Source: Aminomonas paucivorans DSM 12260 (GTDB taxonomy: Bacteria > Synergistota > Synergistia > Synergistales > Synergistaceae). From it: DNA of 64,000 nucleotides. The stretch covers positions 62,001-126,000 of the forward strand of contig NZ_CM001022.1 in the NCBI RefSeq assembly GCF_000165795.1, written 5' to 3'. The notes beneath the pieces are model-generated. The model did not search any database and was not told the DNA's origin. It worked only from the letters and a program-made list of their open reading frames with translations. The translations under genes and the position numbers were made by a program. Of the stretch, positions 1-64,000 are shown one piece after another. The number at the start of each line of letters is the position of its first letter. Within the stretch, counting starts at the first letter, position 1.

Positions 1-2
1 TC

Positions 3-710
3 AACCGGGGCAACGTCCTCATCGTGGCCAAGAGGAAAAGCCGCATCCTGAAGGTGGAGGACCTGGACGGGCGGCGCATGAGCCTCTGGGGGGACCACTT
101 CTCCGGGGCCTACCGGCAGCTCTTCGAGGCCCGCCGGATCTGGCCCGTGGTGGTGCCCCAGTTCTTCTCCGTGGAGCTGTTCCTCCGAGGGGCCGTGGAT
201 GCCTGCAGCGCCATGACCTACAACGAGTACCTGCGCATCCTCCAGGCGGGGTGGCGCCCCGAGGATCTCACGGTGATCTCCCTGCGGGATCAGGGGTGTG
301 ACTTCCCCGAGGACGGCCTCTACTGCCTGGAGTCCACCTGGAGGAAGGACCCGGGGCTCTGCCGGGACCTCCTGGAGGCCTCCCTGGAGGGGTGGCGCTA
401 CGCCGCCGCCCACCCCGACGAGGCGGTGGCCCTCGTCGAGGCGGAGGCGGACCGGGCGGGATACACCGTCAACTCCCTGCTCCTGCGCAAGATGCTCCTC
501 GCCATCCTCCCCTCGGTCTTTCCCTCCGGAAAGGACCGATGGGTCCCCGGGCGGCTCTCCCGGGAGGACTACGAGCGAACCGCCGCCATGATGGGGGAGG
601 TCGCCCTCCTCCCCGGCGGGGTGGTGCCCTACGAGCGCTTCGTCCCCTACGCCTCCGACCCCTCCTGGGGACGGTGGACCGGAAGGGAGGGCATCGGGAA
701 TGCGCCTTAG
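3..710 (+). CDS. NMT1/THI5-like substrate-binding protein, 5' truncated by the window
   Basis: The frame is open to the window edge and the GTG at 24 sits inside conserved-looking protein, so the true start lies upstream. The visible 235 residues fit the C-terminal lobes of the ABC solute-binding family used for nitrate, sulfonate, taurine or thiamine-precursor uptake: a 'DLDGRRMSLWGDHF' step where these proteins recognise ligand, 'DACSAMTYNEY', and a helical end rich in 'AAAHPDEAVALV'-type segments. It would normally be extracytoplasmic and deliver ligand to a permease/ATPase pair, neither of which is in the window. Its stop overlaps the start of the SpoIIE-type phosphatase by 11 bases, so the two are translationally coupled. 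Ligand not predictable. Confidence 0.8.
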   Translation, partial: NRGNVLIVAKRKSRILKVEDLDGRRMSLWGDHFSGAYRQLFEARRIWPVVVPQFFSVELFLRGAVDACSAMTYNEYLRILQAGWRPEDLTVISLRDQGCDFPEDGLYCLESTWRKDPGLCRDLLEASLEGWRYAAAHPDEAVALVEAEADRAGYTVNSLLLRKMLLAILPSVFPSGKDRWVPGRLSREDYERTAAMMGEVALLPGGVVPYERFVPYASDPSWGRWTGREGIGNAP

Positions 711-2622
711 GCCCCTGGGCATCGCGGGCCGCCTGGCCCTCCTGACCATGCTGGGGGCGGGGTGCCTCTTCCTGGTGGTGGCCGGGTACGGCTACGTCTC
801 CTCCCAACGGGCCCTGGAGCGGGAGTTCCGCCTGCGCATGGAAAACCTGGGGGAGGCCACCGCCGCCCGGATCCGCCGCATCCCCCTGGGGGCGGAGGCG
901 GTGACCCGGGACCTGGCGACGATCCTGCGGTTCTTCCGCCCCTCCCCCCAGCAGCTTCCGGAGATGATGCGCCGTCTCCTGGAATCCCACCCGGAGGTCT
1001 CGGGGCTCTTCGTGGGCTACTCCCGCTCCCTGCGGGATCCCGCCCTGCGGGACTTCTGCCCCACGGTGTACCGCCGGGGGGAGGAGGTGGTCTACCAGGA
1101 CCTCCGGGGGACCCTGGACTGGACCGTCTGGGACTGGTACCAGCTTCCCCTGCAGCTCCGCAAGCCCGTCTGGACGGAGCCCTCCTTCTCCGGCAAGGGC
1201 GGGGACGGGCGCCGGGTGGTGGACTACTGCATCCCCCTCTACGACGACCAATGGCAGTACCTGGCCTCCATCGGGGCGGAGATCGAACTCCGTTGGCTGA
1301 CCGACGTCCTCTCGGACATCCCCGTGGGGGATCGGGGTTACCTCTTCCTGGTCACCCCCAACGGCACCCTGGTGTCCCATCCCAACGAATCGTGGATCAT
1401 GAAGGAGACCCTCTTCACCGTGGCGGAGCGGGAGGGAAACCCCCGGAAAGAGGAACTGGGCCGGAAGATGCGGGACGGGGGCCGGGGGCTGGAGGCGTTT
1501 TCGGATCCCCGGACGGGGAAGGACTACCTGCTCTACTACCAGCCCATCGAGGGCATGGGGTGGTCCCTGGGCATCGTGTTCCCGAAGGAGGAGGTGCTGG
1601 CGGGCCTGACCCGTCAGAGCCGCACCCAGCTCCTCCTGGGACTGCTGGGCATGGGGGGCATGCTCCTGGTGGCCCTGTCCGTGGCCGGACGCATCACCCG
1701 CCCCATCCGGGCCCTGGACGCGGCGGCCCAGGTGGTGGCCTCCGGGGACCTGCACGCGCCCCTGCCCGGCATCGAGGGGCACGACGAGGTGGCCCACCTG
1801 GCGGCCTCCTTCGGGGCCATGCGGGACAGCCTCCTGCGGCACATGAGGGAGCTGGCGGCCACCACGGCCAAGCAGGAGCGCATCGCCAGCGAGCTGGACA
1901 TCGCCCGGTCCATCCAGATGAGCCTGGTCCCCCGGACCTTCCCCGCCTTCCCGGATCGGAGGGACTTCGACCTCCACGCCCGCCTGGAGCCCGCCCGGGA
2001 GGTGGGGGGGGACTTCTACGACTTCTTCATGACCGACCCCCATCACCTGCTCCTGGTGGTGGGGGACGTGTCGGGCAAGGGGGTCCCGGCGGCGCTGTTC
2101 ATGGCGGTGACCAGGAGCTTCATGAAGGCCTTCTCCGCCGAGGCCCCGGGTCCGGGAGCCCTCCTGGGGGCGGTGAACGACGCCATCGCCGAGGGTAACG
2201 ACGCATGCATGTTCGTCACCCTCTTCTGCGTCCTGGTGGACCTGCGGGACGGCTCCTTCCGCTACGCCCGGGGAGGGCACAACCTACCCTGGCGGCTGGG
2301 GCCCGAGGGGGTCCGGTTCCTGGAGCCCGTCTCGGGGATCCTGGTGGGCTTTTCCGCCGGGGCCTCCTTCCAGGAGGGAGGTGGGCGGCTGGCCCCGGGG
2401 GAGGCCCTGTTCCTCTACACCGACGGGGTGACGGAGGCCCTGAACCCGAAGGAGGAGCTTCTGGGGGAGGAGCGGGTCCGGGAATGGCTCGAGGAGCTGG
2501 TGGACCGGGGCAGCGAGGAACTCCTGGAGGAGCTGCGGCGCCGGATCCAGGACTTCGCCTCCGGGGCGGACCAGTCCGACGACATCACCCTGCTCTGCTT
2601 CCGGTACCGGGGGCAGGGGTAG
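700..2622 (+). CDS. Membrane sensor phosphatase: dCache-like sensor, HAMP, SpoIIE/RsbU PP2C domain
   Basis: 640 residues. A membrane helix near residues 10-30, an extracytoplasmic sensor region to about 305 with dCache character ('FSGKGGDGRRVVDY', 'YLFLVTPNGTLVSHP'), a second helix about 306-328, a HAMP segment beginning 'RPIRALDAAAQVV', a short coiled linker, then a SpoIIE-type Ser/Thr phosphatase. The PP2C metal and core motifs are all present: 'REVGGDFYDFF', 'VVGDVSGKGVPAALFM', 'GGHN', 'YTDGVTEA', 'SDDITLLCF'. Such proteins dephosphorylate anti-anti-sigma (STAS) proteins in response to a signal. The start overlaps the binding-protein gene, suggesting that ligand binding and the phosphatase act together. 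No STAS protein, anti-sigma kinase or sigma factor is in the window. Confidence 0.9.
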   Translation: MRLRPLGIAGRLALLTMLGAGCLFLVVAGYGYVSSQRALEREFRLRMENLGEATAARIRRIPLGAEAVTRDLATILRFFRPSPQQLPEMMRRLLESHPEVSGLFVGYSRSLRDPALRDFCPTVYRRGEEVVYQDLRGTLDWTVWDWYQLPLQLRKPVWTEPSFSGKGGDGRRVVDYCIPLYDDQWQYLASIGAEIELRWLTDVLSDIPVGDRGYLFLVTPNGTLVSHPNESWIMKETLFTVAEREGNPRKEELGRKMRDGGRGLEAFSDPRTGKDYLLYYQPIEGMGWSLGIVFPKEEVLAGLTRQSRTQLLLGLLGMGGMLLVALSVAGRITRPIRALDAAAQVVASGDLHAPLPGIEGHDEVAHLAASFGAMRDSLLRHMRELAATTAKQERIASELDIARSIQMSLVPRTFPAFPDRRDFDLHARLEPAREVGGDFYDFFMTDPHHLLLVVGDVSGKGVPAALFMAVTRSFMKAFSAEAPGPGALLGAVNDAIAEGNDACMFVTLFCVLVDLRDGSFRYARGGHNLPWRLGPEGVRFLEPVSGILVGFSAGASFQEGGGRLAPGEALFLYTDGVTEALNPKEELLGEERVREWLEELVDRGSEELLEELRRRIQDFASGADQSDDITLLCFRYRGQG

Positions 2623-2764
2623 ACCGCACGACGAAACGGGCGCTCAGGGCCCCGGGGGATTCCGGGGGGATACGGTCTGGCTGACGCAACAACAACAGAG
2701 GACGAACCCCGGGTGGTCCGTGGATTCGCAGAAGGCTCCGCTACCGACGAGGAGGTCATGGCGG

Positions 2765-3895
2765 ATGGGCGGGATGAGACGATGGCTACGGGCTTGGGTG
2801 GCGGGGGCGTTCCTGCTCCTGGCGCCCCTGGCCGCCTGGGCGGGGTGGGAGCCCCTGGGGGCGGGGGTGCAGGGGATGGTGACCCATCTGGCCTGTTCGC
2901 CTAAAGGGGTGCTGTACGTCGGGGGGATCTTCTTCGACGCGGGGGGGCAGTCCGCCTTCGGCCTGGCCTCCTGGGACCCCGCCTCGGGGTGGACCCCCCT
3001 GAAGCCCACTCTGGACAACACCCTCCAGGGGATGGCCCTGCGGGGCGACGGCTCTCTGGTGGTGGCGGGGGCCTTCTGGAAGGCGGGGGACCAGGACCTG
3101 CGGCTGGTGGGGCGCTACGACCCCGAGGCCCGGACCTGGACCCCCATGGGGGCCCAGAACACCCCCATGAACGGGACCTACCGGGCGGACGTGCCGGGGG
3201 TGGTGTCCGGGCCCCCCTCCGCCCTGGGAGAGGGGGCCTCGGGGCTCTTCGCCGCCTTCGGCACCATGGGGGGAGAGGACGAAAACGAGGTCTTCGAGAT
3301 CCGTCGCTGGACCGGCTCGGGCTGGTCCGTCCCCCTGGGGAGGGCGGAGAACGTCTGGGTGGCGGCCCTGCTGCCGGAGCCCGAGGGGACCCTCTGGGTC
3401 GGCGGGGCTTTCCGTCGGGTGGGGGGCACCGCGGCGGCCCGGGTGGCCCGGTACGACCTGGCGTCGAAGCGCTGGCACCCCCTGGGGAGGGGCCTCGGCG
3501 GCGGCGACGTGTACGCCCTGGCCCGGGACCGGCGGGGCCATCTGGTGGCGGGGGGCAGCTTCACCCGGGCGGGGGGGCTTCCCGCCTCCCGGGTGGCCCG
3601 GTGGGACGGGAAGGCCTGGCACCCCCTGGGGAAGGGGTTCAACGGCCCGGTGCAGGCCCTGGCCCTGGGGCCCGACGGGGCCCTCTACGCGGGAGGGGAC
3701 TTCACCAAGGCGGAAGGGCGCATCGCCCCCCATCTGGCCCGGTGGGACGGGGCGAAGTGGGAGCCCTTCGGCCCGGGCACGGACGGGTCGGTGGTGGCCC
3801 TGGCCTGGGCTCCCGACGGGACCCTGTACGTGGGGGGCGACTTCTCCCGGGTGGGGAAGGTCCCCGCCGCCAAGGTGGCCCGGTTCGTGCCCTAG
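2765..3895 (+). CDS. Exported beta-propeller-like repeat protein
   Basis: 376 residues. The start at 2765 is chosen because GAGGAGGT lies 8 bases upstream; an ATG at 2774 and an upstream GTG at 2720 are alternatives. The N-terminus is a signal peptide ('WVAGAFLLLAPLAAWA'). The rest is tandem units of about 45-50 residues, each with the pattern 'G.LYVGG.F..AGG.PA..VARWDG..W.PLG.G..G.V.AL'; at least four units are recognisable, the last three nearly perfect. This is the kelch/propeller-type repeat of secreted bacterial proteins; probable role is in the cell envelope or outside, partner unknown. It ends convergently with the DUF3298 gene, the two stops sharing the tetranucleotide CTAG. Confidence 0.7.
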   Translation: MGGMRRWLRAWVAGAFLLLAPLAAWAGWEPLGAGVQGMVTHLACSPKGVLYVGGIFFDAGGQSAFGLASWDPASGWTPLKPTLDNTLQGMALRGDGSLVVAGAFWKAGDQDLRLVGRYDPEARTWTPMGAQNTPMNGTYRADVPGVVSGPPSALGEGASGLFAAFGTMGGEDENEVFEIRRWTGSGWSVPLGRAENVWVAALLPEPEGTLWVGGAFRRVGGTAAARVARYDLASKRWHPLGRGLGGGDVYALARDRRGHLVAGGSFTRAGGLPASRVARWDGKAWHPLGKGFNGPVQALALGPDGALYAGGDFTKAEGRIAPHLARWDGAKWEPFGPGTDGSVVALAWAPDGTLYVGGDFSRVGKVPAAKVARFVP

Positions 3896-4638
3896 CGGAA
3901 CCGGGGGGCCACCGCGTCCCCCAGGAGGTCGAAGGGCACGAAGAAGGTGGAAAGCCCCTCGCTGTAGGGGGTGAAGTCGTAGTAGCTCCAGTAGAAGACC
4001 ACGCCCCGCTTCGGTTTGTCCGTGAGGTAGAAGTTCTTCTCGTAGGCCTCCGGGGCGGGGAAGGGGACGTCGGGGAGCAGGGTCTTCCCCGATGCCTGGA
4101 ACTGGCGGCGCACCTCCCGATCCACCGCGGGGCGCCAGGCGGCCTGGGGCAGGAAGACCTGCTCCGCCCGCACCGTCTCCCCCGTGGCCAGGTCCACGGT
4201 GAGGGCTCCGAAGCCCGGGTTGGGGTGGGCCATGCCGGGGACGTACTCCGAGTCCGTCAGGGTGAAGCTCAGGATGCCCCCCCGGTTCCGGGTCACCTTC
4301 ACGGTTCGCTCCATGGAGCCGGGGCCCCATCCCCGGTCCTTCATGTTCTGCAGGACCTCCGGGGTTTCCGCGAAGGAGGTCTTTTCCTCCTCCTGCTTCT
4401 CCAGGGCCTGTTTGCGGAAGAGGGTGTTGAGGCCCTTGCGCACCCCCGTGTCCACCCCCCCGAGGATCCGCAGGTACTGGATCGTGGCGGTGCCCACCCG
4501 GGTCTTGAGGTTCAGGTCCAGCACCCGCAGGCGGGCCCGGCCCGCCGCCTCCGCCCCGGGAAGGGTCAGCCCCAGGAGCAGGAGCGCCGTCAGGCACCCC
4601 CCCAGGATCCGCCGCGTCGTGCTTTTGTGGTGTGCCAT
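3892..4638 (-). CDS. Exported DUF3298 (RsiV-like C-terminal) domain protein
   Basis: 248 residues. The start at 4638 has AGGAGG about 11 bases upstream and is followed by a signal peptide ('LTALLLLGLTLPGAEA'). The mature part has a DUF4163-like first half and a DUF3298 signature in the last 60 residues: 'FYLTDKPKRGVVFYW' then 'YDFTPYSEGLSTFFVPFDLL', the fold shared by anti-sigma factor RsiV and some peptidoglycan deacetylases as a non-catalytic domain. No deacetylase domain is fused here, so it is probably a periplasmic binding or sensing protein. Function not known. Confidence 0.75.
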   Translation of the reverse strand: MAHHKSTTRRILGGCLTALLLLGLTLPGAEAAGRARLRVLDLNLKTRVGTATIQYLRILGGVDTGVRKGLNTLFRKQALEKQEEEKTSFAETPEVLQNMKDRGWGPGSMERTVKVTRNRGGILSFTLTDSEYVPGMAHPNPGFGALTVDLATGETVRAEQVFLPQAAWRPAVDREVRRQFQASGKTLLPDVPFPAPEAYEKNFYLTDKPKRGVVFYWSYYDFTPYSEGLSTFFVPFDLLGDAVAPRFR

Positions 4639-4670
4639 GTTCCCTCGCCTCCTTCGGAATGGTGGAGCGA

Positions 4671-5648
4671 TCATACCCCTTGGGGCAGCCCCGATCCAGG
4701 GGGAGAAGGGGTTGTGCACCCTTCGGTGGATGGATGGGTGGATAACTTCCCGGCGGCTCGCCAGCCCTCCGCGGCCTCCCGGGTGAGGCGCAGGAACTCC
4801 CGGGCCCCGGGGGAGAGGCGACGGTTTCTCCGCCACACCACCTGGGTGCGGAAGGGTTCCTCCAGGGGCGGGGCCTTCAGGGCCCGGTAGCGCCCCGCCT
4901 CGATGCCCCCCCGGGCGTAGACCCGGGGCATGAGGGCGATCCCCAGGCCGCTGGTCACGCACTGGCCGATGGCCTCCATGCTCCACAGTTCCAGGGTGTG
5001 TTCCAGCACCACCCCGTGGCGGCGGAACAGGTGCTCCGCCAGGGTCCGGTAGCTGCACCCCTGCTCCGTGAAGATGAACCCCTCCTCCAGCCGTCCCTCC
5101 TCCAGGGCCCGAAGGAGCAGGTCCTCCTCCGCCTCCGGAGGGCCCACGAAGAGCAGCTCCTCCTCCACCAGGGAGAGGCTCTCCAGGTCCGGGTGCCGCA
5201 CCGTGGGGAGGATGATGAAGGCCAGGTCCGCCTCCCCGTGGAGGACCCAGTCCGTCATGGCGGAGCAGGTGGCGTTGCGCAGCCGCACCAGCACCCGGGG
5301 GTGCCGATGCCGGAAGGGGCCCAGCACGTCCCCCAGGCGGGCCACGGTGATGCTCTCCGCCGCCGCCACGGACAGGTCCCCCTGGGGCTCCAGGGGGTCC
5401 CCCGCCAGGTGGGGGATGCGTCGCTGGAGGGCCAGCATCTCCTCTGCCAGGTCCAGCATCCCCCGTCCCTCCTCCGTCAGGGCCAGCCTGCGGCCGGATC
5501 GGTCGAAGAGGGGGGTCCCCGCCTCGACCTCCAGGGCCTGGATCTGGGCGGACACGGTGGACTGGGAGTACCCCAGCCGTCGGGCCGCCAGGGTGAAGCT
5601 TCCCAGGTCCGCGGCGGTGCGGAAGGTCTCCAGAAACCGGGTCTCCAT
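4671..5648 (-). CDS. LysR-family transcriptional regulator
   Basis: 325 residues. The N-terminal winged helix is textbook LysR ('FLETFRTAADLGSFTLAARRLGYSQ', with 'STVSAQIQALE' as recognition helix), followed by a two-lobed effector domain ('AAAESITVARLGDVLGPF' onward, and 'SMEAIGQCVTSGLGIALMP' near residue 230). It is divergent from an APC permease with a 117-bp gap that contains a dyad operator, so the permease is the obvious target. The effector is unknown, but an amino acid or amine is likely given the target. Confidence 0.92.
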   Translation of the reverse strand: METRFLETFRTAADLGSFTLAARRLGYSQSTVSAQIQALEVEAGTPLFDRSGRRLALTEEGRGMLDLAEEMLALQRRIPHLAGDPLEPQGDLSVAAAESITVARLGDVLGPFRHRHPRVLVRLRNATCSAMTDWVLHGEADLAFIILPTVRHPDLESLSLVEEELLFVGPPEAEEDLLLRALEEGRLEEGFIFTEQGCSYRTLAEHLFRRHGVVLEHTLELWSMEAIGQCVTSGLGIALMPRVYARGGIEAGRYRALKAPPLEEPFRTQVVWRRNRRLSPGAREFLRLTREAAEGWRAAGKLSTHPSTEGCTTPSPPGSGLPQGV

Positions 5649-5671
5649 GGGTTTCCCTCCTTGAAGGGCGT

Positions 5672-5686
5672 ATCGGAATTGCCGAT
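5672..5686. promoter_or_regulatory. LysR-type T-N11-A operator between regulator and permease
   Basis: ATCGG-AATTG-CCGAT is a perfect 5-bp dyad with a 5-bp centre and places T and A eleven bases apart, the LysR box format. A second short dyad, CGGAA-GG-TTCCG at 5696-5707, lies one to two helical turns towards the permease and could be the activation site. A TATCCT hexamer near 5732 is a possible -10 for the permease. Confidence 0.6.
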
Positions 5687-5765
5687 GGCTTGGATCGGAA
5701 GGTTCCGTTTGCCCGATGGCTCGTTCGCCCCTATCCTACCTCCAACGAGGACGGAGGTGGAGGGC

Positions 5766-7049
5766 ATGGAACGGAAGAAACTGGGAGTGCCGGCCCTGGC
5801 GGGGCTGCTGGTGGGGCCGGTGCTGGGGTCGGGGGTGATCCTGCTGCCTCCCCTGGCCCTGGAGGGGGCGGGGAGCGCCTCCGTGGCAGCCTGGGTCGTG
5901 ACCCTGGGCATCATGGGGATCTTCGCGGGGGTGACGGCGGCGCTGTGTCTGCGCTACCCCGGGGACGGGGGGCTCACGGAGGCGGTGGGGGCGGCCTTCG
6001 GCCCCGGGGCCCGGGAGGCCTGCGGGTGGCTTCTTCTGGGGGCGGTGTGCTTCGGCCCTGCGGCGGTGCTGCTCACCGCAGGGCAGTACCTGGCCCGGGC
6101 CTTTCCCGTGCCCGGAGGAGAGGTGGGGGGCGCCGTTCTGCTCCTGCTCCTCGCCCTGGGGCTGCTGCTGCGCCGGGTGACCTTCGTGGGGACCCTGGCC
6201 CTGGGGGCGTCCACCCTCATCGGGGCGGTGCTCTTCGCGGGCAGTCTGGGGGTGCTGCTGCACCCCGCCCCGGCGGTTCCCCTGCCCCCGCCCTCTCCCC
6301 TGGCCTTCGGCCGGGTGCTGGTGCTGCTTTTCTGGGCGGTGATCGGCTGGGAGATCCTGGGGAACTACACCGGGGAGATCGAGAACCCCCGGCGAACCGT
6401 CCCCCGGGCCGCGGGGCTGGCCTTCGGGGCGGTGACGGGGATCTACCTGGTCCTGGTGAAGGCGCTGCCCCGGGCGGCCGCCTCGGGGGGCGGGCTGCCC
6501 TCCCTGGCGGATCTGCTGCGTCCCCTCTTCGGGGGGACGGCGGAGGGGTTGCTGGCGCTTCTGGGGACGCTGCTTTGCCTGTGCACCTACCTCATGGTGG
6601 TGGGAGGGGTGGCGCGCCTGGGGGTCTCCATGGCGGAGCGGGGGCGGCTGCCCCGGTTCCTGGGGACCCGCAATGCCCAGGGAGCCCCCGCGGCGGCGGC
6701 GGCGACCCTCTGCGGCATCCACGCCCTGGGCCTGGGGGCCACCGCCCTGGGGGCGGTGGACGTGGCCTTCCTGGTGGGGGCGGCCAACGGCCTCTTCCTG
6801 CTGAACGCCCTGCTGGTGGTGGCGGCGGGGGCGCGGCTGCTTCCGGGACGTCCCTCCCGATGGGCCTCGGGGTTTCTGGCCCTGTGTTTCGGGGGGCTTT
6901 TCTGCCTGGCGGACCGGGGGGCCCTCCTGGCGGTGGCGGCGGCGCTGCTGCTGTCCCTGCTGGATCTGTCCCCCCGGAGAGCGGTGGCCCCACGGCCCTG
7001 CGGGGTCCTCCCGGGAGGGGAGACGGCGGAGGCCTCCTCGGGGGCGTAG
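5766..7049 (+). CDS. APC-superfamily amino acid permease
   Basis: 427 residues, about 12 hydrophobic segments. The start is placed at 5766 behind GGAGGTGGAGG. The first helix carries the APC glycine motif ('AGLLVGPVLGSGVILLPPLA'), and 'EILGNYTGEIENPRRTVPRA' about residue 200 matches the conserved E...NP.R cytoplasmic loop of amino acid permeases; the length and start resemble the YjeH group of L-amino-acid exporters. Direction and substrate cannot be settled from sequence. Divergent from and probably controlled by the LysR gene. A G-rich hairpin follows the gene. Confidence 0.85.
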   Translation: MERKKLGVPALAGLLVGPVLGSGVILLPPLALEGAGSASVAAWVVTLGIMGIFAGVTAALCLRYPGDGGLTEAVGAAFGPGAREACGWLLLGAVCFGPAAVLLTAGQYLARAFPVPGGEVGGAVLLLLLALGLLLRRVTFVGTLALGASTLIGAVLFAGSLGVLLHPAPAVPLPPPSPLAFGRVLVLLFWAVIGWEILGNYTGEIENPRRTVPRAAGLAFGAVTGIYLVLVKALPRAAASGGGLPSLADLLRPLFGGTAEGLLALLGTLLCLCTYLMVVGGVARLGVSMAERGRLPRFLGTRNAQGAPAAAAATLCGIHALGLGATALGAVDVAFLVGAANGLFLLNALLVVAAGARLLPGRPSRWASGFLALCFGGLFCLADRGALLAVAAALLLSLLDLSPRRAVAPRPCGVLPGGETAEASSGA

Positions 7050-7079
7050 CCTTCCATGGATCCCGGAAGGGGATGCACC

Positions 7080-7121
7080 AAGGGGGGAGGGGGAGCCCGA
7101 AGGGGTTCCTCCTCCCCCTTT
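7080..7121 (+). terminator. GC-rich hairpin after the permease gene
   Basis: A purine-rich arm at 7080-7098 pairs with a pyrimidine-rich arm at 7102-7121 around a 3-base loop, with a few G-U or mismatched positions, and ends in TTT. It lies 30 bases after the permease stop and is consistent with an intrinsic terminator, though the T run is short. Confidence 0.5.
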
Positions 7122-7232
7122 CTCCGTCCGGGGGGCCCGAGGGGGTGCGGCGGGGGCGCATCCGGGGTAGGATGAAGGGTCCACGAGCGCCCGCAAAGGG
7201 GCCGGGACGTTTCGAGGGAGGCGGATGACCCC

Positions 7233-7490
7233 ATGAGGGATCGGGAACTGGCGGAGTGGATGCTGGAGGAAGTGAACCGGGACGGGGTGCTGACCCAGGA
7301 CCGGGTGATCCGGGAGATCCTGGAGACCACCGGCGGGGAGTTCGCCTGCATCAACCGGGGGGGAAACTGGGCGGTGTCTCGGGTGCTCCGGGAGGCCTTC
7401 CGGAAGCTGGCGGGGGATTCGGTGACCTGGGACGAGGCCCATCGATGCTGGCGGAAGGCGGTTCCCCCGGCGGAGGAGCCGAGGAGCTAG
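7233..7490 (+). CDS. Small DUF6953-like protein
   Basis: 85 residues, strand, helix and length like the DUF6953 family as remembered from Firmicutes: 'LAEWMLEEVNRDGVL', 'CINRGGNWAVSRVLREAFRKL' and a final 'W..A.RCWRK'. No catalytic motif. Its TAG is followed without any gap by the GTG of the SNF2 helicase, so the two are co-translated; it may be an accessory of the helicase module or an unrelated first gene. Confidence 0.65.
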   Translation: MRDRELAEWMLEEVNRDGVLTQDRVIREILETTGGEFACINRGGNWAVSRVLREAFRKLAGDSVTWDEAHRCWRKAVPPAEEPRS

Positions 7491-10400
7491 GTGGAGACCC
7501 TGCCCCCGGCTTCGCCGGGTTCCCCGCAGGGGGAAGAGCCCCGGATCGCCCTGCACCTGTCCTTCTGGCGGGGGCGGGCCTGGCTGTGGGGAGAACGGGC
7601 CTTCCCCTGGGAGGAGCCGGGGCCCCGACACCCCGGAGACGCGGGGAGGGAGGGGCTTCGGGAGGTCCTGAAGCGCCTGGGGGCGGGGGTTCGGGTCTCC
7701 CTCTCCCGGGTGGAAACCCCCTGGGCCTGGCTGCCCACCCGGGGCGCCCTGCCCCTTCCCTCCTCCCCCCTGCTGGGGGAGCCGAAGGGACGGGGGACGG
7801 TCCGCCTGCGCCCCCACGGGGTGACCGCCCTGGGGCTGGAGGCGGGGGAGCTGTTTGACCTGCTGGCGGCCCTGGCGGAGGGGACGCCCCCGGGGATCGG
7901 GGGGGACGCCTCCCTGGTCTGGTGGGGGCGGCTGGCCCGGGAGGCGGCGAACCTGGGGATCCGGGAGGCCTGCCTTCCCGGCCTGGTGCGGGGGGATCGG
8001 GGCTGGGAAGCCCGGTGGATCCCCCTTCCCGACGAGGAGGCCCAGCAGGCCCTGGACCGCCTGGCCGTCTCCCTGCCCGGGGTGGCCCGGTGTCTGGGGG
8101 AAGGGACAAAGACCCCTCCGGAGACGGCCCCCCGGTTCCTGGCGGAGACTGCGGCGGGGTGGCTGGCCGATGCCCTGGGGCGCTCGGGTCCCGTGCCTTT
8201 TCCCCCCCGCTTTCCCGGCCCTCGGGAGAGCCTGCACGATGCCTGGCTGGAGGCCCTGGGGGCCCCGGACCCGGTGGTCCCCTGGCCGGAGGAGGGGGAG
8301 CTGGAGGACTTCGCCGCCCGGCTGGACCGGTGGCGCCGTCCCCTGGAGATCCTGGCCCGTTCCCCCCTGCGGCTGGTCTTCCGCCTCCTGGAGCCGGAGG
8401 ACGGGGAGGGGCGGGGGCCCTGGCGGGTGGAGTACTTGCTCCAGCCCCGATGGGACCCGAGTCTCCTGGTGCCCCTGGGGGCGCTCTGGAGGAAGGAGGA
8501 GGTTTCCCGGACCCTGGGGCTGGGGGAGGGGGAGGAGGCCTTCGTCCGGCTGGCCCTGGAACAGGCCGCTCCCATCTGCCCGGAGGTGGAGGCCAGCCTG
8601 GAGGACCCGCACCCCGAGGGTTTCGCCACGGACCTGGAGGGGGCCGCGGGGTTTCTCGCTCGGGGGGCGGAGGCCCTGCGGGGCGCGGGGTTCCCGGTGC
8701 TGCTGCCCTCCTGGTGGCTGGGACGGGGGGAGGGGCGTCGCCTGACCCTCCGGGGGGTCGTCCGGACGGGGGTCGCCGCCCCCGCCGGGACGTCCCTGGA
8801 GGACCTGGTGGCCCTGGACCTTCAGGCCTCCCTGGGGGAGGAGGTCCTGGAGCCGGAGGAGCTGGAGGCCTTGGCTCGGGCCAAGGCCCCCCTGGTGCGC
8901 CGCCGGGGACGGTGGTTCTGGGCGGACCGGGAGCAGATCGAGACGGCCCTGCGGTTCCTGGCCGCCCGAAGGGGAGAACCCCGGACGGTGCGGGACCTGC
9001 TGGAGGCGACCCTGGGTTCCCCCCGTCCCTTCGGGGGGGTGGAGCTGGCCTCCCTGGAGGCAGAGGGAGATCTGGGGGAACTGCTCCGGCTGGCGGCGGG
9101 AAGCGCCCCCCTCCCCCCGGCCTCCCAGCCCGAGGGGTTCCGGGGGACCCTGCGTCCCTACCAGCTTCGGGGCCTGGCCTGGATGGCCTTCCTCCGGCGC
9201 TGGGGCCTGGGGGCCTGCCTGGCGGACGACATGGGGCTGGGCAAGACCGCCCAGGCCCTGGCCCTGATCCAGAGGGACCGGGAGGAGGGGCGCACCGACC
9301 CGGTGCTGCTGGTGTGCCCCACCTCGGTGATCCACACCTGGACCGCCGAGGCGGCCCGCTTCGTCCCGGACCTGCCCCTGCGGGTGCACCACGGGCCGGA
9401 CCGGCCCCGGGGGCGGGCCTTCGTCACCTCCCTGGCGGGGGCGGGCCTGGTGGTGACCAGCTACGCCCTGCTCCAGCGGGACGGGGAAACCCTGCGCCGG
9501 GTCGCCTGGGGCGGGGTGATCCTGGACGAGGCCCAGAACGTGAAGAACCCCGACACGGCCCAGTTCCGGGCCGCCCGGAGCCTCCGGGCGGGCTTCCGCC
9601 TGGCCCTGACGGGCACGCCGGTGGAGAACCACGTGGGGGATCTGTGGTCCCTCTTCGAGTTCCTCAACCCGGGGCTGCTGGGGGGGCGGGAGGCCTTCCG
9701 ACGGGAGTTCTTCCGCCCCATCCAGGTGTGGGGGGACGATGGGGCCGCCACCGCCCTGCGCCGCCGCACGGGGCCCTTCATCCTCCGGCGGCTCAAGACG
9801 GACCGGTCCGTGCTGCCGGACCTGCCGGAGAAGGTGGTGTCCCGGGAGTTCTGCACCCTCACGGTGGAACAGGCCTCCCTGTACCGGGCGGTGCTGGACC
9901 GGGGGGAGGAACGGGTGGCGGAGTCCCAGGGCATGACCCGGCGGGGGGAGGTGCTGGCCCTGCTGACCCGGCTGAAGCAGGTGTGCAACCACCCCGCCCA
10001 CTTCCTGGGGGACGGCTCCCCCCTGGAGGGGCGCTCCGGAAAGCTGGCCCGGCTGGTGGAGCTGCTGGCTCAGGTCCGGGAGCAGGGGGAATGCGCCCTG
10101 GTGTTCAGCCAGTTCGCCGAGATGGGGGGACTCCTGCGGGACTACCTCCAGCGCCGCCTGGGGGAGGAGGTGCTCTTCCTCCACGGGGGGGTGCCCCGGG
10201 TCCGACGGGACGAGATGGTGGAGCGGTTCCAGGGGGAGGGAGGCCCGGGGGTCTTCGTGCTCTCCCTCAAGGCGGGGGGGACGGGGCTCACCCTCTCCCG
10301 GGCGAACCACGTGGTGCACTACGACCGCTGGTGGAACCCGGCGGTGGAGGATCAGGCCACGGACCGGGCCTACCGCATCGGCCAGAGGAAGAACGTCTTC

Positions 10401-10574
10401 GTGCACCCCCTCATCGTGGCGGGCACCCTGGAGGAGCGCATCGACGCCCTCCTGGAGAGCAAGGCGGATCTGGCGGACCGGGTGGTGGGGGCGGGGGAGC
10501 GGTGGCTCACGGAGCTGGGGGATCGGGACCTCCACGCCCTGCTGGCCCTGGACCGAAACGCGACGGAGGAGTGA
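7491..10574 (+). CDS. SNF2-family (HepA/RapA-like) DNA-dependent ATPase
   Basis: 1027 residues. The C-terminal half is a full SNF2 helicase: 'DDMGLGKTAQALAL' (Walker A, about 580), 'VILDEAQNVKNPDTAQFRA' (motif II as DEAQ, about 677), 'ALTGTPVENHVGDLWSLFEF' (motif III), 'SLKAGGTGLTLSRANHVVHY' and 'QATDRAYRIGQ' (motifs V and VI, about 920-965). The first 500 residues form the poorly conserved N-terminal region typical of bacterial SNF2 proteins that have a SWIM protein partner. Start GTG abuts the preceding stop. The SWIM protein gene follows 4 bases after the stop. Likely roles are remodelling of nucleoprotein or stalled polymerase; client unknown. Confidence 0.93.
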   Translation: METLPPASPGSPQGEEPRIALHLSFWRGRAWLWGERAFPWEEPGPRHPGDAGREGLREVLKRLGAGVRVSLSRVETPWAWLPTRGALPLPSSPLLGEPKGRGTVRLRPHGVTALGLEAGELFDLLAALAEGTPPGIGGDASLVWWGRLAREAANLGIREACLPGLVRGDRGWEARWIPLPDEEAQQALDRLAVSLPGVARCLGEGTKTPPETAPRFLAETAAGWLADALGRSGPVPFPPRFPGPRESLHDAWLEALGAPDPVVPWPEEGELEDFAARLDRWRRPLEILARSPLRLVFRLLEPEDGEGRGPWRVEYLLQPRWDPSLLVPLGALWRKEEVSRTLGLGEGEEAFVRLALEQAAPICPEVEASLEDPHPEGFATDLEGAAGFLARGAEALRGAGFPVLLPSWWLGRGEGRRLTLRGVVRTGVAAPAGTSLEDLVALDLQASLGEEVLEPEELEALARAKAPLVRRRGRWFWADREQIETALRFLAARRGEPRTVRDLLEATLGSPRPFGGVELASLEAEGDLGELLRLAAGSAPLPPASQPEGFRGTLRPYQLRGLAWMAFLRRWGLGACLADDMGLGKTAQALALIQRDREEGRTDPVLLVCPTSVIHTWTAEAARFVPDLPLRVHHGPDRPRGRAFVTSLAGAGLVVTSYALLQRDGETLRRVAWGGVILDEAQNVKNPDTAQFRAARSLRAGFRLALTGTPVENHVGDLWSLFEFLNPGLLGGREAFRREFFRPIQVWGDDGAATALRRRTGPFILRRLKTDRSVLPDLPEKVVSREFCTLTVEQASLYRAVLDRGEERVAESQGMTRRGEVLALLTRLKQVCNHPAHFLGDGSPLEGRSGKLARLVELLAQVREQGECALVFSQFAEMGGLLRDYLQRRLGEEVLFLHGGVPRVRRDEMVERFQGEGGPGVFVLSLKAGGTGLTLSRANHVVHYDRWWNPAVEDQATDRAYRIGQRKNVFVHPLIVAGTLEERIDALLESKADLADRVVGAGERWLTELGDRDLHALLALDRNATEE

Positions 10575-10578
10575 GGCC

Positions 10579-11427
10579 ATGGAACGCCATCGGGGAGGCG
10601 GCTACGCCATCCCCCAGCCCGTGCGGGTGGTGGGGGGCATCCGGGCGCACAACCGCAAGGGGGACTTCGCCCGGAGCTGGTGGGGGAAGCGCTGGCTCGC
10701 GGCGCTGGACGCCTTCGACCTGGGGGTCCGCCTGGGGCGGGGGAAGAACTACGCCCGCCGGGGGCAGGTGGTGTCCCTGGAGGTGGCCCCGGGACGGGTC
10801 CGGGCTCGGGTCCAGGGAACCCGGGCGAAGCCCTACGAGGCGGAGATCCGGGTGCGCCCCTTCACCCCGGAGGAACGAGACCTGCTGGGGGCCCGGCTGG
10901 GAGAGGAACCTCGCAACGCCGCCCGACTCCTGGGGGGGGAGATGCCCCAGGGGATGGAGGGGCTCTGCCGGTCCCTGGGGCTGTCCCTCTTCCCGGAGGG
11001 GCGAAAGGACCTGGAGTTCTCCTGCACCTGCCCGGACCCCGTGACGCCCTGCAAGCACCTGGCGGCGGTGTTCCTGCTCCTGGCGGAAGCCTTCGACGGG
11101 GACCCGCTGCTGCTGCTGCGCCTTCGGGGGCTGGACTTGGAGGCCCTGCGGGAATCCCTGCTGCGGGAGGCCCGGGAGGAGCGCCTTCCCGTGCCGCAGC
11201 CCCTGCCCCCGGACCCCGGGGCCTTCTGGGGGACCCCGGAACTCCTCCCCCCCCCGTCCCTGCGCCCGGGGGGAGAGGTCCACGCCCCCTGGGCCCGTCG
11301 CCTGGGAAACCTCCCCTTCTGGCGCTCCTTCCGCCCCTTCCTCCCCTCCCTGGAGACCCTCTCCGCCGCCCTGGCGGAGGAGGCCCGCCGCCGGGGGGAG
11401 GCCCTGTCGGGGGAGGGGAAGGGATGA
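10579..11427 (+). CDS. SWIM zinc-finger protein paired with the SNF2 ATPase
   Basis: 282 residues. The SWIM motif CxCxnCxH is at about 147-160: 'FSCTCPDPVTPCKHLAAVF'. The N-terminal 100 residues ('FARSWWGKRWLAAL', 'LGRGKNYARRGQVVSLEV') are the characteristic first domain of bacterial SWIM proteins encoded beside SNF2 helicases. The SWIM fold binds zinc and probably nucleic acid or the helicase. The C-terminal 100 residues are Pro-rich and low in conserved features. The last codons overlap the GNAT gene (ATGA). Confidence 0.9.
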   Translation: MERHRGGGYAIPQPVRVVGGIRAHNRKGDFARSWWGKRWLAALDAFDLGVRLGRGKNYARRGQVVSLEVAPGRVRARVQGTRAKPYEAEIRVRPFTPEERDLLGARLGEEPRNAARLLGGEMPQGMEGLCRSLGLSLFPEGRKDLEFSCTCPDPVTPCKHLAAVFLLLAEAFDGDPLLLLRLRGLDLEALRESLLREAREERLPVPQPLPPDPGAFWGTPELLPPPSLRPGGEVHAPWARRLGNLPFWRSFRPFLPSLETLSAALAEEARRRGEALSGEGKG

Positions 11428-11933
11428 CGAGGGAGGCCGAGCCCCTCGGGGGAGGCAAGGGCGAGATGGTCCTTCGTCCCCTGGAGGAGGGGGACGTGCT
11501 GCTGGTGGCCCTGTGGCTGAACCGGGATCCCCTGCGGAAATGGTTCGGGGATCCGGAGGATTGGCTTTCGGAGATCCGGGAGAGGGAGGGGCGGTTCTCC
11601 TTCCTCCGCCACTTCGTGGCGCTGCTGGGGGAGGATCCCGTGGGCTTCTGCCAGTACTACCGGTGCGCCGATGCGGACGAGGAGGTCTATCGGTCCTTCC
11701 CCCGGGAGGGGACCTACAGCGTGGACTATGGCCTCGGGGATGCGGCCTGCCTGGGAAAGGGGTTGGGGAGGGAGCTGGTCCGCTGCCTTTCGGAGCGGGT
11801 GCTGTCCCTCCCCGATGCCCGGAGGATCGTGGTGGCCCCGGATCGGGAGAACGAAGCCTCCCGCCGGACCCTCCTCCGGTGCGGCTTCGTCCTGGACGAA
11901 GAACGGGGGGTCTTCGTGAAGGAGCGGGATTAA
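11424..11933 (+). CDS. GNAT-family N-acetyltransferase
   Basis: 169 residues, start ATG overlapping the SWIM stop as ATGA. Has the GNAT core: 'GFCQYYRC' strand, 'YSVDYGLGDAACLGKGLGRE' containing the acetyl-CoA-binding Q/R-x-x-G-x-G/A-like loop (here CLGKGLGRE), and 'RIVVAPDRENEASRRTLLRCGF', the usual last helix-strand. The order resembles AAC(6')-type and ribosomal-protein-type acetyltransferases. Substrate not predictable; coupling to the helicase/SWIM genes may be only transcriptional. Confidence 0.85.
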   Translation: MTREAEPLGGGKGEMVLRPLEEGDVLLVALWLNRDPLRKWFGDPEDWLSEIREREGRFSFLRHFVALLGEDPVGFCQYYRCADADEEVYRSFPREGTYSVDYGLGDAACLGKGLGRELVRCLSERVLSLPDARRIVVAPDRENEASRRTLLRCGFVLDEERGVFVKERD

Positions 11934-11988
11934 GGGGGCGCGCCGAGGGGGGCGAGGCGTCCCGCCGAGAGAAGCCCGGCTCCGCCCT

Positions 11989-12984
11989 CTACCCCCGGGG
12001 TCCCAGGCGCAGGGCCCCGGCGGGGCAGACCTCCACGCAGAGCCCGCACCCCCGACAGCGGGAGGAATCGAAGCTCATGGACCTCTTTTCCTCCCGACGA
12101 GTTACCTCGAAGACCTGGAAAGGACACCGAGGGACGCAGCGTCCGCATCGGACACATCGGGAGTCGTCCCACTGGACCCGGTACTTCGCCTCGGGCCAGA
12201 GGCCCACGCAGTGGAGGCGCTTGCCCACCCGGGCGGGGTAGCAGCAGCAGCCGTCGCAGTTGCAGAGGGCGTCGGGGCCTGCGGAGTGCATGAGTCCTGC
12301 CTCGTGGGCCCGGCGCACCACCCGGGCCGCCTCCTCCCGACTCAAGGGGCGTCCCCATCCCCGGTGGACCACTGTGTTCACCTTCTCCGGGTCCAGGTAG
12401 AGGATGCAGGTGTCCAGGGGGAGGGAGCAGTTCCGGGCGATGGCCCGGCAGTTGCAGGGCACCAGGGTGGCCTGGCGGGATGCGTTGCGGACGTAGTCCA
12501 GGGCTTCCCCCAGGGGGAGGATCACGTCGTTCCCCAGGAAGGGGGCCTCCGAAGGAGGCAGATCCAGCCGGCGGCGCATTTCCCGGAGGCGCTTGGCCTC
12601 CACCCCCGCCACCAGCCTCCGGGCGTAGGCGTCCAGGTACCAGTCGTCCAGGCGGCGGCGCAGGCTCTCCGGCAGGGCCAGCCAGGTCCGAGGTTCGAAC
12701 TGGGCGAACAGGTCCAGACGGCTGTAGAGGGTGCCCCGGCGGAAAAGCTCCGGCTGCTCGGGGACCCGGTTCAGGCACCCGCGCCGGTAGGCGGCGGCGC
12801 AGAGGCCCTCCGCTTCCTCCGAGGACCCCCCCAGGAGGGAGGCTGCCTCGCAAGGGGAGAAGCCGTCCCGGTCCGCCATCCCCCGAAGGAGACGCCGCTC
12901 CTCCGGGGTGGTCATGGCGGCCAGGGCCTCCTCCACCCCCTCCGGGGCCTCGAACAGGACGGCGAAGGATCGAAGATCCTCCAT
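11989..12984 (-). CDS. 4Fe-4S dicluster ferredoxin-type protein with extra Cys motifs
   Basis: 331 residues. The last 65 residues carry two 4Fe-4S ligand sets ('CVRCGRCVPRCPF' and 'CRGCGLCVEVCPAGA'). A middle region has 'CNCRAIARNC', 'LDTCILYL' and 'CNCDGCCCYP', the Cys arrangement seen in a recurrent anaerobe family of electron-transfer proteins. The N-terminal 100 residues look like a helical or winged-helix segment. Probably a cytoplasmic electron carrier. Last gene of the five-gene operon starting with the symporter; it starts one base after the HAL-fold gene stop, so the two products are probably made together and may interact. Confidence 0.85.
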   Translation of the reverse strand: MEDLRSFAVLFEAPEGVEEALAAMTTPEERRLLRGMADRDGFSPCEAASLLGGSSEEAEGLCAAAYRRGCLNRVPEQPELFRRGTLYSRLDLFAQFEPRTWLALPESLRRRLDDWYLDAYARRLVAGVEAKRLREMRRRLDLPPSEAPFLGNDVILPLGEALDYVRNASRQATLVPCNCRAIARNCSLPLDTCILYLDPEKVNTVVHRGWGRPLSREEAARVVRRAHEAGLMHSAGPDALCNCDGCCCYPARVGKRLHCVGLWPEAKYRVQWDDSRCVRCGRCVPRCPFQVFEVTRREEKRSMSFDSSRCRGCGLCVEVCPAGALRLGPRG

Positions 12985-12985
12985 C

Positions 12986-14542
12986 TCAGTCCAGCGCTCC
13001 CGTCACGGCTTCCGCCGCCTCCAGCACCGCCCCGGAGCGGATCAGGTCCGCCAGGATCTCCACGTAGGGCCCGGGACGGTAGTCCTCCTCCAACGGGGGG
13101 ACCTGGGCGCGCACCAGCCGGTGGACCGCCGCCGTGGCCACCGCAGGGGGTTCGGGGTGGAACTCCAGGGCCTGGCAGGCGTTGAGCAGCTCCGTGGCCA
13201 GCACGTAGTCCAGCAGGGTCCCCAGATGGTACAGCTTCAGGGAGGCGTTGGCCCCCATGCTGGTGTAGTCCTCCTGACAGGCGGAGGTGAACCCGTTGTC
13301 CACCGTGGCGGGGTGGGACAGGAGGCGCATCTCCCCCAGGATCCCCGCGGCGGCGTATTGGGGGATCATGAGGCCGCAGTTCTCCCCCGGCCTCGGTGTC
13401 AGGAAGGGGGGAAGCTCGCTGACGTGGTGGTTGATGAGCCGGTCCGCCCGGCGCTCGGACATCTTGGCGATCCCCGTGACCGCGATGGCCCCGCAGTCCG
13501 CCGCCATCCCCACATAGGAACCGTCGGCGTTGCAGGCCATCAGCGCCTCTCCCTGTTCGTCCTCTCCCGGGAAGATCAGGGGGTTGTCCACCGAGGAGTT
13601 CAGCTCCGTCTCCAGGGTGGCCAGGCCGTCCGCCAGGAGCTTCTTCGCCGCTCCGTGGAGCTGGGGGATGCAGCGTAGGGACAGGGCGTCCTGCACCCGG
13701 TGCCCCTTCCAGCGGGCCAGGATCCCGCTGTCCCCCAGGAGACGGCGCAGGTTGGCGGCGGTCCGGATCTGGTGCTCGTGGGGCCGGGCGGCGTGCACCC
13801 GGGGGTCCATGGCCATGAGGGTGCCCTTGAGGGCCTCCAGGGAGAGGGCGGCCACCACGTCGGCGGTGCAGGCTCCCGTCCAGGCGTCGTGGAAGCCCAG
13901 GCAGGCCAGGGCGGTGACGAAGGTGGTGCCGCTGGTGAGGCTCAGGCCCTCCTTGCTCTCCAGGGTCCGGGGGGCCAGACCCGCGCGTTCCAGCCCGACC
14001 CGGGCGGGCATTTCCCGGCCCTCGTGGACCACCGTCCCCTCCCCGATGAGGGCCGAGGCGATGTGTCCCTCGTGGCAGAGGTATCCCACGGACCCGTGGG
14101 CGGGCACCCGGGGGATCACGTCCCGGTTCAACATCCCCGCCAGAAGCTCCAGGGTCTCCAGGGCGATGCCCGTGTGCCCCGAGCCCAGATGCTGGAGCAT
14201 CACTGCCATCAGGGCCCGGACGCACTCCTTCGGGAGGGGTTCTCCCAGGGAGCAGGCGTGGGTGCGGGCGAAGTTCCGCTGCACCGTCCGCCGGGCCTCC
14301 GGGGGGACCTTGCGGTTCCAGTTCTCCCCCAGACCGGTGGTGATCCCGTAGACCGGTGTCTCCTGCTCCGCGAACCGGTCCGCCAGGGCCCGGCATCGCC
14401 GGACCCGTTCCTCGTACTCCCGGGAAAAGCGCACCCTCGCGCCGTAGCGGGCGACGGCCACCACCTGGGAGACCTCCATCCGTCCCCCCAAGGTCACCGC
14501 ATCGATCCGGGACGGATGGGGGGGCTGGGTTTTCTGGGACAT
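12986..14542 (-). CDS. HAL/PAL-fold (aromatic amino acid lyase family) protein lacking the MIO triad
   Basis: 518 residues. Start 14542 has GAGGAG 7 bases upstream. Clear histidine/phenylalanine ammonia-lyase family: 'VYGITTGLG' (the Tyr loop, Y65), 'VPAHGSVG' (150), 'VQDALSLRCIPQLHGAA', 'NSSVDNPLIF', 'SACQEDYTSMGANASL'. But the Ala-Ser-Gly that cyclises to the MIO cofactor, always found as GSVGASGDLAPL, is replaced by GSVGYLCHEGH with three residues deleted. The Asn of 'LINGT' is Ser ('LTSGT') and the Tyr of 'QDAYSLR' is Leu. The fold and much of the pocket are therefore kept while the electrophile is lost. It cannot be assumed to be a lyase; it may be a different enzyme or a binding protein. 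Operon partners are a symporter, a small membrane protein, an unknown protein and an Fe-S protein. Confidence 0.85.
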   Translation of the reverse strand: MSQKTQPPHPSRIDAVTLGGRMEVSQVVAVARYGARVRFSREYEERVRRCRALADRFAEQETPVYGITTGLGENWNRKVPPEARRTVQRNFARTHACSLGEPLPKECVRALMAVMLQHLGSGHTGIALETLELLAGMLNRDVIPRVPAHGSVGYLCHEGHIASALIGEGTVVHEGREMPARVGLERAGLAPRTLESKEGLSLTSGTTFVTALACLGFHDAWTGACTADVVAALSLEALKGTLMAMDPRVHAARPHEHQIRTAANLRRLLGDSGILARWKGHRVQDALSLRCIPQLHGAAKKLLADGLATLETELNSSVDNPLIFPGEDEQGEALMACNADGSYVGMAADCGAIAVTGIAKMSERRADRLINHHVSELPPFLTPRPGENCGLMIPQYAAAGILGEMRLLSHPATVDNGFTSACQEDYTSMGANASLKLYHLGTLLDYVLATELLNACQALEFHPEPPAVATAAVHRLVRAQVPPLEEDYRPGPYVEILADLIRSGAVLEAAEAVTGALD

Positions 14543-14565
14543 GTCCTCACTCCTCGCTGGGTGGG

Positions 14566-15111
14566 TCAAAAGGTTCGATGGCTGCTGCATCCGTCGGCGG
14601 CGAAGGGAAGGTAGCGCACCCGGCAGCCTTCACGGGGCTCCCCGTAGAGGGCCACGTAGAAGGGGCGGTACACCGGGGCGTCCTCCTCCAGGTTCACCTC
14701 GGGGTAGCCCCCCACCCGACGACGGAGCACTCGGAGCACCAGGCGGCTTCCCTTCTCCTCCATCCGCTCCCGGGGGAAGGAGCTGTGCTGGATCTGCTCC
14801 TCCCGGGCCTCGTAGGACACCAGGGGCTCGGGAATCTCCTCCGCCCAGAGGGCCCCGCCGGTGCTGCCGTTCACCAGCACCCGACAGAGCTGCCGCTTTT
14901 CCCCCCGGTCTTTGAAGAGGTTCCGGGAGATCCAGTTGGGGCGGTGGAGCACCGAGAAGAGCAGGACCCGGTATTCCACGAAGTGCAGCCGCAGCTCCGC
15001 CAGGGCCTGGCCCCGCAGGAGGAGGCGTCCCAGAGGCCCGCCCTTGCGGCGGGCCTCCGAAAGCACGTCCTCCTGGGAGCGGAGGATGGGAAAGATGGGG
15101 ATGCGGGGCAT
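14566..15111 (-). CDS. Protein of unknown function in the HAL-family operon
   Basis: 181 residues. I do not recognise a family. It is soluble, Arg-rich, with strand-like stretches ('LRLHFVEYRVLLFSVLHRP', 'RLVLRVLRRRVGGYPEVNL', 'PFYVALYGEP') and no Cys cluster, signal peptide or membrane helix. Codon use and the gap of 5 bases to the small membrane protein gene support it as real. Its fixed place between the transporter genes and the HAL-fold gene suggests a role in the same pathway, for example an enzyme subunit or small-molecule-binding protein. Confidence 0.7.
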   Translation of the reverse strand: MPRIPIFPILRSQEDVLSEARRKGGPLGRLLLRGQALAELRLHFVEYRVLLFSVLHRPNWISRNLFKDRGEKRQLCRVLVNGSTGGALWAEEIPEPLVSYEAREEQIQHSSFPRERMEEKGSRLVLRVLRRRVGGYPEVNLEEDAPVYRPFYVALYGEPREGCRVRYLPFAADGCSSHRTF

Positions 15112-15116
15112 GAAGG

Positions 15117-15359
15117 TTACTTCCCGCTCTCCTCGTGGTGCCGGCGCAGGAACGTCACGGTACTGCGCAGGTAGTCCAGAAAGATGAGGGTGCAGGCGGT
15201 CATGACGGCGTAGGGGATGATCCGCCCGAGGAGCAGGTCGTTCTCGCTGTACATGCCGTAGAGGATGGTCCCCACGATGGCGAAGTACAGGAGGATGAGG
15301 AAACCGTCGATGCCGAACCAGCTGATCTGGAGATCCTTGGTGTCCTTTTTCGTGGTCAT
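15117..15359 (-). CDS. Small two-helix membrane protein, partner of the SSS symporter
   Basis: 80 residues, two hydrophobic segments ('FLILLYFAIVGTILYGM' about 20-36 and 'IIPYAVMTACTLIFLDYL' about 46-63) with a charged tail. Encoded 25 bases after the symporter gene. Some sodium:solute symporters need a small membrane subunit, as in the MctP/YhdT-PanF type pairs, and size and position agree with that. Function inferred from position only. Confidence 0.75.
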   Translation of the reverse strand: MTTKKDTKDLQISWFGIDGFLILLYFAIVGTILYGMYSENDLLLGRIIPYAVMTACTLIFLDYLRSTVTFLRRHHEESGK

Positions 15360-15384
15360 GTGGATTCCTCCCTTGGTCCTGCGG

Positions 15385-16782
15385 TCAGTCCTGAAGGAAC
15401 GCGGCGTTCCGGGGTTTGCCGATGCGGTTTCCCACCAGCCAGACGATCAGGGAGGCGGGCAGGGAGAGGACCAGCGGCTCGATCTCCGTGATCCCCGGGA
15501 AGGCCTTCAGCAGCCCGAAGGTGCCGCCTCCCACGATCATGGCCAGCAGCCCCCCCATCTCCGTGATCCGCCCCTTGAAGACCAGGCCTCCCACGATGGG
15601 GACGAAGGCCGCGGACATCCAGATGCTGGCGATGAACAGGAAGGCGTCGTAGACCAGCTTGAACCGGAAGGCCAGGGAGAGGCCGATGATCCCCAAAAGC
15701 ACCACCGCCACCCGGGTGTAGGTGAGGATGGCTTTTTGCGAGAGTTTCCCGGTGCCTTTGAGGCGGGCGAAGATGTCGTTGGCCAGGGTGGCGCCCCCCA
15801 CCAGGTAGTAGCTGTCCAGGGTGGAGACGATGGCGCCGATGAGCCCCACGATGAAGAAGGCCCGGACCCCCACGGGGAGGTTCTCCAACACCATCTTCAC
15901 GTAGGCCACCTCGGGCTGCATGTCCGGATACAGGGCCCGGGCGATGACCCCGGAGGTGCAGATGACGATGTCGAAGGCGATCCAGATGCAGAAGCAGGTC
16001 AGCAGGGCCCGGCGTCCCACCTTGGGGGAGGTGGAGGCGGAGAAGCGCTGGTAGAAGGTGGGGTCCGCATAGGGACTGAGGCAGAAGATCACCAGCATCA
16101 CGGCCTTCCAGAAGCCCATGCCCGCCGTGGGGTGGAGGAGCTTGGCGTTCTCCCCCAGGGCGTTCCGAAGCCCCGCCCAGCCGCCGATGTCCGCGTAGAG
16201 GCCGGGAAAGACCATGGTTACCCCGAAGACCATGCAGAAGAACATGATCATGTCCGTCACCGCCACCCCCATCAGGCCCCCCCAGATGGTGAGCACGATG
16301 ACCAGGGCTACCATCAGGGTCCCCGCCAGGATGTTGCTGACCCCCCAGGCGGCCTCCCCGATGTAGCCCACCGCGGTGATCTCCCCGATCTGGGCGCAGA
16401 CGAAGAACATCAGCACCGCCCCCAGCAGGGCCACCCGGCGGCCGTAGAGGCTTTCCAGCAGGTCCGGGACGGTGATGTCCGTGCGGATCTGAATGCGCGG
16501 CCCCACCCAAAGGGCCAGGGGCATGCGGATCAGGTGGGCGCCGATGGACCAGATGGTCCAGGTGGAGATGCCGTACACCGCCGCGTAGCCCACGGTGCCC
16601 ACCACGCCGATGCCCCCGTACCAGGAGGCCGCCAGGGTCCCCACCACCAGGGACCAGGGAAGGCTCCGGTTCGCCAGGAAGAAGCTCTCCATGTCCTTGT
16701 TGCGCTTGGAGAAGTAGTACCCGATGCCCAGAACCAGGATGACGAAGAGTCCGATGAGGACGTTGTCCATCGCCGAGAGCAC
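15385..16782 (-). CDS. Sodium:solute symporter (SSS family)
   Basis: About 465 residues, 12-13 membrane helices. The GTG at 16782 is preferred because AGGAGG (16791-16796) is 8 bases away; an ATG at 16770 is 20 bases away and a GTG at 16791 overlaps the SD. Family signs: 'FFLANRSLPWSLVVGTLAA' at the first intracellular loop, 'GVSNILAGTLMVALVIVLT', and 'LIGAIVSTLDSYYLVGGATL', the S-T-x-D/S sodium site of helix 8. Substrate is unknown; the downstream HAL-fold protein makes a histidine-, aromatic- or related carboxylate a reasonable guess. First gene of the operon, divergent from the GntR regulator. Confidence 0.88.
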   Translation of the reverse strand: MLSAMDNVLIGLFVILVLGIGYYFSKRNKDMESFFLANRSLPWSLVVGTLAASWYGGIGVVGTVGYAAVYGISTWTIWSIGAHLIRMPLALWVGPRIQIRTDITVPDLLESLYGRRVALLGAVLMFFVCAQIGEITAVGYIGEAAWGVSNILAGTLMVALVIVLTIWGGLMGVAVTDMIMFFCMVFGVTMVFPGLYADIGGWAGLRNALGENAKLLHPTAGMGFWKAVMLVIFCLSPYADPTFYQRFSASTSPKVGRRALLTCFCIWIAFDIVICTSGVIARALYPDMQPEVAYVKMVLENLPVGVRAFFIVGLIGAIVSTLDSYYLVGGATLANDIFARLKGTGKLSQKAILTYTRVAVVLLGIIGLSLAFRFKLVYDAFLFIASIWMSAAFVPIVGGLVFKGRITEMGGLLAMIVGGGTFGLLKAFPGITEIEPLVLSLPASLIVWLVGNRIGKPRNAAFLQD

Positions 16783-16954
16783 GCAGAACACCTCCTAGGG
16801 ATTTCGTGGACTGCCGGATGGAACGGACGGACGGCGCGGTTCGGCCATGGCACCCTCCTTTCGGTCGTGGAGCCCCGAGGCTCCCGAAACCCCGCTCCCC
16901 GAAGTGGTATAAAGGGCGCGGACGGTGCGTCGAAGGAGAAAGGGCACTTCGATG

Positions 16955-16970
16955 TACCGGTGTATCGGTA
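16955..16970. promoter_or_regulatory. Probable GntR operator in the symporter/regulator divergent region
   Basis: TACCG-N6-CGGTA is a perfect dyad, sitting in the only AT-richer part of the gap, 60 bases before the GntR start. It overlaps TATATT (16969-16974), a plausible -10 for the GntR gene. FadR/FCD regulators bind short dyads of this spacing, so autorepression plus control of the divergent symporter operon is likely. Confidence 0.5.
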
Positions 16971-17029
16971 TATTGGACATGCTGGCCTGAAAGGTTCCAC
17001 AGTGCAAGATGCGGGAGGAGGATTCGGGG

Positions 17030-17695
17030 ATGATCCTGTCGAGCACCGACTCGCTGCGAAAGCAGGTCTACGAGTACCTGAAGGAGAAGATCGCCTGCGG
17101 CGAGCTGCGTCCCGGCGAGATGATCGACCAGAAGGAGATGCAGGAGCGTCTGGGGGTGAGCAAGACCCCCCTGCGGGATTCCCTGATCCGCCTGGAGGCG
17201 GAAGGGGTGGTGACGATCCTCCCCAGCCGGGGGGTCCGGGTGAACCGCCTGACCCTCCGGGAGGTGCGGCACATCTACCAGATCGGCGGAGCCCTGGAGG
17301 CGGCGGCCTTCGAGGCGGTCTTCCCGGCCATGGACCCGGGAACCCTGGGGCGCATGGAGGCGGTGCAGCGGGAGGTGGTGGAGCGGATGGGGTCCGGAGA
17401 CTACGGGCTCTGCCCGGATCGGAACGTGGAGTTCCACGAACTGGCCCTGGGACTGTGCGACAACGAGGCCCTCGTCGCCCAGATCCACCTCTACCGATCC
17501 CGGCTCTACGATTTCCCCCGGAAGGACCTGATCTCCGTCCGGGACTGGGAGGACCGGTACTGGGAGCAGCACTGGGAGATCCTGCGCCTCTTCCGGGAGG
17601 GGACGGCCCGGGACCTGGGGGCCTTCATCCGGGAGGTCCACTGGAATTTCGACGCCCACCGGGACGTGCTGGCGACGTACTACGAGGAGGCCTGA
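17030..17695 (+). CDS. GntR-family (FCD/FadR subfamily) transcriptional regulator
   Basis: 221 residues. Start 17030 has GGAGGAGG 8 bases before it; an upstream ATG at 17009 has no SD. Winged helix 'LRKQVYEYLKEKIACGELRP' followed by 'QKEMQERLGVSKTPLRDSLI' and 'RLEAEGVVTILPSRGVRVN'. The C-terminal all-helical FCD domain has the metal-binding pattern in 'NVEFHELALGLCDN' and 'YWEQHWEILRLF'. FCD regulators usually sense the carboxylate that the adjacent operon takes up. Divergent from the symporter/HAL-fold operon, which it very probably controls. Confidence 0.92.
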   Translation: MILSSTDSLRKQVYEYLKEKIACGELRPGEMIDQKEMQERLGVSKTPLRDSLIRLEAEGVVTILPSRGVRVNRLTLREVRHIYQIGGALEAAAFEAVFPAMDPGTLGRMEAVQREVVERMGSGDYGLCPDRNVEFHELALGLCDNEALVAQIHLYRSRLYDFPRKDLISVRDWEDRYWEQHWEILRLFREGTARDLGAFIREVHWNFDAHRDVLATYYEEA

Positions 17696-17705
17696 GGAAG
17701 GTTCC

Positions 17706-17753
17706 GTACGGGAAACGGCGGTTGAGGAGGATCCAGGCCGCCGTCTCCCGTAC
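17706..17753. terminator. Long hairpin between convergent GntR and HisD-like genes
   Basis: A 16-base arm (17706-17721) pairs with 17738-17753 with one mismatch, around a 16-base loop. It is central in the 73-bp convergent gap and could serve both strands, although there is no long T run. Confidence 0.55.
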
Positions 17754-17768
17754 CAGAGGGAGTGCCCT

Positions 17769-19031
17769 TCAGCGCGCCCTCGCTTCCGCCGCCGCGGCGT
17801 GGGCGAAGAGCCCCTCCGCCCGGGCGATGCGCGCCGCCAGGGGGCTCAGGGCCGCCGCTCCTGAAGGGGTGAGGCGCTGGAAGGTGCAGACCTTGAGGAA
17901 GGTCCCCACCCACAGGCCTCCGGTGTACCGCGCCGCCCCCATGGTGGGCAGGGTGTGGTTGGTGCCGGAGACGTAGTCCCCGAAGACCTCCGCCGCCCCC
18001 TCGCCCACGAACAGGGACCCGTAGTTGCGCAGGGCCGGGATCCACGCCTCCGGGTCCCGCACGTTCAGCTCCAGGTGTTCCGGGGCCCGAAGGTTGGCGA
18101 ACTCCTGGGCCTCCTCGGGGGAATCGGCGAGCCAGATCTCCCCCCCCGCCTCCCAGGAGGCTCGGGCCACCGGGGCGGTGGGCAGGGTTTCCAGCTGACG
18201 GCGCACCTCCTCCTCCACCCGCACCGCCAGGTCCTCGTCCAGGGACACCAGGGCGGAACGGGCGTCCGGGTCGTGTTCCGCCTGGGCCAGCAGGTCTGCC
18301 GCCACCACCGAGGGGTCGGCCCCGGCGTCCGCCAGCACCAGCACCTCGCTGGGCCCCGCCACGAAGTCGATGCCCACCCGGCCCACGCACTGCCGCTTGG
18401 CCTCCGTGACGTACCGGTTCCCCGGCCCCACGACGAGGTCCACCGGGGGCACCGATTCGGTGCCGTAGGCCAGGGCCCCCACCGCCTGGGCTCCCCCCAG
18501 GGCGTAGACCTCCGTCACCCCCGCCAGGGAGAGGGCCGCCAACACCGCCGGATGGACCCGGTCGGTGCCCTTCATCACGGGGGTGCAGGCGCACACCCGG
18601 GGCACCCCCGCCGCCAGGGCGGGGATCGCCAGCATCAGGGCGGTGGAGATGAGGGGGTAGCCCCCCCCGGGAACGTAGCAGCCGCAGGAGTCCACGGGGA
18701 GAACCCGGTGACCCAGGAAGACCCCCGGGGCGTTTTCCTCCTCCTTCAGGTCCTTCAGGGCCTCCCGCTGCCTTCGGGCGAAGCGCCGCAGGTTCGCCGC
18801 CGCCTCCTCCAGGGCTTCCCGCAGTTCCGGTTCCGTCTCCCGAAGCCCTTGGGCCAGTTCCTCCGGGGACACGCGCAGGGCGGTGCGGGTGCTGCCGTCG
18901 AAGCGGCGGCTCGCCTCGAAGAGGGCCTGGTCCTTTCGGGTCTTCACATCCTCCAGCAGGGCCCCCACGGTGCGGGCCAGTTCGGTGCGGTCCTCCGGCG
19001 CCTCGGGCCGGGAGATCTTCAGGGCTTTCAT
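17769..19031 (-). CDS. Histidinol dehydrogenase family protein
   Basis: 420 residues. Start 19031 with GGAGG upstream; the frame is open further upstream but that part is not conserved. Family motifs are intact: 'CGCYVPGGGYPLISTALM', 'GPGNRYVTEAKR', 'IDFVAGPSEVLVLADAGAD', the Zn ligands Gln and His in 'AQAEHDPDARSAL', the catalytic Glu-His in 'RAPEHLEL', Asp in 'FGDYVSGTNHTLPT' and the last His in 'EGLFAH'. It should therefore oxidise an alcohol to an acid with NAD. No his biosynthesis gene is nearby. Paralogues of this family act in catabolism, for example sulfopropanediol 3-dehydrogenase, so a catabolic role is possible, as is true HisD. Confidence 0.85.
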   Translation of the reverse strand: MKALKISRPEAPEDRTELARTVGALLEDVKTRKDQALFEASRRFDGSTRTALRVSPEELAQGLRETEPELREALEEAAANLRRFARRQREALKDLKEEENAPGVFLGHRVLPVDSCGCYVPGGGYPLISTALMLAIPALAAGVPRVCACTPVMKGTDRVHPAVLAALSLAGVTEVYALGGAQAVGALAYGTESVPPVDLVVGPGNRYVTEAKRQCVGRVGIDFVAGPSEVLVLADAGADPSVVAADLLAQAEHDPDARSALVSLDEDLAVRVEEEVRRQLETLPTAPVARASWEAGGEIWLADSPEEAQEFANLRAPEHLELNVRDPEAWIPALRNYGSLFVGEGAAEVFGDYVSGTNHTLPTMGAARYTGGLWVGTFLKVCTFQRLTPSGAAALSPLAARIARAEGLFAHAAAAEARAR

Positions 19032-19147
19032 GACGTTGCCTCCTCGCTGACGGTCTGCCGCGATGATGCCGAGAAAGCGGGAATCGGTCAAGGGGAGGGC
19101 CCGGGGACGGGGCGAGCGGGGCGGGGGATCGCTCGCCCCGGGCGGGT

Positions 19148-19684
19148 TCAGGGGCGGGGGAAATCGGAGGGGCGGTTTTTCCAGAAGGCCAGCGCCTCTT
19201 CCCCGTTTCGGGCCGCGAAGGGGCAGCTGGGAGAGGCGCCGCAGCTCCGGCACCAGAGGTCGTAGACGGAGTTCAGGGTGCCGCAGTGGGGGCAGCGGAA
19301 CTCCTCCTGGGTCCGAAGGAACCATCCGGAAAACCCCTGCTTCCTCCGGACGTGCAGGGAGGCTTCCGCCTCCCGGAGCTGGGGGCTTTTCTCCTGGGCG
19401 TCCCGCAGGAGGGAGCAGGGGAACTCGGGACAATCGGCGCAGGAGTCCACGCCCCTTTCCTCGGCGCACCGCCGGACGGCGCAGGAGGCGCACCGGGCGG
19501 CGGTGCGGGGGCTGCCGCAGCCTTCGTACCGCAGGTCCTCCTCGGGCACCCCCAGCACCACGCTGGCGTGGGGGAGCCTGGCCGGGTCGTCGTGGTTTCC
19601 CATATAGAGGAAGCAGGTGGGACAGAAGACACCGCAGGGAGCCCGAAAGCGCGGCTCCGGTTCCAGGGGGCGGGTCACCTTCAT
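19148..19684 (-). CDS. DUF3795-like Cys-rich protein with a zinc-ribbon tail
   Basis: 178 residues. The start at 19684 has AAGGAGG 8 bases upstream. N-terminal half: 'CGVFCPTCFLYMGN', 'RYEGCGSPRTAARCASCAVR', 'RGVDSCADCPEFPCSLLR', the metal-binding Cys pattern of DUF3795. The C-terminal part adds a separate ribbon, 'FRCPHCGTLNSVYDLWCRSC'. Probable metal-binding protein of unknown function. It is divergent from the efflux operon and shares a 259-bp upstream region with it. Confidence 0.75.
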   Translation of the reverse strand: MKVTRPLEPEPRFRAPCGVFCPTCFLYMGNHDDPARLPHASVVLGVPEEDLRYEGCGSPRTAARCASCAVRRCAEERGVDSCADCPEFPCSLLRDAQEKSPQLREAEASLHVRRKQGFSGWFLRTQEEFRCPHCGTLNSVYDLWCRSCGASPSCPFAARNGEEALAFWKNRPSDFPRP

Positions 19685-19943
19685 GAGGAACACCTCCTTG
19701 CGGGTTCGGGAAGGCCGCGGGACGTCCCCAGCGGTCCGACGCCAGTTGGTCTGGTGCCATCTTATCCCATCTTCGCGCTGTCGTGTTGTTTATTTTATTT
19801 TTGTTTCAAGGGGCCCGATTCCCTCCCATCCCTTTGCGTTTCTTTGGAGGACTCCTGGTAGAAACCCCGACACGGAGAGAGGGGTTCTGTGTTTACAATG
19901 CCTGCAGGAGCGTTCCCTCCGGGGATCGAAGGAGGAGAGGTCC
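19685..19943. promoter_or_regulatory. Divergent upstream region of the TolC-MacAB operon
   Basis: This gap contains an unusually AT-rich tract (about 19785-19810, TTTATTTTATTTTTGTTT), and closer to the operon an interrupted dyad AACCCC (19863-19868) / GGGGTT (19881-19886) followed by TTTACAAT. The features suggest a promoter and possible operator for the efflux genes; exact -35/-10 assignment is not convincing. Confidence 0.35.
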
Positions 19944-21200
19944 ATGGTGTGTCGATGGTTTCTGGCAGGAGCCCTGGCCGCGGCCCTGGCCGGCGCGGCG
20001 TGGGGAGCCCCGACGGGGCAGGCCCTGACGCTGCGGGAGTGCCTGCTGTCCGCCCTGGAGAACCACCCCCAGCTTCGGGCGGCCCGGGCGCGGGTGGAGG
20101 CCCAGGGGCAGGCGGTGCGGGTGCAGGAGGCTCCCCGGAAACCCTCCCTGGAGGCCTCGGGCAGCGGCAGGGCGGCGGAGGGGGCGCGGGACGCTTCGGC
20201 GGAGCTGCGCCTCTCCCAGCTGGTCACCGACGGGGGCAAGACGGATCTGGCGGTCCAGGCGGCGGAGCTGGAGCGGGAGGCGGTCCTCCAGGACCTGGCG
20301 GCGGCCCGTTCGGACCTGGTGCTGGAGGTGCAGCAGGCCTTCTACGCCCTGGTGAAGGCGGAGGACGATCTGGAGGTGGCGCGGCGCAACGTGGCGGTGC
20401 AGGAGGAACAGCTGGCCCGGGCCCGGGCCTTCTTCCAGGCGGGGAAGGTGCCCAAGTCGGACGTCACCGCCGCGGAGGTGGACCTGGGGCAGGCCCGGCT
20501 GGAGCAGACCCAGGCCTCGGGGACGGTGGAGGCGACCCGATCCCTTCTGTACCGGACCATGGGGGTCTCTCCCCGGGGGCAGGCCCTTTCCGTGACCCCG
20601 CCGCCCTGGACGGACCGAAAGGCCCCGTCGGTGGAGGCGGCCCAGTCCGGAGTGGCCGCCCGGCCGGACCTGAAGGCCCAGGGCCTTCGGGTGGAGGAGG
20701 CCTCCCGAAACGTGGCCCTGGCGGCGAAGGACCTCGCCTGGAACGTGGCGGCCTGGGGGGGGTACGGCTGGTCCGACCCCGGGACGGGGGAGTGGAAGTC
20801 CGGTCTCACCCTCTCCCTGCCCCTCCTGGACGGGGGGCGCACCGACGCCAAGGTGGGGCAGGCCCGGGCGAAGCTGGAGGAGGCCCGGGCGACGGAGGAG
20901 GACCTGAGGCAGAAGGCGGATCTGGCGGTGGTGGAGGCCCTGACGGAGCTGCGCACCGCCGAGGAGAGCCTGCGCACCGCCCTGCTGGTGGACCGGCAGG
21001 CCCGGGAGAACCTGGACCTGGCCCGGGGACGCTACCGCGAGGGGGTGGGCAGCCCCCTGGAGGTGAGCCAGGCGGCACTGAACCGGACGAAGGCCCAGAG
21101 GAGCCTGGCGAAGGCCCGGCACGACCTGCGCATTGCCTGGGCGAAGCTGGAGCACGGCATGGGGACGAACCTGGCGGATCTGGAGGGGGAAGGGCGATGA
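19944..21200 (+). CDS. TolC-family outer membrane efflux protein
   Basis: 418 residues, start behind GGAGGAGAGG, signal peptide 'WFLAGALAAALAGAAWG'. Two OEP repeats: 'LTLRECLLSALENHPQLRAA' opens the first, 'ARPDLKAQGLRVEEASRNVA' the second, each with long coiled-coil helices ('LDLARGRYREGVGSPLEVSQ' near the end is the usual repeat signature). Acts as the outer-membrane duct for the MacA/MacB pair encoded next. Its presence implies a diderm envelope. Last base pairs overlap macA (ATGA). Confidence 0.9.
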   Translation: MVCRWFLAGALAAALAGAAWGAPTGQALTLRECLLSALENHPQLRAARARVEAQGQAVRVQEAPRKPSLEASGSGRAAEGARDASAELRLSQLVTDGGKTDLAVQAAELEREAVLQDLAAARSDLVLEVQQAFYALVKAEDDLEVARRNVAVQEEQLARARAFFQAGKVPKSDVTAAEVDLGQARLEQTQASGTVEATRSLLYRTMGVSPRGQALSVTPPPWTDRKAPSVEAAQSGVAARPDLKAQGLRVEEASRNVALAAKDLAWNVAAWGGYGWSDPGTGEWKSGLTLSLPLLDGGRTDAKVGQARAKLEEARATEEDLRQKADLAVVEALTELRTAEESLRTALLVDRQARENLDLARGRYREGVGSPLEVSQAALNRTKAQRSLAKARHDLRIAWAKLEHGMGTNLADLEGEGR

Positions 21201-22450
21201 GCGGGACGACGCGTGGCGGCAGGCGGGGCGGAGGCAAGGGAAAGGCCCTGGGGGCCCTGCTGGTCCTGGGGACACTGGCCGCCGGGGGCTGGTGGTTCTT
21301 CGGCCGGGAGACGAAGCCCCCGGTGGCCTACCTCTCCGAGGCCGTGGCCCGGGGCGAGGTGGTGCAGAGCGTCTCCGCCACGGGGACCCTCCAGGCGGTG
21401 AACACCGTGACGGTGGGCTCCCAGGTCTCCGGGACCATCTCTCGGGTGCTGGTGGACTACAACTCCCGGGTGCGCAAGGGGCAGCTCCTGGCCCTCATCG
21501 ACCCCACCATGCTGGCGGCGGAGGTCGCCAAGTCCGAGGCGGACCTGGCCTCGGCCCGAGCGGACCTGGCCAGCGCCCGGGCGGACCTGGCCAACGCGGA
21601 CCGGAACCGCCAGCGGCAGGAGCGCCTCTACGCCTCCCACTTCGTGGCCAAGAGCGATCTGGACGACGCCCGCACCTCCTGGCTCACCGCCGCCGCCAAG
21701 GTGGACGCCTCCCGGGCGGGGGTGCGTCAGGCCGAGGCGGTGCTGCGCCGGGGTCGGGCCAACCTGGGGTACACCCGCATCGTCTCCCCCATCGACGGCA
21801 CCGTGGTGGGCAAGAGCATCAGCGAGGGGCAGACCGTGGCGGCGAGCTACCAGACCCCCACCCTCTTCACCCTGGCGGAGGACCTGACCCGCATGCAGGT
21901 GGAGGCGGACGTGGACGAGGCGGACATCGGCCCCATCCGGGAGGGGATGCCCGTCACCTTCACCGTGGACGCCTTTCCCGACGACACCTTCCGGGGGCGG
22001 GTGAGCCAGGTGCGCCTCCAGGCCAAGACCCAGGAGAACGTGGTGACCTATACGGTGGTCGTCCGGGTGGACAACCCGGACCTGACCCTGAAGCCCGGCA
22101 TGACCGCCAACGTGGCCATCCGGGTGGCGGAGGCCTCCGGGGTCCTGCGGGTCCCTGCGGCGGCCCTGCGCTTCCGCCCGGGCAACGGGAACGGGGAGGG
22201 GAAGCGCCGGGCCGCCTCTCCCGCCCCGGGGACGGGGGAGGAGAAACGAAGCTCCGGGCCGGTGGTGTGGGTCCTTCAGGAGGGGCAGGAACGCCCCCTG
22301 CGCCGGGTGCCCGTGGAGGTGGGGCTCACCGACGGCACCTGGACCGCCGTCTCCGGGGACCTGACGGAAGGGGACCGGGTGGTCACGGGAGCGGACGGAA
22401 CCGGTTCGGGGAAGAGCAGCGCCGGGGGGCCCGGGAGACCCTTCCCATGA
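21197..22450 (+). CDS. macA: MacA-like periplasmic adaptor (HlyD/RND-MFP family)
   Basis: 417 residues. One N-terminal membrane anchor ('ALGALLVLGTLAAGGWWFF'), then the adaptor order: first barrel/lipoyl half ('TGTLQAVNTVTVGSQVSGTI'), a helical hairpin rich in heptads with an internal duplication ('ADLASARADLASARADLANA'), second lipoyl half ('GYTRIVSPIDGTVVGKSISE'), a beta-barrel and a proximal domain ('LTLKPGMTANVAIRV'). A Gly/Arg-rich low-complexity insert lies before the last strand. Links TolC to MacB. Coupled at both ends by 4-base overlaps. Confidence 0.92.
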   Translation: MSGTTRGGRRGGGKGKALGALLVLGTLAAGGWWFFGRETKPPVAYLSEAVARGEVVQSVSATGTLQAVNTVTVGSQVSGTISRVLVDYNSRVRKGQLLALIDPTMLAAEVAKSEADLASARADLASARADLANADRNRQRQERLYASHFVAKSDLDDARTSWLTAAAKVDASRAGVRQAEAVLRRGRANLGYTRIVSPIDGTVVGKSISEGQTVAASYQTPTLFTLAEDLTRMQVEADVDEADIGPIREGMPVTFTVDAFPDDTFRGRVSQVRLQAKTQENVVTYTVVVRVDNPDLTLKPGMTANVAIRVAEASGVLRVPAAALRFRPGNGNGEGKRRAASPAPGTGEEKRSSGPVVWVLQEGQERPLRRVPVEVGLTDGTWTAVSGDLTEGDRVVTGADGTGSGKSSAGGPGRPFP

Positions 22451-23154
22451 CGGTTCTCCTGGAGCTGGAGGGGGTCCGCAAGACCTACGACATGGGGGAG
22501 GTGGCGGTGGAGGCCCTCCGGGGGGTCTCCCTCTCCGTGGAGGAGGGGGAGTACGTGGCGATCATGGGGGCCTCGGGCTCCGGCAAGTCCACCCTCATGC
22601 ACATCCTGGGCTGCCTGGACACCCCCACGGAGGGGCGGTACCGCCTGGCGGGACGGGAGGTGGGGGCCCTGAAGCGGGACGAACTGGCCCAGGTGCGCAA
22701 CCGGAGCATCGGCTTCGTCTTCCAGGGGTTCAACCTGCTTCCCCGAACCACCGCCCTGGCGAACGTGGAGCTGCCCCTCCTCTACCGGGGGGTGCCCCAC
22801 CGGGTCCGGGCCGAAAGGGCCCGGGAGGCCCTGCACCGGGTGGGACTGGAGGGGCGGGAGCGCCACATGCCCCACCAGCTCTCCGGGGGGCAGCAGCAGC
22901 GGGTGGCCATCGCCCGGGGCATCGTGGGGGAGGCCCCCCTGGTGCTGGCGGACGAGCCCACGGGGAACCTGGACAGCCGGAGCAGCGGGGAGATCATGGG
23001 GCTCTTCTCGGAACTCAACGACCGATTGGGCATCACGGTGGTGCTGGTGACCCACGAACCCGACATGGCCTGCTTCGCCAAGCGGGTCGTCACGGTCAGG
23101 GACGGCCTGGTGGTGTCCGACGCCCCGGTGGGGGAGAGGAGGCTCCCCTCGTGA
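22447..23154 (+). CDS. MacB-type ABC transporter ATPase
   Basis: 235 residues with all ABC motifs: Walker A 'GASGSGKSTLMHILG', Q-loop 'FVFQGFNLLP', signature 'LSGGQQQRVAIARG', Walker B 'PLVLADEPTGNLD', H-loop 'LVTHEPD'. LolD/MacB class (ends of the type 'FAKRVVTVRDGLVV'). ATPase and permease are separate genes here, unlike E. coli MacB where they are fused. Start ATG overlaps macA stop; the stop overlaps the permease GTG. Confidence 0.95.
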   Translation: MTVLLELEGVRKTYDMGEVAVEALRGVSLSVEEGEYVAIMGASGSGKSTLMHILGCLDTPTEGRYRLAGREVGALKRDELAQVRNRSIGFVFQGFNLLPRTTALANVELPLLYRGVPHRVRAERAREALHRVGLEGRERHMPHQLSGGQQQRVAIARGIVGEAPLVLADEPTGNLDSRSSGEIMGLFSELNDRLGITVVLVTHEPDMACFAKRVVTVRDGLVVSDAPVGERRLPS

Positions 23155-24380
23155 TCGGTCTGGGGGAGATTCTGGTGGTGGCCCTGCGGGCCCTCAAGGC
23201 CAACGCCCTGCGCTCCGCCCTGGCCATGCTGGGCATCGTCATCGGCGTGGGGGCGGTGATCACCATGTTCGCCGTAGGTACCGGGGCCAACCGGCGGGTG
23301 ACGGAGCAGATCTCCAGCATAGGGAGCCACCTGCTGGTGGTCATGTCCGGCACCGTCACCAGCGGGGGGGCGCGCACCGGTCCCGGAGCGGCCCCCTCCC
23401 TCACCCTGGGGGACGCGGAGGCCATCCTGAGGGAGTGCCCCGCCGTGGAGGCGGTGGCCCCCCGGGTGCAGGGCACCGCCCAGCTGGTGGTGCGCAACCA
23501 GAACTGGTCCACCGTCGCGGTGGGGTCCACGGGGGATTTCCTGACGGTGCGGGAGTGGCCCCTGGCTTCGGGGCGGAACCTCTCCGAGTCGGACGTGCGC
23601 AGCGCCGCCAAGGTGGCCCTGCTGGGACAGACGGTGGCGGAGAACCTCTTCGGCGACCAGGACCCGGTGGGGCAGACGGTGCGGGTGAACAAGATCCCCG
23701 TGGTGGTGGTGGGCCTGCTGGCCCGCAAGGGGACCTCCGCGGGGGGCAACGACCAGGACGACACCCTGGTGGTCCCCGTCACCACCGCCCAGAAGCGCCT
23801 CTTCCCCAGCCGGTTTCCCGGGAAGGTGCGGGACCTCACCGTCCGGGCGGTGAGCGACCAGGCCCTGGCCGCCGCTCAGGAGCAGATGGAGGAGCTGCTG
23901 GATCGGCGGCACCGCATCCGTCCGGGGGAGGACCGGGACTTCACGGTGCGGAACCTCTCGGAGATCCTGGAGGCCGCCAAGGCCTCCACCAAGACCCTCT
24001 CGGTGCTGCTGGCGGCGGTGGCCTCCGTCTCCCTTCTGGTGGGGGGCATCGGCATCATGAACATCATGCTGGTGTCGGTGACGGAGCGCACCCGGGAGAT
24101 CGGCATCCGCATGGCCGTGGGAGCCCGGACCGCCGACGTGCTGGCCCAGTTCCTCGCGGAGTCCCTGGTGCTCTCCCTGGTGGGGGGAGGTGCGGGCATC
24201 GTCCTGGGGGTGGGGGTCTCGGCGGCGGTGTCCCGCCTCGCGGGGTGGGAGACGGTCATCTCCCTCTCCTCGGTGCTCCTGGCCTTCGGGTTCTCCGCCC
24301 TGGTGGGGGTGGGGTTCGGCTTCTATCCCGCCTGGCGCGCCGCGAGGCTGGAGCCCATCGACGCCCTGCGGTACGAGTGA
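23151..24380 (+). CDS. MacB-type ABC transporter permease
   Basis: 409 residues, start GTG in a GTGA overlap. Topology is the MacB/FtsX type: one N-terminal helix ('LRSALAMLGIVIGVGAVITMF'), a large periplasmic MacB_PCD domain, and three C-terminal helices ('LLAAVASVSLLVGGIGIMNI' onward) with the conserved 'VTERTREIGIRMAVGAR' loop and the terminal 'YPAWRAARLEPIDALRYE'. Exports peptides, macrolides, siderophores or lipopeptides in known systems; substrate here is unknown. Confidence 0.94.
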   Translation: MIGLGEILVVALRALKANALRSALAMLGIVIGVGAVITMFAVGTGANRRVTEQISSIGSHLLVVMSGTVTSGGARTGPGAAPSLTLGDAEAILRECPAVEAVAPRVQGTAQLVVRNQNWSTVAVGSTGDFLTVREWPLASGRNLSESDVRSAAKVALLGQTVAENLFGDQDPVGQTVRVNKIPVVVVGLLARKGTSAGGNDQDDTLVVPVTTAQKRLFPSRFPGKVRDLTVRAVSDQALAAAQEQMEELLDRRHRIRPGEDRDFTVRNLSEILEAAKASTKTLSVLLAAVASVSLLVGGIGIMNIMLVSVTERTREIGIRMAVGARTADVLAQFLAESLVLSLVGGGAGIVLGVGVSAAVSRLAGWETVISLSSVLLAFGFSALVGVGFGFYPAWRAARLEPIDALRYE

Positions 24381-24384
24381 CGGA

Positions 24385-24418
24385 GGGTCCGGGACGGGGG
24401 GCACCCCGTCCCGGACCC
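24385..24418. terminator. Perfect 15-bp hairpin between convergent genes
   Basis: 15-base arms at 24385-24399 and 24404-24418 are perfectly complementary with a GGCA loop. It occupies the 51-bp gap between the convergent permease and chemoreceptor genes, so it is probably a bidirectional terminator despite the lack of a T run. Confidence 0.6.
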
Positions 24419-24431
24419 GGAGGCGGTTCGG

Positions 24432-26504
24432 TCAGTTCCGGTCCTTCAGGGCCCGCAGGTTCTCCATGCCCCGTTGGTCCAGGGTGAAGCGGTTCAGCTC
24501 CTCCTTCAGGGCCTGGGCTCCCAGGCTGAGCTTCTGGGATTCCCGGGCCACCTGTTCCGACGCCTTGGCGGTCTCCTCGGTGGAGTGGCGGATGGTGTCC
24601 AGAGTGGTCACCACCTGGACGGTGGCCTGGGTCACCTGGTCGATCCCCGAGGCCATCTCCTGAGAGGAGGCGGCCTGTTCCTCCGACGTGGCGGCGATGT
24701 TCTGCATGGCCTCGTTCACCCGGGCGATCCGGTCCAGCACCTCCCGGAGTCCCTCCTGGGCCGCCTGGGCCAGGTCGCGGGTGGCTCCCAGGACCTGCCC
24801 CGTCTCCTCCGTGACCTTCATGGCGCCCCCCGTCTCCTCCTGAAGGGCTCCGATGAGGGATTCCACTTCCTTGGCGGCGCCGTTGGACTCCTCCGCCAGC
24901 TTGCGGACCTCCTCCGCCACCACCGCGAAGCCTCGCCCCGCCTCTCCCGCCCGGGCCGCCTCGATGGCGGCGTTCAGGGCCAGCAGGTTGGTCTGGTCGG
25001 CGATGCTGCGGATGGTGGAGACGAAGCCGGAGATGATGGAGACGGCCTCCGCCACCTGACGGATCCGCTCCCCCGTGGCGCGGCTCTTCTCCGTCACCTG
25101 ATCCATCTGGGCCACCATCTCGTCCATCTGCTTCTCCGCCTTTTGGGACAGGGCAGCTGTCTGGGAGGAGGCCTCCGCCCCCTCTCCCGCGGCGGCCGCG
25201 GCGTTGGCGGCGCTGCCGCTGACTTCCTCCACCCCCGCGTTGGTCTGCTGGAGGGCGGCGGAGTTGGACTGGGAGAGGGCCACCACCTGGTCCACCGAGG
25301 ACTTCACCTCCTCCATGGAGGCCACGGACTCTTCGGACAGGGCCGCCAGGGCCTCCGCGGCGGAGGAGGCCCGGTCCGACTCCTCCCGGACCCGCGCCAG
25401 GCTGGCGTGGAGTGCCACGATCATGGTCGACAGGGATCGCACCATGAGGCCGATCTCCGTCTTCTCCTCCCCCTTGGCGGCGAGCCACTTCTTGGATTCG
25501 TCGAACCGCAGGTCCAGGGAGCCCATCTGTTCCAGCACCTCCGATACCCCCCGGATGGGGCGGACGATGCTTCGCCCCAGGAGGACCATGATCCCCAGGA
25601 GGGCCAGGAGGGCCAGGGCTCCCGCCAGGAGCTGTCCCCGGGCCATGGCGTTCACCAGGGCCGTCATGGCGGTGTGGGGGAAGACGAGCCCCACCACGGG
25701 GCCGTGGGCGGTGGGGGCGAAGAAGATCCGCCGGGAAACCCCGTCGAAGGTGTAGTCCCCGTATCCCGTCTCCCGGGCCACCATGCGCCTCCCCGTGGCG
25801 GCCAGGTCCGGGGGGATGGCGGCGCTGGGCACCGTCACGTTCTCTTTGAGGACGAGGTCCCCCTTCGGGTGGGCCAGCACGACGCCCTTGGGGCCCACCA
25901 GGTAACCGAAGCCGGTGCCGAAAATCTTCTGGGACGTGACGAGCCTGGAGAGGTTCTCCAGGTCCACGTCGATGGCCAGCACCCCGAGACGCTTGCCGCT
26001 TCGGTCCGTCACCGGGGCGGCCACGGCCACCACCAGCTTCTTGCTGATCCCGTCCAGGTAGGGTTCCGTGAGCGTCACCTTGCTCGCTCGGATCGCCTCC
26101 TGGTACCAGCTCCGGCTTCGGGCGTCGTAGTCCTCCGGTTCCTGCCAGTTCGTGCCGTCCGCCAGTCTGCCGTCGCTCTCCAGGCCCATGTACACGTCCA
26201 GGACGCCCAGGGACCGGTTGCTCTCGGCGAGGCGCCCCATCAGGGGCTGCAGGGAGCCGTCGGTGAACGAGCCCTGGGCCTCCGCCAGTTCCGCGGCAGC
26301 TTCCCGGGCGCCCCGGACCACCGCCTCCAGCTTCTCGAAATACTGATCCAGCTCCCGGGTGCTGCTTTGCGCCAGCTCGGTGCCCGCGGCGATCACCTGG
26401 CGGTTCAGGGTGCTTCGGCTCTGAAGGAAGGACAGGAGGATCATGCCCCCCAGAAGCAGGGCCAGGATCCCGGTGAGGAAGAACAGCTTCGCTTTGATCG
26501 TCAT
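24432..26504 (-). CDS. Methyl-accepting chemotaxis protein with dCache sensor
   Basis: 690 residues. ATG at 26504 is 10 bases from AAGGAG; a TTG two codons earlier is too close. First helix '[19 protein letters not shown]', periplasmic dCache_1 sensor (two PAS-like lobes: '[17 protein letters not shown]' and '[20 protein letters not shown]', the latter typical of amino-acid/amine receptors), second helix about 305-330, HAMP, and a long coiled-coil signalling domain with the hairpin tip '[20 protein letters not shown]' and '[20 protein letters not shown]'. A close paralogue is at 28979-31042. Adjacent CheW suggests a dedicated signalling complex. Confidence 0.95.
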
Positions 26505-26538
26505 CGACAAGTCACTCCTTTGGCTGTCCGGTCGGTTT

Positions 26539-27006
26539 CTACGCGAGAAGGTGGGTCACGGGCTCCTGCACCGGGCGTTTCGGAAGCACCAGGGCCTCGG
26601 GGTTCAGCAGCAGAAAGGGGAGTCCCCGGTGTTCCACCACCCCCAGGATGCGCCCTCCCGGCGGGGGCCCCTCCCCGCAGCTCCGGGGAGAGGGGGCCAG
26701 GACCACCTCGTCCACCTGGTCCGCCAGGATGGCGGCTCGGTGTCCCGCCGACTCCAGCACCAGGAGGCGGAAGTCCTTCTCTGGGGGGACCCCCGGGCGG
26801 CCCGTGAGGAACCGCAGGTCCACCAGCGGGCAGAGGGCGTCGGGGTGGATCAGGGCGGAGAAGTCGGAGCTGGCCCAGTCCAGGACCTCCAGAAGGGCGT
26901 CCCGGGGGACGGCGAAGAACCCGATCCCCAGACGGAAGGGGAGGACCCACAGGACGGGAGGGATGCCTTCGGGGGCGAGGCGCCGGCGAGAGCGGGGCAT
27001 CTGCAT
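26539..27006 (-). CDS. CheW-like coupling protein
   Basis: 155 residues. ATG at 27006 has AGGAGG 8 bases upstream. The two-barrel CheW pattern is visible: '[20 protein letters not shown]', '[13 protein letters not shown]', '[20 protein letters not shown]', '[18 protein letters not shown]'. Connects the neighbouring chemoreceptor to a CheA kinase encoded elsewhere. An Arg-rich N-terminus precedes the domain. Sequence is rather divergent for CheW, so a specialised partner is possible. Confidence 0.75.
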
Positions 27007-27324
27007 GGGAACGGCCTCCTTGGGGAACGCTGCCGGAAGGAAGCGAGACGAGGAGAAGAGGGAGCGCTCACGGATCATGAGAGCATCCTATTCCCCCTAT
27101 GCAGGTCCTTTGTTGGGCAAAAGTATGGATTGTGTATGTTATGACGGTTTTCGTAGGCGCTAAGGTGGCACAAGGGGAAGCTGGGGTTGCGGGATCCGCG
27201 GGACCTCCCAGGCTTCCCGTCCCCGGGCGGGTCCAGGGATGGTCACGGAGCTCCCCCGCTCCGGAGCGGAGGTGTCCGCCGTCCCTGGCCATGGAACCGA
27301 TCCGGGTTTGGGAGGGGATGTTCC
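27007..27324. promoter_or_regulatory. 318-bp divergent region between cheW-like and regulator genes
   Basis: An AT-richer segment at 27105-27160 (containing TTGTTGGGCAAAAGTATGG and TGTGTATGTTATGA) is the likely location of both promoters. The remaining 150 bases before the regulator are GC-rich and can fold: CCAGGGA at about 27233 pairs with TCCCTGG at about 27284 around a structured interior, giving the regulator a long folded leader. No gene is evident in this gap. Confidence 0.35.
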
Positions 27325-28932
27325 ATGAGGGTGGCTTCCGTCGTCCCGACCAGGCCGCGCACGGTCTGGGTGGTGCCCCCGGAGGAGCCGGGGCCCGGCG
27401 GGGTCCCCCTCGCTCCTTGGCTGCAGCGGCTCTGCCCGGAGGGCGCCGTGGTGCCCGACGACCACGAGGCCTGGCGTCTTCTGCGGGAACGGCCCTACGA
27501 CCTGGTGGTGCTGGGGGCGTTTTCCTCCATGAGGGCCTCGTGGCTTCGCGCCCTCTCCCGGGAAGGGCGCACCCTCTCTCCCAAGGTGTTTCTCCGGGTT
27601 CGACCGGGGGAACGGGTCCCTCGGAACCTGGTGTCCCTGGTGGACGCTCGGGTTCCCTGGCAGGGGGAGTGGCGGGCCTTTGCGGAGGACGTGTTCGCAG
27701 CGTACAGCCTCTGCGAGGAGGGGCCTCCCGGGGAAGGGGAAGAGGGACACCGGGTCCGATCGGGAGGGGTGATCCTGGACTGCCGAACCCAGCGGGTCTG
27801 GTCCCGGGGGCGCTGGAACGCCCTGACCCCCCTGGAGTTCCGGCTGCTGCACCTCCTCATGTGCCATCCCGGGGTGCCCTATCCTCCCAAGGAACTGGTC
27901 TCCCGGGTCTGGGGCTACGGGGAGGAGGGGCGCAGCGACCCTCCCATCCGCTGGCATATCAAGAACCTGCGGGACAAGATCGAGCCGGATCCTTTCAACC
28001 CCCGGCTGCTTCGGACCCTCTCCCGGAGGGGGTACCTGTTCGATCCGGGCCCTTCGGGGGCGGATGTCCTCCCCTTTCCCGGGGAAAAGGCTTCGCCGGT
28101 TCGGGAAGAGAGCGGCCGAGGAGGGCTTCCCGCCGGGTGGGCGGAGTTTCTGGGCTCTCTGACGGAGGGCTTTCCCGGGGCCCTGGGGGTGACCCTCCAG
28201 GGCAAGGTCCTCTGGTGGAACGCCCAGGCGGAGCGCCTCCTGGGGATTCCCCGGGGGGAGGTCCTGGGAAGGGAGCTGCTGCCCTTTCTCCGGGAGGATC
28301 GACGGATCGCCTGGCAGGCGGGACGCTCCTGGCCTCGGGGTGCCGACGGGGAGGAGGACTGGCGCTTCGTGTTGGAGGTTCGTCGTCCCCTGGAGGAGAC
28401 GGCTCGGGTGGAGGGGGTCTTCGCGGGACGAATCTTCGGGGGGGTCTTCTTCGGGACCTGGTCCTTTGCCCCCCTGGCGGTGGAGGGGGAGGCGGATCGC
28501 CTGCGCAAGGCCTGGCGGCAAAGCCGAGGTCTCCTGCGGGCGGCTTTTCTGGCCCGGGAGATGACGGGCTGGGTTTTGAACCCCCGGAGGGAGACCCTGC
28601 TCTGGGAGGACGGGCTGCCTCGGTTTCTGGGCGTGGACCTTTCGGGGGCCCTGGAGGTCTCCCTGGCCTGCTTCCTCGACCGCTGGGTCGTCCCGAAGGA
28701 CCAGGCACTCCTGCGGCGGTTCCTCCTGGACCCTCCGGAGAAGGTCCCGTCCCTGAAAATCCGCATGAAGACCGAATCGGGACGGGACCGCCCTGTCGTT
28801 TTCTATGCCCAGCGTCTTCCCGGTGCCGAACCGGAGGAAGAGGACGCCCGGGTATGCGGGGTCTGCGCGGAGGAAAGGGGGGATGGGACCCTGATGGGAT
28901 CCGACACGGGGGGTGGTTTCGGTGGAGTCTAG
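27325..28932 (+). CDS. Winged-helix regulator with degenerate receiver-like and PAS regions
   Basis: 535 residues; ATG at 27325 has GGAGGGG 7 bases before it. Residues 1-135 look like a receiver ('TVWVVPPEEPGPG', 'RPYDLVVLGAFSSMRASWL') but the phosphoacceptor Asp position of 'DLVVLD' is Gly. Residues about 145-235 are an OmpR-type winged helix ('ALTPLEFRLLHLLMCHPG', 'SRVWGYGEEGRSDPP', 'WHIKNLRDKIEPDP', 'RRGYLF'). The C-terminal 280 residues contain a PAS-like segment ('GVTLQGKVLWWNAQAERLLG') and a second PAS-like stretch near 410-500. Likely a DNA-binding protein that senses a ligand through PAS rather than by phosphorylation. It lies between two chemoreceptor genes; a sister gene with a GAF region is at 31291. 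Confidence 0.8.
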   Translation: MRVASVVPTRPRTVWVVPPEEPGPGGVPLAPWLQRLCPEGAVVPDDHEAWRLLRERPYDLVVLGAFSSMRASWLRALSREGRTLSPKVFLRVRPGERVPRNLVSLVDARVPWQGEWRAFAEDVFAAYSLCEEGPPGEGEEGHRVRSGGVILDCRTQRVWSRGRWNALTPLEFRLLHLLMCHPGVPYPPKELVSRVWGYGEEGRSDPPIRWHIKNLRDKIEPDPFNPRLLRTLSRRGYLFDPGPSGADVLPFPGEKASPVREESGRGGLPAGWAEFLGSLTEGFPGALGVTLQGKVLWWNAQAERLLGIPRGEVLGRELLPFLREDRRIAWQAGRSWPRGADGEEDWRFVLEVRRPLEETARVEGVFAGRIFGGVFFGTWSFAPLAVEGEADRLRKAWRQSRGLLRAAFLAREMTGWVLNPRRETLLWEDGLPRFLGVDLSGALEVSLACFLDRWVVPKDQALLRRFLLDPPEKVPSLKIRMKTESGRDRPVVFYAQRLPGAEPEEEDARVCGVCAEERGDGTLMGSDTGGGFGGV

Positions 28933-28937
28933 AGGAA

Positions 28938-28972
28938 GGGGGGCCGGTCCGAGGTTTCGGGCCGGCTCCCCC
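28938..28972. terminator. Hairpin between convergent regulator and chemoreceptor genes
   Basis: GGGGG.CCGG at 28938-28947 can pair with CCGG.CCCCC at 28962-28972 around a 14-base loop. It fills the 46-bp convergent gap; weak as an intrinsic terminator because no T run follows. Confidence 0.4.
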
Positions 28973-28978
28973 GGCGGA

Positions 28979-31042
28979 TCAGGGCAGGGTCTTGAGAGCC
29001 CCTCCCTCCCGGGCATCCAGGACGAAGCGGGCCAGCTCCGCCTTGAGGGCCTGGGCCCCCAGGCTCAAGGCCTGGGACTCCTGGGCCACCTGTTCCGAAG
29101 CCTTGGCGGTCTCCTCTGTGGAATGGCGGATGGTGTCCAGGGTGCCCACCACCTGGACGGTGGCCTGGGTCACCTGATCGATCCCCGAGGCCATCTCCTG
29201 GGCCGCCGCAGCCTGTTCTTCCGACGTGGCGGCGATGTTCTGCATGGCGTCGTTCACCGTGGCGATCTGTCCCAGGGCCTGCTGGAGCCCCGCCTGGGCC
29301 GCATGGGCTTGCTCGATGGTGGTGCCCAGGAGGGTTCCCGCCTCCTCCGTGGCCACCATGGAACCCCGGGTCTCGTTCTGGAGGGAGGAAATGAGGGCCT
29401 CCACCTCCTTGGCGGCCTGTCCCGACTCCTCCGCCAGCTTGCGGACCTCCTCCGCCACCACCGCGAAGCCCCGTCCCGCCTCCCCCGCCCGGGCCGCCTC
29501 GATGGCGGCGTTCAAGGCCAGCAGGTTCGTCTGGTCGGCGATGCTCTGGATGGTGGACACGAAGCCGCTGATGGACCCCACGGACTCGGTGACCTTCCGG
29601 ATCCGTTCCCCCGAGAGCCGGGCCTTGTCCCCCGCCGCCTTCATCTGGGTCACCACCGCCTCCACCTGGGACACCGCCTCCTCCGAGAGGCTGGTGGTTC
29701 GGCCGGAGGCCTCCGCCCCTTCCGAGGCGGTCCGGGCGGCGGTGGAGGCCCCAGAGCTGACCTCCTCCACCCCCGCGTTGGTCTGCTGGAGGGCGGCGGA
29801 GTTGGACTGAGAGAGGGCCACCACCTGGTCCACCGAGGACTTCACCTCCTCCATGGAGGCCACGGATTCCTGGGAGAGGGCCGCCAGAGCCTCCGCGGAG
29901 ACGCCGGTGCGCTCTGCCTCCTCCCGGATCCGGGCGAGGCTCTCGTTGAGGGTCTCCCGGAGGCGGAGGAAGGAGTGCACCATGAGGCCGATCTCCGTCT
30001 TCTCCCCCGCCTTGGCGGCCAGCCAGCCCTTGGAAGCGTCGGGGGTGAGGTTCAGGTCCCCGATCCGCTTCAGGGTCTCCGCCATCCCCTGGATGGGGCG
30101 GACGATGCTGCGGCTCAGGAGGACGATGAGGACCAGCAGCAGGATCAGAGTGACCGCCGACGCCAGGACCTGGCTGCGGGCGATGGCGTGGACCTGAGCC
30201 ATCATGGCGGACCGGGGGAACACCATGGCCACCAGGGGGCCGTGGGCGCTGGGGGCGAAGAAGATGCGCCTCGTCTCGCCCTGGTAGGAGTAGTCCCCGA
30301 AGCCCGTCTCCCGGGCCACCATGCGCTTGCCCGTCTCGGCCTGCTGGGCGGAGACTTTGTCGTCCGGGACGGTGACGTTGACCTTCAGGACCAGGTCCTT
30401 CTGGGGATGGGCCAGCATGACCCCCTTGGCGTCGGTGAGGTAGCCGAACCCGGAGCCCAGGAGCTTCTGCGCCGTCACCAGAGCCGACAGGGCGTCCAGG
30501 TTCACCACCGCCCCCACCACCCCCAGGAGGGAGCCGTCCCGGGCCTTTACCGGCGCCACCAGGTCCACCACCAGGGTCTTGCTCACCGCGTCCAGGTAGG
30601 GGGAGGTGAGGACGGGCTTGCCCGCCTGGAGGGCCTCGCCGTACCAGCTCCGCTTGCGGGAATCCCAGTCTCCCGGTTCCGCCCAACCCGTGCCGTCCGC
30701 CAGTCGGCCGTCCGACTCCAGCCCCATGTAGAGGTCCGTCACCCCGTAGGGTTTGGCGCTCTCCAGCATCCGGCTCAGGGCGGCTTGGTAGTCGTCGTCC
30801 GAAGGGGTCTGCCGGCCCTCCCGGACCAGCAGGGCCGCCTCCCGGGCTCCCAGGACGATGGTCTCGATCTTGTCGAAGAACTGGTCCACCTCTCGGGCGC
30901 AACTCGTCGCCGTCTCCAGGCCCACCGAGTTGACCTGGTCGTTCAGGATGTTTCGGCTCTGGAAGAATACCAGCCCCGTCATGGCCGTCAGCGCCACCAC
31001 CACCCCCGCCGCAAGCCACAGGAGCTTCGCCTTGATGGTCAC
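28979..31042 (-). CDS. Methyl-accepting chemotaxis protein with dCache sensor, second paralogue
   Basis: 687 residues. GTG at 31042 has GGAGG 8 bases upstream and aligns with the start of the first paralogue ('[13 protein letters not shown]' against '[12 protein letters not shown]'); the frame is open further upstream but that sequence is AT-rich and not protein-like. Same architecture as 24432-26504: membrane helix, dCache lobes ('[16 protein letters not shown]', '[20 protein letters not shown]'), helix, HAMP, signalling domain with the identical '[17 protein letters not shown]' tip. The sensor lobes differ enough to expect a different ligand. Produced by duplication of the receptor/regulator pair. 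Confidence 0.94.
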
Positions 31043-31290
31043 TCTCCTCGCCTCCCCGACATATCTTGGATGCAATGCGTTTCTCTTGGAGAAGCATAGG
31101 GAAAAAGCGGTGCGAAAGCTGTGAGAAAGCCGTGGGGGATCTGTTGGTTTTTGGCGTCGGGCCGAAAATGGGAAAGAGGGTCGCTTTATGGTTTGCTTTG
31201 TATTTCTGGACAATAAATCCCGCAAGTGGGTTATTTTTGTGAAATAAATACCCCGTATTCCGCGATAGAATGAAAATTCGGAGAAGGAAG
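31043..31290. promoter_or_regulatory. AT-rich divergent control region with dyads
   Basis: Much more AT-rich than its surroundings from about 31100. TTATTT-TTGTG-AAATAA (31231-31247) is a perfect 6-bp dyad, and the overlapping AATAAATCCC (31212-31221) / GGGTTATT (31228-31235) can form a second, imperfect one. They lie between the second chemoreceptor and the winged-helix/GAF regulator, so they are good candidates for that regulator's binding site. Confidence 0.45.
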
Positions 31291-32711
31291 ATGGAATCGT
31301 CGATGGAAGAACCCAGGGAGCTTCGGGTGGGGGAACTGGTGTTGGACGGGAGGGGGCAGCGGGTCTGGGCGGGGGCGTGGCATGTCCTCACTCCCACGGA
31401 GTACCGGATCCTCCGGTGCCTCATGGAATCCCCCGGGACGATCTGTTCCGCCGAGGAGCTGGCGCGTCGGGTGTGGGGCTACGAGGGTCCCGGGTGCCTG
31501 CCGCCCCCTCCCCTGCGCTGGCACGTGCGCAACCTGCGCCGGAAGGTGGAGCCGGACCCGGAGTCTCCGCGGGTCCTCCGGAACCTTCCCTGGAGGGGTT
31601 ACCTCATCGACCCGGAAGGGGCAACGGGATGGGGCAAAGGGCCTCCGGAGGAACGCGAGACGTGGAGAGTCCCGAGGGCGCTTCCTCCTCTTCCCGAGAG
31701 AGAGCGGGGGGCTCGCCCGCCTCTGGCGCGGTGGGCATTCCGCCCCCGAAGGGGCACCCTGTGGCTGGACGGGGAATACCGTCGGCTCCTGGAACTGCCC
31801 GGGGAGGGAGAGCTGGAGATGGACCTGGGGGGGTTTCTGGAGCGCCACGTGTGCCCGGAGGATCGAGCGGGGGCGTGGGGGTTCCTTTCCCTCCCCCAAG
31901 GGGAGGGAAAGGAAGGGCGCAGGGAGGGGGAGTACCGGCTCGTCACGGCGGAGGAAAACCTGGTTCGCCTGTCCCATTGGGCTTGGACGCGGTGGAGCGC
32001 AGGGGGACGGTTGGTGCAGGCCTACGGGGCGAGCCAGCTCCTGGTGCGCGGGGAAGCGTCGGAAGGACAGGACGGGGTGTCGGTGCGGGACGCCCTGGCG
32101 ATCCTGGCGGAGGTGGGGGGGCGTTTCCCCGCTCGGGGAGGCCCGGAGCTGGTGGGGCGGGTCTTCCAGGCCCTGGGGTGCTGTCTGGGAGCCTCTTCGG
32201 GCCTGTGGCTCGACTTCCTTCCGGGGAAGAGGATTCGGGTCCGTTCCCACTGGGGGAATTTTTCCCTCTTGCCGGAGGAGGGGCTTCTTTTCGTGTCTCC
32301 CCACGTCCCCTGGCTGCGTAGCCTGCGTCGGGGGGAGCCGGTGATCCTGGACTCCTTCGGGGGGCCTCGGCCCTCCTCCTCCCTGGGGCGACGGTTCACC
32401 GGGGACGGAAACCGGGCCAGCCTGGCTCTGCCCATCCCCTCCTCCGCAAAGGCGGTTCGGGGGTTCTTCCTCCTGGCCTGGGAGGGGGGGAGCGGATCTG
32501 GGACGAAAGCGAAAGGGCGGTGCTCCGCCTCCTGGCGGGCTGGGCGGGGCGTATGGGATCCCTGTCCCCCCGAAGACCCCGTCCCGAGTCGATCCACCCC
32601 GAAACGTCCTGGGGGCTCCCCTCGGAGCCCCCAGGACGCTCGTCTTCCGATCCCTCCCGGCTTCCCCCGAAGGGGGCTGGGGGAAAGGTCCTTCGTTCCC
32701 AGGGAACCTAG
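31291..32711 (+). pseudogene. Winged-helix regulator with C-terminal GAF region, frameshifted at a G run
   Basis: ATG at 31291 has GGAG 7 bases upstream; an ATG at 31270 is possible. Residues 10-110 are an OmpR-type DNA-binding domain ('[19 protein letters not shown]', 'ARRVWGYEGPG', 'WHVRNLRRKVEPDP', 'WRGYLIDPE'), without a receiver before it. The second half ends in a GAF-like region ('DALAILAEVGGRFPARGG', 'ALPIPSSAKAVRGFFLLAWE'). The frame is lost at seven G residues, 32484-32490. One more G restores 'ERIWDESERAVLRLLAGWAG', the usual end of a GAF domain, and leads to a TAG at 32709 that overlaps the convergent gene's stop by CTAG. Either a real frameshift or a homopolymer sequencing error. 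Sister of the regulator at 27325. Confidence 0.75.
32605..32638. terminator. Perfect 15-bp hairpin near the end of the frameshifted regulator gene
   Basis: 15-base arms at 32605-32619 and 32624-32638 match perfectly around a CCTC loop. It lies inside the last 40 codons of the repaired regulator frame, 70 bases before the convergent stops, and is the same size and type as the hairpin at 24385. Possibly a bidirectional terminator; no T run. Confidence 0.5.
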
Positions 32712-34438
32712 GGGTTCCGGGAGGAGATCCAGCGTCCCAGGGTGGCCTGCATGGCCGGGCTCAGGGGGACCACCAGCTCCGCGTTGGAAACCCCCGTGGG
32801 CAGAGCGGGGAGGTCGTTCTGGAAAAGCTGCTGGGCCGCCACGCCGTACCCCCGGGACAGGGCCGCGGGGGTTCCCTCCCGGACCGCGGGGTCCACGTTG
32901 GTGGCCAGGATCGAAAGGGTCTGGTCGCTGTTGGCGACGATCTCGAAGGTTCGGAACTGCTGCGGGAAATCCCTCAGGGACGACGTCTCCACCTGCCAGA
33001 ACCCCCGCTCCGGCTGCGTGGAGTCCGGGGAGGGGAACGGGGTGATCGTGTTGAAATGGCGATGTCCCGCCACCCACAGGATCAGGTTCGGGTATCGGTG
33101 AAGCGTGGCGATGAGCTGGGCCTCCGTGACGTAGGCCCGAGACCACCAACCGTCCAAGGCCCCCGGAGGGCACACGCCGATGGGGATATGGGCGGCGATG
33201 ATCATGAGCTTCCCCTGGCTCTGTCCCTCGTCCAGCTCGCGGACCAGCCACTCGTAGCGCTCCTTGTCGAGGGAACCGTGGCCGTAGCCTTGGTCGAAGA
33301 CGTCGTCTTCCCGCTGGGTATCGTCCAGCGCGATGACCTTGAGGGGCACGTCCGACCGGGGCTCGAAGCTGTAGCAGGCAAAGCCCGTCTGGACGGAGGA
33401 CGACGGGAAGCCGTGCCCCTTGGGGCTCCCGGAGGTCTTGAAGAACTCCGCGAGCCACTCCTTTCGCGTGAGGGAGCGACGGTTCGCATCGGCGGCCAGC
33501 ACCTTCGGCGGGACGGGAAAGTCGCGGGACGCCCCGGCGCCGAAGACCGCGCCGTCCAGCGTCCGGCCGTCGATGGCCCCCATGTAGTAGTCCCGCTTGT
33601 CGATGCCGTCGGGGCGGTAGAAAACCTCCTGCCAGGTTCCCAGGGCCAGCAGGGGCTCTCCGGTATAGATCCCCCGAAGGTAGTCGTTCACGGGGGAGGA
33701 GCCGATCCAGAAATGGTCGTGGTTTCCGATCACCTGGTACCAGGGGATCGACGGAGCGAGCCCCGGTGCCTGGAAGGAATCCTGGTAATCGTTCAGGGGG
33801 CCCGGGTTCGGATCGTCCTTCACCCCGGAATCGGGGGTGATGCGTCCCCCGTCGAGGACATCGATGTACCACCGAAGCTCGTTGTACTGCGTGTTGTTGC
33901 AGGCATCTCCCAGGGAGAGGGCGAAGTCGAAGGGCTTCCGGCGGTGCAGCGCGTTGGCGGTCTGTACGGCGGCGTCGAGGACCTGGGTCGTACAGAGCAT
34001 CACGGGGGAATACCCCGACGAAAGCCCCCCCTTGTAGCCGTAGGTGATGGCCTGACTGGGGGACTCCTTGTCGGAGATATGGATGTCCGTGATGGTGAAG
34101 AAATGAAGCAACCGTCCCCTGCGGACGGCGGCATCCGGGTACCCCGTCGGCATGAGGTCCAGGCGTTTTTCCAAGGCCATGCCGGGGCCGTAGTGCCAGG
34201 TCCCATAGCCGTTCTCTCGATATTTGGAAACCTCGTAGGGGAAGATGGTGTCCCCGCTTTGGGGTACCCCGTCGGGCACCACGGTTCTGGCGGCGGTGGT
34301 CTCCACCTGGGGGTCGATGGGGTACCCCTGGGAGGTGCTCTGCCCCGAAGAGCCGCACCCCGAGGACAACCAGACCGACAGGAGCAGCAGCAACAGCCAG
34401 GGAAGCGTTCTTCGTCGCGTAGGCCTTTTCAAGGTCAT
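32708..34438 (-). CDS. Exported lipoprotein metallophosphoesterase, TIGR03768-like
   Basis: 576 residues. Lipoprotein signal: '[16 protein letters not shown]' with the lipobox Cys at about residue 28. Calcineurin-type phosphoesterase motifs follow: '[13 protein letters not shown]' (D-x-H), '[11 protein letters not shown]' (G-D), '[11 protein letters not shown]' (GNH[D/E]), '[10 protein letters not shown]' and '[13 protein letters not shown]' (GHxH). Length and the insert around residues 190-330 fit the TIGR03768 (RPA4764) family. It would hydrolyse a phosphoester outside the inner membrane; substrate unknown. Monocistronic, convergent with the frameshifted regulator. Confidence 0.87.
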
Positions 34439-34570
34439 TCCCCTCTCGTGTTTTCACGAATCCATCCACCGACCTTCGTCGGAGGGGCCCGCTGCCCCAT
34501 TCTACAGTCCCGTCCTTCGACGAACCGTCGGGAGGGACGCTTGGGTCGCGGTTTTCTCGAAAGCCCGCCC

Positions 34571-36718
34571 CTAGCGCACCTCCTGGCGCACCACCAGCCC
34601 CAGGTACCCGTCCACCCAGAGGGGTTCCCCGGTGCGGAGCCGCTCCGTGGCCCCCTCCACCCCGGTGACGCAGGGGAGGCCGTACTCCCGGGCCACGATG
34701 GCCCCGTGGATCAGCATGCCCCCCCGGCGCTCCACCACCGCCGAGGCCAGGGGCACCACGAAGGTCATGGAGGGGTCCACCGCGTCGCACACCAGCACCT
34801 CCCCGGGCTGGAAGTCCAGGCAGTCCTCCCGGGAGCGCACCACCCGGGCGGGTCCCTGGGCCACCCCGGGTCCCGCGGGCTGTCCCGTGAGCTGCCTGGG
34901 GGTTCCCGCCTCCGGGGAGCCCGGCGCGGGAGAGCCGCTGGCCAGGCCGAAGCGCAGGTCCACCGGTTCCGGCAGCTCCCGGGGGGTCGCCCCCAGCCGG
35001 GTCGCCGTCTCCAGAGGGGGCAAGAGAGGATCCCCCAGGCGACGGCGCCCCTCCTGGAGGGCCGCCGCCGCCCCGGAGAGGACCCGTTCCAGGATCAGGT
35101 TGTCGTCGTCCCGAAGCCGCCAGCTCGCCCGGGCCAGGTCCAGCAGCTCCGCGGCGAAGTCCCCTTCCGCCTCCCCGAAGCCCCCTCGGTAGGCCGCCTC
35201 CAGGGTCTCCCGGTCCCTCCCGGCCTCCCGGGTTCCCAGGGGGGTGCGGGCCAGAAGGGACTCCAGGCCCCGTCTCGCCTCGGGGCCTTCCAGGCCCAGC
35301 TCTGCCCCCAGGGAGGCCTCCAGGGTCTCCAGCAGGTCCCCCAGCCGCCGGTCCTCCGGGGTGGGGCCCTTCGGGTCCCGCCCCTGCTGCACCAGGGCGG
35401 CGGCCTCCAGGAACAGGCCGTTGCGCCGTCCCGTCTCCGTGGGTTCCCCCTGCAGGAGCCCCAGGAACAGGTACGGGTCCTCCGGGCGGAGCCGGTCGTT
35501 GACCATCTGGAGGAAGAGCCGCACCCCGTGGGCGAAGGGGATGCAGGCGTCCCGGTAGGCCCGGGTCCAGAGCCGCCCCGCCTCCTCCCGCCGGAGGATC
35601 TCCTCCCCCAGGTCCCGGTCCGCCAGGTCCACGGGGTCCCGCTCCCGGAAGGCCGCCCCGTCCCGGCCCATCCCCGGAAGGATCTCCTCCTCCAGGGTTC
35701 GCCTCAGGGCCTTCAGGTTCTCGAAGCTCCGGGTGAGGGAGCGGTACCAGCTCCTCTTGTCCTCCCCCTGCGCCAGGGTGGTGATGGGCCGGGACTGGAG
35801 GACCCAGAGGTCCGGGCCCCGAAAGGTCCACTCCACGTCCTGGGGAGGCCCGAACCGCCCCTCCGCCCGCATCGCCAGGCCGTGGATCCGCCCCAGGTCC
35901 CCCGCCTCCAGGGGCGGGGCGTCCCGGAGAAGCGGGTCCAGGGGCACCAGCCCCACCCCTCCGGGGGCGGGGCCCACCCGGTGCTCCCGCATAGCGGGCC
36001 GGTGTTCCCGCACCGCCCCGGTGCGCCGGTCCAAGAGCCATCGGTCCGGTTCCACCGATCCGTCCACCAGCCCCTGGTTGAGCCCCCACACCGCTTCCAC
36101 CACGGAGCGGGAGGGATCCGTGGGGTCCTGCCCGAAGGCCACCCCGGACCGGTCTCCCTCCACCATCTCCTGCACCACCGCCCCCATGGCGCTGCGCCGG
36201 GGGTCCAGCCCCAGCTCCCGCCGGTACATCAGGGCCCCGTCGGACCACAGGGAGGCCCAGACCTTCCGCAGGGCTTCCAGGGTCTCTTCGGGCCCCCGGA
36301 CCATGAGGAAGGTCTCGTGGAGCCCCGCGAAGGACGAGGCTCCCCCGTCCTCCCCGGGGGCGGAGGAGCGCACCGCCCGGGGGGCTTCCCCCAGGGGCTC
36401 CAGCCCCCGGATCAGGTCCTCCCGCAGCCCCGTCGGCCAGGGCGCCCGAAGGAAGAGGCTTCGGATCCGCAGGGACGCGTCCCACAGCTCCTCCCAACGC
36501 AGGGATTCCAGGGGGCGGCGGGTCAGCTCCATGCGGATCCGGGCCCCCAGGCCGGTGCGGCGGAGAAACTCCCGGTAGGCGGACGCCGTCACCGCCGCTC
36601 CTCGGGGTACCCGTTCCCCCGTCTCCCCGAGCCGCGCCAGGGCCAGGGCCTTGCCCCCCACCTCCGGGGCCAGGTCCGCCGTCACCGACTCCAGGGGGAC
36701 GATCCAGGGGGTCCTCAT
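34571..36718 (-). CDS. PEP-utilizing/pyruvate-binding domain enzyme without TIM barrel (Rph-like layout)
   Basis: 715 residues. ATG at 36718 overlaps the upstream PNPOx stop. N-terminal ATP-grasp of the PPDK/PPS family: 'EVGGKALALARLGETGERVP', 'AVRSSAPGEDGGASSFAGLH', 'GVAFGQDPTDPSRSVVEAVW', 'DVEWTFRGPDLWVLQSRPIT' (end of the domain, about 320). A helical middle domain, then the swivelling phosphohistidine domain at the C-terminus: 'DPSMTFVVPLASAVVERRGG' and 'IHGAIVAREYGLPCVTG' with the catalytic His. The C-terminal PEP-binding barrel of true PEP synthase is absent. This order, ATP-grasp, variable middle, His domain, is that of rifampin phosphotransferase and related enzymes that phosphorylate small molecules. 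Substrate unknown. Confidence 0.85.
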   Translation of the reverse strand: MRTPWIVPLESVTADLAPEVGGKALALARLGETGERVPRGAAVTASAYREFLRRTGLGARIRMELTRRPLESLRWEELWDASLRIRSLFLRAPWPTGLREDLIRGLEPLGEAPRAVRSSAPGEDGGASSFAGLHETFLMVRGPEETLEALRKVWASLWSDGALMYRRELGLDPRRSAMGAVVQEMVEGDRSGVAFGQDPTDPSRSVVEAVWGLNQGLVDGSVEPDRWLLDRRTGAVREHRPAMREHRVGPAPGGVGLVPLDPLLRDAPPLEAGDLGRIHGLAMRAEGRFGPPQDVEWTFRGPDLWVLQSRPITTLAQGEDKRSWYRSLTRSFENLKALRRTLEEEILPGMGRDGAAFRERDPVDLADRDLGEEILRREEAGRLWTRAYRDACIPFAHGVRLFLQMVNDRLRPEDPYLFLGLLQGEPTETGRRNGLFLEAAALVQQGRDPKGPTPEDRRLGDLLETLEASLGAELGLEGPEARRGLESLLARTPLGTREAGRDRETLEAAYRGGFGEAEGDFAAELLDLARASWRLRDDDNLILERVLSGAAAALQEGRRRLGDPLLPPLETATRLGATPRELPEPVDLRFGLASGSPAPGSPEAGTPRQLTGQPAGPGVAQGPARVVRSREDCLDFQPGEVLVCDAVDPSMTFVVPLASAVVERRGGMLIHGAIVAREYGLPCVTGVEGATERLRTGEPLWVDGYLGLVVRQEVR

Positions 36719-37170
36719 GCCAGGTCCTCCGGCGCGAAGACCGTGACGTGCTGGAACCGGGTGACCAGCAGCAGCCGCCGTACCGCAAGCTCCACCAGGG
36801 CGCACCCCGGGGAGGCGGTGAACCCCTCCAGCAGGGGGTGCCGGGCCAGCAGGACCCTCCGGGCCCCCTCCCGGTCCGGGGCCTCCCGGGCCTCTCCCAG
36901 GACGGTCAGGGCCGCCCCGTCCCCCAAGTCCTCCGGGGAGGCGGGCCGGTCGTCCACCAGCAGGGCCCCCCGGCCCGTGCGGATCAGGTTGCCGAACTTC
37001 CGGGTCCCCCGGGGGGTGGCGAACACCAGCACCCCCAGCCCCTCCCGAGGGGCGAACCCCACCAGACTGGCATAGGGCCCCTCCGGGTCCTCCGTGGCCA
37101 GGACGGCGAAGCGCTGGGTCTGGAGAAGCTGCCGGACCCGGGGGATCCCCTCCAGCGGGGGGGGCCTCAC
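36715..37170 (-). CDS. Pyridoxamine 5'-phosphate oxidase-like (FMN-binding split barrel) protein
   Basis: 151 residues. GTG at 37170 lies in a GTGA overlap with the DsbA-like stop. 'RVRQLLQTQRFAVLATEDPE', 'PYASLVGFAP', 'VLVFATPRGTRKFGNLIRTG' and 'ALLVDDRPASPEDL' follow the split-barrel order of small PNPOx-family flavoproteins, which are mostly flavin or F420/heme-binding reductases rather than vitamin B6 enzymes. The end overlaps the PEP-enzyme start (ATGA), so three genes are translated as one coupled series. Confidence 0.83.
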   Translation of the reverse strand: MRPPPLEGIPRVRQLLQTQRFAVLATEDPEGPYASLVGFAPREGLGVLVFATPRGTRKFGNLIRTGRGALLVDDRPASPEDLGDGAALTVLGEAREAPDREGARRVLLARHPLLEGFTASPGCALVELAVRRLLLVTRFQHVTVFAPEDLA

Positions 37171-37748
37171 GGCAGGAGCCTCGGGAAGGCCTCCCGGAAC
37201 TCCGGGAAGGTCAGGGTGGTGGACCCCGCCAGGAGGAGCCGGCCTCCCCGCAGGAAGGAGGGTACCACCTCCAGGTGCAGCTCCTCCTCCGCCCGCCGGT
37301 CGTTGGCGACCAGGGTCGGCAGATGGGTGCCCCGATCCAGGGCCTCCCCCAGACCCACCCGTTCCATCCCCGCCTCCTCCGCCAGGCGCAGCAGGGTCTT
37401 TCGGTCCCCCAGGTCCCGCCCCTCCGCGAAGAAGCCTCGGAAGAGCCGTTCCACCAGGGCGTCGGCCCGCCCCGAGGGCTTGGCGTGTTCCACCGCCTGG
37501 AGGGCCTCCCGGGTGTGGGGGGTGAAGGCCAGGTCCGCGAAGGGCCGGTCCACGGGTTCCCCCATCCCCCGCAGCCGATCCAGCCCCCTCCAGGGGCGGC
37601 GCGTCCCCCCGGGGGGCGTCTCGGGGGCGATCTCCCAGGGAACCCACTCCACCTCCAGGGGGGTTCCTTCCCTCATCCGGGTCAGATACCCCTGGGCCAG
37701 ATAGCAGTAGGGGCAGCAGAAGTCGAAGTACACCTGCAGCGGTTCCAG
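37167..37748 (-). CDS. DsbA-family oxidoreductase (2-hydroxychromene-2-carboxylate isomerase/FrnE type)
   Basis: 193 residues if translation begins at the CTG at 37748, which is the only in-frame start-like codon at proper distance (8 bases) from AAGGAGG; the next candidate, a GTG four codons on, would cut the first strand. Thioredoxin-fold start 'LQVYFDFCCPYCYLAQGYL' with a CPYC redox pair, helical insert 'RPFADLAFTPHTREALQAVE', and a C-terminal 'HLPTLVANDRRAEEELHLEV' / 'VPSFLRGGRLLLAGSTTL' with the cis-Pro segment 'VVPSF'. First gene of the DsbA-PNPOx-PEP enzyme operon. A decayed second copy is at 39385-39725. Confidence 0.8.
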   Translation of the reverse strand: MEPLQVYFDFCCPYCYLAQGYLTRMREGTPLEVEWVPWEIAPETPPGGTRRPWRGLDRLRGMGEPVDRPFADLAFTPHTREALQAVEHAKPSGRADALVERLFRGFFAEGRDLGDRKTLLRLAEEAGMERVGLGEALDRGTHLPTLVANDRRAEEELHLEVVPSFLRGGRLLLAGSTTLTFPEFREAFPRLLP

Positions 37749-37895
37749 CGCAATCCCCTCCTTCGGCGGTTCGTCTGGAGGCCATTGTAGCGCTGCGTAG
37801 CGGGTTCCGGGTGAAGCTTCGTCTGCTATGCTGGAGGGGCTTCCTCCGGGGCGGTTCGGATCGATTCCGGAGAGGAAGCCGCAGGAGGTGCCGCC

Positions 37896-39368
37896 ATGGC
37901 CAACGGGACCCTCTTTCTGCTGGTGGGGCTGCTGCTGGGGGTCAGCGTCTTCGGCAGCAAGATGTCCGGCCGGTTCGGTTTCCCCGCCCTTCTGATCTTC
38001 CTGGGGGTGGGCATGCTGGCGGGATCCGACGGTCTCGGGGGGATCTCCTTCGACGACCCCCACCTGGCCCAGCGGGTGGGCAGCTTCTCCCTGGTGTTCA
38101 TCCTCTTCGCCGGGGCTCTGGACACGCGCTGGAAGGAGGTGCGCCCGGTGTTGGGGCCGGGGGTCCTTCTCGCCACCCTGGGGGTGTTCCTCACCGCCCT
38201 CCTGGTGGGCGGGTTCGCCTTCCTCTTTCTGGGGTTCGCGCCCCTGGAGGGATTGCTGCTGGGGGCCATCGTCTCCTCCACCGACGCGGCGGCGGTGTTC
38301 TCGGTGCTCCGGTCCCGGGGGGTGGGGCTCCGCGGGGGTCTGAAACCCCTGCTGGAGCTGGAGTCGGGGAGCAACGACCCCATGGCGGCCTTTCTCACCG
38401 CCGCCCTGGTGTCTCTTCTGGGGGCGGAGACGCTCTCCTGGCCCCGCTTCGCCCTCTGGGCCCTGGGGCAGATGCCCCTGGGAGCCCTGGCGGGGTTCCT
38501 CCTGGGGCGGGCGGCCCTGGTGATCCTCAACCGGGTGCGCCTGGACCACGAGGGGCTCTACCCCGTCCTCACCTCCAGCCTGGCCCTGGTCACCTTCGGG
38601 GCGGCGGAATCCCTGGGGGGCAACGGGTTCCTGGGGGTCTACGTCATGGGGCTGGTGCTGGGGAACGGACGCTTCCTCCACGAGCGGAGCCTGACCCGGT
38701 TCCACGACGGCCTGGGGTGGCTCATGCAGATCGTCATGTTCCTCATCCTGGGGCTTCTGGTCTTCCCCTCCCGCCTCCCCGCCGTGGCCCCCCAGGGGCT
38801 CCTCCTGACGGGGTTCCTCCTCTTCGTCGCCCGCCCCGCGGCGGTGTTCGCCTGCCTGGTCCGGGGGGCCTGGGGGTTTCGGGAGAAGGTCCTGCTCAGC
38901 TGGGCGGGGCTCCGGGGGGCGGTGCCCATCGTCCTGGCCACCTTCCCCTTCACCGCCGGTCACCCCCGGTCCGACCTGATCTTCCACCTGGTCTTCTTCG
39001 TGGTGCTCCTCTCGGTGTTCCTTCAGGGCAGCACCCTCATGCCCCTGGCCCGAAGGCTGGGGCTGGACGAACCCTCGGAGCCCCGTCCCCGGTACCCCCT
39101 GGAGCTGGACCGGACGGGACACAGCAGCGACGAGACCCGGGAGATCGAGGTGGTCCCGGGTTCCCGGGCGGAGGGGCGGCGGGTGGCGGAGCTGGGCCTT
39201 CCCCGGGAGGTCCTGATCCTCCTGGTGCGCCGGGGGGAGAGCTTCCTGGTCCCCCGGGGGGACACGGCCCTGCGGGCGGGGGACGCCCTCCTGGTGCTGG
39301 CGGACCCGGCGGTCCTGGACCGGGTGGAGGAGGGGCTGACGGAAGCGGAGGAGGATCCTCCGACCTAG
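37896..39368 (+). CDS. Potassium/proton antiporter, CvrA/NhaP2 type (CPA1)
   Basis: 490 residues. Twelve or so membrane helices in the first 385 residues with the CPA1 core 'SFSLVFILFAGALDTRWKEV' and 'AIVSSTDAAAVFSVLRSRGV', then 'LLELESGSNDPMAAFLTAAL' containing the ion-binding N-D pair. The last 90 residues are cytoplasmic and contain a TrkA_C/RCK-C domain ('GSRAEGRRVAELGLPREVLI', 'VPRGDTALRAGDALLVL'), which distinguishes the CvrA/NhaP2 potassium-proton group from sodium antiporters. Divergent from the DsbA operon. Confidence 0.9.
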   Translation: MANGTLFLLVGLLLGVSVFGSKMSGRFGFPALLIFLGVGMLAGSDGLGGISFDDPHLAQRVGSFSLVFILFAGALDTRWKEVRPVLGPGVLLATLGVFLTALLVGGFAFLFLGFAPLEGLLLGAIVSSTDAAAVFSVLRSRGVGLRGGLKPLLELESGSNDPMAAFLTAALVSLLGAETLSWPRFALWALGQMPLGALAGFLLGRAALVILNRVRLDHEGLYPVLTSSLALVTFGAAESLGGNGFLGVYVMGLVLGNGRFLHERSLTRFHDGLGWLMQIVMFLILGLLVFPSRLPAVAPQGLLLTGFLLFVARPAAVFACLVRGAWGFREKVLLSWAGLRGAVPIVLATFPFTAGHPRSDLIFHLVFFVVLLSVFLQGSTLMPLARRLGLDEPSEPRPRYPLELDRTGHSSDETREIEVVPGSRAEGRRVAELGLPREVLILLVRRGESFLVPRGDTALRAGDALLVLADPAVLDRVEEGLTEAEEDPPT

Positions 39369-39384
39369 CCGGTCCCCCGGGGAA

Positions 39385-39725
39385 GGGGGGACGGGAAGAC
39401 CACCGGAACTCCGGGAAGGTCCGGGCCGTGGACCCCGCCAGGAGGAGTCGCCCTCCCCGCAGGAGGGGGGCACCCCCTCCAGGTGCAGCTCCTTCTGCCG
39501 CCGGTCGTTGGCGCCCAGGGGCGGCAGGTAGGCGCCCCGGTCCAGGGCCTTTCCCAGGCCCACCCGTTCCCCCCCGCTTCCTCCACCAGGCGCAGCAGGG
39601 TCTCCCGGTCCCGCCCCTCCGCGAAGAAGCCTCGAAAGAGCCGTTCCACGGGTTGCTCCATCCCCCGCAGCCCATCCGGCCCCCCACAGGGGCGGCGCGT
39701 CCCCCCGGATGCTTCCGCCCCTAAG
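39385..39725 (-). pseudogene. Decayed partial duplicate of the DsbA-like gene
   Basis: Pieces of the DsbA-like protein at 37167-37748 reappear here in order but in three frames: 'GGTRRP..GPDGLRGM' then, after a deletion of about 35 residues, 'VERLFRGFFAEGRD' and 'RETLLRLVEEAG'; next frame 'LGKALDRGAYLPPLGANDRR' and 'ELHLEGVPP'; next frame 'GRLLLAGSTARTFPEFR'. Residue identity is high, so the duplication is not ancient, yet at least two frameshifts and one deletion make it non-functional. The intact and broken copies flank the antiporter gene, both on the minus strand. Confidence 0.8.
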
Positions 39726-39833
39726 GGGAAGCCTGGGGTAGGTTCGAGGAAGGACGCACCGGGGATGCAGATCGTCCGGGATGCCAGGACGGACACGCCG
39801 CAGGGCCCCGGAGAGGATCCGGAACCTCTTCCT

Positions 39834-40061
39834 CTACTCCAGGGGTTCCAGGCGAAAACGCAATCGCCCCTGTCCCTCCACGAAGCAGAGCCAGTCTCCC
39901 TCCGGGGTGGGCTTCGTCTTGTCCATCCACTCCCGCACCTCCCGGTGGAGGTACCCCGTAAGCTCCGGGTGATCCACCAGGGGGAAGGGGGTGTAGTCCC
40001 CGGGGTCCTCCTCGCTTCCACCCGGCGTTCCCAGGAGGCCCGACGGGCCTCGATAGGCCAT
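39834..40061 (-). CDS. Small hypothetical protein, last gene of the ars operon
   Basis: 75 residues; starts 3 bases after the stop of the 37-residue ORF. Contains 'GDYTPFPLVDHPELTGYLHR' and 'GDWLCFVEGQGRLRFRLEPL'. Acidic, one Cys, no known domain. Codon pattern and reading frame agree with a real gene, and no other frame here looks coding. Confidence 0.55.
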   Translation of the reverse strand: MAYRGPSGLLGTPGGSEEDPGDYTPFPLVDHPELTGYLHREVREWMDKTKPTPEGDWLCFVEGQGRLRFRLEPLE

Positions 40062-40064
40062 TCA

Positions 40065-40178
40065 TCACCCCACGATGTTTACGGCCATCTTCAGTCGGAA
40101 GGCCCGATCGTGCTGGGCCACCTGGTCCAGCCAGTATTGGGCGCTCATGCGGATGCCCTGGCGCGAAGGTCCGCTCAT
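40065..40178 (-). CDS. 37-residue small protein
   Basis: ATG at 40178 is preceded by GGAGGTGA at ideal distance, one of the best Shine-Dalgarno sites in the window. Product begins MSGPSRQGIRM and ends 'DRAFRLKMAVNIVG'; amphipathic, basic, no Cys. It lies between the macro/BFD-like gene and the 75-residue gene with very short gaps. Family unknown to me. Confidence 0.55.
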   Translation of the reverse strand: MSGPSRQGIRMSAQYWLDQVAQHDRAFRLKMAVNIVG

Positions 40179-40213
40179 CCTGTCACCTCCGTTCTCTCGG
40201 GGATGGGTTGTCC

Positions 40214-41044
40214 CTAGCCGGCGCCGCAGCCCCCGAATCCCGGGGCCAGGTGCCGCAGGGTAGTGTCGTAGGTCCGAAGGGCCTCCCGCAGGTTCACCGA
40301 ACAGGGTTCCCCCGTAGCGGTGCCGCAGGCGCAATCCTCGCTCCGATGAAGTTCCTCCAGTCCCAGGAGGGAGGCCGCTGCTTCGGGGGTTCGGGCACCC
40401 TGGAGCAGGGCCCGCATCACGTCGCGCTTTCGGATCCCCTTGAGGCCGCACACCACCGCGTCCTTCGGCAGAAGGCTCCAATCCGGCTCACGCCCCGCCA
40501 GTCGGTCCAGGGCCATGCGCCAGACTCCTCGAACCGGGAGATCCGCCGAGAAAGCCACCCGATCCATGGCGGGATAGCGCAAGCCCAGACCCTCCGCCAC
40601 GGTTCGGACGGTGATCCCCGCTACCTGTCCCGGAGGAAGTCCCGGCCAGAAAGCCCCGAAGTCCCGTACCAGGACCCGGGGAAGGTTGCGTTCCATGCAC
40701 ACGTCCAGGGCGGCGGCCACGCTTCTTCGGAGGGTTTCCGCCTCCAGCCGCTCCGTCTCGTCCACCGCCACCGCCAACACCAGGAACTTGGCCCTCAGGT
40801 TCCCGGTCCGCACGGGAAGGGCCGTTCCCGGGTCCCCCAGACCGTAGAGCAGGGACTGGATCTCCGGCATGGGGCCTGCCGCGTCCCGAAGGGCCGCGAG
40901 TTCTCCCCGGTCCAGGTCGTAGTCCCGGTTCACCGGCACCACCAGGGCGTCGGCGTCGCTGCATCGCAGGATCTCCTCCGACAGCCCCAGGGCGACCGCG
41001 CCCACAGAGGCCAGGGAGAGAAAGGACTCCGCCGCAGGGGTCAT
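40214..41044 (-). CDS. Macro-domain-like protein with C-terminal BFD-like [2Fe-2S] region
   Basis: 276 residues; start overlaps the previous gene's stop (ATGA). Residues 20-175 have macro-domain-like order ('DADALVVPVNRDYDLDRGEL', 'NLRAKFLVLAVAVDETERLE', 'SVAAALDVCMERNLPRVLVR', 'ITVRTVAEGL'); the match is by pattern, not by a diagnostic motif. Residues 200-260 repeat the layout of the neighbouring BFD-like protein ('AVVCGLKGIRKRDVMRALLQ', 'CACGTATGEPC'), with Cys residues for a [2Fe-2S] cluster though one Cys of the canonical CxC is Leu. A fusion of this kind is unusual; role in the metal or redox response is inferred from context. Confidence 0.65.
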   Translation of the reverse strand: MTPAAESFLSLASVGAVALGLSEEILRCSDADALVVPVNRDYDLDRGELAALRDAAGPMPEIQSLLYGLGDPGTALPVRTGNLRAKFLVLAVAVDETERLEAETLRRSVAAALDVCMERNLPRVLVRDFGAFWPGLPPGQVAGITVRTVAEGLGLRYPAMDRVAFSADLPVRGVWRMALDRLAGREPDWSLLPKDAVVCGLKGIRKRDVMRALLQGARTPEAAASLLGLEELHRSEDCACGTATGEPCSVNLREALRTYDTTLRHLAPGFGGCGAG

Positions 41045-41331
41045 CCGCAGCAGCTTCCCCCGCCGCAGGAGCAGCCCCGGCGCATCTGGGCCACTGCGGG
41101 GACGTATACGTCCAGGATTTCCTGAAGGTCCGGGCGGCAGCAGCGTCCCCGGGGGTTCCTGGCGGCGCATTCGTCCCCTTGGCCTGCCCCGGTGGCCTCC
41201 ATCAGGGCATCCAGGGTCTCCGCCCCTCCGGCGATGGCCCGCACCAGGGTCCGCTTGTCCACCCCTGCGCAGCCGCACACCACCGTGTCCTGGGGTGCCT
41301 GAAGCCAGTTGGTCTTGGTTCGTTCGTCCAT
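41041..41331 (-). CDS. BFD-like [2Fe-2S]-binding protein
   Basis: 96 residues, start with GAGGAGGAAG upstream. 'DTVVCGCAGVDKRTLVRAIA' followed by 'GAETLDALMEATGAG' and 'CAARNPRGRCCRPDLQEIL' is the bacterioferritin-associated-ferredoxin/NifU-middle pattern (CxC...C...C). A Cys-rich tail, 'RRGCSCGGGSCCG', adds a possible metal site. Likely an electron carrier or metal-binding accessory of the ars operon. Confidence 0.78.
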   Translation of the reverse strand: MDERTKTNWLQAPQDTVVCGCAGVDKRTLVRAIAGGAETLDALMEATGAGQGDECAARNPRGRCCRPDLQEILDVYVPAVAQMRRGCSCGGGSCCG

Positions 41332-41391
41332 GGGAATCTTCCTCCTCGGCCTTTCCGGCCATGAAATAGGGAATGGATGCGGGGCTTGTGT

Positions 41392-42075
41392 TCAGCCCCC
41401 GAGGGTTTTTGCCATCAGGTAGCATCCGGCCCCCAGGAAGATCCCGGCGGTGAGGCGTCGTCCCCAGACCTCCAGGGAGCGCAGGCGGGCAAAGCGGGAC
41501 GCGACTCCGGCGGTTCCCGCCGCCAGGGCCACTCCGGAGGCGGCCACGGGCAGGGCGGACCCCACCCCGAAAGCAGCGCACACCCCCAGGGGCAGGGCGC
41601 TGCCCGCCGACAGGGGCAGTAGGCTGCCGAAGAACAGGGCGGCGGAGATGGGGCAGAAGGTGAGGGCCAGCAGCACCCCAAGGCCGAAGGCCCCGGCGGA
41701 ACCCCGGCCCAGGAGGCGGTTGCCTGCCTCGGATGCCCCGGGGATGCCCGGGGAGGGCAGGGGCACCAGCCCCAGCATGGCCAACCCCAGCAGCACCAGC
41801 AAGGGTCCTGCCACGAAGGGCATGGTCCGTTGGAGGAGCCAGGAGACCCGCCAGACCTTCAGAACCCCCAGGGAGAGGATCCACCCCAGGGCCGCGTAGG
41901 CCAGGCTGCGCCCCAGGGTGTACCACAGGGCCCGGGACAGGGCCTCCCGGGGGGCGTCGGCCTTCCGGGCGATGAGCCCCAGGGCCGCCAGGTTCGACGC
42001 CAGGGGGCAGGGGCTCAGGGAGCAGAGCACCCCGAACCATCCTCCCAGGAGCAGGGGGCCCGCCTCGGGGCCCAT
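41392..42075 (-). CDS. arsG: ArsG-family permease (DsbD/CcdA-type fold)
   Basis: 227 residues, six membrane helices. The CcdA-like half-repeats are visible: 'GVLCSLSPCPLASNLAALGL' and 'GVLLALTFCPISAALFFGSL', each with the Cys-Pro in helix 1. In the ArsEFG system this protein exports aminoaryl arsenicals formed from nitroaryl arsenicals. Placement directly after ArsF (TGATG overlap) with ArsR, an ArsE-like thioredoxin and other ars genes supports that assignment over generic cytochrome c biogenesis. Confidence 0.8.
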   Translation of the reverse strand: MGPEAGPLLLGGWFGVLCSLSPCPLASNLAALGLIARKADAPREALSRALWYTLGRSLAYAALGWILSLGVLKVWRVSWLLQRTMPFVAGPLLVLLGLAMLGLVPLPSPGIPGASEAGNRLLGRGSAGAFGLGVLLALTFCPISAALFFGSLLPLSAGSALPLGVCAAFGVGSALPVAASGVALAAGTAGVASRFARLRSLEVWGRRLTAGIFLGAGCYLMAKTLGG

Positions 42076-42566
42076 CAGAGATTCAGCATCCTTCCCGTCT
42101 CCTGCCCCACGTAGCGGCGGAAGGATTCGGGGTCTCGAAGGTGTTGCCAGACGTCCTGGAGGGTCTTCCAGTCCTTCCTGGTGCCCTTCTCGAACCGGGC
42201 CACCACCAGGGAGATGGAGGTGAGGCGGTAGTCCTCGATGTAGTGCTGGTGCTCCGGGGCCTCGGCGTTCACGGACCGGAACACCAGCTTGCCCGAGGCC
42301 AGTTCCTTGGGGAAGAGGGCCTTCAGGGTCTCCCGGGTCTGCTCCTCCAGGGTCACGCAGCTGGGGCAGCGGGCGGAGCCGTGGAAGACCGTGGCCACCA
42401 CCCCGGTGCCCCCCTTGGGGAGGGCAACGTCGGCGGCCTCCGCCGGGGCGGAGACGAGCTCCTGGGGAGGGGCGACGGGGGTGTCGGAGCGGGCGAAGAC
42501 CCACCCCACCAGGGGAACCAGGGCCAGCAGAAGGGCCAGGGGGAGCCATCGGGGTGTTTGGAGCAT
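42075..42566 (-). CDS. arsF: ArsF-family thioredoxin-like protein
   Basis: 163 residues. One N-terminal anchor or signal ('LPLALLLALVPLVGWVFA'), then a thioredoxin-like core with a CPSC pair ('VVATVFHGSARCPSCVTLEE'), 'KLVFRSVNAEAPEHQHYIED' and 'YRLTSISLVVARFEKGTR'. Matches the ArsF subunit described with ArsE as a nitrophenyl reductase for nitroaryl arsenicals. Overlaps both CDF and ArsG genes by one base (TGATG). Confidence 0.8.
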   Translation of the reverse strand: MLQTPRWLPLALLLALVPLVGWVFARSDTPVAPPQELVSAPAEAADVALPKGGTGVVATVFHGSARCPSCVTLEEQTRETLKALFPKELASGKLVFRSVNAEAPEHQHYIEDYRLTSISLVVARFEKGTRKDWKTLQDVWQHLRDPESFRRYVGQETGRMLNL

Positions 42567-43546
42567 CAGGGGTGAACCTCCTCATGATGCGGGTCGTGAT
42601 GGGCATGAATAGCGTCCATGCCGGAACAGCGGCCCGAGGCGCAGCGGGAGAACTCCAGCTGCAGGGTCACGTGGGCGACCCCGAACTCCTCCCGGAGGAT
42701 CTCCGAAAGCTCGCCCAGCACCCGGTCGGTGCGGTTCCGGGCTCCTTCCGCCAGGGTCACGTGGGCCTCCAGGAACACCTCCGCCCCGTCGGTGGTCCAC
42801 AGGTGCAGGTGGTGCAGGTCTCGCACGTCCGGGTGTGCCTGGGCCCGGGCCAGGAGTTCCTCCACCGCCACCCCTTCCGGGGTGCCCTGCATCAGGATGT
42901 GCACCGATTCCCGCAGCAGGGGCACGCACTCCCACAGGACGTAGAGGGACACCGCCAGGGTGAGCAGCGGGTCCAGCCAGGTCCACCGGAAGGCCATCAC
43001 CAGCAGGGCCGCCGCGATGACCCCCAGGGAGGAGAGGCTGTCCATCACCACGTGCAGGTAGGCGGAGCGCACGTTGAGACTCCCCTTGGCGTCCCGGTGG
43101 AGCAGCCAGGCGGTGAGGATGTTGCCCCCCAGGCCCACGCAGGCCACCGCCAGCATGATGCCCCCGGCGATGGGTTCGGGATGGAGGAACTTGCGCACCC
43201 CCTCCACCATCAGGAAGAGTCCCACTCCCATCAGGGCCACCGTGTTCATCAGGGAGGCCAGCACCTCCGCCCGGCGGAAGCCGAAGGAATGGGCGGGGGT
43301 ACGCTCCCGCCGGGCGATGCGCGCCGCCATCCAGCTGATCCCCAGGGAGGAGGCGTCGGAGAGGTTGTGCACCGCGTCGGACAGCAGGGCCAGGCTGTTG
43401 GACGCCAGCCCCCCCACCACCTCCGCGGCGGTGATGACCAGGTTCAGGACCAAGGAGAAGGCCAGACGCCCCTCCGGGGCTCCGGAGCCGTGGACGTGGT
43501 GTCCGTGGCTGTGGTCTTCGGAAGCGGGATGGTGGTGATGGGCCAT
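42566..43546 (-). CDS. CDF-family divalent cation exporter (CzcD/ZitB-like)
   Basis: 326 residues. His-rich N-terminus ('MAHHHHPASEDHSHGHHVHG'), six membrane helices with metal site 'SLALLSDAVHNLSDASSLG' (HxxxD form of helix 2) and 'VVMDSLSSLGVIAAALLV' (helix 5), and a C-terminal ferredoxin-like domain with 'HLHLWTTDGAEVFLEAHVTL'. Exports Zn, Cd or Co; its presence inside the ars operon suggests co-selection or a shared thiol-reactive metal response. Ends with Cys and His residues that could bind metal. Confidence 0.9.
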   Translation of the reverse strand: MAHHHHPASEDHSHGHHVHGSGAPEGRLAFSLVLNLVITAAEVVGGLASNSLALLSDAVHNLSDASSLGISWMAARIARRERTPAHSFGFRRAEVLASLMNTVALMGVGLFLMVEGVRKFLHPEPIAGGIMLAVACVGLGGNILTAWLLHRDAKGSLNVRSAYLHVVMDSLSSLGVIAAALLVMAFRWTWLDPLLTLAVSLYVLWECVPLLRESVHILMQGTPEGVAVEELLARAQAHPDVRDLHHLHLWTTDGAEVFLEAHVTLAEGARNRTDRVLGELSEILREEFGVAHVTLQLEFSRCASGRCSGMDAIHAHHDPHHEEVHP

Positions 43547-43568
43547 GGCTCCCTGTCTCCCTTCCGGC

Positions 43569-44729
43569 CTAAAAGGCCCCGTAGAGCATCCCCGCAGCGG
43601 TGGAGAGGGCCACCACGAGGGAGACGAAGGCCCCGGTCTTGCGGGTGCCCAGGATGGAGCGGATCACCAGCATGTTGGGCAGGGAGAGGGCGGGTCCCGC
43701 CAGAAGCAGCGCCAGGGCGGGGCCCTTGCCCATCCCCGCCCCCAGGAGGCCCTGGAGGATGGGTACCTCCGTGAGGGTGGCGAAGTACATCAGGGCTCCC
43801 AGGAAGGCTGCGAAGAAGTTGGCCGCCAGGGAGTTCCCCCCCACCAGGGCAGCCACCCAGGCGCTGGGGACCAGGGCCTCGTGCCCCGGGCGACCCAGCA
43901 GCAGCCCCGCCGCCAGCACCCCGCCGAAGAGCAGGGGCAGCACCTGGAGGGCGTACTCCCAGGTGGAGCCGAACCACTCCTTCCGCTCCTCCCGGGAGAA
44001 CCAGGTCAGGGCGGAGGCTGCCGTGGCCAGCAGGGCCAGCCCCGCCACGATCCACTTGGCCCGATAGACCGCCGCCCAGAACCCCAGGGGCACCTTGGGG
44101 GCCGCCCAGTTGGCGAACACCAGGAAGAGCACCATGAAGGCCATGAAGGAGGCGGTCTTCCACAGGGGGCGGGTTGCCTCAGGCACCGGCAGGTCCGCGA
44201 AGGCCTGTTGCCTCTGGGCCTCCTCGTGACGGAACAGAAACGCCATGGCCAGGCCGATGAGGACGCTGAAGGAAATCGCCCCCACCGCTCGGGCCAGGCC
44301 CATCTCGAAGCCCAGCACCCGGGCGGTGAGGATGATGGCCAGCACGTTGATGGCCGGTCCGGAGTAGAGGAACGCCGAGGCGGGGCCCAGCCCGGCACCG
44401 CGCTTGTAGATCCCCGCGAAGAGGGGCAGCACGGTGCAGGAGCACACCGCCAGGACGGTTCCCGACACCGCCGCCACCGTATAGGCCACCGCCCGGTTGG
44501 CCTGGGCCCCCAGGTAGCGCAGTACCGACTGCTGGGACACGAACACCGTGATGGCCCCGGCGATGAAGAACGCCGGCACCAAACAGAGGAGCACGTGATC
44601 TCGGGCATATTCGTGGAGCATCGCCAGGGCCTCCGCCGCCGCCCCCTGGACCCGGGGCGCGTCGGCGGGGAGGAAGTAGAAGGCCAGAAAGGCCGCCAGG
44701 ATGTACAGGAACTTCTTCTTGTCGCTCAT
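43569..44729 (-). CDS. ArsP/DUF318-family permease
   Basis: 386 residues, about 10 helices. The family's Cys motif and paired repeats are present: 'VLAVCSCTVLPLFAGIYKRG' with 'LGPASAFLYSGPAINVLAII' in the first half, 'TLTEVPILQGLLGAGMGKGP' with 'ALALLLAGPALSLPNMLVIR' in the second. Members export trivalent organoarsenicals (ArsP) or other soft metals (SO_0444 group). With ArsR, ArsE-like, ArsF and ArsG around it, arsenical export is the better guess. A strong hairpin with T run separates it from the thioredoxin gene upstream. Confidence 0.85.
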   Translation of the reverse strand: MSDKKKFLYILAAFLAFYFLPADAPRVQGAAAEALAMLHEYARDHVLLCLVPAFFIAGAITVFVSQQSVLRYLGAQANRAVAYTVAAVSGTVLAVCSCTVLPLFAGIYKRGAGLGPASAFLYSGPAINVLAIILTARVLGFEMGLARAVGAISFSVLIGLAMAFLFRHEEAQRQQAFADLPVPEATRPLWKTASFMAFMVLFLVFANWAAPKVPLGFWAAVYRAKWIVAGLALLATAASALTWFSREERKEWFGSTWEYALQVLPLLFGGVLAAGLLLGRPGHEALVPSAWVAALVGGNSLAANFFAAFLGALMYFATLTEVPILQGLLGAGMGKGPALALLLAGPALSLPNMLVIRSILGTRKTGAFVSLVVALSTAAGMLYGAF

Positions 44730-44789
44730 GGGGTCGCTTCCTTTCCATCGCAGGACGTTTGGTGGCCTTGGGGCCACGAACCGTCCCCG

Positions 44790-44816
44790 AAAAAGGCCCC
44801 CGAATGGCCGGGGGCC
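44790..44816 (-). terminator. Intrinsic terminator inside the ars operon
   Basis: Read on the minus strand: GGCCCCCG / CGGGGGCC arms (44809-44816 and 44795-44802), six-base loop, then TTTTT (44790-44794). It lies between the ArsE-like gene and the permease gene, so arsR-arsE may be expressed above the remaining genes. A smaller hairpin, GTGGCC-TTGG-GGCCAC at about 44762-44777, follows it. Confidence 0.75.
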
Positions 44817-44823
44817 GGCTTTT

Positions 44824-45057
44824 CTAGCCCTGAATCAGCTTCTGGATGTCCTCGCTGGAGGGCACCTTGCCCGACGCCACCACCTTGCCGTCCACCACCA
44901 GCCCGGGGGTGATCATCACGCCGTAGTCCAGGATCCGGTCCATGTCCTTCACGTGCTCGATGGTCGCCTCGATGCCCAGGGCCGCCACCGCCGCCCGGGC
45001 GTTCTCCTCCAGCTTGGTGCACTTGGCGCAGCCCATGCCCAACACTTCGATCTTCAA
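44824..45057 (-). CDS. Small thioredoxin-like protein, ArsE/redox-active disulfide protein 2 type
   Basis: 77 residues, starting with TTG at 45057 in a TTGA overlap with arsR and 8 bases from AAAGGAGG. 'IEVLGMGCAKCTKLEENARA' has the CxxC redox pair of the TM0996/MTH895 family; 'YGVMITPGLVVDGKVVASGK' contains the cis-Pro turn. In the ArsEFG system ArsE is such a protein and works with ArsF. Strongly coupled to arsR, so made in response to arsenical. Confidence 0.85.
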   Translation of the reverse strand: MKIEVLGMGCAKCTKLEENARAAVAALGIEATIEHVKDMDRILDYGVMITPGLVVDGKVVASGKVPSSEDIQKLIQG

Positions 45058-45416
45058 GATTCCTTCCTCCTTTGGGGTTCTTCCTTCGGTAGGGAGCAGG
45101 CGCATCCCCCGGGATCCGAAGCGGGGTCCGCGAACCGGTTCACGCAGCGCAGCATGGAGAGGACGCAGCTCAGCTTGAGGGAGTAGAGGATCCGGGTCCC
45201 CTCCCGGCGGTCCTCCACGATCCCCGCCTCCCGCAGCACCGCCAGGTGCTTGCTGCTGGTGGTGCGGTCGCAGGGGGACAGATCCGCCAGCTCGCAGGCG
45301 CACCGCTCCCCCCCCTCCAGAGCCAGCACCATGCGCAGGCGCACCGGATGGGCCAGGGCCTTCAGGAGGTCCGTGCAGGTGTCCAGATCCAGGTGGGGCT
45401 CGTGGGGTTCCGTCAT
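45054..45416 (-). CDS. arsR: ArsR/SmtB-family repressor
   Basis: 120 residues. Winged helix with 'LLKALAHPVRLRMVLALEGG' and 'RTTSSKHLAVLREAGIVEDR'; helix-3 thiols in 'ERCACELADL', the CxC As(III)-sensing motif of ArsR, plus further Cys in 'SCVLSMLRCVNRF' and 'GGCACS' near the end. Should repress its own promoter and release on binding trivalent arsenic, antimony or thiophilic organoarsenical. Divergent from arsC. Confidence 0.93.
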   Translation of the reverse strand: MTEPHEPHLDLDTCTDLLKALAHPVRLRMVLALEGGERCACELADLSPCDRTTSSKHLAVLREAGIVEDRREGTRILYSLKLSCVLSMLRCVNRFADPASDPGGCACSLPKEEPQRRKES

Positions 45417-45437
45417 GGCCGATCCTCCTTCATGCTA

Positions 45438-45472
45438 TGTGGCAAAAATACCACACTACGTGGGGTTGTCAA
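45438..45472 (-). promoter_or_regulatory. arsR promoter with overlapping operator
   Basis: On the minus strand, TTGACA (45467-45472), 16 bases, TATTTT (45445-45450). The dyad TGTGG-N8-CCACA (45438-45442 and 45451-45455) surrounds the -10, so a bound ArsR dimer would block polymerase directly. Confidence 0.7.
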
Positions 45473-45565
45473 TCCCCAGGCGTTTCCAAGCTGTAACGTT
45501 TTCATCTTGACGTCCCCCCCGGGACCCGGTAGGTTCGGGGCACTTGGGGCCAGGGAGGGATGGGC

Positions 45566-46015
45566 ATGGAGCGGACTCGGGTTTTGTTCCTGTGCGGGAG
45601 GAATACGGCGCGAAGCCAGATGGCGGAGGCCTTTCTGAACCATCTGGGCGGGGACCGGTTCGAGGGGGAGAGCGCGGGGCTGGAGGCGGGAGAGGCACTG
45701 CACCCCCTGGCGGTACGGGTCATGGCGGAGGTGGGGATCGATATGGCCGCCCAGAGGCCCAAGCGGGCCTTCGACCTCTTCCAGGAGGGGCGACTCTACG
45801 ACACGGTAGTGGCGGTGTGCGACGCCGCCGTGGCGGACCGATGTCCCGTGTACCCCGGGGTGACCCGGCGGCTTTCCTGGCCCTTCCCGGACCCCGCCGC
45901 GACGGAGGGTACGGAGGAGGAGCGCCTGGAGCAGGTGCGGCGCATCCGGGACCAGATCCGATCCGCCGTGGAGAAACTGGTGGCTTCGGAAAGCGGCGCG
46001 GATCCGGAGAACTGA
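45566..46015 (+). CDS. arsC: Arsenate reductase, low-molecular-weight phosphatase type
   Basis: 149 residues; ATG at 45566 is 6 bases from GGGAGGG, better than the ATG at 45560. P-loop '[20 protein letters not shown]' contains CX5R; the loop '[10 protein letters not shown]' and '[20 protein letters not shown]' provide the further Cys and acidic residue of thioredoxin-coupled ArsC ('SWPFPDPA' is the general-acid Asp region). Reduces arsenate to arsenite for export. Transcribed away from arsR, probably under the same operator, and ended by a strong terminator. Confidence 0.9.
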
Positions 46016-46032
46016 GTCTGTTCGGAGTGGAC

Positions 46033-46056
46033 CGGGGCCTTCGGGCCCCGTTTTTT
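46033..46056 (+). terminator. Intrinsic terminator after arsC
   Basis: CGGGGCC-TTCG-GGCCCCG followed directly by TTTTTT: a perfect 7-bp stem with a stable TTCG tetraloop and six T, 17 bases after the arsC stop. Confidence 0.92.
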
Positions 46057-46068
46057 CGGGGAATATGC

Positions 46069-46097
46069 TTGCACGTGCAACTAATTTTCCCTATGCT
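46069..46097 (+). promoter_or_regulatory. MarR-kynU promoter with palindromic operator
   Basis: TTGCAC (46069-46074), 17 bases, TATGCT (46092-46097). The -35 is half of TTGCACGTGCAA (46069-46080), a perfect 12-bp palindrome typical of MarR-family sites. The repressor would cover the -35. Transcription would start about 46104, leaving a leader of only a few bases before the ATGs at 46111 and 46117. Confidence 0.7.
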
Positions 46098-46110
46098 GGT
46101 TCCGGGGGGG

Positions 46111-46548
46111 ATGGACATGGACGGATGGACACCCGGGCGGAGGATCTCCACCCTCTACCGGCGCTGCCAGCGTCACCTGGACCGGCGCTTCGAGGCGGAG
46201 GGGATCCCGGCGGGGCACGGCCTGTACCTGTATCTGGTGGAGCTGTCCCGGGGGGACGGGGTGACCCAGGTGGAGCTGGCCCAGAGGCTGGCCCTGGACC
46301 CCGCCTCGGTGACCCGCTCCCTGAAGCGCCTGGAGGAGCAGGGATGGGTGGAGCGCTGCCCCGGGGAGGACGGGCGGCAGCGTCGGGTTTCCCTGACCCC
46401 GGGGGGGCGGGCGATCCTGCCCCGGATCCGGGAAATCTTGAAGGAGTGGGACGATCTGGCGGCCCGGGGGTTGACCCGGGAGGAGAAGACCGCCCTGGAG
46501 GCCCTGCTGGGCCGCATGGCGACGAACCTGGAGGAGGGGTACCCATGA
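46111..46548 (+). CDS. MarR-family transcriptional regulator
   Basis: 145 residues from the ATG at 46111 (46117 is equally possible; the ATG at 46093 lies inside the -10). 'AGHGLYLYLVELSRGDGVTQ', 'VELAQRLALDPASVTRSLKR' (recognition helix) and 'LEEQGWVERCPGEDGRQRRV' (wing) are standard MarR. Overlaps kynU by ATGA. Controls its own operon through the palindrome at 46069; a kynurenine- or anthranilate-like effector is plausible. Confidence 0.9.
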   Translation: MDMDGWTPGRRISTLYRRCQRHLDRRFEAEGIPAGHGLYLYLVELSRGDGVTQVELAQRLALDPASVTRSLKRLEEQGWVERCPGEDGRQRRVSLTPGGRAILPRIREILKEWDDLAARGLTREEKTALEALLGRMATNLEEGYP

Positions 46549-47819
46549 GCGGACGGGGCATGGAAGAGGCGCGGCGACGGGACGGGGGGGACCCCCTGGC
46601 CCGGTTCCGGGGGCGGTTCCACATCCCCCCGGGGACCCTGTACATGGACGGCAACTCCCTGGGGCTGGCGTCGGAGGACGCCCTGGCCTCCCTGGAGCGG
46701 GCGGCGGCCTCCTGGCGGGATCTGGGGATCCGGGGCTGGCTGGAGGCGAAGCCCGACTGGTTCACCTACGGGGAGCGCCTGGGGGCCAAGATGGCCCCGT
46801 TGGTGGGGGCCTTCCCCGACGAGGTGGTGCTGGTGGGGTCCACCACCGCCAACCTCCACTCCCTGGCAGCCACCTTCTACCGCCCCCAGGGAACCCGTCG
46901 GCGGATCCTGGCGGATGAACTGAACTTCCCCTCGGACCTCTACGCCCTGGCCAGCCAGGTGCGCCTCCACGGGGGGGACCCGGAGCGGGACCTGATCCTG
47001 GCCCGAAGTGCCGATGGCCGCACCCTGGACGAGGAGGCTCTCATCGCCCTCATGGACGACACGGTGGCCCTGGCGGTGTTCCCCTCGGTGCTCTACCGCA
47101 GCGGCCAGCTCCTGGACCTGCGGCGGCTTGCCGAGGCGGCCCACCGGCGGGGCATCGTCATCGGTTTCGACTGCGCCCACTCCGCAGGGGCGGTGCCCCA
47201 TCGGCTCCATGACGACGACGCGGACTTCGCCTTCTGGTGCACCTACAAGCACCTCAACGGGGGCCCCGGGTCCCCGGCGGGGCTGTTCCTGCACCGGCGG
47301 CACTTCGGCAGGGAGCCCGGGCTGGCGGGGTGGTTCGGCACCGTGAAGGAGCGGCAGTTCGACCTGGCGGTGGACTTCGAACACCAGCCCAGCGCCGGGG
47401 GCTGGCAGATGGGCACCCCCTGCATCCTCTCCGCCGCCGCCCTGGACGGGGCCCTGGACCTCTTCGCCGAGGCGGGGATGGAATCGGTGCGGGCCAAGTC
47501 CCTGGAGCTTACCGGGTTCCTGCTGGACCAGGCGGAAGCCCGGCTGACCCCCCTGGGGTTCCGGGCGGGCACCCCCCGGGAACCGGAGCGCCGGGGCGGA
47601 CATGTGGCCCTGGAGCACCCGGAGGGCTGGCGGATCTGCTGCGCCCTCAAGGCCCGGGGCATCGTGCCGGACTTCCGTCCCCCCCAGGTGGTGCGTCTGG
47701 CCCCGGTGGCCCTGTACACCACCTTCGAGGAGGTGGAGCGCACCGTGGCGGCGCTGGAGGAAATCGTCCGAAACCGGAAATACGAGGCTTTCTCGGCAGC
47801 CCGGGCGGCGGTGTCGTAG
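46545..47819 (+). CDS. kynU: Kynureninase
   Basis: 424 residues, normal size. PLP enzyme of the kynureninase group: 'LYMDGNSLGLASEDALASLE', 'VVLVGSTTANLHSLAATFYR', 'VIGFDCAHSAGAVPHRL' (Asp that holds the pyridine N), 'FAFWCTYKHLNGGPGS' (PLP Lys), 'GWFGTVKERQFDL', and 'PSAGGWQMGTPCIL'. Splits kynurenine to anthranilate and alanine. No tryptophan dioxygenase or formamidase gene is near, so it may act on imported kynurenine or a related amino acid. Coupled to the MarR gene. Confidence 0.93.
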   Translation: MSGRGMEEARRRDGGDPLARFRGRFHIPPGTLYMDGNSLGLASEDALASLERAAASWRDLGIRGWLEAKPDWFTYGERLGAKMAPLVGAFPDEVVLVGSTTANLHSLAATFYRPQGTRRRILADELNFPSDLYALASQVRLHGGDPERDLILARSADGRTLDEEALIALMDDTVALAVFPSVLYRSGQLLDLRRLAEAAHRRGIVIGFDCAHSAGAVPHRLHDDDADFAFWCTYKHLNGGPGSPAGLFLHRRHFGREPGLAGWFGTVKERQFDLAVDFEHQPSAGGWQMGTPCILSAAALDGALDLFAEAGMESVRAKSLELTGFLLDQAEARLTPLGFRAGTPREPERRGGHVALEHPEGWRICCALKARGIVPDFRPPQVVRLAPVALYTTFEEVERTVAALEEIVRNRKYEAFSAARAAVS

Positions 47820-47825
47820 GGGTTT

Positions 47826-48073
47826 CGTGCGTCGATCCCTCAGCCGTCCATCCCGCTCCCTTTCCCCCTGCGGGGAAAATTCCATCTGACGGCCTTCGAA
47901 CGGCTGGGCCAGCTCGGAGCCATCCTAACGACGATCGTTTTTGGGGGAACCGCCGCAACCCTGGCGCTCCACGGCGCCAAAGGAGTAGCGATCATCCTGG
48001 CGGGATCCCCCTGGCGTCGATGATCCTGGCCTTTCTTGAGCAACGGCACATCTCACGCAAGAAGCAGGACTAA
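47826..48073 (+). pseudogene. Remnant of a small membrane protein with one frameshift
   Basis: Just after kynU an open frame without a clear start codon reads 'HLTAFERLGQLGAILTTIVF' and 'GTAATLALHGAKGVAIILAG'. Adding one G near 48002-48005 continues it as 'IPLASMILAFLEQRHISRKK' to a TAA at 48071, 3 bases before a terminator. The joined product would have two membrane helices and a basic tail. Either a broken gene or a G-run sequencing error; no RBS is evident. Family unknown. Confidence 0.45.
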
Positions 48074-48076
48074 CCT

Positions 48077-48104
48077 AGGCCGCCCCCCTCGGGGCGGCCT
48101 TTTT
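48077..48104 (+). terminator. Intrinsic terminator at the left edge of the defence island
   Basis: AGGCCGCCCC (48077-48086), CCTC loop, GGGGCGGCCT (48091-48100), then TTTT: a perfect 10-bp stem with T run. It ends the kynU transcription unit. Confidence 0.9.
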
Positions 48105-48497
48105 CAAGCCGATCCCCTCCTGTTGTTCCCTGCCTTCCGAATCCGCAAAGACGTCTTCCAGTGTTCGCAGGGCTTTCCCTTTCGATCCTCTCGTGGTTCC
48201 TTAAGCAAGGAAATGTTGCCTTGTATGGGAATCGTATTAGGGAACCGAGAGCGATTCATGATGAAACTCCATGTATGTGGTATACCTGGTGAGGTTGCCT
48301 TGCTCCTGCCCTGATGTCCGGCAGTTTACGTCCTTGCTCGCAGGTGGTCTTTGAGGCTTGAAACGGGTGTGGTGGTTTCCAGGTCAAGAGTGCGGGAGTG
48401 GTAGGTTGCATATGAGGGGTCCCGAAAAGCGGACCATGGGCTAAGCTAAGGGCGGAATTGGCGGTCACGAGCCTGGCTCAAAAGGAGGTCGCGCAAG
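48105..48497. other. 393-bp gene-free leader of the BREX-like locus
   Basis: Base composition drops sharply here. I see no convincing gene. It contains GGTCC-N8-GGACC (48418-48422 / 48431-48435), a possible regulator site, preceded by the hexamer pair TTGCAT / ATATGA region, and ends with AAAGGAGGT for brxF. It probably holds the island promoter; no tRNA or clear attachment repeat was found. Confidence 0.4.
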
Positions 48498-48971
48498 GTG
48501 GAACCGCTTGCGGATAGAGTCATACGAGGAATCAGCCAGGCTGCCGGGCGGTACTACCGGCTTGTCGTGCTGGTGGCCCCGGCTGGTGCGGGCAAGACCG
48601 CGGCACTCCAGGATGTCCACGAACGCACTGCGGTTCCTCTGATCAACGTCAATCTCGAACTTTCCCGACGTATGCTCGACCTCACGGAGCGGCAGCGGAC
48701 ATTGCTGTTGCCCCGCCTCCTCGCAGAGATTGTGGGCACATTCGCTTCCGATGTGGTTTTTCTGGACAACATCGAGGTTCTCTTCGATGTCTCGCTCAAG
48801 CAGGACCCGTTGCGGCTCCTGCAGGGACTCTCCCGGAACAGAACCGTGGTTGCGGCCTGGAGCGGCTCCGTCGACGGAGAGCACATGGTTTATGCGACGC
48901 CGGACCACCCCGAGCATAAACGATATCCCTTGCGGGATTTTCTGGTCGTGAACCCGGAGGCCGTTGCATGA
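48498..48971 (+). CDS. brxF: BREX-3 P-loop protein BrxF
   Basis: 157 residues, start GTG with AAAGGAGGT 8 bases upstream. '[20 protein letters not shown]' is the Walker A of this short ATPase; '[20 protein letters not shown]' the Walker B; '[20 protein letters not shown]' a conserved stretch. Size and position directly before the large DUF6079 gene are those of BrxF in type 3 BREX loci. Role in the complex is not established. Confidence 0.85.
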
Positions 48972-49005
48972 GGGCAAGGAGCGAAAGCGCAGGAGGGCAG
49001 AAACG

Positions 49006-52000
49006 ATGAAATACGGAGACTTGATCCAGTTCGAGCCTATCGAGTCCGTGGTCCAGCTGCGGGATGCCGACGAGGCCACCGTTGCCCGACAGCTTGTCCA
49101 GACCTACGTAATCTCCTCGGAAATGGCCGAGAAGTTGGTCAGCCTGGTCGTCCCTCAGCTTCAGTTCGACCAGCCCATGGATAACAAAGGGTTACTGGTC
49201 GTGGGCAACTACGGCACCGGAAAATCGCACCTCATGTCCGTGATCTCCGCCCTGGCTGAAAACGGCGACCTCGTGGCGCACCTGAACGATAAGAGCGTGG
49301 CAAGCGCCGTGAGCGGGATCAGCGGGCGCTTCAAGGTGATCCGGGCGGAACTGGAAGCGACCACAATGCCTCTGCGCGATTTTGTGTGCCAACAGCTTGA
49401 GGAGCACCTCGCCACATGGGGAATCTCGTTTTCGTTCCCACCACAAGAACAACTTTTGAGCCATAAGCGAGCCTTTGAAGAGATGATGTCTGCGTTTCAC
49501 CAAGAGTACCCCGATTATGGATTGCTTGTTGTGGTAGACGAATTGCTTGACTATTTGAGAACCCGAGACGACCACCAGATTATTCTGGATCTCAATTTTC
49601 TCCGTATTTTGGGTGAAGTATGCAAGGACTTGCGATTTCGTTTTATGGCGGGTGTCCAAGAGGCGGTTTTTGAATCAGGGCGTTTTCAGTTTGTTGCAGA
49701 CACGCTCCGCCGGGTGAAGGACCGCTTCGAGCAGATCCTCATCGCCCGCAAGGACGTCAAGTTCGTGGTGGCCGAGCGTCTGCTCAAAAAGACCGTCGAC
49801 CAGCAGGCGAAAATCCAGGGGTACCTGGCTCCTTTTGCCAAGTTTTATGGCCGGATGAACGAGCGCATGGACGAATTCGTGCGCCTCTTTCCCGTTCACC
49901 CCGACTACATCGACACCTTCGAACGGATCACCGCAGTGGAAAAACGCGAGGTACTCAAGACCCTGTCCCTGTCCATGAAGCGGCTCCTGGACCAGAACGT
50001 GCCAGAAGACCGGCCTGGAGTCATCGCCTATGACAGCTACTGGGCCAGCCTGCGCGAGGACTCGTCCTTCCGCACCGTTCCGGACATCAAGTCGGTCATT
50101 GATTGCAGCATGGTGCTGGAGTCGCGCATCCAGCAGGCCTTCACCCGTCCTGTCTACACCCCGCTGGCGACCCGACTCATCCACGCACTCTCGGTCCACC
50201 GGCTTACGACGGGCGATATCTACGCTCCTTTGGGTGCGACGGCGGAGGAGCTGCGCGACGGATTGTGTCTCTTCCAACCGGGTATCGAGGAACTAGGCGG
50301 AGATCCGGCCGATGACCTGCTTTCTCAGGTGGAGACCGTCCTGCGGGAAATCCACAAGACGGTGAGCGGGCAGTTCATTTCGTCCAATCCGGATAACCGC
50401 CAGTATTACCTGGACCTCAAGAAGACCGACGACTTCGACGCGCTGATCGAGAAGCGGGCCGAGAGCCTCGATCCTTCGCAACTCGACCGCTACTACTACG
50501 AAGCGCTCCGGCGAGTCATGGAGTGCACGGATCAGACCTACGTCACGGGCTACAAGATCTGGCAGCACGAGCTTGAATGGCTGGAGCGCAAGGCCGCGCG
50601 ACAGGGATACCTTTTCTTCGGTGCCCCCAACGAGCGCTCCACCGCGGTGCCGCCGCGAGACTTCTACCTCTATTTCCTCCAGCCCTTTGACGCGCCGCAT
50701 TTCAAGGACGAGAAAAAACCCGAAGAGCTGTTCCTGCGCCTGGTGAACATGGATGAGGGATTTCGCGTCGCCCTTCGAAACTACGCCGCCGCCCTGGACC
50801 TTGCATCCACCTCGTCGGGTCATGCCAAGTCCGCCTACGAATCCAAGGCATCGAATTCCCTGCGCGATCTCGTCCAGTGGCTCCAAAAGAACATGACCAC
50901 GGCTTTTGGGGCCACCTATCAGGGAAGGACCAAAGGGCTGACCGAATGGGTCGCCAAGGGGAAAACGATCCGAGAGCTATCTGGCATCCAATCCCATGAA
51001 CGAATCAACTTCCGCGATTTGGTGAACACCATCGCGGGTGTTTGCCTTGACGTACAGTTCCGGGATCAGGCTCCCGAATACCCGTTCTTCTCGGTGCTCA
51101 TCACGGGAGCGAACCGACCCCAGGCTGCGCAGGACGCCCTGCGTGCCATCGCCGGACAGAGTCGCACCAAACAGGCCACGGCGGTGCTGGATGCCCTGGA
51201 GCTTCTCGACGGGGAGCGCCTGGATCCCTCCCGGTCCAGATACGCTCAATACATCCTTGAAGTTGCCCAAAAAAAGGGGCCCGGACAGGTCGTCAACCGA
51301 GCCGAGCTGATCCAAGACGTTCTTGGCGTGGAATACCTGGCACCGCAACGGTTGCGCCTCGAACCCGAATGGGTCGTGGTGGTGCTGGCAGCACTGGTCT
51401 ACGCCGGCGAGGTGGTCCTCTCCGTCCCGGGCAGGAAGTTCGATGCCACGGATCTGGCGCAACTGGCCGGGACGGGCATCGACGAACTGACCCAGTTCAA
51501 GCACATCGAACGGCCCAAGGATTGGAACCTCCCGGCACTCAAGGCGCTTTTCGAACTGCTCGACCTCATACCGGGCATGGCGCAACTGGTTACCCAGGGC
51601 AAGGACGAACCGGTTCAGGCGCTGCAGAAGGCCGTCACCAACGCCGTCGAGCGGCTGGTGCTGGTGCAGCGGAGCATGCAGACCGGATTGTTCTTCTGGG
51701 GCCGCAGCCTGCTGGGTGAAGAGGAGGTCAAGAAGCTCCGCGCGAAACTGGACGAGACCAAGGTCTTTCTCGAATCCCTTCAGGTCTACACCACCACCGG
51801 TAAGCTCAAGAACTTTCGCTACGATGTCTCGGAAGTGACCGCACAACGGAACGGACTCGAATCCCTTGCCGAAATCAGGTCGCTTGAGGAACTGGTGGGG
51901 GATCTCGGCTCGATGGCCTCGTACCTCTTCACCGCCGAGGCCGTCCTGCCCGCCGGACATGAATGGATCGACAAGATGAGGGCTACGCGGGGCGAAATCC

Positions 52001-52737
52001 TCGACCAGATCGGGGACCCGGCCAAGCGGAGCGCTGCGGCATTCCGCCAGCAGACGAAGGCAAAGCTCGGCGACCTCAAGAGGGCCTACCGGCAGGCCTA
52101 CCTTTCCCTGCACGCCAAAGCGCGTCTCGGGGTGAACGAGGACAAGCGCAAGGCTCGGCTCGCGGTTGACGAGCGGCTTAAGAACCTGCAGAAACTCTCC
52201 ACCATCGACCTGATGCCCCGTCAGCACCTCTCGGATTTCCAGAGCCGGCTTGCCGAATTGAAGAGCTGCTTTGTGCTCACGGAACAGGAACTGGAGGCGT
52301 CGCCGGTCTGCCCGCATTGCAACTTCAAGCCGGGCGCGGAACCGCCCACGGTCCCTGCTTCGGCGACGCTGGATGCCCTGGACGGGGAGCTCGACAAGCT
52401 CGTGGAGGATTGGACCCGGACGCTGCTTGCCAACCTCGATGATCCCGCCACCAGGGAGAACCTGAGCCTGCTCAAGCCTGAGCCGCGCGTGCTGGTGGAC
52501 GGCTTCATCAAAAAGCGGGCCCTGCCGGACGACCTGGATCCGCATTTTCTCCACGCCCTGCAGGAAGTGCTTTCCGGCCTCACCAAGGTCTCGGTCAAGA
52601 CCGCGGACCTGCGCAACGCCCTGCTCTTGGGCGGCTCCCCGGCCACCCCGACGGAGATGAGGAAGCGGTTCGAGGAATACCTGGACGGGTTGGTCAAAGG
52701 CCAAGAACCCGGCAAGGTAAGAATCGTGCTGGAGTAG
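49006..52737 (+). CDS. brxC: BrxC-type large ATPase (DUF6079), BREX-3
   Basis: 1243 residues; ATG at 49006 with AGGAGG 9 bases upstream. N-terminal AAA-type domain: '[20 protein letters not shown]' (Walker A, about 65) and '[20 protein letters not shown]' (Walker B, about 180). The rest is long helical sequence ending in a zinc-ribbon-like pair ('[13 protein letters not shown]', about 1110) and a helical tail. This is the BrxC/PglY protein of BREX, an ATPase needed for exclusion of phage DNA. The stretch 49430-49690 is noticeably richer in A and T than the remainder of the gene. Confidence 0.88.
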
Positions 52738-52746
52738 GGATTTCCC

Positions 52747-54420
52747 ATGGACAGGAGCGAACACGAAATCAAGACGATCCTGGATCGGGGAGAGACCCTG
52801 ATAACCGAGTTTAAAAGCGACACCAAGAGGTTGCCGGATCGCGATCTTGTGGCGGCGGTGGTGGCCATGGCCAATACCGAAGGTGGACTGATTCTTTTGG
52901 GAGTCGAGGATGACGGAAGCGTTACGGGCGTTCAGCCCAGTCATCGAGATACCACGGGACTCAAGGCGCTGATCGCCAACCGCACCAGCCCATCGGTAGC
53001 CATCTCCACGGAAATCATCGAGCGGGACGAGACGAGGATTCTCGCCATCACCGTGCCGAAGTCTCGTTCCATCGTGTCAACCACGGACGGACTCGTGGTG
53101 CGTCGCCGCCTCATGGCTTCCGGCAGCCCCGAGGCCGTGCCCTTTTACCCTCACGAGTTTATCCAGCGCCAGGCCAGCTTGGGGTTGGTTGATCCCTCGG
53201 CCATGCCTCTGGTGTCCCTCAGCGCCGAAGACCTGAACCCCCTTGAACGACAACGCATACGCGAAGCCATCCGCCGCTACGGCGGTGATACGACGCTCCT
53301 GCCTTTGGCCGACGAAGAACTGGACGGGGCATTGGGGCTTGTGACGGTCGTGGAGGGGGTTCGCCGCCCGACCGTTGCGGGGTTGCTCCTTCTGGGGCAC
53401 GAAGAAACGATCCGTCGGCATATTCCCGCCCACGAAGTCGCCTTTCAGGTCCTGGAGGGGACAGGGGTCCACGTCAACGAGTTCTTCCGCAAACCCCTTC
53501 TGCAAACCTTCGAGGAAGTGGAGCTGCGTTTCAAGGCCCGGGTTGTGGAACAGGAAATCCAAGTCGGCCTTTTTCGGGTACCCATCCCCAACTATGACCG
53601 CCGGGCCTTTCGGGAAGGGTTCGTCAATGCGCTGGTCCATCGGGACTATGCGCGATTGGGTGCCGTGCACGTGCGGCTGGATGACGACGGTCTCGCCATT
53701 GTCAGTCCGGGAGGGTTCATCGAAGGCGTGACCCTGCACAATCTGCTGGTGGCACCGCCGCGCTCCCGGAATCCTATCCTGGTCGATGTGGTCAAAAGAA
53801 TCGGCCTGGCCGAACGCACCGGACGAGGCATCGACCGGATTTATGAAGGGATGCTGCGTTATGGCCGACCGGAGCCGGACTACTCCATGTCGGACGCTTT
53901 TTCCGTGGCGTTGTGCATGTCTCGCGCCGATGGGGATCCCTCTTTTCTTGAGATGGTCCTTGCCTATGAGTCGCGCACCAATGGGTCGATGCCCCTCGAT
54001 AGCTTGATCATCCTTTCCCGGTTGCATCAGGAACGCCGCCTCACCACAGCCGATTTGGCCGCAAGCACCCAGAAACCGGAATCCTCGACGCGCGCTACCC
54101 TTGAAAAGCTGTTGGAGGCCGGGATGATCGAAGCGCAGGGCACGGGGCGCGGACGATCCTATATGCTTGGTGCCAAGGTTTACAAGAAAACCGGTCAGAA
54201 GGCAGCCTATGTCCGACAGGCCGGTTTCGATTCCCTCCAGCAGGAGCAGATGGTGCTGGCCTACATCGGGAAACATGGTTCCATCAAACGGGGCGAGGCG
54301 ATGGAGTTGTGCCGGTTGACGGGTCCCCAGGCCTACTACCTGCTTCATCGTCTCGCCCAACAAGGGAAGATCCGCAAGCAGGGGGAAAGGCGCCATGCGC
54401 TCTATACACGAGAACCATAA
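52747..54420 (+). CDS. AlbA_2/HATPase_c_4 ATP-binding protein (RecG-like regulator) in the BREX locus
   Basis: 557 residues. Residues 1-125: AlbA_2 domain ('LITEFKSDTKRLPDRDLVAA', 'VVAMANTEGGLILLGVEDDG', 'VPFYPHEFIQRQASLG'). Residues 270-385: HATPase_c_4 ('REGFVNALVHRDYARLGAVH', 'SPGGFIEGVTLHNLLVAPPR', 'AERTGRGIDRIYEGMLRYG'). The end has two winged-helix-like segments ('TTADLAASTQKPESSTRATL' and 'GSIKRGEAMELCRLTGPQAY'). Such proteins are usually DNA-binding regulators or small-molecule-responsive ATPases. It lies between brxC and the methylase, 10 bases after brxC, so it is cotranscribed and may regulate or license the system. Confidence 0.82.
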   Translation: MDRSEHEIKTILDRGETLITEFKSDTKRLPDRDLVAAVVAMANTEGGLILLGVEDDGSVTGVQPSHRDTTGLKALIANRTSPSVAISTEIIERDETRILAITVPKSRSIVSTTDGLVVRRRLMASGSPEAVPFYPHEFIQRQASLGLVDPSAMPLVSLSAEDLNPLERQRIREAIRRYGGDTTLLPLADEELDGALGLVTVVEGVRRPTVAGLLLLGHEETIRRHIPAHEVAFQVLEGTGVHVNEFFRKPLLQTFEEVELRFKARVVEQEIQVGLFRVPIPNYDRRAFREGFVNALVHRDYARLGAVHVRLDDDGLAIVSPGGFIEGVTLHNLLVAPPRSRNPILVDVVKRIGLAERTGRGIDRIYEGMLRYGRPEPDYSMSDAFSVALCMSRADGDPSFLEMVLAYESRTNGSMPLDSLIILSRLHQERRLTTADLAASTQKPESSTRATLEKLLEAGMIEAQGTGRGRSYMLGAKVYKKTGQKAAYVRQAGFDSLQQEQMVLAYIGKHGSIKRGEAMELCRLTGPQAYYLLHRLAQQGKIRKQGERRHALYTREP

Positions 54421-54497
54421 GCTATGCATATGTGTTATCGTTGCTTTGCACGAGTGTATGGCGAGTGCATCGAAATCCCGGGAATGAAGGGGAAGTC

Positions 54498-57230
54498 ATG
54501 AAGAACGATCCCAACAACCAGAGCGATCTCTTTCAAACGTCCCCATCCGCGAGCGATTCGGGATCTGTGGAATGCCTGGGCATGACGTTTCCCAGCGATG
54601 AGGCGCGGCGAAAGCACTTCCTTGCCCTTCTGCGGGAGAAACTCCAGGAACCGGAGTTCCGAAAGGGCGAAGGATTCCCCATCGGCTCGGACGAGGACAT
54701 CCTGGCGCTGTCCGATCCGCCCTACTACACCGCCTGCCCGAACCCCTGGATTGCCGACTTCGTCAGCCACTACGGCAAGCCCTACGACCCGAGCACGCCC
54801 TACCGCCGGGAGCCCTTCGCCGTGGATGTGAGCGAGGGAAAGACGGACCCCATCTACAAGGCCCATTCGTACCACACGAAGGTGCCCCATCTGGCGATCA
54901 TGCCGTCCATTCTGCACTACACCGAACCGGGGGATGTGGTTTTGGACGGGTTTTGCGGTTCGGGCATGACGGGGGTGGCCGCGCAGATGTGCAGCCACCG
55001 GGGGGTGGTCGAATCGCTGGGCTACCGGGTGGACGACGACGGAACCATCCTGCGGCGGGAGGCTGCCGAAAACGGCGAGGCGGACTGGAAACCCGTTTCG
55101 AAGCTTGGTTCACGCAGAGTCGTGCTGAACGACCTGTCCCCCGCCGCGACGTTCATCGCCGCCAACTACACCCTGCCCTTTGACGTCCGGGAGTTCGCCC
55201 GCGCGGGAAGACGGATCCTCGATGAAGTGGAAAGCGAAATCGGATGGATGTACCGGACGCTCCGGACCGATGAAAAAGGGGCGACCGGCGAATCGCCGGA
55301 AACCTGGGCCAAAGCGCTCGATGCCTGCCGGACGACGGAAGAAATCCGTTTCCTTCTCGCTTCTCGGCCCTCGGCGTTCGGCACCGTCGAGTACACCGTC
55401 TGGAGCGAGGTGTTCACCTGTCCCGACTGCTCGGGGGAAGTGGTTTTCCTGGACGAAGCCCTCGACGACGAGACCAAGCGCGTCCGGGAAACCTTTCCGT
55501 GCCCCCACTGCGGGAGCGAATTGACCAAGAAGCGCCTGGAGCGTTGTGTGGAAACGCGCCTCGATCCTCAATCCCATACAACCATTCGCACCCCGAAACG
55601 GCGGCCGTCGCTGATCTCGTATGGGATGGGGAAAAAGCGACATGAAAAGGTCCCGGATGCATTCGACCTGAAGGTTCTCAAGAAGATTGAAGAACTGCCT
55701 TTCCCGCAGGAATTGCCTACCGACCGGATGATGCACGCCCCGGAAGACGAAGAGAATTGGGGGGATAAATGGCGTGCGGGCACCGCTTCCTTCACCCACG
55801 TCCATCATCTGTTCCTGCCCCGGGCCGCCCACGCATTAGCCCTGCTTTGGCGCAAGGCCATTGCGCATCCCGACGCGAGAATGCGGAATATGTTGCTGTT
55901 CTTTGTGGAGCAGGCGATATGGACAACATCCGTGCTTAATAGATACCAACCGCAAGGATATAAGCAGGTTAACAAATATTTGCCGGGGGTATATTACTTA
56001 CCCTCTCAAAATTGTGAATTATCGCCGTGGTATGCGATAGCTGCTCGTGGGGAGCGAATTGCCAAGACGTTCACAAACTTCTCCTCGATGCAGGGAAATA
56101 CTGGGATTTCTACGAACACAGCAACTTGTCTTAGAGTGCCGGATGAAGGAATCGACTACATCTTCACTGACCCACCTTTCGGAGATAATCTGGCCTACGG
56201 AGAATTGAATTTCCTCGTCGAATCCTTCCATCGATGCTTCACCAACATGGAGCAGGAAGCCATCGTCAGCCCCCACCAGAAAAAGGGGCTTTCCGAATAC
56301 CAGGGACTCATGCGCCGATGCTTTGCGGAGTATTGTCGTGTGCTGAAACCGGGACGATGGATGACCGTGGTGTTTCACAACTCCCGTAACGCGGTCTGGA
56401 CCGCCATTCAGGAGTCTCTGCAAGTTGCCGGATTCGTCGTCGCCGACGTCCGGGTCCTGGATAAGCAACAAGGCTCGTTCAACCAGGCTGTCGCAACAGG
56501 TTCGGTCAAGCAGGATCTCGTCATTTCCGCCTACAAACCCAACGGGGGGCTGGAAGACCGATTCAAGCTGGAGGCGGGGACGGAGAACGGGGTCTGGGAC
56601 TTCGTCCGCACCCATCTGCGCCAACTGCCGGTGTTTGTATCCCGGGACGGTCTGGCCGAAGTGGTTGCCGAACGCCAGAATTACCTGCTCTTCGACCGCA
56701 TGGTGGCCTTCCACGTCCAGCGCGGCGTCACCGTGCCCCTGTCCGCGGCGGAGTTCTATGCCGGGCTGCCCCAGCGCTTTTCTGAGCGGGACCGCATGTA
56801 CTTTCTTCCCGAGCAGACCGCCGAGTACGACAAAAAGCGGCTGACCGTCCGGGAGGTCTTGCAGCTCCAGTTTTTCGTCATCGACGAGTCTTCGGCCATC
56901 CAGTGGCTCCGGCAGCAGCTTCTGAACAAGCCCCAGACCTTCCAGGAACTCCATCCGCAGTTCCTCAAAGAGATCGGCGGCTGGCAAAAGCACGAGAAGC
57001 CGTTGGAGCTCTCCGAGCTGCTGGAACAAAACTTTCTTCGCTATGACGGCAAGGGAGAGGTGCCAAACTCGATCCATGGCTACCTCTCGTCGAATTTCAA
57101 AGAGCTTCGCAACCTCCCCAAGGACGACGAGAACCTCCGCACCAAGGCCAAGGACCGTTGGTATGTGCCCGACCCCAACAAGGCCAGAGATCTGGAGGGC
57201 GCCTCTAGAAATCCGACCATCTGCGACTGA
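54498..57230 (+). CDS. PglXI-like DNA methylase, C-terminus replaced by IS sequence
   Basis: 910 residues, the last 10 from the IS. Motif order: a 'DPPYYTACPNPW' element at about 78, AdoMet motif I 'DGFCGSGMTGVAA' (about 150), a Cys4 ribbon ('FTCPDCSGEVVF' with 'FPCPHCGSELTK', about 310-340), and the catalytic 'FTDPPFGDNLAYGELNFLVE' (DPPF, about 555). This is the adenine-methylase type of BREX-3. An IS5-family element enters after codon 900; 78 native residues remain as an orphan fragment at 58498-58731 in the correct frame. Whether the shortened protein is active is unknown. An AT-rich patch covers 55890-56180, between the motifs. Confidence 0.85.
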   Translation: MKNDPNNQSDLFQTSPSASDSGSVECLGMTFPSDEARRKHFLALLREKLQEPEFRKGEGFPIGSDEDILALSDPPYYTACPNPWIADFVSHYGKPYDPSTPYRREPFAVDVSEGKTDPIYKAHSYHTKVPHLAIMPSILHYTEPGDVVLDGFCGSGMTGVAAQMCSHRGVVESLGYRVDDDGTILRREAAENGEADWKPVSKLGSRRVVLNDLSPAATFIAANYTLPFDVREFARAGRRILDEVESEIGWMYRTLRTDEKGATGESPETWAKALDACRTTEEIRFLLASRPSAFGTVEYTVWSEVFTCPDCSGEVVFLDEALDDETKRVRETFPCPHCGSELTKKRLERCVETRLDPQSHTTIRTPKRRPSLISYGMGKKRHEKVPDAFDLKVLKKIEELPFPQELPTDRMMHAPEDEENWGDKWRAGTASFTHVHHLFLPRAAHALALLWRKAIAHPDARMRNMLLFFVEQAIWTTSVLNRYQPQGYKQVNKYLPGVYYLPSQNCELSPWYAIAARGERIAKTFTNFSSMQGNTGISTNTATCLRVPDEGIDYIFTDPPFGDNLAYGELNFLVESFHRCFTNMEQEAIVSPHQKKGLSEYQGLMRRCFAEYCRVLKPGRWMTVVFHNSRNAVWTAIQESLQVAGFVVADVRVLDKQQGSFNQAVATGSVKQDLVISAYKPNGGLEDRFKLEAGTENGVWDFVRTHLRQLPVFVSRDGLAEVVAERQNYLLFDRMVAFHVQRGVTVPLSAAEFYAGLPQRFSERDRMYFLPEQTAEYDKKRLTVREVLQLQFFVIDESSAIQWLRQQLLNKPQTFQELHPQFLKEIGGWQKHEKPLELSELLEQNFLRYDGKGEVPNSIHGYLSSNFKELRNLPKDDENLRTKAKDRWYVPDPNKARDLEGASRNPTICD
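57192..57197 (+). repeat. Target-site duplication, left copy (CTGGAG)
   Basis: CTGGAG ends the native methylase sequence and is repeated at 58492-58497 beyond the element. It encodes Leu-Glu in the methylase frame on both sides, so it is a duplication of target sequence produced by insertion. Confidence 0.75.
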
Positions 57231-58491
57231 AGGAGCCCCATCAAGGGTAGTACACTGAACCAATCGGGAGTCTCCCGGGAGAAGAAACACCGAAGCCCAC
57301 CAGGAGAGGTGGTCCTGAGAAGATGCGCCAGGGGAAACTGTTCTTCGAAGAGATGGCCTATCAGCGACTGGACAAGGGTAAGGATCCCTTGGTGACCCTT
57401 GCGGAGACGGTGGACTGGCGTATTTTCGAAGAACCCCTTCGGGCCTTCCGGGAGAGCCTGCGGACCACCGACTCCCCTGCGGGTCGCAAACCCTTCGACC
57501 CCCTGTTGATGTTCAAGATCCTGGTGCTCCAGTCCTTGTACAACCTGTCGGACGACGCCATGGAATACCAGATTCGAGACCGCCTCTCCTTCCAGCGCTT
57601 CTGCGATCTTTCCCTGGAGGACCGGGTCCCCGACGCCAAGACGCTGTGGCTGTTTCGGGAACAGTTGACCCAAGCGGGTCTGGTGGAACTCCTCTTCGCC
57701 CGGTTCGATGAAGCCCTTCGCCAGATGGGGTTGGAGGCCCGGAAGGGACAGATCGTGGATGCCTCCCTGGTCAGCGTCCCCATCCAGAGAAACAGCCGGG
57801 AGGAGAACCGACAGATTCGGGAAGGCAACCCACCCCAGGAATGGAGCGAAGCCAAGTCTCGCCAGAAGGACACCGAAGCGAGATGGACTGTGAAGAACGG
57901 CAAGAGCACCTTCGGGTACAAGAACCACATCGAGGCGGACGTCTCCTGCAAACTCATTCGGCGTTATGCCGTCACCCCCGCCTCGGTGCACGACAGCCAG
58001 GTTTTCAAGGAATTGCTGGATCCCGGGAACACCAGCAAAGACGTCTGGGCAGATGCGGCCTACCGTTCCGCTTCCCACCTGGAGTACCTGCGCCAGGAGG
58101 GGTACCGGGAGCACATCCAGAGGAAGGGGACCTCGGGGCACCCCCTGACCGGATGGGAGAAACAGGGCAACCGCACCCGATCTCGAACCCGCAGCCGGGT
58201 GGAACACATCTTTGCGGCCCAGAAACAGCAGGCGGGGACCCTTCTGCTGCGCAGCATCGGCCTGGCCCGAGCAAAGGCCCGCATCGGCCTTCGCAACCTG
58301 ATCTACAACCTCCAGCGCTTCACCTACTTGGTGACGCAGGTCTACGTATGGGCCTGAGGGGCAAGAGTGGCCCCTGATCCCTGGGAAAAGCCCTCCAGGG
58401 GGAGAGCCGAGCCCCAGCAGAGCCTACATGGGGGTGCACCCCGTCTGTTGCACGCAAAAGCGGTTCGAAAAACGGGTTTTGTAGAGGTTCC
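57198..58491 (+). mobile_element. IS5-family insertion sequence, 1294 bp
   Basis: Ends are imperfect inverted repeats: GGCGCCTCTAGAAATCCG on the left (57198-57215) against GGAACCTCTACAAAACCCG read inward from 58491. One transposase gene fills it. Flanked by the direct repeat CTGGAG. Six bases is not the usual duplication length of the best-known IS5 groups, so the subgroup is uncertain; a shorter true duplication with chance identity cannot be excluded. The 134 bases after the transposase contain only the right end. Confidence 0.85.
57323..58357 (+). CDS. IS5-family DDE transposase
   Basis: 344 residues, apparently intact. N-terminal IS5 domain ('MRQGKLFFEEMAYQRLDKGK', 'DPLLMFKILVLQSLYNLSDD', 'DRLSFQRFCDLSLEDRVPD'), then DDE residues in 'GQIVDASLVSV' (D), 'KDVWADAAYRSASHLEYL' (D) and 'RTRSRVEHIFAAQKQQAG' (E). 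ATG at 57323 follows AGGAGAGG. Because it is undamaged the element may still be able to move. Confidence 0.93.
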   Translation: MRQGKLFFEEMAYQRLDKGKDPLVTLAETVDWRIFEEPLRAFRESLRTTDSPAGRKPFDPLLMFKILVLQSLYNLSDDAMEYQIRDRLSFQRFCDLSLEDRVPDAKTLWLFREQLTQAGLVELLFARFDEALRQMGLEARKGQIVDASLVSVPIQRNSREENRQIREGNPPQEWSEAKSRQKDTEARWTVKNGKSTFGYKNHIEADVSCKLIRRYAVTPASVHDSQVFKELLDPGNTSKDVWADAAYRSASHLEYLRQEGYREHIQRKGTSGHPLTGWEKQGNRTRSRTRSRVEHIFAAQKQQAGTLLLRSIGLARAKARIGLRNLIYNLQRFTYLVTQVYVWA

Positions 58492-58734
58492 CTGGAGAAG
58501 CTCCGGGAACGGTCGCTGCTCCGGGAGTTCGACGCGTACAAGTCCCCCGGCACGAAGAAGCTCAGGCAGTTCCGCCACGAGGCGGTTCGGGCGGGATTCA
58601 AGAAAGCCTGGCAGGAACGCGATTACGCCGTCATCGTCGCCGTGGCCGGCAAGATTCCCGAGAGCGTCCTCCAGGAAGACCCCAAGCTCCTCATGTGGTA
58701 CGACCAGGCAGTCACCCGCTCGGAGGAGGCGTGA
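58492..58734 (+). pseudogene. Orphan 3' end of the methylase gene, beginning with right CTGGAG repeat
   Basis: In the same frame as the methylase once the element and one repeat are removed: 'LEKLRERSLLREFDAYKSPG', 'LRQFRHEAVRAGFKKAWQER', 'DYAVIVAVAGKIPESVLQED', ending 'WYDQAVTRSEEA' and TGA at 58732. No start codon or RBS of its own. It shows that the intact gene encoded 978 residues and that the downstream gene started 3 bases later. Confidence 0.85.
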
Positions 58735-58737
58735 AGC

Positions 58738-59586
58738 ATGCACTTTTATTATTTGGACGAGGCTGGTTGTACCGGATGTGACTTCACAAACCAAGAACAA
58801 CCTATATTTGTCCTTGGTGGCATAAGCGTGCGCGATGAAGGCTGGAACTCCACGCAAGAGGCGATGGTGGCGATAATTAAGAGTTATTTTGGTGGAGCAA
58901 TTCCTGGTAATTTTGAATTACACGCAACGCAACTGCTTTCTCCAAATGGAGATGGGCATTTTGAAGGTCATGAGAGAGAGCGTCGAAACAAACTCGCGAA
59001 GGATATCCTTGGTTTATTGGCTGGACGTAGCCACGATGTCCACTTGTACGCCATAGATAAGTCTAAGTTGAATTCTATTTCCTGCGGCGTGGAGATGCCC
59101 TACAATACCAAAACACCCTATTATTTGGCATACGATTACCTAATGACGTACATCAATTGGTTTTTGAAGACAAAACTTGGTCAATCAGCTCGCGGTATGC
59201 TCATCATCGATGCAAAAGACCAGTATCATGCCGAAATTGAGCGAATTACCCGGATAAGACGTTTTGAAGGACCTGTATCCCGTCGTATTAAGTGGATTGT
59301 GGAGTTTAGCTACCCTATAGATTCTAAAAAGAACCCAATGGTTCAGTTGTCGGACTTGATTGTGTTTTGTTCCAAAAAATTTCTGGAAATCGACGGTGGT
59401 TATCGCGAAACCTACCCGGAAAATGTAAAAAAATTCTACGCAGAGTGTTATATGCTGATACACAATCGTATTCGAAGGAAGGGCCTGGTTGACCGAGAAG
59501 GGCGAGACATGGGCCAAATGAATAGTTTTCTGAGGGATATTCAGTCAAAGCCGGTTGATCGATGGAAAAAGAAATACAATATTTGA
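58738..59586 (+). CDS. DUF3800 domain protein
   Basis: 282 residues. Begins 'MHFYYLDEAGCTG', the DUF3800 signature (Y-x-D-E-S/A), with further acidic positions in 'GMLIIDAKDQYHAEI' and 'PMVQLSDLIVFCSKK', the RNase-H-like metal-binding layout suggested for this family. Many members lie in defence islands. The gene is far more AT-rich than its neighbours (many TTT, AAT, ATA codons), so it has a separate origin. It stands exactly where brxHII is expected between pglX and pglZ. Start ATG is 3 bases after the methylase stop, with GGAGGAGG upstream inside the methylase end. Confidence 0.8.
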   Translation: MHFYYLDEAGCTGCDFTNQEQPIFVLGGISVRDEGWNSTQEAMVAIIKSYFGGAIPGNFELHATQLLSPNGDGHFEGHERERRNKLAKDILGLLAGRSHDVHLYAIDKSKLNSISCGVEMPYNTKTPYYLAYDYLMTYINWFLKTKLGQSARGMLIIDAKDQYHAEIERITRIRRFEGPVSRRIKWIVEFSYPIDSKKNPMVQLSDLIVFCSKKFLEIDGGYRETYPENVKKFYAECYMLIHNRIRRKGLVDREGRDMGQMNSFLRDIQSKPVDRWKKKYNI

Positions 59587-59777
59587 ATATTGTCGGATGG
59601 TGTTATGGCCTTGGGCGCGGATAGCTCTGTCGGGTTATCAAGCTCAGATGTTCTGGGATGAGGAGAAACCGCCCAAATTGGAATCCTGGCCAACGATCAG
59701 GTGCGCGTGACCTCCCAAAGTCCCCATTTATCCGGACAGGGTATCGTTGCTTGTGTGCCAGGTGAAGGGTGGTGTCC

Positions 59778-61784
59778 ATGAGTAGCTGGCGCGATCAAAT
59801 CCTGGGGGAATTCACCCCGAAGGTCGTCCGTTTGACCCTGGTGGCCGATCCGGACGGACTCCTCCTCGAAGAAGGGATTCTCGAAGGCATCCGCGAGCGG
59901 GGATTCGAGCTGATCCCGTTTGAAGATCCCATCGCGTTCCGTTACGCTTACGAGTCGAAGTTCCGCTCCCGCTGGGACCGGGGCGAGCACACGGACCTGG
60001 TCGTCGTGTTGCGCTCCCAGGGCAGCGACCTCGGAGGGGTGCCCTACGACCTCCTTCAGGCAGGGCGCAGGCTTTCCTTCAGCCTGGGCGACCTCTTCCC
60101 GAATCTGAGCTATCCGGTTGTGGCTGCTTTGGATCGCGGGGATCTGGACGCTTTGTATGAGGCGCAACAACGGCATGTCCCCGGTCTCCTGGGCGAGAAC
60201 GCGACGAAGGAGTTCGTCCTCCGGCACGTCTTTGAAATCGCGCCCGAGCTGATCAAACAGCCATCGGACCTCCTGCGGGTGCTGCTGCGTCGTCACTACC
60301 GCGGACAGAGAATCCCGGCGGATCTCGATGGGCGCTTCCTCCAGCTTCTGCGCCAGAACAACGTCTTCGACGATTGGCCCCTCGAGACGCTGGTCCCGGA
60401 TCGGGAGGTTTTTTTCGCCTTTCTCCAGGAGCGCTGGCCGGTTTTCCTGGATCGGGAAGCCGCCATCGGGACATCCAGGGTTTGCCAAAAGAAAGATCCC
60501 CAGGAGTTCTCCATCCACGGGCCTGTCGCACTTCCCTTCGACCATCATGATGTCCGGGTCTACATCGACAATCTCTTCGTTGAGGGGCTGCTGCACTCCG
60601 TTCCCCACGAGCATGCGGACACCCTGTCGAAAACGTGGGTGGCCATTGGAGTTCGGACCGTTCCCTTCGAAGACAGGTTCCGTCGTCTGGGCAAGCTGAT
60701 CGACAATCTGGAGGTGTCCATTCCGGCCGAGGACGCGAAGCACACGGATTGGTTCCACTTTGCCCGCGGATGGGCGGAGGCGATCCTGCTGGCGCACGAT
60801 CCGGCCGAGGCGATTCCCGAAATGACGAGCGAACGCATCCGGGCCTTGCAGGCACAGGTGGATGCCGGTTTTGCAGGTTGGCTCTTTAAGAGGTATGCGG
60901 GGCTTGTCAATCTGCCACCGGTGCCTCCGGTCATGTTGCATCACCTCCCGCGGTTTCTTGCCCGCCAAATGGGAGAAGACCGCACCGCCAAGATGGCACT
61001 GATCGTGGTGGACGGCCTTGCCTTGGACCAATGGCTGGTGGTCCGGGAAGCACTTGCCTCAAAACAGCCAGGACTGCGATTCCGAGAGCAGGCAGTCTTT
61101 GCCTGGGCCCCGTCTCTCACCTCTGTCTCGCGACAGGCGACCTTCTCTGGCAAGGCGCCGCTCTTTTTCCCGGACAGTATCCAGACCACGGACAAGGAGC
61201 CATCTCTCTGGGCGCAGTTTTGGGCGGATCAGGGGCTTATGCCCCATGAGGTTGTCTACCTCAAAGGGCTGGGGGACGCTGGGCTGGAGAACCTTTCCGA
61301 GGCGCTTTCTCATCCCCGGGCAAGGGTCGCCGGGCTGGTTGTGGACAAGGTCGACAAGATCATGCACGGGATGGAAATGGGTACCGCCGGGATGCACAAC
61401 CAGGTGTGCCAATGGGCCAAGCAGCCGTACCTGAACGCACTCCTCAATTTGCTCTTGGATCGAGGTTTTCGCGTCTATCTGACTTCCGATCACGGCAACG
61501 TAGAGGCTATCGGTTGTGGTCGTCCCTCCGAAGGGGCTGTGGCGGATCTCCGCGGAGAACGAGTCCGCGTCTATCCCGACGCGGTCCTTCGCGGCAAAGT
61601 GAAGGAGCGCTTCCCTGCGGCGTTGGAATGGGGAACCGCGGGGCTCCCGGAGGATTTCTTTGCTCTGCTGGCCCCTGCTCGGCAGGCGTTTGTCCAAGAA
61701 AGGCAGCACACGGTGAGCCACGGAGGGGTTTCCGTGGAGGAACTCATCGTCCCTCTTGTCCAGATCGAGAGGCGGAGCGAATGA
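59778..61784 (+). CDS. pglZ: BREX-3 phosphatase-domain protein PglZ
   Basis: 668 residues, ATG at 59778 (GTGs at 59769 and 59772 also in frame). Alkaline-phosphatase-superfamily core: 'KMALIVVDGLALDQWLVVRE' (about 415), 'FAWAPSLTSVSRQATFSGKA', 'FRVYLTSDHGNVEAIGCGRP' (metal ligands, about 570), and the end 'TVSHGGVSVEELIVPLVQI'. PglZ occurs in all BREX types. It overlaps the next gene by ATGA. Returns to moderately high GC after the DUF3800 gene. Confidence 0.93.
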   Translation: MSSWRDQILGEFTPKVVRLTLVADPDGLLLEEGILEGIRERGFELIPFEDPIAFRYAYESKFRSRWDRGEHTDLVVVLRSQGSDLGGVPYDLLQAGRRLSFSLGDLFPNLSYPVVAALDRGDLDALYEAQQRHVPGLLGENATKEFVLRHVFEIAPELIKQPSDLLRVLLRRHYRGQRIPADLDGRFLQLLRQNNVFDDWPLETLVPDREVFFAFLQERWPVFLDREAAIGTSRVCQKKDPQEFSIHGPVALPFDHHDVRVYIDNLFVEGLLHSVPHEHADTLSKTWVAIGVRTVPFEDRFRRLGKLIDNLEVSIPAEDAKHTDWFHFARGWAEAILLAHDPAEAIPEMTSERIRALQAQVDAGFAGWLFKRYAGLVNLPPVPPVMLHHLPRFLARQMGEDRTAKMALIVVDGLALDQWLVVREALASKQPGLRFREQAVFAWAPSLTSVSRQATFSGKAPLFFPDSIQTTDKEPSLWAQFWADQGLMPHEVVYLKGLGDAGLENLSEALSHPRARVAGLVVDKVDKIMHGMEMGTAGMHNQVCQWAKQPYLNALLNLLLDRGFRVYLTSDHGNVEAIGCGRPSEGAVADLRGERVRVYPDAVLRGKVKERFPAALEWGTAGLPEDFFALLAPARQAFVQERQHTVSHGGVSVEELIVPLVQIERRSE

Positions 61785-62539
61785 CCAGGGGGATCGACCA
61801 GATCGGATTCAGTCAGCGGGTACGTCTGGAATGGCTTGAGCAGACGGCCAACCTGGTCCTGGCAGGGAACGACAAGGCTTCTGTCAAGGATGCCTTGCAG
61901 GAGCTGCTGAAGGATAAGGTGTCCGTAGGAGGCCAGGCCGAACGAGGCAATCGGGAGAAAATCATCACGATTCTCCTGAAGACGTGGTTTTCGGTTCCGA
62001 GGGAGCTTGAGCCGTTGCGCGTCGAAGGTCTGGAACTCCTCAAAGGTGTTCCTCGACGCGATCATCTGGCCGTTCACTGGGGGATGGTCATGGCTGCCTA
62101 CCCGTTCTGGTCGGAGGTTGCCATCCAAACCGGTCGTCTTCTGCGGCTTCAGGGTTCTGTTGCTGCGATGCATCTTCAGCGCCGGATCCGCGAGCAATAC
62201 GGCGAACGGGAGACGGTTTTCCGAGCGGCCCGCCGCGTGCTGCGTTCGTACCTGGACTGGGGTGTGCTTCAGGAGACCGGCGCAAAAGGTGTCTATTCCG
62301 CCGGGATAACGCTGGCCGTTGAGGATTCTCGACGGATCGCTTGGTTGGCAGAAGCATCTCTCCACGCTCGGGCAAGCGGTTCCGCTCCGCTGAAAGATCT
62401 GATCGCCAGCCCGAGCCTCTTTCCGTTCCGGATCAGGCTGGTTCAAGCCGAAAGCCTTGTGGCCGCGTCATCCAGACTCGATCTTCTCCGCCACGGGTTG
62501 AACGACGACCTGGTCATGCTGCGGAAGCAGATTGGATAA
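61781..62539 (+). CDS. Last BREX-3 gene, in the brxA position
   Basis: 252 residues; start in the ATGA overlap with pglZ. Mostly helical: 'RLEWLEQTANLVLAGNDKAS', 'REKIITILLKTWFSVPRELE', 'HWGMVMAAYPFWSEVAIQTG', 'RAARRVLRSYLDWGVLQETG'. I see no motif that proves BrxA (DUF1819, a small DNA-binding protein), but size, helical character and place after pglZ agree. It could instead be a type-specific accessory. Last gene of the island. Confidence 0.6.
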   Translation: MTRGIDQIGFSQRVRLEWLEQTANLVLAGNDKASVKDALQELLKDKVSVGGQAERGNREKIITILLKTWFSVPRELEPLRVEGLELLKGVPRRDHLAVHWGMVMAAYPFWSEVAIQTGRLLRLQGSVAAMHLQRRIREQYGERETVFRAARRVLRSYLDWGVLQETGAKGVYSAGITLAVEDSRRIAWLAEASLHARASGSAPLKDLIASPSLFPFRIRLVQAESLVAASSRLDLLRHGLNDDLVMLRKQIG

Positions 62540-62617
62540 TTCTGGAGTGAAGACAGATGCCTGCCTCTCAATAAGAGGAAGGTGCTGGAAAGGAGCCTCA
62601 GGGAGCACTTTGTCCCT

Positions 62618-63979
62618 TCAATTCACCAGAAAGAACACCCCCGCGCCAGCTAGGTAGCCCAGAAAAGCCAGGGGGGAGAAGCGCTTCAGGTAGTAGGAGA
62701 AGGGGATCTTCTCCAGGCCCATCACCGTGACCCCCGAGGCGGAGCCGATGATGAGCAGGCTGCCTCCGGTGACGGCGCAGTAGGCCAGGAAGGTCCAGAA
62801 GACCCCGTTGGCGGCGAAGGCTCCCGTGTGGGCCACGGGGTACATGCCCATGGTCCCCGCCACCAGGGCCACGTTGTCCAGGAAGGACGAGCAGATTCCC
62901 AGGACGAAGGCGATGGTCTCGGGTCGGGGGAACCAGGCGTTGAGGAGCTTCGACAGGTCTCCCAACTGTCCCGCCGTCTCCAGGGCCCCCACGGCCATGA
63001 GGATCCCCAGGAAGAAGAGCACCGTGGTCATGTCCACCCGGGAGAAGGACCCCCCCACCCGAAGGGCCTGCATCTCCTCCTCCGGGCAGTGCCAGTAGAG
63101 CCGGTCCGTGTAGACCCACAGGACCACCAGTCCCAGCAGCACCCCCATGAAGGCGGGCAGTTCCAGGACGCTCTGGAGCACCGGCACCAGGGCCAGGGAC
63201 AGGAGGGCCGTCAGGAGGACCACGTCCCGGGCGCGCCGGGAAATTCGCCCGTCCGCCTCCGGGGTCGTCCGGGCCACCGGGGCGTCCTGGGGCAGCTGGA
63301 AGGTGGCCAGGGCCAGGGGCACCAGCAGCATGGCCAGGCTGGAGGGGAGCACGTGGACCACCTGGTGCCCCGCCGTGAGGTTTTCCCCGGTCCACAGCAG
63401 CAGGGTGGTCACGTCCCCGATGGGGGACCAGGCCCCTCCTGCGTTGGCGGCGATGACCAGCATGCAGGCGTGCACCAGCCGGGTGTCCCGGTCCGGCACC
63501 AGCTTGCGCAGGATGGCCACCATGACGATCACCGTGGCCAGGTTGCCCAGCAGGGCGGAGAGGAAGAAGGCGACCCCGGAGGCCGTCCAGAGGAGTTTTC
63601 GCTGGTTCCGGGCGGTGAGGCGCCCCGAGAGGGCCTGGAAGCCCCCGTGGGTGTCCACCAGGTTGATGATGGCCATGGAGCCCAGGACGAAGAACAGGGT
63701 CCCCGACACGTCCCCCAGGTGTTGGGTCAGGGCGAACTCGGTGAACTGGTACACCTGGTCGTGGAAGGGCAGGGCCGCGAAGTTGGGGAAGCCCTGGATG
63801 AGCCGGGCGATCACCGGATTGGGGTGGTTTCCGAAGATCCCCGTGGCGTCCACCAGGAGCACCCCCCAGAGGAGGATGCACAGCCCCAGGGCCGTGGCGG
63901 CCTTGTTCACCCGGAGGCGTTCCTCGAAGGCCACCCCCAGGATCCCCAGGACGAAGAGGAGAGGCATCAGCGCGTACAT
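62618..63979 (-). CDS. nhaD: NhaD-family sodium:proton antiporter
   Basis: 453 residues, about 12 helices, complete. Ion-transporter superfamily type: 'SGTLFFVLGSMAIINLVDTH', 'ALLGNLATVIVMVAILRKLV', 'MLVIAANAGGAWSPIGDVTT' (the N-x-G-G-x-W-S-P-I-G-D core of NhaD), 'CSSFLDNVALVAGTMGM' and 'TGGSLLIIGSASGVTVMGLE' (second repeat). GC content and codon use are again those of the chromosome. Convergent with the last island gene across 78 bases. Confidence 0.92.
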   Translation of the reverse strand: MYALMPLLFVLGILGVAFEERLRVNKAATALGLCILLWGVLLVDATGIFGNHPNPVIARLIQGFPNFAALPFHDQVYQFTEFALTQHLGDVSGTLFFVLGSMAIINLVDTHGGFQALSGRLTARNQRKLLWTASGVAFFLSALLGNLATVIVMVAILRKLVPDRDTRLVHACMLVIAANAGGAWSPIGDVTTLLLWTGENLTAGHQVVHVLPSSLAMLLVPLALATFQLPQDAPVARTTPEADGRISRRARDVVLLTALLSLALVPVLQSVLELPAFMGVLLGLVVLWVYTDRLYWHCPEEEMQALRVGGSFSRVDMTTVLFFLGILMAVGALETAGQLGDLSKLLNAWFPRPETIAFVLGICSSFLDNVALVAGTMGMYPVAHTGAFAANGVFWTFLAYCAVTGGSLLIIGSASGVTVMGLEKIPFSYYLKRFSPLAFLGYLAGAGVFFLVN

Positions 63980-64000
63980 GGTTCCACCGCCCTTCGCAAG

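Follow-up and report, generated by a model that had tools for sequence, protein, structure and literature searches.

Organization of the locus

We analysed a stretch of 64,000 nucleotides (the window; GC content 67.9%) that is part of the 2,630,170-base single-contig genome of Aminomonas paucivorans DSM 12260. Within the window two genes for regulators with a winged-helix domain, here called REG1 and REG2, alternate with two chemoreceptor genes (Table 1). REG1 runs from an ATG to a stop codon at 28930-28932 and its product comprises, in this order: a degenerate receiver-like domain, an OmpR-type winged helix, a PAS domain and a PAS-like stretch. The gene is divergent from that for chemoreceptor 1 and from a gene between the two that encodes a CheW-like protein (PF01584, 31.3 bits, cut-off 23.5), and REG2 is likewise divergent from the gene for chemoreceptor 2. 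Both chemoreceptors carry dCache and MCPsignal domains over cut-off; the HAMP match of chemoreceptor 1 is below it (21.4 bits, cut-off 25). They are 64% identical over 678 amino acids, their genes lie 2.5 kb apart, and the start of chemoreceptor 2 was set by its likeness to chemoreceptor 1. In the whole genome 28 MCPsignal matches were counted.

Table 1. Features of the REG1-REG2 locus, with positions in the window and the type of evidence for each.
Feature	Position	Strand	Evidence
Chemoreceptor 1 (dCache, HAMP-like, MCPsignal)	24432..26510	-	Pfam
CheW-like protein gene, divergent from REG1	26539..27078	-	PF01584, E 1.7e-7
REG1, 535-aa protein	27325..28932	+	Open reading frame and translation, codon preference
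REG1 receiver-like domain, residues 1-135	27325..27730	+	hhalign with controls, MAFFT alignment, AlphaFold2; no Pfam/NCBIfam match
REG1 OmpR/PhoB-type winged-helix DNA-binding domain, residues ~143-240	27751..28044	+	PF00486, PDB matches, AlphaFold2
REG1 PAS domain 1, residues 285-355	28177..28389	+	PF00989, PF08448
REG1 putative PAS-like region 2, residues ~405-515	28537..28869	+	BLASTP with REG2
Chemoreceptor 2 (dCache, HAMP, MCPsignal), divergent from REG2	28979..31042	-	Pfam
REG2: winged helix, PAS-like, GAF-like; no N-terminal domain	31270..32490	+	PF00486, GAF_2 below cut-off, identity to REG1

With three neighbouring genes as the training set, codon preference favoured the REG1 frame over its five alternatives in 12 of the 13 intervals of 150 nt from 27385 on, among them those that hold residues 21-140; the single exception, at 27985, falls inside the winged helix. 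Because its frame is favoured from 27385, we take the N-terminal domain to be translated, and the same 12 of 13 intervals led us to reject the alternative that the N-terminus is spurious and that translation really begins close to the winged helix, as it does in REG2. The first ~20 residues are uncertain, since the frame was not favoured in the three intervals before 27385.

The initial annotation, made from the sequence of REG1, was silent on the sister gene REG2, which lacks the N-terminal domain, and on the paired chemoreceptor genes. The winged helix of REG2 (PF00486, E 2e-14) is 54% identical to that of REG1 (52% in a second comparison), and the two regulators are paralogues, as are chemoreceptors 1 and 2. 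The open frame of REG2 starts only nine codons upstream of its ATG and thus leaves no room for an N-terminal domain. At the C-terminus a GAF_2 match below cut-off was obtained (E 0.015; 0.0031 when this piece was searched alone). The GAF-like end meets a run of seven G (32484-32490) and an apparent remainder of a GAF domain is found in another frame, so that either a frameshift or an assembly error near 32484 is suggested. Inside this continuation, ~70 bases before the stop of its frame, lies a long GC-rich inverted repeat (32605-32638, CGTCCTGGGGGCTCC and GGAGCCCCCAGGACG) that looks terminator-like by eye, and downstream of REG2, on the opposite strand, a metallophosphatase-like gene was found (32708-34438; PF00149, 23.6 bits, cut-off 21.5).

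The simplest reading of the alternating genes is a duplicated regulator-chemoreceptor unit. The pairing is not general: in a third, distant chemoreceptor the sensor part is nearly as similar, at 54% identity compared with 56% in the neighbouring one, and no winged-helix gene, of the five that the genome contains, adjoins it. The regions upstream of REG1 and REG2 share no exact DNA word of at least 10 bases and one of 9, and so offer no direct evidence that the two regulators act on common or nearby targets. A promoter and terminator scan of 26950-27400 returned nothing.

The winged helix and the PAS parts

Trans_reg_C (PF00486) matched REG1 residues 166-239 with 62 bits (E 5.8e-17, cut-off 26.2), the AlphaFold2 model has a pLDDT of at least 90 over most of the winged helix, and structural matches to this domain reach a Z of 17.9. 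Behind it, PF00989 matched residues 285-325 (28.7 bits, over the cut-off of 22.6) and PF08448 (PAS_4) residues 289-355, at 22.0 bits when the entire protein was searched and 23.5 bits when the C-terminal piece was searched (cut-off 23.1). Residues ~405-515 matched no Pfam model at E ≤ 10; BLASTP aligned this region with the part of REG2 behind the winged helix (40% over 55 residues, E 2e-7), and from this similarity and a reading of the sequence both stretches would be PAS-like. The OmpR-type winged helix and the first of the PAS-like regions that the initial annotation had described were thus recovered by Pfam, and the second was not. A cysteine motif of the LOV type was not seen by eye in the REG1 translation.

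The remark that it is uncommon for PAS regions to come after a winged helix is borne out within the Synergistota to the extent covered here. Of 185 genomes of the phylum, 176 contain winged-helix matches at E ≤ 0.001, and among the matches listed for these genomes the 24 checked open frames of at least 287 amino acids from other Synergistota genomes, which do not form a census, all encode ordinary regulators that end at most 27 residues past the winged helix (24/24). The order found in REG1 is therefore rare in the phylum to that extent. In A. paucivorans itself, the three winged-helix genes besides REG1 and REG2 encode canonical regulators made up of a receiver and a winged helix, whose C-tails measure 6-10 residues; in each of the three loci, a gene that we interpret as a histidine kinase comes next. 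The whole-genome searches placed none of 31 HATPase_c matches (E ≤ 0.001) inside the window, the nearest one lying just outside it (61389-61649 of the contig) and below cut-off, and none of 39 PF00072 places, so that the N-terminus of REG1 is absent from the latter. For an OmpR/PhoB response regulator a histidine kinase gene close by is usual, although not required. As neither search lists a kinase or receiver domain within the window, REG1 is likely to be an orphan regulator.

Relatives were sought with the separate parts of the proteins in the 185 Synergistota genomes: i) the N-terminus of REG1 (E ≤ 1) gave matches in 51 genomes, none of them, its own gene aside, better than 0.0029; ii) the C-terminal part of REG1 (E ≤ 0.1) gave matches in 27, the best besides itself being 4.1e-4 over PAS domain 1; and iii) the C-terminal part of REG2 (E ≤ 0.01) gave matches in two, itself and one at 0.0089. 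There are no convincing relatives of the N- or C-terminal parts of REG1 in these 185 genomes. The whole of REG1 matched in 40 of 52 genomes of the family, through the winged helix. No relative was confirmed by two pattern-based genome scans (one with REG1, one with the alignment of the REG1 and REG2 winged helices), which also reach other phyla, see only sequences with their short peptides and possibly omit records near the own genome. A literature search for the domain arrangement, covering full texts under an open licence, showed it in none of the titles and abstract openings listed.

The N-terminal domain of REG1 as a probable degenerate receiver

The N-terminus had been described as receiver-like, with a glycine instead of the aspartate in the expected 'DLVVLD'. 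Searches of Pfam and NCBIfam (E ≤ 10) gave no match for residues 1-145, and a profile-profile comparison was made with controls. The hhalign score of residues 1-137 against a profile of 10 OmpR-type regulators was 25.1 (probability 10.9), which was reached by 1 of 150 shuffles and by none of 92 natural pieces (overlapping pieces from four neighbour proteins and the C-terminal part of REG1); against a profile of 81 OmpR-type regulators it was 27.7 (probability 29.35), reached by none of the same 150 shuffles and none of the 92 pieces. The two alignments pair REG1 residues 43-96 with profile positions 36-89 and residues 31-66 with 24-59, and this common offset of 7 puts Gly64, the last residue of 'DLVVLG' (59-64), on the phosphoacceptor aspartate of receivers. 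A MAFFT alignment of REG1 with 51 regulators runs end-to-end with short gaps only and places Gly64 likewise. In it the receiver acidic pair corresponds to Glu20/Glu21, the Thr/Ser to Arg91 and the Lys to Glu115, and Trp112 occupies the aromatic position three residues before the Lys. Of the conserved receiver set REG1 would thus keep acidic residues at the positions of the pair, but Asp, Thr/Ser and Lys are all replaced. The reported change of the aspartate to glycine agrees with both alignments, and the loss of the phosphoacceptor is supported, provided that the receiver register is right.

Two other sequence tests gave no such signal. The glocal profile score of the N-terminus is not above controls (4 of 200 shuffles reach it), several later segments of REG1 score about equally and one of them better, and the score was dropped as support for a receiver. 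For 5 of the 81 regulators, BLAST alignments of the winged helix extended into the N-terminus; among the controls, 22 of the 200 shuffles and 11 of the 92 natural pieces did as well or better. Alignments starting at residues 34-60 that had come up in the family-genome search were dropped as receiver evidence as well, the extension being no better than chance in this control, for which the 81 regulators form a set different from that of the family-genome search.

Structure prediction, which had been proposed as a check, does return a fold in receiver order for residues 1-135, though a partial one that relied on receiver sequences; the outcome that had been named as refuting, a prediction lacking the receiver fold, thus did not arise. 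Fed with the MAFFT receiver alignment, AlphaFold2 gave a model of mean pLDDT 72.9 and pTM 0.56 with the elements β1 13-16, α1 29-36, β2 41-43, α2 46-55, β3 60-63, α3 70-79, β4 87-89 and α5 117-131. The pLDDT is ~60-84 over residues 11-90, below 50 for residues 91-94 and 96-114 (α4, β5) and near 50 for α5. The model leans to a receiver fold because its input alignment consists of receivers, and the model made without an alignment was uninformative (pLDDT 38.6). Whole response regulators align with residues ~7-243 of the model at a large rmsd (MtrA, 7.9 over 202 residues); since the winged helix drives these matches, they say little on residues 1-135 alone.

The residues might also have another origin than a receiver: in front of an ordinary winged helix they could form a small alpha/beta domain without kinship to receivers, a domain particular to the lineage or a poorly folded extension. 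The lack of any Pfam or NCBIfam match, the two of three sequence tests that do no better than controls, the single-sequence AlphaFold2 model without confidence and the absence of a convincing N-terminal relative from the 185 Synergistota genomes would all fit such an origin. Nevertheless we hold it to be rather unlikely, as the hhalign signal is in receiver register and above controls, the segment has the length of a receiver and precedes the winged helix as a receiver does, and the elements of the alignment-fed model follow the receiver order. We therefore regard a degenerate receiver as the best reading: residues 1-135 probably descend from a receiver, as judged from alignments and a model. 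The description as receiver-like is retained in part, for the register and a partial, receiver-fed model; recognition by receiver models was not obtained. We do not file REG1 as a pseudo-receiver, because such recognition is a defining feature of that class and was tested and not found.

Proposed mode of action

If the register holds, the missing aspartate excludes phosphotransfer to the N-terminal domain, and REG2 keeps the winged helix and the PAS-like part but not the N-terminus; both considerations point to the PAS part as the place of signal entry. That control would be exerted by a ligand or by protein contact and not by aspartate phosphorylation is a reasonable proposal. The chances seem to us about even that REG1 is an orphan, one-component-like regulator derived from an OmpR/PhoB response regulator, with a dead receiver, a signal received on the PAS side and targets in the chemoreceptor region. 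In such a protein the degenerate receiver would no longer take a phosphoryl group and would serve at most as a surface for dimerisation or contact. The intact winged helix would bind DNA, and a signal that enters via the PAS part behind it would alter the pairing of two winged helices on the DNA. REG2 would be a paralogue from which the receiver is entirely gone. The likeliest targets would be the CheW and chemoreceptor genes beside REG1 and the chemoreceptor gene beside REG2.

Two other modes of control were weighed against sensing by the PAS part. The degenerate receiver could form a permanent dimer, as reported for ChxR and HP1043, with the activity of REG1 set by its amount and the PAS part adding contacts only. 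Atypical regulators do often dimerise without phosphorylation (stated in a part of PMC12632262), and no partner kinase is listed in the window. This constitutive action nonetheless appears distinctly unlikely, given that a good PAS domain and a PAS-like stretch kept in REG2 point to sensing, and that α4/β5, in the OmpR-type family part of the usual dimer surface (PMC12632262), is the least receiver-like region of the model. Alternatively, pairing might be controlled by an intermolecular disulfide through Cys130 in the linker or Cys37 between α1 and β2, by analogy with the redox cysteines described for the linker of RitR and the α1-β2 loop of Hp1021 (in a part of PMC12632262). These are the only cysteines in residues 1-140 and they lie in or near the regions named there, but the correspondence of positions is approximate and hinges on the alignment used, the searches gave no relative in which the cysteines could be seen to be conserved, and REG2 has no such N-terminal domain. 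Redox control is accordingly the least probable of the options and would surprise us.

We prefer, as said, entry of the signal through the PAS part. A wider history could be built on it, in which REG1 and REG2 are two frozen stages on the way from two- to one-component regulation: sensors were added, the receiver active site and the α4-β5 face were lost (REG1) or the receiver was deleted (REG2), and each regulator was duplicated with the chemoreceptor gene under its control, joining transcription and chemosensing in a single unit. This history is tentative and we consider it doubtful.

The locus brings together in one genome a receiver-like remnant too worn for models and a remnant-free sister with the same type of winged helix, and the pair offers a modest snapshot of how a receiver switch may be lost. 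A 2025 review (in a part of PMC12632262) describes the switching of bacterial pseudo-receivers as a mystery. A comparison of REG1 with REG2, or of intact REG1 with a form that lacks the first 138 residues, would ask what the remnant still does. If the regulators control the adjoining chemoreceptors, transcription would be linked to chemoreceptor supply, in a species that is described, in a section of PMC3035310, as non-motile though motility genes are present.

Comparison with known systems

Aspartate-less receivers with OmpR-type outputs number 609, or 2% of that architecture, and glycine replaces the aspartate in 11% of all aspartate-less receivers (figures given in a part of PMC4395418). 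Pseudo-receivers make up ~6% of the bacterial receivers in a representative set, and the known or proposed ways in which they are controlled include constitutive dimers, protein contacts, covalent change, disulfides and ligand binding (passages of PMC12632262). The OmpR-family members of this kind, RitR, ChxR, HP1043 and GlnR, resemble REG1 in having a domain in receiver order without a working phosphoacceptor before an OmpR-type winged helix, and the structures of RitR and GlnR are among the fold matches of REG1. Unlike in these proteins, receiver models miss the domain in REG1, its Thr and Lys positions differ as well, and PAS parts lie behind the winged helix.

The winged helix itself is best matched by those of the MtrA/RpaA/RpaB type (RpaA 1.5e-13 and MtrA 9.8e-10 by PDB sequence search; RpaB and MtrA also in a second search). 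Regulators of that type have an intact receiver and a chain that ends at the winged helix, and differ from REG1 in both respects. One-component regulators of the CadC/ToxR and SARP types lead with an OmpR-type winged helix and have a membrane span or other parts at the C-terminus. REG1 shares with them a winged helix ahead of a sensing part in one chain, and the ToxR winged helix is among the structural matches of the REG1 model; REG1 differs in the PAS nature of the part behind the winged helix and in the receiver-like remnant in front. Closest at hand is REG2, which has in common with REG1 the winged helix, a PAS-like stretch and an adjoining chemoreceptor gene, and is distinguished from it by the missing N-terminal domain and the GAF-like C-terminus. 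New features of REG1 are that its winged helix is followed by PAS parts, that its receiver-like domain has decayed so far and that a receiver-less sister lies next to it.

Follow-up and report, generated by a model that had tools for sequence, protein, structure and literature searches.

Relics of a deleted brxHII helicase gene and an IS-interrupted pglX in a type 3 BREX locus of Aminomonas paucivorans with a probable DUF3800 passenger

In the window, i.e., the 64,000-nucleotide stretch of Aminomonas paucivorans DSM 12260 DNA analysed here, from a genome of 2.63 Mb in a single contig, a BREX type 3 (BREX-3) locus occupies positions 48498–62539. This locus is very probably best explained as a system whose helicase gene, brxHII, was deleted, whose methylase gene, pglX, was broken by an insertion sequence (IS), and whose DUF3800 gene is a passenger. 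Judging from the scars left in the DNA, the helicase gene is lost by deletion, not by replacement. All brx genes and accessory genes lie on the plus strand in the order brxF, brxC, a Schlafen/AlbA-type accessory gene, pglX, DUF3800, pglZ, brxA. The brx genes were assigned with PADLOC and NCBIfam models, to which BrxF, BrxC, PglXI, PglZ and BrxA matched over their full or near-full length. As in BREX type 3 generally (brxF, brxC, pglXI, brxHII, pglZ, brxA), five of the six genes are found here in the standard order, including BrxF, the BrxC/PglY ATPase of the type 3 group, a type 3 PglZ and BrxA; in contrast, an intact PglXI methylase and a BrxHII helicase are missing, brxHII being reduced to two stumps and pglX being split by the IS, and a DUF3800 gene occupies the cargo slot. 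The features are as follows.

48498–48971, plus strand: brxF, intact (NF033453, 189.8 bits, cut-off 50; PDLC02496, 240.8 bits)
49006–52737, plus strand: brxC (DUF6079), intact, full length (PDLC02482, 1991 bits over 1–1243; PF19557, 1841 bits)
52747–54420, plus strand: accessory gene with SLFN_AlbA_2, HATPase_c_4 and winged-helix parts (PF04326, 65 bits; PF13749, 65 bits)
54498–57196, plus strand: pglX (PglXI) 5′ part, ending ...KARDLE (PDLC02541, 1279 bits, profile positions 2–843 of 919)
57193–57196 and 58493–58496: left and right copies of the target-site duplication (TSD) TGGA, from comparison of IS copy flanks
57197–58492, plus strand: IS5-family insertion sequence, transposase at 57323–58357 (NF033581, 288.7 bits, cut-off 140)
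58493–58734, plus strand: pglX 3′ fragment encoding the last 77 residues, in frame with the 5′ part once the IS is omitted
58738–59586, plus strand: DUF3800 gene, intact, 282 aa, cargo (PF12686, 58.8 bits, cut-off 21)
59598–59663, plus strand: brxHII 5′ relic, about codons 5–26 (shuffle test score; alignment with locus L041)
59723–59784, plus strand: brxHII 3′ relic, keeping the original stop that overlaps the pglZ start (brxHII tails of relatives; shuffle test score)
59778–61784, plus strand: pglZ, intact (NF033449, 846 bits, cut-off 250)
61781–62539, plus strand: brxA, intact (PDLC02444, 339.6 bits over 1–250)

The domain architecture of the accessory gene between brxC and pglX has been described as a BREX auxiliary RNase (PMC12839542), and relatives of 63–68% stand at the same place in loci L124, L063 and L078, with an 88% fragment in L129. 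In 57150–59900, scans for promoter and terminator consensus sequences found no more than in shuffles, and an Rfam search of 47500–64000 gave zero matches.

In relatives whose PglZ is 76–88% identical to that of the window, the gene before pglZ encodes a protein of about 950 aa that matches the PADLOC BrxHI/BrxHII model with 1593 bits. In the window, two short brxHII relics lie between DUF3800 and pglZ, namely about the first 20 codons (about 66 nt) and about the last 19 codons (62 nt). The 49 bases before pglZ are 80–83% identical to the brxHII 3′ ends of L041, L042, L064, L044 and L115 (blastn of 59729–59800), and the tail relic keeps the same frame and the same overlapping stop as the relatives (YPDRVSLLVCQVKGGVHE versus YPEMVPLLVIRVEGGVHE). 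The head relic, aligned with L041, carries a CAG-to-TAG nonsense change and a −1 frameshift. When 59587–59777 was shuffled 400 times with dinucleotides preserved, none of the 400 shuffles matched either relic score, the local score being 57 for the head against a shuffle maximum of 36, and 51 for the tail against 35. The statement of the first-pass annotation that no helicase lies in the island was borne out for an intact brxHII, and this extends to the whole genome, which was searched with the BrxHII model; however, the helicase is not cleanly absent, as head and tail relics remain. The best two matches of the model in this genome scored 54 bits over 138 positions and 29 bits over 88, so that a move of brxHII to elsewhere in the genome, the finding that had been named as one that would overturn the earlier reading, was rejected. 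The 54-bit match was rejected as a BrxHII since it is an SCO1167-type SNF2 helicase. An SNF2 helicase of 1027 aa, SCO1167/SCO6262-like and below the family cut-off (650.7 vs. 1200 bits), is encoded at 7491–10574 of the window, 40 kb from the BREX locus, and is likewise no BrxHII.

The closest guide to the ancestral arrangement is L041 (contig JAJVHX010000021.1), whose PglZ is 88% identical to the window PglZ and in which DUF3800 is followed by a full-length brxHII and then by pglZ. Its contig edge falls inside DUF3800, so that the pglX side lies outside the contig and the comparison covers the last 28 residues, which are 68% identical to the window DUF3800; L041 is the sole such relative found. 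Compared with L041, the window lacks about 2.7 kb between the two brxHII stumps. Because L041 has DUF3800, full-length brxHII and pglZ in this order, DUF3800 appears to be cargo beside the helicase.

The stumps have decayed further since. At first and second codon positions without variation among relatives, changes were found at 8 of 42 positions in the brxHII relics versus 42 of 1096 in pglZ, whose third positions were changed at 38 of 235; the same statistic in the helicase-bearing loci L044, L051 and L052, which are of similar divergence, resembles that of the window pglZ. These counts, which are small and come from a branch that includes time before the deletion, suggest that the stumps have reached roughly the neutral level of their branch, with pglZ constrained.

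A feature missing from the first-pass annotation is the IS5-family element of 1296 bp that interrupts pglX. The identity of PglXI is clear, the gene being cut at about position 843 of the 919 positions of PDLC02541, and omitting the IS restores an open frame of 978 aa with a single terminal stop. The "methylase stop" of the first-pass annotation, the TGA at 58732–58734, ends only the pglX 3′ fragment, whose DNA shares 72–85% identity with the 3′ ends of pglX in most BREX-3 loci. Several copies of the element exist: 12 matches, fragments included, were found in the genome, and two further full-length copies encode a transposase of 100% protein identity; the IS ends were fixed by comparing the flanks of IS copies. 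Its transposase score above the NF033581 cut-off, imperfect terminal repeats and 4-bp target duplication show nothing unusual for an IS5-family insertion sequence. Related copies and fragments are grouped at 640–652 kb of the genome. As the pglX frame runs unbroken through the empty site, the IS seems to have arrived recently compared with the other decay. The IS splits off the conserved C-terminal 77 residues of PglX, whose C-terminal region, according to a published description, consists of three helix-turn-helix DNA-binding domains (PMC12839542), and the insertion presumably inactivated PglX. Both methylase motif regions remain in the truncated PglX, which might retain some activity.

The history that best fits these features begins with an ancestor of the ordinary order brxF-brxC-pglX-[cargo]-brxHII-pglZ-brxA, with a mobile RNase-H-like DUF3800 gene directly upstream of brxHII, as L041 and the relics indicate. 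An internal deletion then took most of brxHII, leaving the 5′ stump beside DUF3800 and the 3′ stump with the pglZ translation start, after which the stumps appear to have decayed while pglZ stayed under purifying selection. The later insertion near the 3′ end of pglX, which is directly visible, severed its conserved, presumably DNA-binding part. Because brxHII is deleted and pglX is cut by the IS, the present BREX-3 locus is probably non-functional.

How often brxHII is lost elsewhere was surveyed in 91 pglZ-anchored loci, which were picked by PglZ similarity and include MAGs. Among evaluable BREX-3 loci, the gene was defective or absent in 13 of 70 for brxHII, 4 of 54 for pglX and 1 of 81 for brxA, counts that assembly breaks may inflate; within this sample, brxHII is thus the one among the core genes that is most frequently found broken or absent. 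On a quickly built PglZ tree, the 12 helicase-defective rows need 10 changes, six of which are forced by well-supported branches, indicating that brxHII is lost repeatedly, in at least six independent changes. Remnants of brxHII were found at the same place in L104 (a head-to-tail fusion), L060 and L107 (tails), and L111 and L137 (heads), and partial genes in L066 and L097; they were sought in L118, L129 and L048, and none was found there. The published survey reported BrxHII in 77% of type 3 loci, leaving 23% without the helicase (PMC12839542), which is in line with the counts obtained here. Like those helicase-lacking loci, the window locus has no intact BrxHII and keeps the remaining components; what differs is that its origin by internal deletion is readable from the scars, and L104 shows the same fusion of head and tail. 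The scars thus show directly that helicase-less BREX-3 loci arise by deletion, and do so repeatedly, not by gene replacement.

Three of the helicase-less loci deserve mention for their layout. L129 (G019:C310) has the same gene order with pglX followed directly by pglZ, without helicase, cargo or stump, and an apparent second PglX-like ORF lies downstream of its brxA. In L118 (Sporomusa ovata DSM 2662), the slot holds an OLD-type ATPase gene and a gene of 360 aa without Pfam or PADLOC match, and BrxHII was looked for elsewhere and not found. Between pglX and pglZ, L048 has a 535-aa ORF (8360–9967) that likewise matches no Pfam or PADLOC model.

We consider it rather unlikely, although several observations favour it, that a helicase-less set of BrxF, BrxC, PglX, PglZ and BrxA stayed functional until the IS hit pglX, or that it persists with the truncated PglX. 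Consistent with such continued function, pglZ and brxA are intact, the dN/dS-like ratios of the window branch from triple comparisons are far below 1 (0.10–0.13 for pglZ, 0.11–0.20 for brxC and 0.11–0.22 for brxA), and the relic appears about as decayed as pglZ third positions. Eight loci besides the window combine an intact PglX with a defective brxHII, and the published 77% frequency of BrxHII points the same way. However, the window-branch ratios are 2–4 times those of short sister branches in most comparisons, and the end branch of the window PglZ on the tree is 0.14 versus about 0.02, both of which fit a partial relaxation; moreover, the branch also spans time before the deletion. Among the helicase-defective rows, PglZ end branches that are long compared with their neighbours were seen for the window, L118, L060, L129 and L097, which may reflect relaxed constraint or thin sampling.

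The repeated losses raise a testable question, namely whether BREX-3 immunity requires BrxHII. It is at present an unlikely proposition that BrxHII is dispensable in type 3 BREX, with many lineages deleting brxHII independently, leaving scars, and with the other components selected as a working helicase-less system; if so, the helicase would possibly be a phage-targeted or a costly component.

Turning to the DUF3800 gene of the brxHII-deleted, IS-broken locus, its start 3 nt after the methylase stop and its AT-richness, both noted earlier, were confirmed, its GC content being 42.9%, versus about 60% for the brx genes on either side and 70.6% for positions 1–47000 of the window. The gene has its own ribosome-binding site. 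Its close relatives, with 47–55% full-length identity, stand alone; they are a Pf filamentous phage gene (49%), tailed-phage genes (47–50%) and a single gene in genome G477. An IMG/VR search found nothing with the single-protein query and six phage loci with a two-row profile; in these six phage contigs the relatives are single genes, one of which adjoins a tape-measure gene on the opposite strand. Because the close relatives found in G477 and in phages (temperate and filamentous) have no BREX genes next to them, the DUF3800 gene needs no BREX.

Six acidic residues (D7, E8, E60, D158, D195 and D206) are invariant in a subfamily alignment of seven rows. A sequence search found no solved DUF3800 structure. 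The AlphaFold model is of moderate confidence (mean pLDDT 74.6), and its best structural match is RNase HII (Foldseek E 1.2e-3, probability 0.99; VIA Z 7.0, where a Z under 8 can reflect a common arrangement). The RNase-H-like character that had been suggested for this protein is thereby moderately supported at the level of the fold, as the literature also supports such a fold for other DUF3800 proteins (PMC10910872). Among these, the Cas12a2-linked TPR-DUF3800 proteins (PMC10910872) share with the window protein the PF12686 match and probably the RNase-H-like fold, whereas the window protein has no TPR part and no CRISPR association. Most likely, DUF3800 is a predicted RNase-H-type nuclease that serves as a stand-alone accessory or defence gene and may act, metal-dependent, on phage or host nucleic acid.

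The place in which this gene sits is commonly used: the pglX–brxHII junction is occupied by at least one gene in 43 of the 47 loci that have pglX and a full-length brxHII, with slot genes mostly beginning no more than about 40 nt from the pglX stop, and it is the standard cargo slot of BREX-3. The slot contents in the examined loci include OLD-type ATPase pairs, an ATPase/RNA-ligase trio, IetS and a GmrSD-type gene. The junction is, therefore, a place to seek accessory defence genes, of which the phage-borne DUF3800 subfamily is one such passenger. The position shared with these genes, together with the concept of auxiliary effectors (PMC12839542), lends some appeal to a toxin or abortive effector that the locus retains because it comes into action once BREX is blocked, as has been suggested for other nucleases carried as BREX cargo; however, L041 is the sole BREX-linked relative, and we regard this role as improbable.

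It is highly improbable that DUF3800 took the place of brxHII and contributes a nuclease step to a BREX-3 variant, as the intact gene, its ribosome-binding site and operon-like spacing with pglX, its conserved acidic residues and its RNase-H-like model might suggest, since brxHII stumps lie downstream of it, it coexists with full-length brxHII in L041, neither the other helicase-less loci examined nor 27 of the 28 BREX-3 genomes searched have it, and its relatives are free-standing. The "clean gene replacement" of the first-pass annotation is accordingly contradicted, and a recurrent partnership of DUF3800 with helicase-less BREX-3 found no support, the search for other BREX-3 loci with DUF3800 having returned L041 only. 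The other proposal made there, cargo of a decaying system, agrees with the relic brxHII, the IS-split pglX and the free-standing relatives; as a passenger, DUF3800 would have ridden into the locus and outlasted BREX-3, rather than substituting for the helicase. A literature search gave no text linking BREX with DUF3800, and the gene was not found in the 187 other Synergistota genomes searched. The A. paucivorans genome itself contains a second, unrelated-looking DUF3800 gene (L167:7236–8063, genome 1181241–1181903, 81 bits), with an AAA-ATPase-like ORF about 2 kb upstream of it.
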